DNA of 30,926 bases from Schoenoplectus triqueter (taxonomy: Eukaryota > Streptophyta > Magnoliopsida > Poales > Cyperaceae), in NCBI GenBank assembly GCA_964058805.1, contig CAXKVV010000215.1, forward strand, positions 1-30,926, written 5' to 3'. The position numbers were made by a program, and so were the translations under genes. The notes below the pieces were generated by a model, which was given only the letters and a program-made list of their open reading frames with translations, made no database searches and had not been told where the DNA came from. Below, in pieces: positions 1-30,926 of the stretch (within the stretch, counting starts at the first letter, position 1; the number at the start of each line of letters is the position of its first letter).

Positions 1-557
1 ATCGATAATATCCCTTTTCTTAGTTTTCTATGATTTCTTCTCCTTTAATTTCTTAAAACCTTTGTAATATTTGGATTATTGCCTTTATTTTTTTTGTACA
101 TATAGCAAGAGAATTCGGTTTTCCATCCCGTCATTCCTCTTGTCAGTACTATGTTAAGAAGGATCACTAATTTGGTTTAAGTTGTACAACTTGTATTACA
201 ACTTTTACCTTTGTAATCAGTAAAAAAAGGCTTTCTGATCAGCAAGGAATATCAGTAATATAATGCAACACAAATTACATCAGTAAGACAATAACCCAAC
301 TATTTTTAATCATACATCGCACTTCTATCTTGCTGGCGTATTGTGATAAATGTTGAAGTTCTTTATAGTACAACATCTGGAGGCAAATTATAGTAGCCTA
401 CATGTATTTTTGTGGATGGTATTTATCATATTAGTTATGTTGAGGTAATTGGTCATGATCACTCATCTATTGTGAGTGCTTATGGTTGGTCATACAGTTT
501 TGCAACCTATCTGATTCTCATTCCACACTATCCTTTTATAGGTCTGCACCCTAAACC
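1..557. other. Intergenic, no gene seen
   Basis: AT-rich DNA with frequent stops in all frames. The open stretch at 412-594 has no resemblance to a protein family I recognise and ends just past the start of the F-box relic, so I treat it as chance. Part of it may be the former promoter or leader of that relic. No repeat or RNA gene is visible. Confidence 0.6.
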
Positions 558-1432
558 ATGGCAGAGAAAGATTGGTATATTCCTCCTGAAATAATTTTCA
601 CGTACCTTCCTGGCAGTTCCCTAATAAAATTTCAAAACCTTATCCAAGAGCTCCCGATCCATGAATAGAAGACATTACTTTATTGAATCGCAACTGAATC
701 ATGCCTCTAGCTCCATCAAGCCTCCCATAGTCCTCTTGTTCTACTGAAATCACATCTCCTTGGTCGAAACCAAAACTTGGACTGTCACTAATGAGCTCCC
801 GCTAAACCCTTCTAAAAAGCTACTTAAGATTTGGTGGGTTAATGGTTTAATTTGCCTCTATGATGGCTACAGCAGGGTCGTTTCATTCATTAACCCGACC
901 ACTAGAGAGTTCTTGACACTACCGAGGCCATCCAATTAGTTATAGTATTTCTTGTTTTCCTACACCATAAGGTTTGTATCTTCGTCCAAGGAATATAAGT
1001 TGTATATCTATGCATGGAGGAAGGTGGACTGCATTTAGAGGTGTGCTGCCTTGGGGACAAGTCACGGAGACAAGTATCAATTGGTAATTGCCCTGTTTCA
1101 CAATTTAATGGAGATCGGTCCACTGTGGCGTTCTCTCTCATGATGCTTTGTTTTGACTGGGTTTTGATTCGAATAATTTACTGATGTTTGATGGGAAAAA
1201 GTGATTTTAGTCGAAAGATGATGCTTATGGTGCCGAGATACTCATATATGATTCCATTGTTTATAATTGGTGAGTGGATTTTGGTACAGGATCGGTGCTT
1301 TGATGCAGGGTTGTATTATTATGACTTGTCAAACAGTAGTTGTGAAAAAGTCTTTGTGGCTGATTCTGATTTTTGTTACTCAGCTCATCCTCATATTGAT
1401 AGCCTGGTTAGTTTTGAAGGAAGAGCACCCTA
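558..1432 (+). pseudogene. F-box / F-box-associated (FBA) protein relic
   Basis: The family acts as the substrate-recognition subunit of SCF ubiquitin ligases. An ATG at 558 opens a reading frame with an F-box-like start (MAEKDWYIPPEIIFTYLPGS, then SLIKF) that stops at 666. A frame shifted by +1 continues from about 685 with SQLNHASSS, a stop near 746, then the hallmark FBA stretch VNGLICLYDGYSRVVSFINP and TTREFLTLPRP, ending at a stop near 939. Further family-like pieces follow in other frames: VSIGNCPVSQFNGDRSTVAF at about 1065-1130, and GLYYYDLSN ... HIDSLVSFEG up to 1432. The order matches an intact F-box plus FBA protein, but at least two frameshifts and several stops break it, so no functional product is expected. 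F-box genes form large, fast-turning plant families in which such relics are common. Exact subfamily is not determinable. Confidence 0.8.
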
Positions 1433-2556
1433 GGTTTTGTTTAGGGATAAATTTAGTGCATTCCTGCCTGATGTGATAGTACCCGTGTATGTAGCTTGAA
1501 CTGGTATATGCTGGCTAGCATTGTCATGTTCATATGTAATTTACTTGTTAAAGCTTAAGTTCTGTGTTGCAGTTGTGAGACGAGAGTCAGTCTATTAAGG
1601 TGTTAGATGCGTCTCTTTTTTAATATGTTTACATTTAGTCGAGTGATGCGTCTCTTTTTAATGTGTGTACATTTAATCCAGGTGATGTGTCTCTTTTTAA
1701 TATGTTTACATTTAGTCAAGTGCTTCGATTTGTTTTATTTAATTATTATTATTTTCTTGAGGTAAATAGGCAAGTGATTATTTTAATTTTTTTTTAAATA
1801 AAGAAAAGTGCCACAAGGGTTTGAATCCCCCGGCTTTTGGAAAATAACCCAAACATTTAATTAGTAGGCCAACCCACATGCTTAAATGCTTCATTTTGAT
1901 ACATCCCTAGTAGGTTCCTTCTGTTGACGTCAATTAGTCTAGAAGCCAGTAGTGTTCCAGTCATTTATTTCCTCTGAACTGGCTGAATAATTTTCTTTTC
2001 ATTCATGATAGTTTCTAGATTCATTTGTGAATTTTTCTTTTGCTTTACAAAATTGTAATCATTGTATTTTCTATTTTCATTAATCAAAGTTAACAAAACA
2101 TGAAAAAATAATTTGTAATTTGAAGAAGCATTGTATTCTTGACAGCATAAGTTGGGAAAAAAAATTGTGATAAGCTTACAATAAGACATCCAGAAATATT
2201 GTTCCTCACAATAAGGATAGTGCATTATTCACTTGAAATAATATTTGGCGCTAGAATTTGAAGCACAAAACTTAGTGACCCAAGTCTTCCTGGATTTTCA
2301 GGTCCAAATGGCATGCATGGTATCTTGTAACAAAAATTCAAGCAGGTCAGTGGAGGGTTGGAATCCCAGACTAAGCCTTGCTCCTAAAAGCAGCAAAATT
2401 ACTAAGCAGCCAACAACACCGAAATTAATTGTACAAAAAGAAAATATTGAATATACATCAGAATATATCAAAACTACACACATTCAAACAGAACAAATAA
2501 ATCAATCATGAAAACCAAAGAAAAAGAAACTAATACAACAACTGGTAAGTAAACGA
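1433..2556. other. Intergenic with 3' flank of the tetraspanin gene
   Basis: No coding sequence is supportable. The stretch holds a 39-bp tandem repeat (listed separately), A/T homopolymer runs near 1740-1800, and, toward 2230-2556, the probable 3' UTR and downstream region of the minus-strand tetraspanin. Open frames at 1965-2225 (-) and 2245-2511 (+) are low-complexity and show no family features. Confidence 0.55.
1606..1722. repeat. 39-bp tandem repeat, 3 copies
   Basis: Three head-to-tail copies begin at 1606, 1645 and 1684. Each starts with gatgcgtctcttttt or gatgtgtctcttttt and ends in acattta plus a short variable tail. Copies differ by a few substitutions. It lies just downstream of the F-box relic and encodes nothing visible. 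Confidence 0.85.
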
Positions 2557-3727
2557 TCAACGATAACCATAGAACTGCCTTTTGTAACTGTTGCTTCGGT
2601 TATTCCTCATGGCGCAGCACCCAATGGTGTAAATGAGAGCAAAGAAAACAATGAGGCCTGCATTGAAAATGGCAATTTGCTTCCATTTAGTCTTCAGGGT
2701 TGCAAGGACACCAGCCTTGCATGAATTGCAGTTATAGCACAACTTCTCTTGATCGTTGCTCCACGCCTTGCAATCTGCATCAGCTGATTTTATTCTGGAT
2801 TTTGGTGCTTCCCAGTAGGTTGCATTCACATAATCATAACCACAGTATGTCGGAGGTTTGCAACAGCCAGACTGCATTATCATGAAGATCTATCAAATTT
2901 CAGTACTTACTTTTCTGTAATGATCACAAACCAAGAATTCAATAATGTTTAGGTTGAAAATAACCACAAATCAACAGAGAAAGCTAAGAATTTCAATGAG
3001 GTGATTAAATTTATACGAGCAGCTACAAATAATACTGGTGTTAAAATCTTGTTGGTAATTTTGTGCCCAGAAAGGTACACAGAAGAATTAAAATAGTACA
3101 AATATCAGATTTGAATACGCTTATAATTAACTGGCAAAATCACCATTTTTTAAGAAAAAAGTAAATTCTGGTTGTTTCTGCTTGTGTTATAACAAACAAA
3201 CAAACAAACAAAAAAAAATCTACCTGAGTAGGCGAAAGGTTTTTCTTGTAAAACTCATTAGCGCTCATCAACTCCTTTTCTGTGAAACCATGGCAAACCT
3301 TTGCGCTCTTCAGGCAGCTCTCGATCTTAGACCATGTTCTGTAATTTCCAACCTGTTTCTGAAGCCAGCCAGAATAATCCCCGAGCTGATATTCCTTATA
3401 CCCACGACCTGATACAGCATCTCCAACCCCCTTGTTTGTCACGATAAACACGAAAACTGTCAAAAAGAGCATCACCAGGATCAACAAAAACATGATGAAG
3501 AGGTATATCCAAAGAAAAAAGGAGACGCCGCAGCATGAGCCCATAATTCCCAAAAGAGAGATGACAAGTAGGATGAAGCCGATAATTAACACGGGCCACG
3601 TGAGAAATTTCTCACAGTCTGAATTTGACTGCAGCGAGAAATAGGTGCCGACACCAATCACCACAAGAGAAACTAAGACGATGAGGATATTCAATATAGT
3701 TATTAAGCCGTTGCTTATACGAGCCAT
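2557..3727 (-). CDS. Tetraspanin (plant TET7/8/9-like)
   Basis: Four-pass membrane scaffold protein that organises membrane microdomains; relatives in this plant clade mark extracellular vesicles. Two exons: 3727-3224 (168 codons, ATG at 3727) and 2871-2557 (104 codons plus stop), joined in phase 0 by a GT-AG intron of 352 bp. The predicted product is 272 residues, the usual length for the family. Hydrophobic segments lie at about 8-30, 45-66, 70-97 and 233-255. The large extracellular loop between the third and fourth carries the plant GCCK motif at 170-173, other loop cysteines at 138, 145, 178, 202, 213, 216 and 219, and an N-glycosylation sequon at 184-186. GSCC follows TM2. The short tail ends YGYR. 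The first frame runs through the donor into the intron, so the join rests on the gcag acceptor before TCT-GGC-TGT, which restores SGCCKPP. No defect is visible. Assignment to one Arabidopsis orthologue is not attempted. Confidence 0.95.
2872..3223 (-). other. Intron of the tetraspanin gene
   Basis: Bounded on the minus strand by GTAGAT (donor, just after the CAG codon for Q168) and GCAG (acceptor). It contains an (AAAC)n / poly-A tract at about 3191-3218, close to the donor. Confidence 0.85.
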
Positions 3728-4171
3728 TGATTATGATTCAATCTTCTCCTCTTTGATTATTTCTCTTTTGAAATAGAGGGGTTAAATGGAAGAGAAAAAG
3801 GAGGGAATAGGTCTTTCTTTGAGTGTATTTTTTCCCCTTTCTTTCTTCTCAACGTTCTCTTTTCTTTTTCTTCTTTTTAATCAAAGGACATGAAATGAGG
3901 GAGTGAATAGTATTAGTGAAGGTATGAATAGGTTTGAGGTGGGTGTTTCTATTTTAAGAAATTTCGTAGGATCGTTACAAGTTAAGTTTTGAGTAGTAGT
4001 CGTCGCATCCGTAGTTACCTGAACTGTAAACAGCGTTTTGTCTCTTTGGGGAGGGATTTCATGTGATCCAAAAATAATAATATACCATGTAATTAACTTG
4101 TGGTTTTAAATTATATTTATCTCATTCTAAGATAGAGATTATATATGCCATCTCAAAATACAGATTGTTTT
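3728..4171 (-). promoter_or_regulatory. Probable 5' UTR and promoter of the tetraspanin
   Basis: This is the sequence upstream of the minus-strand start. On the plus strand 3770-3890 is a run of pyrimidine-rich tracts (tttttccccttt, ctttcttctc), that is, GA-rich on the sense strand, common in plant leaders and core promoters. No convincing TATA box or named cis element is seen; the placement is positional inference. Confidence 0.35.
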
Positions 4172-4390
4172 TAGTAAATAAAAAATATAGCAAAATAGTC
4201 AAAATCCCCGTCACTTTTGCTGTACCAGCTTGGCCTGAGTTTTGAACTTGGGTCCGAGGCCTTGGACCGAGTTCAAAACTCGGGTCCGACCGAGATTTTT
4301 TTTCTTTCTATTTAGTTATTATTTTTAACCGATTTTAATAGTTTATTTAGTTTGTTTATTATGTTTAAATATTTATTTATTAATTTAACT
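4172..4390 (+). repeat. Left terminal inverted repeat
   Basis: Matches the reverse complement of 5404-5623 along its length with scattered substitutions and small indels. Homology reaches the AT-rich gtttattatgtttaaatatt block and fades after the taatttaact at 4381-4390. Confidence 0.8.
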
Positions 4391-4912
4391 CAGATTTTAA
4401 TATAACAACGGTTTTTAATTAATAACCGTCATTAAAGATAATTTTAATTTTTTAAAAAAAATAGTTATAACGTTCTTTATGAAGTCATATTGATATATGG
4501 AGTTAACAATCAATAGAGACAAAATAATTAGATAAGAATGTATGTTATTGTATATTATTCACTCATTCAATAACTAATATAAATAATATAATTATACATC
4601 AAATAATAAAAATATTTACTCAATAATACATATATACATCACACTCATATAATAATATAAAAAAATATACAATTTCTATGAAAAAAATCTAAAGAAAGAA
4701 ATGAAACAAGAGAATTTAAAATTTCAAATGTATTTTTGAGTTTGAATACGATGTTTTTTGGCCCCGAAAATGGCGGAAATGGCAATCTCCATTAGTCCTA
4801 TATATCTCGTCGTAAGCTTTTCGTGGCCGCATAGCACGTCTCAATCAGAATTTTCTATCAAAAGTTATGGCCGTTTGAATTTGAGATGGTCGAATTTCAG
4901 TTTTTATTTATT

Positions 4913-4966
4913 CTCCCTCTCTTCTTTCTTTCTTATTTCTCTCTCTCTCTTTCTCTCTCTCTCACC
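4913..4966. repeat. CT-rich microsatellite
   Basis: An imperfect run of ct and ttct units inside the TIR element. It accounts for the low-complexity Ser/Leu/Phe (plus strand) and Arg/Glu (minus strand) open frames here, neither of which is a gene. Confidence 0.8.
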
Positions 4967-5403
4967 TCTCTTATTATATATGAATATATGAAAAGGGTTG
5001 ATAATTCATGATATTTCAGTTTTTGAATTTTAATTTTTGAATCGTTGGTTTGGGTGTTGTATAAGATCATTTCTGTTGTAGTGATAACATGAACTAACAT
5101 ACTCAGTGTTAATATTTTCAAAAATATATTTTAATTATTATAACATTGTCTTTTATTGTTATTTCGCATAATAAAATGATTAAATAAATATTTAAAAATA
5201 AACTAAACTAAAAATAAATATTTTAAACATAATAAACAAACTAATAAAACTTATTAAAAAATAAATTCTTAATGACTTTAATTACATAATTACACGTAAC
5301 AAGATAATTAAATAAATATTCTAAAATAAGCTAAATTAAAAAAATAAAAAATAAATAAACTATTAAAACCTATTAAAATAAATATTAAAATTCATAAAAA
5401 ATA

Positions 5404-5623
5404 AGTTAAATTAAAAAACAAATATTTAAACATAATAAACAAATTAATTAAACTATTAAAACCTATTAAAAATAATAACTAAACAAACAGAAAAAAAAAC
5501 TCGGCCGGACCCAAATTTTGAACTCAGTCCAAGGCCTCGGACCCGAGTTCAAAACTTTGACCAGGCTGGTATCACAAAAGTAGCGGAGATTTTGGCTATT
5601 TTGCTATATTTTTTTATTTACTA
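5404..5623 (-). repeat. Right terminal inverted repeat
   Basis: Inverted partner of 4172-4390. Parts of its inner half recur as imperfect direct repeats just inside the element (about 5183-5262 and 5312-5400; shared words aaacataataaacaaa and actattaaaacctattaaaa), suggesting slippage or unequal exchange within the arm. Confidence 0.8.
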
Positions 5624-6290
5624 GATAAAATCTGCTCAAAATAACTTAGACAATAACGGTAATTAAATAAGGAATCTGATCGGGCAATCTCAATTAATTC
5701 GCTCATATATACATGCAGGATGTAGCCTGTACGACTGCCATTTTGATTCTGTATTTCTTTTTGTTATGTGCATGCACATTACATTGGTATATTTTGTTGA
5801 AATGAGATTAAAGAAGGCGTTTTGACGGCCTCTGCACAAAAAAAAAAAAAAAAATCAAACAGACACGGACATCAATTAATTAATTTTCAATATAAATCAC
5901 AACTTTCAATGTGAATGCATTTTTTTCTGAATATGCTAAAATTATTTTCTTCTACAAGAAATCGTTTGGCTGTCCGTTTCATTTAAAGATTTGCAGAGAA
6001 TTATTTTCCTAGGAAAACATAAAGTGAGGTTTTCCCAATAATTATTTTCACCAAGCGTACAAGGCTCATGGTATCATGCGTTTAGTTCAGTGTCAATAAC
6101 TAGTATTTCTATCCACTATTATCAGGTTATGATCATGTATATCCAATTATCCATCATCAGCTTATATAATACATCTTATATGTCCCGGAACTCTCAATTG
6201 AATTGCTAAATAAATTCAGCTTTCTGGACCCATCTAAAATCAAATATTTTTAAGGGGATATAACAAAAGTTCCTGAGGTGATCACTGACA
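5624..6290. other. Intergenic, no gene seen
   Basis: AT-rich sequence with a pure A run at about 5839-5855. No coding, RNA or repeat structure that I can support. Confidence 0.6.
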
Positions 6291-6723
6291 AGTGACAACA
6301 GGGGCGGATCCACAGTTCCCCGGGGGGCAGCGGCTCCCTTAGATTTTGAAAAACAGTGTTTTTCGATAGTTTACCTTTCTGGAAATTTTTTTGGCCCCCC
6401 TGAATTGTCTGATTAATTTTATTGAGAAAAAAAATATTTAATATCATATATAATGAAATAATTTTGCAAAGATATCAAAATATAAAATTTTATAGATAAA
6501 AATTTTCTTCATCAACTTCATTATCTATTACTTTGAGCTTTATTTTATTATTATTTTTAATATATAAAATGTTATTATTCTAATAAATTTTTTATTAGAT
6601 AAAAATATATATTAAATAATTATTTTTTTATTTAATATTCAATTAATTAATAAATTTAAACTCAATAATCTATTACAATCCGATATTTGCTTCCTACTAA
6701 AATCGTGCGTCCGTCAGTGACAA
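6291..6723. mobile_element. Short hAT-like non-autonomous element with 8-bp target duplication
   Basis: A left end caggggcggatcc begins at 6299, the typical start of plant hAT elements. It is directly preceded by agtgacaa (6291-6298), and the same eight bases recur at 6716-6723, right after a right end reading gcgtccgtc. Eight base pairs is the hAT duplication size. The right end is only a partial inverted match to the left (ggcgga against gacgga), so the last few terminal bases may be eroded, or the true end may be at 6719 (tccgtcagtg), in which case the duplication would be coincidental. The interior of about 415 bp is AT-rich and non-coding. Confidence 0.55.
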
Positions 6724-6938
6724 ATGACTACCGCCTACCGATCAATGGGTAAAACGGTCAATAAATTTATTGAACTCTGACTGGCGCACCTGGTTCCGGC
6801 GTCTTACCCCCAAAGGCCCAAAGTGTCGCATAAACCCCCAACCTCTCTCCTCTGCTCTCCTCCCCTCTTGTTCTTTCCTCTTTCACGCTTCCTGTTACCG
6901 CTCGCTCAGCTTCTCTGCTAGGATTCGCAATCATTGCC
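6724..6938 (+). promoter_or_regulatory. Promoter and 5' UTR of the HSBP-like gene
   Basis: A site II-type element ggccca (reverse of TGGGCC, bound by TCP factors in plant housekeeping promoters) lies at 6815-6820. A pyrimidine-rich leader at about 6841-6895 precedes the ATG at 6939. No TATA box is evident. The site II motif is short and could occur by chance. The hAT-like insertion ends about 215 bp upstream of the ATG. Confidence 0.4.
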
Positions 6939-8727
6939 ATGGAAGTCGACGCGAAGCCAAATCTCAATGCCGAGGTGAGTAAACCTAGCTTCTTGTCTTT
7001 TTTCTTCTCTCCGAACCAGATCTCTAGATCCATTTTTAAGCCTTACCAGTTATAAGCGAAAATTCCTTCTCTGTTAGCTTTCTTCGAACTGTTCGAGGTT
7101 CACGGTTCTACTGTAGCTTTAAAGCATATGGTTATTGGTGTAATGGTATGATCGCAAGTTGGTGATTTTGTTATTTCGTTGTTTTCTCGTAGTTAGTTTG
7201 TGGATTTTGAATTTTATAGGCTAATCCGGATGCGGAGAATTCAAATCAGACAGCTGATGACGTGACCGACTTTGTAAGTTCATGGCGTTAGCAAATTAAT
7301 GCAAAACTTTTCTGAGTAAATTCTATTTTTGATGTTATGGCCTTGCATATTGGTCTCGACTTTGAATTAGGTTCTTAGGTTACTTTAAAACGGGGAAATT
7401 TTCTTGCCTAGCCTTGCCAGCCTAAAAATATTTGTACTTCAAAGTAGGTGGAGGGGTTCTTCTAGATATTTTGCCAAAACTACATTCAATCCCTCTTTTG
7501 TACTGGTGGAAGGATTATTTGAGTATTCATACAAGGAAATATTGTGAGAAAGTGGGTATTGGATTTCTGAGTTTGCCAATGTAGACAAGGTATTAAAGGG
7601 GTAAGAAATTTGTCACTAATTTTGCCATTAATCACCTCTCAACTAGCATCATAGTCTCAAGAGCTTTAATTGCAGTTTCCAAAAATACAGGAATTCACTT
7701 TTGGTTTAATTTAGGGGTTGTTCTGGAAGCTTTTGAAAAACGTATGTTTTTATTTTTATTTTTATTAACTGTGCTTCTTTTCTCCTCCTCAGGTGAAAGA
7801 TCTTCTTCGGAAAATGGTAAATATTTTTATAGATTGATCTTGCTTTGTTATTTTTATCTGTAAAAATCACTGATGAAAATGAATAAATGAATTTTCAGAG
7901 TTGCAATTTTGAGACGCTGGCTGCTGACATACTTTCAAGGAATATCCTTTGAACCGTCCATAATTATTGCTATAGTTTTATATTTACATATACATTTCCA
8001 CTCTCATGAAAGCATCTTCTACTGTTTTGTCTTACCAAAATATCAGCGTCTAAGAAAGAGACATGGTAGCACTGTAGGCACAGTACGGACATGGCACACT
8101 ATCTGAGTCAGGTTTAGCTTACATAATACTGAGTGTGGCAGTATGTTAATATTTGGTACAGTCAGATGTTATATTGTTTTTTTTCTTAACAAATTCTAAC
8201 TAGATGGAGTAGGGAAGAGAGTTAATGAAATTGAAAATTGCCTAAATTCTATAAGAGCTGAGGCAGAAACACAAAATCCAATCAAGCCCATTTCTAATGA
8301 GCTCAAACCTGAAAGCGATGAGGTGAAACCGGAAAGTGAAGAGCAGGAACCCGAACATGCTGAGCCCAAACCTGAAAGCGATGAGCTCATACCTGAAAGT
8401 GATGAGCTCATACCCGAAAGCGACGAGCCCATACCCGAAAGCGACGAGCCCAGACCCGAAAGCGACGAGCCCAGACCCGAAAGCAATGAGCCCAATCCCG
8501 AAAGCGATGAGCCCAAACCCGAAAGCGATGAGCCCAAACCCGAAAGTGGCAGGCCCAATCCTGAAGCTGATGTGCCTGACATTGAATCTGACAAAACCAG
8601 GCATGACTCTGATGAACCCATGCCTGACTGTGATGAACACATGCCTGACTCTGAAGATCCCAAACCCGACTCTGATGTGCCCATGACCAGCTGTGAAGTG
8701 CCCCAGCTTGATCCTGCTTCTGTTTGA
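6939..8727 (+). CDS. HSBP-type coiled-coil protein with long acidic heptad tail
   Basis: Resembles heat shock factor-binding protein, a small trimeric coiled coil that in plants and animals binds heat shock factors and lowers their activity. Five exons: 6939-6974, 7220-7273, 7793-7816, 7899-7941 and 8201-8727 (684 nt, 227 residues). The first three introns are GT-AG. The fourth (7942-8200) is U12 AT-AC; only this join keeps the frame and restores the family's R-I-D core. HSBP core, residues 24-75: TADDVTDFVKDLLRKM, then SCNFETLAADILSRIDG, then VNEIENCLNSIRAE, aligning without gaps to the plant HSBP pattern. The family's usual MSD is replaced by LAA, so this is a diverged member. Plant HSBPs are about 80-90 residues; here residues 89-221 add 19 acidic heptads (consensus PESDEPK). 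Function in HSF control is inferred from the coiled coil only. The tail's role is unknown, and expression would confirm that it is an active gene. Confidence 0.8.
7942..8200 (+). other. U12-type AT-AC intron in the HSBP-like gene
   Basis: The 5' splice site is atatccttt at 7942-7950, a complete match to the U12 AT-AC consensus. A branch-site-like tttcttaac lies at 8182-8190 (consensus TTCCTTRAY, one mismatch), and the intron ends in AC at 8199-8200, about 11 nt past the branch adenosine, within the tight spacing the minor spliceosome needs. No GT donor is available near 7940. Reading through the intron gives a stop after three codons (7950-7952). Confidence 0.88.
8308..8706 (+). repeat. 21-bp coding minisatellite: 19 acidic heptads
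   Basis: Nineteen 7-residue units run without a phase break over residues 89-221. Units in the middle (about 8371-8538) are nearly identical at DNA level (cccgaaagcgacgag plus six variable bases); outer units are more diverged (for example PDSDVPM, TSCEVPQ). This points to expansion from the centre. Composition is rich in Glu, Asp, Pro and Ser, so the tail should be disordered and strongly negative. Confidence 0.92.
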
Positions 8728-9654
8728 GTTTTTATTGATGTATACTAGTGTAGAACTATCTGATCATAGGAGCCCTTTCATAGTTCATATACTAGTATTT
8801 TTCGTGGGTTCTTTGAACTCCATCTGTTTAAACTGCTAGCCAGTTAAATGGGTTGCATCAACTATAGATGCATATTGGTCGTTTGTTGGGTATTCCAATT
8901 CTAATTGCCCATATTCTAAGTTTCCAGTCATTCAAAGCTTGTTTTTAGGTTTACAGAAGTAATTGCCAATTAAATTTCTTTGATGAGTAGGCAATTTTTC
9001 TGGTCCATGAAATAATCACGCTGATACACCTCTGCGTGTATATAAATTCTTCACTGCCTTGCACGTAGGATGGGTGTCGTTAAGTTAGGATAAGGGCTGA
9101 ATGGTGAATCTAAGGAATTGAAGATTATCAGAACAGAATATATATTGGAAAGAGGGTAGAAATGTAGAATGCGAAAATATGAAAAAAGTCATTTTGGTCA
9201 AAGTCCTCCAACGAATTGATGAATTGACAAATTAGAACTTTAGTTTTGGGCAGACAAGATATTTTCGGGAAGAAACTGAAATAACTCGTATCCCCGTTTC
9301 TTCAAGTGGAAGACGAGGAGATGTACAAGATGTCAGTCGATATTTCTATAAAGAGTGATAGCAGAAATTAAATCAAGAGAGAGGAGAAGACGTAGATAGA
9401 AAGATCAGAACGCTCTGCATCTTAACATGTTTTTTTTATTTTTTTCTTTCCCACCGCTTGAAACAAAAGAAAACAGAGACGACGCTGGCAAACCAAACAT
9501 GAAACGACAATATTACCAGACATATTGCCATCACCATACAAAGCACTTGCAATAAACGTTTTCTATCAAAATTATTGCACATGGTTTCATCTACACTAAT
9601 TGAATAATCCAATTAAAAAAACACTAAGAATATATCTAGCAGTTGTTCTCAACT
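8728..9654. other. Intergenic, 3' flanks of convergent genes
   Basis: Starts with the probable 3' UTR of the HSBP-like gene and ends near the former 3' end of the minus-strand importin relic. No coding pattern, RNA gene or repeat is recognisable. Confidence 0.55.
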
Positions 9655-10708
9655 TCATGAGCACAAAACTCTAACAACAGAAGCCTTCTGTCAATCAGTT
9701 AAATTCTGCAAAGAGGTTTCAAAAAACAAAGCATGAAAATAGGGCACTCAAGGCTAGAGATATCTGCAAATGTAGCTAGTATTACAATAGTGTATGAAGA
9801 TGAGGTGCTAATTTTCCAATAATATAGATATATAGTTGCTAACGGTACTATTATTACCTGGAACAAATAACCAAAAAGGGATCTATCACTCACAGATATA
9901 CTCCTAAAGAAGTTACCCAGATACTCGGTCAACTTTATTTACCATCTTATGTTTGCAGTAGCAGACACTTTTTAATAAGAATGCAAATTGGTTGGCAAAC
10001 CTCACTGAGTGGGTCGGCTTTTGTCAGACCATCGTCATACCCATCATCCTCATCATCCTACACAAATCAAGTACTATTCATTTTACAATTAAAGCATCAA
10101 ACAACAAAAGCAAATTTAAAAGAAAGAATGAAGTAGACTAAAAAGGAAAAAAAACTGCCAAAACAAGACCAGGACTAGAAGCCAGTAAAAGTTATAAACT
10201 GACATCCTCAAGTACTTTACCCATACTCCATAGTATCCAAGCGTTGAACAGATAGATTAGCATTTGATGGCACCATTGATGCATACAGAACCTCATCCCC
10301 TGTGTATGAGATCTCCAAATCACTGTCCTGTCAAACAAAGAAACAAATTAAGAAAATAATTTATATTTATATATAGGAGGGGGAAAAAGCCGAATAACTG
10401 AGTACTGCAATTGACTGCGAGGCAGTTCTGCAATTGACTGCTAGATCAGGTGCCTCGCAGTTGTCGTCCGTTTCTTGTTCAAATATCTCAGACAAAGCAT
10501 CAGCTAAGAGTGAAAATATCTGCAGGAAGCAAGAAAAACTAATTGATATTAAGTAGACTGAGTACTATTTTTGAAAGATGATAAAAAAAGGACAAAAGTT
10601 GATAAACTACAACAAAGTAGTAATGCAATACCTTTGCTGGAAGAGAACCACAGTCCATTGGTCTGGAGCAGACTTGGCTTTTGAGCGCGTTTTAATACCT
10701 CCAGAATT
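9655..10708 (-). pseudogene. Importin-9-like (importin-beta family) 3' fragment
   Basis: Importin-9 is a karyopherin that carries histones and ribosomal proteins into the nucleus. Six former exons remain on the minus strand: 10708-10632 (NSGGIKTRSKAKSAPDQWTV), 10519-about 10406 (IFSLLADALSEIFEQ), 10327-10221 (DSDLEISYTGDEVLY), 10057-10001 (DDEDDGYDDGLTKADPLSE), 9932-9858 (LTEYLGNFFRSISVSDRS) and 9705-9655 (NLTD, stop, QKASVVRVLCS). Order and motifs match the importin-9 C-terminus, including the TRSK...W segment, the acidic stretch, the DPL motif and the final helices. Defects: the first listed exon is 77 nt where 78 is needed, so one base is missing after TVV; a TGA interrupts the last exon at 9693-9691; the phases of the 10221 donor and 10057 acceptor do not agree. 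All upstream exons, most of a protein of about 1000 residues, are absent, replaced by satellite. The donor of the second exon is uncertain because of a local duplication. Confidence 0.85.
10405..10441. repeat. 14-bp duplication in an importin-relic exon
   Basis: ctgcaattgactgc occurs at 10405-10418 and again at 10428-10441. Each copy supplies a candidate splice donor on the minus strand (before 10406 or before 10439), so the exon end is ambiguous; both choices keep the frame. Confidence 0.8.
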
Positions 10709-10782
10709 CTGTACTTCGCATCGTTAATTAAGGCAAAAGAAACCAAGCAAAAAGAAGAGGAGGTATCCTTTACAATAATATA

Positions 10783-11412
10783 TTCAGTTTATTCGAGTTT
10801 TATATCATTTAAAACATCATTTTAACTCATAAAATAAACAAAATATACAAAATTATTTTGAATGACATGTCTTATTCGTTTAAATTATAATCATGATGCT
10901 CTCAAACCATTAAGATACAAATATTATAAAAAGAATAACGTAAATACATTAAAAAGTTATTATGTTTGTTCTAGTTTTTATTATTTGAAATTTCATTTCA
11001 ACTCATAAAATAATCAAACTATACAAAATTATTTTAAATATTATCTCCTATTCATTAACATTATAATTATTATGTTATCGAATCTATGTGTCATGAATAG
11101 GGTTGAATGATTAACACCATTGCACTAAAATAATACTCAGTTTATTCGAGTTTTGTATCTTTTGAATCATCATTTCAACTCATAAAAAAATCAAAATAAA
11201 CAAAATGATTTTAAATAATATTCTCCATTCATTTACATTATAATCGTGATGTTCTCGAACCTTTATGAGATGAATAACGCTAAAATATAAACACAAATGT
11301 ATTAAAATGGTATTTAGTTTATTAGAGTTTTGTATAATTTCAACTCATAAAATCATAAAATCTCCAAAATATACAAAATTATTTTGAATGATATCCTCTA
11401 TTTGACACAAAT
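10783..11412 (+). repeat. Divergent edge monomers of the satellite
   Basis: About 3.6 monomers with gagttt anchors at 10795, 10972 (tagttt), 11148 and 11325. They keep the 176-177 bp spacing but carry many private substitutions, and the 11325 monomer lacks part of the gaagcctcattt segment. They do not match any single HOR position well. The switch to HOR-type sequence falls inside the 11325 monomer, at about 11410, after which it follows HOR monomer 13. Confidence 0.85.
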
Positions 11413-11440
11413 GCATTATAATCATGCTGTTCTCGAACTT

Positions 11441-13693
11441 ATATATGTTAATAATTCCGCCGAATGACACAAACACATTAAAACAATATTCAATTTATTC
11501 GAGTTTTCTATCCCTTGAAGCATCATTTCAACTCAAAAAATAACCAAAATACAGAAATTTGTTTTAAATGACGTCCTCTATTCATTTAGATTATAATTGT
11601 GGTGTTTTTGCACCTTATGAGATGAATAACGTTAAAAGATTAACATAAATGTATTAAAATAGTGTTCAGTTTATTCGAGTTTTGTATCATTTGAAGCCTT
11701 GTTTTAACTTATAAAATAACCAAAATAAACGAGATTATTTTGAATGATATCCCCTATTTATTTCTTTATAATCTTGGTATTCTCTAACCTTTAAGACTAA
11801 AATACAGTGGAAATATTGACACAAATGCATTTAAAAGATATTCAGTTTATTCGAGTTTTGTATCATTTGAGGCCTCATTTCAACTCATAAAATCACCAAA
11901 ATACATATAATTATTTTGAATGTTGTACCATATTATTTTACATTGTAAGTATAGTGTCCCTAAACCTTTAAGACACGAGTAGCTTTGAAATATTAATGCA
12001 AATGTATTAAAATTATATTCAGTTTATTTGAGTTTTCTATAATTTGATGCCTCATTTCAACTCATAAAATAATCGAAAAACATAATATTATTTTAAATGA
12101 TTTCACTATCGTTTGGATTAGAATCGTGGTGTTCTCGAACCATTAATACATGAATAACATTGAAAGATTAACACAAATGCATTAAAAATATATTCTATCT
12201 ATTCGAGTTTTGTATCATTCGAAGTCTCATTTCAGCTCCTAAAATAACCAAAATACACAAAATATTTTGAACGTTGTCCCCAATTCGTTTACTGCATAAT
12301 TATGTTGTTCTTAAACCGCTAAGACATGAATTGCTTTGAAAGATTAAGACAAATAGATTAAAATTAATATTCTTGTTGTTCGGAGTTTTATATTATTTTC
12401 AAGCCTCATTTCAACTCATAAAATAACCAAAATACACAAAACTATTTTGAATGCGTTTAAGACGCGAAAGCATTGAAATATGAACACAAATGCTTTAAAA
12501 CCGTATTCAGTTTACTCGAGTTTTTTCTAATTTGAAGCCTCATTAAAACACAGAAAATAACCATAATACACAACATTATTCTAAATGATCTCCTCTATTC
12601 ATTTACATTAAAATCAAATTATTCTAAAACCTTTATAATATGAATGACATTGAAAAATTAGCACAAATGCATTAAAACGGTATACGATTTATTCGAGTTT
12701 TGTACAATTTGAAGCCTCATTTCAACCCATAAAATAACCAAAATACTCAAAATAATTTTGAATGATGACCCTGATTCGTTTACATTATGATTGTGTTGTT
12801 CCTGACTCTTTAAGACTAGAAAAGTGTTAAAATATTAACACAAATGCATTAATACCGTGTCCAGTTTATTCGAGTTTTGTACAATTTGAAGCCTCATTGA
12901 AACTCATAAAATAACCATAATACGCAAAATTATTTTAAATGATGTCATCTATTCGTTTACATTATAAACTATCTATTCTCGAACCTTTATAACACGAATA
13001 ACTTTGAAAGATTAACACAAATGCATTAAAACGGTATTCAGTTTTTTGAGTTTTTTATCATTTGAAGCCTCACTTCAACTCAAAAAATAACCAACATACA
13101 CAAAATTATTTTGAATGATGTACCCTATTCATTTACCTTATAATTGTGTAGTTCTCGAACCCTTAGCACACGAATAACGTAGAAAGATTAACACAAAGGC
13201 TATAAAATGGTATTCATTATTTTCGAGTTTTGTATTGTTTAAAGCCTCATTTCAACTCATAAAATAACCAAAATATATAAAATTATTTTGAATGAAGTGC
13301 CCTATTCATTTGCATTATAATTCTGGTAGTCTCGATCCTTGGGGACAAAAATAGCATTGAAAGATTATCACACATGCATTAAAATGATATTCAGTTTTTC
13401 CGACTTTTGTATTAATTATAGCATCATTTCAACTCATATAAAAACCAAAACGTACCATATTATTTTCACCGACGTCCCCTATTCATTTACATTATAATTA
13501 CGCTGTTCATGAACCTTTAAGAGACAAATAGCGTAGAATGATTGGCACAAATGCATTAGAACGGTATTCCGTTTATTTCAGTTTTGTTTCATTTGAAGTC
13601 TCATTTAAACTCATAAAATAACCAAAATATACCAAATTATTTTAAATGATGTCCCCTATTCATTTATATTATAATCATGCTGTTCTCGAACTT
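11441..13693 (+). repeat. HOR copy 1 (2253 bp, with a deletion)
   Basis: Copies are counted from the atatatgttaataattcc marker. This copy has all 13 monomers but is 44 bp shorter than the norm; most of the loss is a 42-bp deletion at about 12453, in the sixth monomer, between gaatg and cgtttaagacgcg. Confidence 0.92.
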
Positions 13694-15991
13694 ATATATG
13701 TTAATAATTCCGCCGAATGACACAAACACATTAAAACAATATTCAATTTATTCGAGTTTTCTATCCCTTGAAGCATCATTTCAACTCAAAAAATAACCAA
13801 AATACACAAATTTGTTTTAAATGACGTCCTCTATTCATTTAGATTATAATTGTGGTGTTTTTGCACCTTATGAGATGAATAACGTTAAAAGATTAACACA
13901 AATGTATTAAAATAGTGTTCAGTTTATTCGAGTTTTGTATCATTTGAAGCCTTGTTTTAACTTATAAAATAACCAAAATAAACGAGATTATTTTGAATGA
14001 TATCCCCTATTTATTTCTTTATAATCTTGGTATTCTCTAACCTTTAAGACTAAAATACAGTGGAAATATTGACACAAATGCATTTAAAAGATATTCAGTT
14101 TATTCGAGTTTTGTATCATTTGAGGCCTCATTTCAACTCATAAAATCACCAAAATACATATAATTATTTTGAATGTTGTACCATATTATTTTACATTGTA
14201 AGTATAGTGTCCCTAAACCTTTAAGACACGAGTAGCTTTGAAATATTAATGCAAATGTATTAAAATTATATTCAGTTTATTTGAGTTTTCTATAATTTGA
14301 TGCCTCATTTCAACTCATAAAATAATCGAAATACATAATATTACTTTAAATGATTTCACTATCGTTTGGATTAGAATCGCGGTGTTCTCGAACCATTAAT
14401 ACATGAATAACATTGAAAGATTAACACAAATGCATTAAAAAGGTATTCTATCTATTCGAGTTTTGTATCATTCGAAGTCTCATTTCAGCTCCTAAAATAA
14501 CCAAAATACACAAAATATTTTGAACGTTGTCCCCTATTCGTTTACTGCATAATTATGTTGTTCTTAAACCGCTAAGACATGAATTGCTTTGAAAGATTAA
14601 GACAAATAGATTAAAATTAATATTCTTGTTGTTCGGAGTTTTATATTATTTTCAAGCCTCATTTCAACTCATAAAATAACCAAAATATACAAAACTATTT
14701 TGAATGATGTCCCTGATTCGTTTACACTGTATTTGTGTTGTTCTTGAACGTTTAAGACGCGAAAGCATTGAAATATAAACACAAATGCTTTAAAATCGTA
14801 TTCAGTTTACTCGAGTTTTTTCTAATTTGAAGCCTCATTAAAACACAGAAAATAACCATAATACACAACATTATTCTAAATGATCTCCTCTATTCATTTA
14901 CATTATAATCAAGTTATTCTAAAACCTTTATAATATGAATGACATTGAAAAATTAGCACAAATGCATTAAAACGGTATACGATTTATTCGAGTTTTATAC
15001 AATTTGAAGCCTCATTTCAACCCATAAAATAACCAAAATACTCAAAATAATTTTGAATGATGACCCTGATTCGTTTACATTATGATTGTGTTGTTCCTGA
15101 CTCTTTAAGACTAGAAAAGTGTTAAAATATTAACACAAATGCATTAATACCGTGTCCAGTTTATTCGAGTTTTGTACAATTTGAAGCCTCATTGAAACTC
15201 ATAAAATAACCATAATACGCAAAATTATTTTAAATGATGTCCTCTATTCGTTTACATTATAATCTATCTATTCTCGAACCTTTATAACACGAATAACTTT
15301 GAAAGATTAACACAAATGCATTAAAACGGTATTCAGTTTATTTGAGTTTTTTATCATTTGAAACCTCACTTCAACTCAAAAAATAACCAACATACACAAA
15401 ATTATTTTGAATGATGTACCCTATTCATTTACCTTATAATTGTGTAGTTCTCGAACCCTTAGCACACGAATAACGTAGAAAGATTAACACAAAGGCTATA
15501 AAATGGTATTCATTATTTTCGAGTTTTGTATTGTGTTTCAAGCCTCATTTCAACTCATAAAATAACCAAAATATATAAAATTATTTTGAATGAATTGCCC
15601 TATTCGTTTGCATTATAATTCTGGTAGTCTCGATCCTTGGGGACAAAAATAGCATTGAAAGATTATCACACATGCATTAAAATGATATTCAGTTTTTTCG
15701 ACTTTTTTATTAATTATAGCATCATTTCAACTCATATAAAAACCAAAACGTACCATATTATTTTCACCGACGTCCCCTATTCATTTACATTATAATTACG
15801 CTGTTCCCGAACCTTTAAGAGACAAATAGCGTAAAATGATTGGCACAAATGCATTAGAACGGTATTCCGTTTATTTCAGTTTTGTTTCATTTGAAGTCTC
15901 ATTTAAACTCATAAAATAACCAAAATACACCAAATTATTTTAAATGATGTCCCCTATTCATTTATATTATAATCATGCTGTTCTCGAACTT
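13694..15991 (+). repeat. HOR copy 2 (2298 bp)
   Basis: Monomer anchors (gagttt or equivalent) at 13754, 13930, 14106, 14283, 14458, 14636, 14813, 14990, 15167, 15344, 15521, 15700 and 15877; the next copy's first anchor is 16052. This gives 13 monomers of 175-179 bp. It has the tattgtgtttc variant in monomer 11. Confidence 0.95.
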
Positions 15992-18287
15992 ATATATGTT
16001 AATAATTCCGCCGAATGACACAAACGCATTAAAACAATATTCAATTTATTCGAGTTTTCTATCCCTTGAAGCATCATTTGAACTCAAAAAATAACCAAAA
16101 TACACAAATTTGTTTTAAATGACGTCCTCTATTCATTTAGATCATAATTGTGGTGTTTTTGCACCCTTATGAGATGAATAACGTTAAAAGATTAACATAA
16201 ATGTATTAAAATAGTATTCAGTTTATTCGAGTTTTGTATCATTTGAAGCCTTGTTTTAACTTATAAAATAACCAAAATAAACGAGATTATTTTGAATGAT
16301 ATCCTCTATTTATTTCTTTATAACTTGGTATTCTCTAACCTTTAAGACTAAAATACAGTGGAAATATTGACACAAATGCATTTAAAAGATATTCAGTTTA
16401 TTCGAGTTTTGTATCATTTGAGGCCTAATTTCAACTCATAAAATCACCAAAATACATATAATTATTTTGAATGTTGTACCATATTATTTTACATTGTAAG
16501 TATAGTGTCCCTAAACCTTTAAGACACGAGTAGCTTTGAAATATTAATGCAAATGTATTAAAATTATATTCAGTTTATTTGAGTTTTCTATAATTTGATG
16601 CCTCATTTCAACTCATAAAATAATCGAAGTACATAATATTATTTTAAATGATTTCACTATCGTTTGGATTAGGATCGCGGTGTTCTCGAACCATTAATAC
16701 ATGAATAACATTGAAAGATTAACACAAATGCATTAAAAAGGTATTCTATCTATTCGAGTTTTGTATCATTCGAAGTCTCATTTCAGCTCCTAAAATAACA
16801 AAAATACACAAAATATTTTGAACTTTGTCCCCTATTCGTTTACTGCATAATTATTTTGTTCTTAAACCGCTAAGACATGAATTGCTTTGAAAGATTAAGA
16901 CAAATAGATTAAAATTAATATTCTTGTTGTTCGGAGTTTTATATTATTTTCAAGCCTCATTTCAACTCATAAAATAACCAAAATATACAAAACTATTTTG
17001 AATGATGTCCCTGATTCGTTTACATTGTATTTGTGTTGTTCTTGAACGTTTAAGACGCGAAAGCATTGAAATATAAACACAAATGCTTTAAAACCGTATT
17101 CAGTTTACTCGAGTTTTTTCTAATTTGAAGCCTCATTAAAACACAGAAAATAACCATAATACACAACACTATTCTAAATGATCTCCTCTATTCATTTACA
17201 TTATAATCAAGTTATTCTAAAACCTTTATAATATGAATGACATTGAAAAATTAACACAAATGCATTAAAACGGTATACGATTTATTCGAGTTTTGTACAA
17301 TTTGAAGCCTCATTTCAACCCATAAAATAACCAAAATACTCAAAATAATTTTGAATGATGACCCTGATTCGTTTACATTATGATTGTGTTGTTCCTGACT
17401 CTTTAAGACTAGAAAAGTGTTAAAATATTAACACACATGCATTAATACCGTGTCCTGTTTATTTGAGTTTTGTACAATTTGAAGCCTCATTGAAACTCAT
17501 AAAATAACCATAATACGCAAAATTATTTTAAATGATGTCCTCTATTCGTTTACATTATAAACTATCTATTCTCGAACCTTTATAACACGAATAACTTTGA
17601 AAGATTAACACAAATGCATTAAAACGGTATTCAGTTTATTTGAGTTTTTTATCATTTGAAGCCTCACTTCAACTCAAAAAATAACCAACATACACAAAAT
17701 TATTTTGAATGATGTACCCTATTCATTTACCTTATAATTGTGTAGTTCTCGAACCCTTAGCACACGAATAACGTAGAAAGATTAACACAAAGGCTATAAA
17801 ATGGTATTCATTATTTTCGAGTTTTGTATTGTTTCAAGCCTCATTTCAACTCATAAAATAACCAAAATATATAAAATTATTTTGAATGAAGTGCCCTATT
17901 CGTTTGCATTATAATTCTGGTAGTCCCGATCCTTGGGGACAAAAATAGCATTGAAAGATTATCACACATGCATTAAAATGATATTCAGTTTTTTCGACTT
18001 TTGTATTAATTATAGCATCATTTCAACTCATATAAAAACCAAAACGTACCATATTATTTTCACCGACGTCCCCTATTCATTTACATTATAATTACGCTGT
18101 TCCCGAACCTTTAAGAGACAAATAGCATAAAATGATTGGCACAAATGCATTAGAACGGTATTCCGTTTATTTCAGTTTTGTTTCATTTGAAGTCTCATTT
18201 AAATTCATAAAATAACCAAAATACACCAAATTATTTTAAATGATGTCCCCTATTCATTTATATTATAATCATGCTGTTCTCGAACTT
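15992..18287 (+). repeat. HOR copy 3 (2296 bp)
   Basis: Same 13-monomer order. First copy with the attattttgttc variant in monomer 5 and tcgaagtacat in monomer 4, both shared by copies 4-8. Confidence 0.95.
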
Positions 18288-20586
18288 ATATATGTTAATA
18301 ATTCCGCCGAATGACACAAACGCATTAAAACAATATTCAATTTATTCGAGTTTTCTATCCCTTGAAGCATCATTTGAACTCAAAAAATAACCAAAATACA
18401 CAAATTTGTTTTAAATGACGTCCTCTATTCATTTAGATCATAATTGTGGTGTTTTTGCACCCTTATGAGATGAATAACGTTAAAAGATTAACACAAATGT
18501 ATTAAAATAGTATTCAGTTTATTCGAGTTTTGTATCATTTGAAGCCATGTTTTAACTTATAAAATAACCAAAATAAACGAGATTATTTTGAATGATATCC
18601 CCTATTTATTTCTTTATAATCTTGGTATTCTCTAACCTTTAAGACTAAAATACAGTGGAAATATTGACACAAATGCATTTAAAAGATATTCAGTTTATTC
18701 GAGTTTTGTATCATTTGAGGCCTCATTTCAACTCATAAAATCACCAAAATACATATAATTATTTTGAATGTTGTACCATATTATTTTACATTGTAAGTAT
18801 AGTGTCCCTAAACCTTTAAGACACGAGTAGCTTTGAAATATTAATGCAAATGTATTAAAATTATATTCAGTTTATTTGAGTTTTCTATAATTTGATGCCT
18901 CATTTCAACTCATAAAATAATCGAAGTACATAATATTATTTTAAATGATTTCACTATCATTTGGATTAGAATCGCGGTGTTCTCGAACCATTAATACAAG
19001 AATAACATTGAAAGATTAACACAAATGCATTAAAAAGGTATTCTATCTATTCGAGTTTTGTATCATTCGAAGTCTCATTTCAGCTCCTAAAATAACCAAA
19101 ATACACAAAATATTTTGAACGTTGTCCCCTATTCGTTTACTGCATAATTATTTTGTTCTTAAACCGCTAAGACATGAATTGCTTTGAAAGATTAAGACAA
19201 ATAGATTAAAATTAATATTCTTGTTGTTCGGAGTTTTATATTATTTTCAAGCCTCATTTCAACTCATAAAATAATCAAAATACACAAAACTATTTTGAAT
19301 GATGTCCCTGATTCGTTTACATTGTATTTGTGTTGTTCTTGAACGTTTAAGACGCGAAAGCATTGAAATATAAACACAAATGCTTTAAAACCGTATTCAG
19401 TTTACTCGAGTTTTTTCTAATTTGAAGCCTCATTAAAACACAGAAAATAACCATAATACACAACACTATTCTAAATGATCTCCTCTATTCATTTACATTA
19501 TAATCAAGTTATTCTAAAACCTTTATAATATGAATGACATTGAAAAATTAACACAAATGCATTAAAACGGTATACAATTTATTCGAGTTTTGTACAATTT
19601 GAAGCCTCATTTCAACCCATAAAATAACCAAAATACACAAAATAATTTTGAATGATGACCCTGATTCGTTTACATTATGATTGTGTTGTTCCTGACTCTT
19701 TAAGACTAGAAAAGTGTTAAAATATTAACACAAATGCATTAATACCGTGTCCAGTTTATTCGAGTTTTGTACAATTTGAAGCCTCATTGAAACTCATAAA
19801 ATAACCATAATACGTAAAATTATTTTAAATGATGTCCTCTATTCGTTTACATTATAAACTATCTATTCTCGAACCTTTATAACACGAATAACTTTGAAAG
19901 ATTAACACAAATGCATTAAAACGGTATTCAGTTTATTTGAGTTTTTTATCATTTGAAGCCTCACTTCAACTCAAAAAATAACCAACATACACAAAATTAT
20001 TTTGAATGATGTACCCTATTCAATTACCTTATAATTGTGTAGTTCTCGAACCCTTAGCACACGAATAACGTAGAAAGATTAACACAAAGGCTATAAAATG
20101 GTATTCATTATTTTCGAGTTTTGTATTGTGTTTCAAGCCTCATTTCAACTCATAAAATAACCAAAATATATAAAATTATTTTGAATGAAGTGCCCTATTC
20201 GTTTGCATTATAATTCTGGTAGTCCCGATCCTTGGGGACAAAAATAGCATTGAAAGATTATCACACATGCATTAAAATGATATTCAGTTTTTTCGACTTT
20301 TGTATTAATTATAGCATCATTTCAACTCATATAAAAACCAAAACGTACCATATTATTTTCACCGGCGTCCCCTATTCATTTACATTATAATTACGCTGTT
20401 CCCGAACCTTTAAGAGACAAATAGCATAAAATGATTGGCACAAATGCATTAGAACGGTATTCCGTTTATTTCAGTTTTGTTTCATTTGAAGTCTCATTTA
20501 AACTCATAAAATAACCAAAATACACCAAATTATTTTAAATGATGTACCCTATTCATTTATATTATAATCATGCTGTTCTCGAACTT
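18288..20586 (+). repeat. HOR copy 4 (2299 bp)
   Basis: Same order. Carries the taatcaaaat variant in monomer 6 at about 19272, shared with copies 6 and 8, and the 2-nt longer monomer 11 shared with copy 2. Confidence 0.95.
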
Positions 20587-23500
20587 ATATATGTTAATAA
20601 TTCCGTCGAATGACACAAACGCATTTAAACAATATTCAATTTATTCGAGTTTTCTATCCCTTGAAGCATCATTTCAACTCGAAAAATAACCAAAATACAC
20701 AAATTTGTTTTAAATGACGTCCTCTATTCATTTAGATCATAATTGTGGTGTTTTTGCACCCTTATGAGATGAATAACGTTAAAAGATTAACACAAATGTA
20801 TTAAAATAGTATTCAGTTTATTCGAGTTTTGTATCATTTGAAGCCTTGTTTTAACTTATAAAATAACCAAAATAAACGAGATTATTTTGAATGATATCCC
20901 CTATTTATTTCTTTATAATCTTGGTATTCTCTAACCTTTAAGACTAAAATACAGTGGAAATATTGACACAAATGCATTTAAAAGATATTCAGTTTATTCG
21001 AGTTTTGTATCATTTGAGGCCTCATTTCAACTCATAAAATCACCAAAATACATATAATTATTTTGAATGTTGTACCATATTATTTTACATTGTAAGTATA
21101 GTGTCCCTAAACCTTTAAGACACGAGTAGCTTTGAAATATTAATGCAAATGTATTAAAATTATATTCAGTTTATTTGAGTTTTCTATAATTTGATGCCTC
21201 ATTTCAACTCATAAAATAATCGAAGTACATAATATTATTTTAAATGATTTCACTATCGTTTGGATTAGAATCGCGGTGTTCTCGAACCATTAATACATGA
21301 ATAACATTGAAAGATTAACACAAATGCATTAAAAAGGTATTCTATCTATTCGAGTTTTGTATCATTCGAAGTCTCATTTCAGCTCCTAAAATAACCAAAA
21401 TACACAAAATATTTTGAACGTTGTCCCCTATTCGTTTACTGCATAATTATTTTGTTCTTAAACCGCTAAGACATGAATTGCTTTGAAAGATTAAGACAAA
21501 TAGATTAAAATTAATATTCTTGTTGTTCGGAGTTTTATATTATTTTCAAGCCTCATTTCAACTCATAAAATAACCAAAATACACAAAACTATTTTGAATG
21601 ATGTCCCTGATTCGTTTACATTGTATTTGTGTTGTTCTTGAACGTTTAAGACGCGAAAGCATTGAAATATAAACACAAATGCTTTAAAACCGTATTCAGT
21701 TTACTCGAGTTTTTTCTAATTTGAAGCCTCATTAAAACACAGAAAATAACCATAATACACAACACTATTCTAAATGATCTCCTCTATTCATTTACATTAT
21801 AATCAAGTTATTCTAAAACCTTTATAATATGAATGACATTGAAAAATTAACACAAATGCATTAAAACGGTATACGATTTATTCGAGTTTTGTACAATTTG
21901 AAGCCTCATTTCAACCCATAAAATAACCAAAATACTCAAAATAATTTTGAATGATGACCCTGATTCGTTTACATTATGATTGTGTTGTTCCTGACTCTTT
22001 AAGACTAGAAAAGTGTTAAAATATTAACACAAATGCATTAATACCGTGTCCAGTTTATTCGAGTTTTGTACAATTTGAAGCCTCATTGAAACTCATAAAA
22101 TAACCATAATACGCAAAATTATTTTAAATGATGTCCTCTATTCGTTTACATTATAAACTATCTATTCTCGAACCTTTATAACACGAATAACTTTGAAAGA
22201 TTAACACAAATGCATTAAAACGGTATTCAGTTTATTTGAGTTTTTTATCATTTGAAGCCTCACTTCAACTCAAAAAATAACCAACATACACAAAATTATT
22301 TTGAATGATGTACCCTATTCATTTACCTTATAATTGTGTAGTTCTCGAACCCTTAGCACACGAATAACGTAGAAAGATTAACACAAAGGCTATAAAATGG
22401 TATTCATTATTTTCGAGTTTTGTATTGTTTCAAGCCTCATTTCAACTCATAAAATAACCAAAATATATAAAATTATTTTGAATGAAGTGCCCTATTCGTT
22501 TGCATTATAATTCTGGTAGTCCCGATCCTTGGGGACAAAAATAGCATTGAAAGATTATCACACATGCATTAAAATGATATTCAGTTTTTTCGACTTTTGT
22601 ATTAATTATAGCATCATTTCAACTCATATAAAATCCAAAACGTACCATATTATTTTCACCGGCGTCCCCTATTCATTTACATTATAATTACGCTGTTCCC
22701 GAACCTTTAAGAGACAAATAGCATAAAATGATTGGCACAAATGCATTAGAACGGTATTCCGTTTATTTCAGTTTTGTTTCATTTGAAGTCTCATTTAAAC
22801 TCATAAAATAACCAAAATACACCAAATTATTTTAAATGATGTCCCCTATTCATTTATATTATAATCATGCTGTTCTCGAACTTATATATGTTAATAATTC
22901 CGCCGAATGACACAAACGCATTAAAACAATATTCAATTTATTCGAGTTTTCTATCCCTTGAAGCATCATTTCAACTCGAAAAATAACCAAAATACACAAA
23001 TTTGTTTTAAATGACGTCCTCTATTCATTTAGATCATAATTGTGGTGTTTTTGCACCCTTATGAGATGAATAACGTTAAAAGATTAACACAAATGTATTA
23101 AAATAGTATTCAGTTTATTCGAGTTTTGTATCATTTGAAGCCTTGTTTTAACTTATAAAATAACCAAAATAAACGAGATTATTTTGAATGATATCCCCTA
23201 TTTATTTCTTTATAATCTTGGTATTCTCTAACCTTTAAGACTAAAATACAGTGGAAATATTGACACAAATGCATTTAAAAGATATTCAGTTTATTCGAGT
23301 TTTGTATCATTTGAGGCCTCATTTCAACTCATAAAATCACCAAAATACATATAATTATTTTGAATGTTGTACCATATTATTTTACATTGTAAGTATAGTG
23401 TCCCTAAACCTTTAAGACACGAGTAGCTTTGAAATATTAATGCAAATGTATTAAAATTATATTCAGTTTATTTGAGTTTTCTATAATTTGATGCCTCATT

Positions 23501-25180
23501 TCAACTCATAAAATAATCGAAGTACATAATATTATTTTAAATGATTTCACTATCGTTTGGATTAGAATCGCGGTGTTCTCGAACCATTAATACATGAATA
23601 ACATTGAAAGATTAACACAAATGCATTAAAAAGGTATTCTATCTATTCGAGTTTTGTATCATTCGAAGTCTCATTTCAGCTCCTAAAATAACCAAAATAC
23701 ACAAAATATTTTGAACGTTGTCCCCTATTCGTTTACTGCATAATTATTTTGTTCTTAAACCGCTAAGACATGAATTGCTTTGAAAGATTAAGACAAATAG
23801 ATTAAAATTAATATTCTTGTTGTTCGGAGTTTTATATTATTTTCAAGCCTCATTTCAACTCATAAAATAATCAAAATACACAAAACTATTTTGAATGATG
23901 TCCCTGATTCGTTTACATTGTATTTGTGTTGTTCTTGAACGTTTAAGACGCGAAAGCATTGAAATATAAACACAAATGCTTTAAAACCGTATTCAGTTTA
24001 CTCGAGTTTTTTCTAATTTGAAGCCTCATTAAAACACAGAAAATAACCATAATACACAACACTATTCTAAATGATCTCCTCTATTCATTTACATTATAAT
24101 CAAGTTATTCTAAAACCTTTATAATATGAATGAAATTGAAAAATTAACACAAATGCATTAAAACGGTATACGATTTATTCGAGTTTTGTACAATTTGAAG
24201 CCTCATTTCAACCCATAAAATAACCAAAATACTCAAAATAATTTTGAATGATGACCCTGATTCGTTTACATTATGATTGTGTTGTTCCTGACTCTTTAAG
24301 ACTAGAAAAGTGTTAAAATATTAACACAGATGCATTAATACCGTGTCCAGTTTATTCGAGTTTTGTACAATTTGAAGCCTCATTGAAACTCATAAAATAA
24401 CCATAATACGCAAAATTATTTTAAATGATGTCCTCTATTCGTTTACATTATAAACTATCTATTCTCGAACCTTTATAACACGAATAACTTTGAAAGATTA
24501 ACACAAATGCATTAAAACGGTATTCAGTTTATTTGAGTTTTTTATCATTTGAAGCCTCACTTCAACTCAAAAAATAACCAACATACACAAAATTATTTTG
24601 AATGATGTACCCTATTCATTTACCTTATAATTGTGTAGTTCTCGAACCCTTAGCACACGAATAACGTAGAAAGATTAACACAAAGGCTATAAAATGGTAT
24701 TCATTATTTTCGAGTTTTGTATTGTTTCAAGCCTCATTTCAACTCATAAAATAACCAAAATATATAAAATTATTTTGAATGAAGTGCCCTATTCGTTTGC
24801 ATTATAATTCTGGTAGTCCCGATCCTTGGGGACAAAAATAGCATTGAAAGATTATCACACATGCATTAAAATGATATTCAGTTTTTTCGACTTTTGTATT
24901 AATTATAGCATCATTTCAACTCATATAAAAACCAAAACGTACCATATTATTTTCACCGGCGTCCCCTATTCATTTACATTATAATTACGCTGTTCCCGAA
25001 CCTTTAAGAGACAAATAGCATAAAATGATTGGCACAAATGCATTAGAACGGTATTCCGTTTATTTCAGTTTTGTTTCATTTGAAGTCTCATTTAAACTCA
25101 TAAAATAACCAAAATACACCAAATTATTTTAAATGATGTCCCCTATTCATTTATATTATAATCATGCTGTTCTCGAACTT
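20587..25180 (+). repeat. HOR copies 5 and 6: one 26-monomer dimer (4594 bp)
   Basis: Copy 5 is 20587-22883 and copy 6 is 22884-25180, each 2297 bp. Copy 5 has catttaaac at about 20622 and a T at 22634; copy 6 has gaatgaaatt at about 24128 and a G at 24329. Each of these recurs exactly 4594 bp later. Confidence 0.9.
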
Positions 25181-28100
25181 ATATATGTTAATAATTCCGC
25201 CGAATGACACAAACGCATTTAAACAATATTCAATTTATTCGAGTTTTCTATCCCTTGAAGCATCATTTCAACTCGAAAAATAACCAAAATACACAAATTT
25301 GTTTTAAATGACGTCCTCTATTCATTTAGATCATAATTGTGGTGTTTTTGCACCCTTATGAGATGAATAACGTTAAAAGATTAACACAAATGTATTAAAA
25401 TAGTATTCAGTTTATTCGAGTTTTGTATCATTTGAAGCCTTGTTTTAACTTATAAAATAACCAAAATAAACGAGATTATTTTGAATGATATCCCCTATTT
25501 ATTTCTTTATAATCTTGGTATTCTCTAACCTTTAAGACTAAAATACAGTGGAAATATTGACACAAATGCATTTAAAAGATATTCAGTTTATTCGAGTTTT
25601 GTATCATTTGAGGCCTCATTTCAACTCATAAAATCACCAAAATACATATAATTATTTTGAATGTTGTACCATATTATTTTACATTGTAAGTATAGTGTCC
25701 CTAAACCTTTAAGACACGAGTAGCTTTGAAATATTAATGCAAATGTATTAAAATTATATTCAGTTTATTTGAGTTTTCTATAATTTGATGCCTCATTTCA
25801 ACTCATAAAATAATCGAAGTACATAATATTATTTTAAATGATTTCACTATCGTTTGGATTAGAATCGCGGTGTTCTCGAACCATTAATACATGAATAACA
25901 TTGAAAGATTAACACAAATGCATTAAAAAGGTATTCTATCTATTCGAGTTTTGTATCATTCGAAGTCTCATTTCAGCTCCTAAAATAACCAAAATACACA
26001 AAATATTTTGAACGTTGTCCCCTATTCGTTTACTGCATAATTATTTTGTTCTTAAACCGCTAAGACATGAATTGCTTTGAAAGATTAAGACAAATAGATT
26101 AAAATTAATATTCTTGTTGTTCGGAGTTTTATATTATTTTCAAGCCTCATTTCAACTCATAAAATAACCAAAATACACAAAACTATTTTGAATGATGTCC
26201 CTGATTCGTTTACATTGTATTTGTGTTGTTCTTGAACGTTTAAGACGCGAAAGCATTGAAATATAAACACAAATGCTTTAAAACCGTATTCAGTTTACTC
26301 GAGTTTTTTCTAATTTGAAGCCTCATTAAAACACAGAAAATAACCATAATACACAACACTATTCTAAATGATCTCCTCTATTCATTTACATTATAATCAA
26401 GTTATTCTAAAACCTTTATAATATGAATGACATTGAAAAATTAACACAAATGCATTAAAACGGTATACGATTTATTCGAGTTTTGTACAATTTGAAGCCT
26501 CATTTCAACCCATAAAATAACCAAAATACTCAAAATAATTTTGAATGATGACCCTGATTCGTTTACATTATGATTGTGTTGTTCCTGACTCTTTAAGACT
26601 AGAAAAGTGTTAAAATATTAACACAAATGCATTAATACCGTGTCCAGTTTATTCGAGTTTTGTACAATTTGAAGCCTCATTGAAACTCATAAAATAACCA
26701 TAATACGCAAAATTATTTTAAATGATGTCCTCTATTCGTTTACATTATAAACTATCTATTCTCGAACCTTTATAACACGAATAACTTTGAAAGATTAACA
26801 CAAATGCATTAAAACGGTATTCAGTTTATTTGAGTTTTTTATCATTTGAAGCCTCACTTCAACTCAAAAAATAACCAACATACACAAAATTATTTTGAAT
26901 GATGTACCCTATTCATTTACCTTATAATTGTGTAGTTCTCGAACCCTTAGCACACGAATAACGTAGAAAGATTAACACAAAGGCTATAAAATGGTATTCA
27001 TTATTTTCGAGTTTTGTATTGTTTCAAGCCTCATTTCAACTCATAAAATAACCAAAATATATAAAATTATTTTGAATGAAGTGCCCTATTCGTTTGCATT
27101 ATAATTCTGGTAGTCCCGATCCTTGGGGACAAAAATAGCATTGAAAGATTATCACACATGCATTAAAATGATATTCAGTTTTTTCGACTTTTGTATTAAT
27201 TATAGCATCATTTCAACTCATATAAAATCCAAAACGTACCATATTATTTTCACCGGCGTCCCCTATTCATTTACATTATAATTACGCTGTTCCCGAACCT
27301 TTAAGAGACAAATAGCATAAAATGATTGGCACAAATGCATTAGAACGGTATTCCGTTTATTTCAGTTTTGTTTCATTTGAAGTCTCATTTAAACTCATAA
27401 AATAACCAAAATACACCAAATTATTTTAAATGATGTCCCCTATTCATTTATATTATAATCATGCTGTTCTCGAACTTATATATGTTAATAATTCCGCCGA
27501 ATGACACAAACGCATTAAAACAATATTCAATTTATTCGAGTTTTCTATCCCTTGAAGCATCATTTCAACTCGAAAAATAACCAAAATACACAAATTTGTT
27601 TTAAATGACGTCCTCTATTCATTTAGATCATAATTGTGGTGTTTTTGCACCCTTATGAGATGAATAACGTTAAAAGATTAACACAAATGTATTAAAATAG
27701 TATTCAGTTTATTCGAGTTTTGTATCATTTGAAGCCTTGTTTTAACTTATAAAATAACCAAAATAAACGAGATTATTTTGAATGATATCCCCTATTTATT
27801 TCTTTATAATCTTGGTATTCTCTAACCTTTAAGACTAAAATACAGTGGAAATATTGACACAAATGCATTTAAAAGATATTCAGTTTATTCGAGTTTTGTA
27901 TCATTTGAGGCCTCATTTCAACTCATAAAATCACCAAAATACATATAATTATTTTGAATGTTGTACCATATTATTTTACATTGTAAGTATAGTGTCCCTA
28001 AACCTTTAAGACACGAGTAGCTTTGAAATATTAATGCAAATGTATTAAAATTATATTCAGTTTATTTGAGTTTTCTATAATTTGATGCCTCATTTCAACT

Positions 28101-29774
28101 CATAAAATAATCGAAGTACATAATATTATTTTAAATGATTTCACTATCGTTTGGATTAGAATCGCGGTGTTCTCGAACCATTAATACATGAATAACATTG
28201 AAAGATTAACACAAATGCATTAAAAAGGTATTCTATCTATTCGAGTTTTGTATCATTCGAAGTCTCATTTCAGCTCCTAAAATAACCAAAATACACAAAA
28301 TATTTTGAACGTTGTCCCCTATTCGTTTACTGCATAATTATTTTGTTCTTAAACCGCTAAGACATGAATTGCTTTGAAAGATTAAGACAAATAGATTAAA
28401 ATTAATATTCTTGTTGTTCGGAGTTTTATATTATTTTCAAGCCTCATTTCAACTCATAAAATAATCAAAATACACAAAACTATTTTGAATGATGTCCCTG
28501 ATTCGTTTACATTGTATTTGTGTTGTTCTTGAACGTTTAAGACGCGAAAGCATTGAAATATAAACACAAATGCTTTAAAACCGTATTCAGTTTACTCGAG
28601 TTTTTTCTAATTTGAAGCCTCATTAAAACACAGAAAATAACCATAATACACAACACTATTCTAAATGATCTCCTCTATTCATTTACATTATAATCAAGTT
28701 ATTCTAAAACCTTTATAATATGAATGAAATTGAAAAATTAACACAAATGCATTAAAACGGTATACGATTTATTCGAGTTTTGTACAATTTGAAGCCTCAT
28801 TTCAACCCATAAAATAACCAAAATACTCAAAATAATTTTGAATGATGACCCTGATTCGTTTACATTATGATTGTGTTGTTCCTGACTCTTTAAGACTAGA
28901 AAAGTGTTAAAATATTAACACAGATGCATTAATACCGTGTCCAGTTTATTCGAGTTTTGTACAATTTGAAGCCTCATTGAAACTCATAAAATAACCATAA
29001 TACGCAAAATTATTTTAAATGATGTCCTCTATTCGTTTACATTATAAACTATCTATTCTCGAACCTTTATAACACGAATAACTTTGAAAGATTAACACAA
29101 ATGCATTAAAACGGTATTCAGTTTATTTGAGTTTTTTATCATTTGAAGCCTCACTTCAACTCAAAAAATAACCAACATACACAAAATTATTTTGAATGAT
29201 GTACCCTATTCATTTACCTTATAATTGTGTAGTTCTCGAACCCTTAGCACACGAATAACGTAGAAAGATTAACACAAAGGCTATAAAATGGTATTCATTA
29301 TTTTCGAGTTTTGTATTGTTTCAAGCCTCATTTCAACTCATAAAATAACCAAAATATATAAAATTATTTTGAATGAAGTGCCCTATTCGTTTGCATTATA
29401 ATTCTGGTAGTCCCGATCCTTGGGGACAAAAATAGCATTGAAAGATTATCACACATGCATTAAAATGATATTCAGTTTTTTCGACTTTTGTATTAATTAT
29501 AGCATCATTTCAACTCATATAAAAACCAAAACGTACCATATTATTTTCACCGGCGTCCCCTATTCATTTACATTATAATTACGCTGTTCCCGAACCTTTA
29601 AGAGACAAATAGCATAAAATGATTGGCACAAATGCATTAGAACGGTATTCCGTTTATTTCAGTTTTGTTTCATTTGAAGTCTCATTTAAACTCATAAAAT
29701 AACCAAAATACACCAAATTATTTTAAATGATGTCCCCTATTCATTTATATTATAATCATGCTGTTCTCGAACTT
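25181..29774 (+). repeat. HOR copies 7 and 8: second 26-monomer dimer (4594 bp)
   Basis: Copy 7 is 25181-27477 and copy 8 is 27478-29774, each 2297 bp. Copy 7 repeats the copy 5 variants (catttaaac near 25216, T at 27228) and copy 8 repeats those of copy 6 (gaatgaaatt near 28722, G at 28923). Confidence 0.9.
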
Positions 29775-30926
29775 ATATATGTTAATAATTCCGCCGAATG
29801 ACACAAACGCATTTAAACAATATTCAATTTATTCGAGTTTTCTATCCCTTGAAGCATCATTTCAACTCGAAAAATAACCAAAATACACAAATTTGTTTTA
29901 AATGACGTCCTCTATTCATTTAGATCATAATTGTGGTGTTTTTGCACCCTTATGAGATGAATAACGTTAAAAGATTAACACAAATGTATTAAAATAGTAT
30001 TCAGTTTATTCGAGTTTTGTATCATTTGAAGCCTTGTTTTAACTTATAAAATAACCAAAATAAACGAGATTATTTTGAATGATATCCCCTATTTATTTCT
30101 TTATAATCTTGGTATTCTCTAACCTTTAAGACTAAAATACAGTGGAAATATTGACACAAATGCATTTAAAAGATATTCAGTTTATTCGAGTTTTGTATCA
30201 TTTGAGGCCTCATTTCAACTCATAAAATCACCAAAATACATATAATTATTTTGAATGTTGTACCATATTATTTTACATTGTAAGTATAGTGTCCCTAAAC
30301 CTTTAAGACACGAGTAGCTTTGAAATATTAATGCAAATGTATTAAAATTATATTCAGTTTATTTGAGTTTTCTATAATTTGATGCCTCATTTCAACTCAT
30401 AAAATAATCGAAATACATAATATTATTTTAAATGATTTCACTATCGTTTGGATTAGAATCGCGGTGTTCTCGAACCATTAATACATGAATAACATTGAAA
30501 GATTAACACAAATGCATTAAAAAGGTATTCTATCTATTCGAGTTTTGTATCATTCGAAGTCTCATTTCAGCTCCTAAAATAACCAAAATACACAAAATAT
30601 TTTGAACGTTGTCCCCTATTCGTTTACTGCATAATTATGTTGTTCTTAAACCGCTAAGACATGAATTGCTTTGAAAGATTAAGACAAATAGATTAAAATT
30701 AATATTCTTGTTGTTCGGAGTTTTATATTATTTTCAAGCCTCATTTCAACTCATAAAATAACCAAAATACACAAAACTATTTTGAATGATGTCCCTGATT
30801 CGTTTACATTGTATTTGTGTTGTTCTTGAACGTTTAAGATGCGAAAGCATTGAAATATAAACACAAATGCTTAAAAACCGTATTCAGTGTACTCGAGTTT
30901 TTTCTAATTTGAAGCCTCATTAAAAC
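29775..30926 (+). repeat. HOR copy 9 (partial, cut by window end)
   Basis: The first 1152 bp of a unit, ending in monomer 7. It begins like copies 5 and 7 (catttaaac near 29811) but in monomers 4 and 5 has variants otherwise found at the left edge (tcgaaatacat near 30409, attatgttgttc near 30634), plus private changes near 30840-30893. Confidence 0.9.

Follow-up and report, generated by a model that had tools for sequence, protein, structure and literature searches.

A 13-monomer higher-order repeat at one locus of a dispersed satellite in the sedge Schoenoplectus triqueter

Introduction

Long and regular higher-order repeats (HORs) are chiefly familiar from large single centromeres. The Cyperaceae are noted for their diffuse centromeres; in the repeat-based holocentromere formed by the satellite Tyba many arrays of about 20 kb are found along each chromosome. 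According to the parts of three reports considered here (PMC10954556, PMC10264360, PMC11538461), the Tyba monomer is 172 bp long and its arrays lie among genes in sedges.

HORs as such are already known in plants. Among 171 plant and animal species with Sanger data, 76 were reported to have clear HORs (PMC4053949, in part), a CEN2 HOR of Arabidopsis is annotated as R18L8, taken here as 8 monomers in 18 copies (PMC10053651, in part), and soybean carries HORs of one to four monomers that vary among chromosomes (PMC11447526, in part). For Papaver and Arabidopsis, a negative exponential distribution of HOR lengths was reported (PMC11406182, in part). The first-pass annotation of the DNA analysed here had assumed that many centromeric satellites of plants show little or irregular HOR structure, which is less well supported in view of the first three of these reports but remains fair in view of the negative exponential lengths.

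The window, that is, the whole stretch of DNA analysed, is one contig (C210) of 30,926 bp from the 82-Mb assembly of Schoenoplectus triqueter. Because the organism looks like a sedge, a single localised centromere may be the wrong term of comparison.

Results

A HOR of 13 monomers in the window

The window carries an AT-rich array of a dispersed satellite, in which all monomer matches form a single block and every one is on the plus strand (Table 1). An 18-base marker, ATATATGTTAATAATTCC, for which 0.24 matches with up to three mismatches are expected by chance, gave nine exact matches at 11441, 13694, 15992, 18288, 20587, 22884, 25181, 27478 and 29775, with spacings of 2253, 2298, 2296, 2299, 2297, 2297, 2297 and 2297 bp, the first unit being shorter than the others because of its deletion. 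All of these positions and spacings had been given in the first-pass annotation and were reproduced exactly, but the array starts at 10777 and not, as proposed there, at 11441, the first four monomers standing outside the 13-step order. The best identity of these edge monomers to any monomer of the 13-mer was 0.77-0.83.

Table 1. Features of the window
Feature	Position	Strand	Remarks
Two-exon tetraspanin gene, 272 aa, no internal stop	2557..3727	-	exons set by eye; Pfam PF00335, E 1.3e-34
Predicted HSBP1-like gene, repetitive acidic tail	6939..8727	+	exons assembled manually; Pfam PF06825, E 2.5e-10
Satellite array, monomers of ~177 bp	10777..30926	+	115 monomer matches; exceeds the right end of the contig
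Four edge monomers, not part of the 13-step order	10777..11440	+	clusters A-D once each
HOR unit 1, 2,253 bp, ~44 bp deleted	11441..13693	+	
HOR units 2-8, 13 monomers per unit, 2,296-2,299 bp each	13694..29774	+	
HOR unit 9, 1,152 bp long, truncated where the contig ends	29775..30926	+	
Segment identical to C1086 43684-26863	14105..30926	+	exact end-to-end overlap, 16,822 bp

When the region 12457-30926 was compared with itself without gaps, the strongest identity was found at a shift of 2297 bp (0.741), followed by shifts of 4594 (0.665), 6893 (0.578) and 177 bp (0.570). Mean identity between monomers in the window was 0.983 at a lag of 13, compared to 0.748-0.765 at lags of 1-12, and the lag-13 value in positions 26001-43684 of a second contig, C1086, was 0.995. 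Greedy clustering at a 93% threshold of 114 of the 115 monomers (one, shorter than 120 bp, was excluded) returned the order ABCD, eight rounds of E to Q and then E to J, that is, four edge monomers, eight full rounds and a partial ninth. Within unit 6, the pairwise identity of the monomers was 0.70-0.82, with a mean of 0.75. Both defining properties of a HOR, diverged monomers inside the unit and near-identical units in a fixed order, were found, and a clean 13-monomer HOR in this plant satellite is supported.

The units had been described as nearly identical, but their likeness is uneven: units 6 and 8 are identical to each other and units 5 and 7 differ at one site, while the full units 2-8 differ from unit 1 at 26-38 sites. 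Private variants were present in several units, with units 1-4 carrying both private variants and indels. Some blocks of one and two units have been copied, and the array contains an exact self-repeat of 5,212 bp.

On the left side of the array, the predicted HSBP1-like gene ends 2 kb short of the array start. The homologue search with the tetraspanin pointed to a sedge (Cyperaceae), a placement of the organism based on this one gene, and a eudicot origin of the flank, considered at first, was rejected accordingly. The minus-strand exons at about 9.95-10.75 kb, which adjoin the array, had neither a Pfam match nor a homologue with an E value of 1 or less.

Continuation of the array and restriction to one locus

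The right end of the window overlaps C1086 exactly and end to end (Table 1); therefore, this contig is an overlapping continuation of the same array, and the possibility that it represented the opposite end of the array was ruled out by this dovetail. Beyond the overlap, C1086 extends the array by 26,862 bp, for which the sequence was examined in 16001-26862 and the marker positions only in 1-16000. Both contigs combined carry 21 marker-bearing units in an array of at least 47 kb, open on one side, and the additional units also show differences. The disorder or misassembly that the first-pass annotation had named as fatal to its claim was not seen: the order is fixed, private variants are present in several units, and the two contigs, possibly derived from the same reads, are in exact agreement over 16.8 kb.

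In the whole assembly, which is possibly incomplete, a 34-base marker had 28 matches, all of them in C210 and C1086. The 13-mer HOR is thus confined to one locus of this assembly.

Other arrays of the same satellite

The satellite was present on at least 31 contigs, including internal sites of contigs of 0.75 and 1.49 Mb. Other loci carry other HORs, a 12-mer of 2,147 bp, a 16-mer of 2,863 bp and a 9-mer of 1,660 bp, and the monomer length across these HORs of 9 to 16 monomers is about 177-186 bp. The 12-mer and the 16-mer have a ground plan of alternating A and B monomers, and the 9-mer mostly alternates too, but with two consecutive A; the alternation is absent from the 13-mer. The A monomers and the B monomers fall into two separate clades (14/14, with support of 0.992 and 0.965). 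In the 12-mer array of C62, 11 marker sites are spaced at exactly 2,147 bp, with zero differences across the 3,353 comparable bases examined. Seven further arrays had no HOR period, and one HOR-free array carries insertions of LTR elements. Diverged monomers were found at the array edges in the window, C62 and C247. The arrays seen in the interior of long contigs measure only 1-5 kb and lack a HOR, and the large arrays sit on short contigs.

A conserved block was also considered as a binding site and rejected. Among 1000 permutations, the best 17-column window was equalled 208 times in the 13-mer, 53 times in A, 21 times in B and 0 times in the monomeric set; in A and in the monomeric set, gap columns make up part of that window. 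Nothing was concluded from these counts.

Comparison with known satellites

The fixed order of diverged monomers, the near-identical units, the dependence of unit length on the locus and the diverged edges are all shared with the HORs of primate alpha satellite, and the A/B alternation of the 12-, 16- and 9-mers resembles that of its A/B-based suprachromosomal families. Unlike alpha satellite, the 13-mer does not alternate and its array lies beside predicted genes; no sequence relation is claimed. Local HORs are also present in Arabidopsis CEN178 and Papaver, such as CEN2 R18L8 (PMC10053651, in part), but each of the sedge HOR arrays sampled is dominated by one long unit, in contrast to the negative exponential lengths reported there (PMC11406182, in part). 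In soybean CentGm-4 the HOR structure varies as well, in that case from chromosome to chromosome, although a unit there comprises one to four monomers, each about 413 bp long (PMC11447526, in part), and a unit here 9 to 16 monomers, each about 177-186 bp long.

This satellite is like Tyba, the holocentromere satellite of Rhynchospora (Cyperaceae), in its similar monomer length, its AT-richness and its arrays, which are tens of kb long and located among genes. Of 17 bases compared between one printed Tyba primer and the B type, 16 matched. The reverse primer was equalled in score by 7 of 1000 shuffles, the forward primer did no better than shuffles (360 of 1000 as good), and both jointly were equalled by 45 of 2000. 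In an earlier test of eight pairings, the lowest counts were 8, 12 and 18 of 300. A Tyba oligo for which no printed copy was found gave no support for homology, with 562 of 1000 shuffles as good. Judged from these sequence matches, kinship with Tyba is only suggestive. In the literature searched, which covers the main work on Tyba in part, no HORs in Tyba were found, six pieces of the satellite of 17-20 bases had no printed match, and no report of sedge HORs of this kind appeared, a weak absence given that coverage.

Discussion

We judge it a little better than even that this array, a single locus of the dispersed ~177-bp satellite, reflects amplification of HORs locus by locus and is a probable centromere unit. 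A block of 13 diverged monomers would have become the amplification unit at this locus, and copying by unequal exchange or break-induced replication inside the array could have produced the at least 21 near-identical units of 2,297 bp with their decayed edge. Other loci would have amplified different blocks, of 12, 16 and 9 monomers and mainly of A/B pairs, with some arrays left free of HORs. The satellite is probably centromeric, and the array may be the seat of CENH3; it would then be one unit among many, provided that the plant is holocentric as other sedges are. The CENP-B box, TTCGN4AN2CGGG, has 0 matches in the window, and this absence, which also sets the array apart from alpha satellite, counts against our explanation. 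So do the placement of the organism by one gene, the merely suggestive kinship with Tyba and the short, HOR-free arrays seen inside long contigs, which leave a regular spacing of large arrays hypothetical. Its centromeric part is also weakened by the occurrence of HORs in satellite arrays without CENH3 (PMC12046899, in part).

More tentatively, and with somewhat less than an even chance, each of many small centromere units of a holocentric sedge could amplify its own long HOR (9, 12, 13 or 16 monomers, on one ground plan based on A/B and another without it). An evolution like that of alpha satellite would then proceed separately in each unit of tens of kb among genes. If gene-flanked sedge arrays of tens of kb do each have their own HOR, a megabase centromere is unnecessary for HOR formation, and one genome would offer many natural replicates of centromere-repeat evolution, in which the copying mechanism at work and the preference of CENH3 for homogenised core or diverged edge would be directly testable.

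It is unlikely that the plant is monocentric and that each HOR array forms the chromosome-specific core of a single centromere, with the HOR-free arrays and their retrotransposons being pericentromeric, as in human alpha satellite. HOR cores with diverged edges next to HOR-free arrays, one of them with LTR-element insertions, do resemble the human layout (PMC8997354, in part), and monocentric chromosomes have been reported for the sedge genus Scirpus (PMC11583847, in part), but the family is described as holocentric (PMC7533669, in part), only 2 kb separate the array from a predicted gene, where a repeat-rich border would be expected, and the satellite occurs on at least 31 contigs, also inside the two long ones.

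Equally improbable is a non-centromeric satellite that forms a heterochromatic block or a subtelomeric array, plays no part in the kinetochore and acquired its HORs locally, even though HORs can form in plant arrays outside centromeres (PMC12046899, in part). Against a subtelomeric position, (TTTAGGG)3 was found in 0 of 33 satellite loci. In the whole assembly (TTTAGGG)4 had 372 matches, and the 100 listed were all on C2051 and C2067, with no satellite contig among the matches listed. Their order apparently follows mismatch and contig number; if so, lower-numbered contigs would have no exact matches.

That a loop in the repeat graph created or multiplied the regular units is very improbable: the identical units 6 and 8, the nearly identical 5 and 7, the exact self-repeat, the invariant spacing and sequence in C62 and the overlapping contigs left unmerged would fit such an artefact, but units 1-4 have private variants and indels, the further units on C1086 differ too, the 16.8-kb overlap is longer than the exact 5,212-bp repeat, and distinct 13-mer units exist even if some copies were spurious.

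A 13-monomer higher-order repeat in the window

The first-pass annotation had claimed a 13-monomer higher-order repeat (HOR) in the window, with a marker sequence recurring once per unit at nine places between 11441 and 29775. All nine positions were exact and beyond chance, and the 13-monomer organization was borne out by the identity and order of the monomers. Self-comparison of the window gave maxima at 177 bp and at 2,297 bp and its multiples. Identity between monomers 13 apart was 0.983, compared to 0.748-0.765 at lags 1-12. When the monomers were clustered at 93% identity (114 of 115, one shorter than 120 bp being left out), their order read ABCD + (E..Q) x 8 + E..J, a fixed succession of 13 clusters. 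Therefore, the window array is a 13-monomer HOR. Unit 1, at the array edge, measures 2,253 bp because of a deletion of ~44 bp, and unit 9 is truncated at the contig end.

Positions 14,105-30,926 of the window, which is contig C210 of the assembly (82.09 Mb, 2,086 contigs), equal 43,684-26,863 of contig C1086 base for base, an end-to-end contig overlap of 16,822 bp. Allowing up to three mismatches, the 34-base marker had 28 matches assembly-wide, 9 on C210 and 19 on C1086, of which 7 lay inside the overlap. The joint array holds 21 marker-bearing units, the last one truncated where C1086 stops, and spans at least 47 kb, C1086 being represented by sequence for 16,001-43,684 and by marker positions for 1-16,000. 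On the left, contig C503 (35,113 bp) likewise overlaps window positions 1-6,639, with 100% identity over 6,001-6,639, the stretch compared together with short pieces at both ends. The assembly leaves these three neighbours as separate contigs, although their ends coincide exactly over 6,639 and 16,822 bp. Parts of the genome may be missing from the assembly, in which a search for histone folds found 11 matches.

Local copying of units

Unit 1 showed 26-38 mismatches to the other full units, and the inner units 5-8 showed 0-6 among themselves. Units 5 and 7 differed at one site and units 6 and 8 at none, a pairing with a period of two units, or 4,594 bp. On C1086, four adjacent 2,299-bp units (25717 to 18820) had 0-2 differing sites, two of the four being identical. 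A C/T variant of the marker alternated unit by unit near the far end of this contig, and elsewhere the T form was present in four successive units. Therefore, blocks of one and of two units were copied. Unequal exchange or break-induced replication within the array could copy such blocks, as in a published model (PMC8997354); a choice between the two is something that we could only infer.

Other loci and monomer types

The satellite was found on at least 31 contigs: 24 by alignment, window included, 3 by direct reading (C62, C247 and C649) and 4 by pattern matches only (C2084, C841, C1990 and C644). Three further HORs, of 12, 16 and 9 monomers, were recognized (see table). The 12-mer marker had 30 matches, confined to C62, C213 and C247, and the C247 array includes shortened 10-monomer variants. 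The 12-mer copies of C62 showed no difference over 3,353 comparable bases read, a uniformity due either to amplification in the very recent past or to a loop in the assembly. At E 1e-5, no similarity linked the sequences flanking the three arrays in the window, C62 and C247; C62 and C247 could still be two ends of one array. On C649, where the pattern matched 18 times, 16 intervals in succession measured exactly 1,660 bp. The C1887 array is short and irregular, and C1038 carries a segmental repeat of ~37-41 monomers and two insertions of ~6.2 kb each. No lag peak was present in the stretches fetched from C325, C894, C1506, C2057, C1419, C384 and C79.

In the 12-mer and 16-mer, identity was greater between monomers two apart than between neighbours, and their A and B types formed two clades (14 of 14 monomers, support 0.992 and 0.965) in a tree excluding monomers below 140 bp. 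By mean identity, the 9-mer order was A A B A B A B A B. The 13-mer had no A/B alternation; 11 of its 13 monomers and one edge monomer formed one clade (support 0.951).

Features of the window (C210) and of other contigs of the assembly
Contig	Positions	Feature	Details
C210	~550-1480	Interrupted frames	Resemble an F-box protein relic (by eye)
C210	4161-5634	Element with long terminal inverted repeats	Repeats ~232 bp, matching at 87% once one is reverse-complemented; no long ORF noted; resembles a non-autonomous DNA transposon
C210	6299-6715	Dispersed repeat, ~415 bp	38 of 42 rows are other-contig copies at 85-90% identity; a lower bound (40 of 964 candidates scored)
C210	8297-8685	In-frame 21-bp tandem repeats	Give an HSBP1-like gene an acidic tail of 7-residue repeats
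C210	~9950-10750, minus strand	Exon-like frames up to near array start	5' side would face array; neither family nor homologue found
C210	10,777 to window end	13-mer array	115 monomers by monomer model, plus strand throughout
C62		12-mer, 2,147 bp	Lag-12 identity 1.000
C62	475-21974	12-mer marker	11 places, spacing exactly 2,147 bp
C213		12-mer, 2,147 bp	Lag-12 identity 0.994
C247		12-mer, 2,147 bp
C407		16-mer, 2,863 bp	Lag-16 identity 0.939; ~1.8 copies only
C649		9-mer, 1,660 bp	Identity 0.998 within 3.5 kb read
C1038 (locus L013)	4534-7512	993-residue frame inside satellite array	In one of the two insertions; retrotransposon gag and aspartic protease matches, no reverse transcriptase match

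Relation to known satellites

HORs in plants are already known. Of 171 species represented by Sanger data, plants and animals together, 76 had clear HORs, and a 1,131-bp unit of six monomers was reported in switchgrass (PMC4053949). Arabidopsis CEN2 has an HOR annotated R18L8 (PMC10053651), soybean CentGm-4 has chromosome-dependent units of one to four monomers (PMC11447526), and an exponential fall-off of HOR lengths was reported for Papaver and Arabidopsis (PMC11406182). The literature covered, which took in part of the main work on Tyba, the holocentromere satellite of Rhynchospora, yielded no account of sedge HORs that are specific to a locus and have 9 to 16 monomers.

The large satellites of Carex have 29-31-bp periods and no similarity to Tyba (PMC9526063); therefore, sedges need not share one repeat. 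Tyba was represented in our comparison by two printed primers (PMC5049389). The B-type consensus shared 16 of the 17 bases of the reverse primer, a match that 7 of 1000 shuffles equalled. The forward primer alone matched no better than chance (360 of 1000 shuffles as good); its match directly adjoins that of the reverse primer, and the joint test gave 45 of 2000. An earlier test of eight pairings had lowest values of 8, 12 and 18 of 300. Judged from these short sequences, common descent with Tyba is possible.

A possible centromeric role

Sedges are described as holocentric (PMC7533669). In Rhynchospora breviuscula, CENH3-bearing arrays of 172-bp Tyba of ~18 kb are spaced ~374 kb apart (PMC10954556), and in R. 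pubera such arrays measure 15-25 kb and each chromosome has 448-727 units (PMC10264360). The AT-rich 177-bp satellite would fit a repeat-based holocentromere unit, because arrays of tens of kb start 2 kb from a predicted gene and small arrays lie inside contigs of 0.75 and 1.49 Mb. This role can at most be inferred, since HORs are also known in arrays without CENH3 (PMC12046899) and monocentric chromosomes have been described for Scirpus, a genus of sedges (PMC11583847).

The tetraspanin beside the array

The array is flanked by a gene for a tetraspanin of 272 aa. Judged by the homologues of this one gene, the window very probably comes from a sedge, and from a species other than the Rhynchospora and Carex species named below. 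Among the 120 of 605 matches listed, it was 83% identical to a Rhynchospora tenuis protein and 79% to one of Carex rostrata, followed by Juncus effusus (64%) and Typha latifolia (62%) and then by pineapple, banana and oil palm; a metagenome protein in the same list was 95% identical across 62% of the query.
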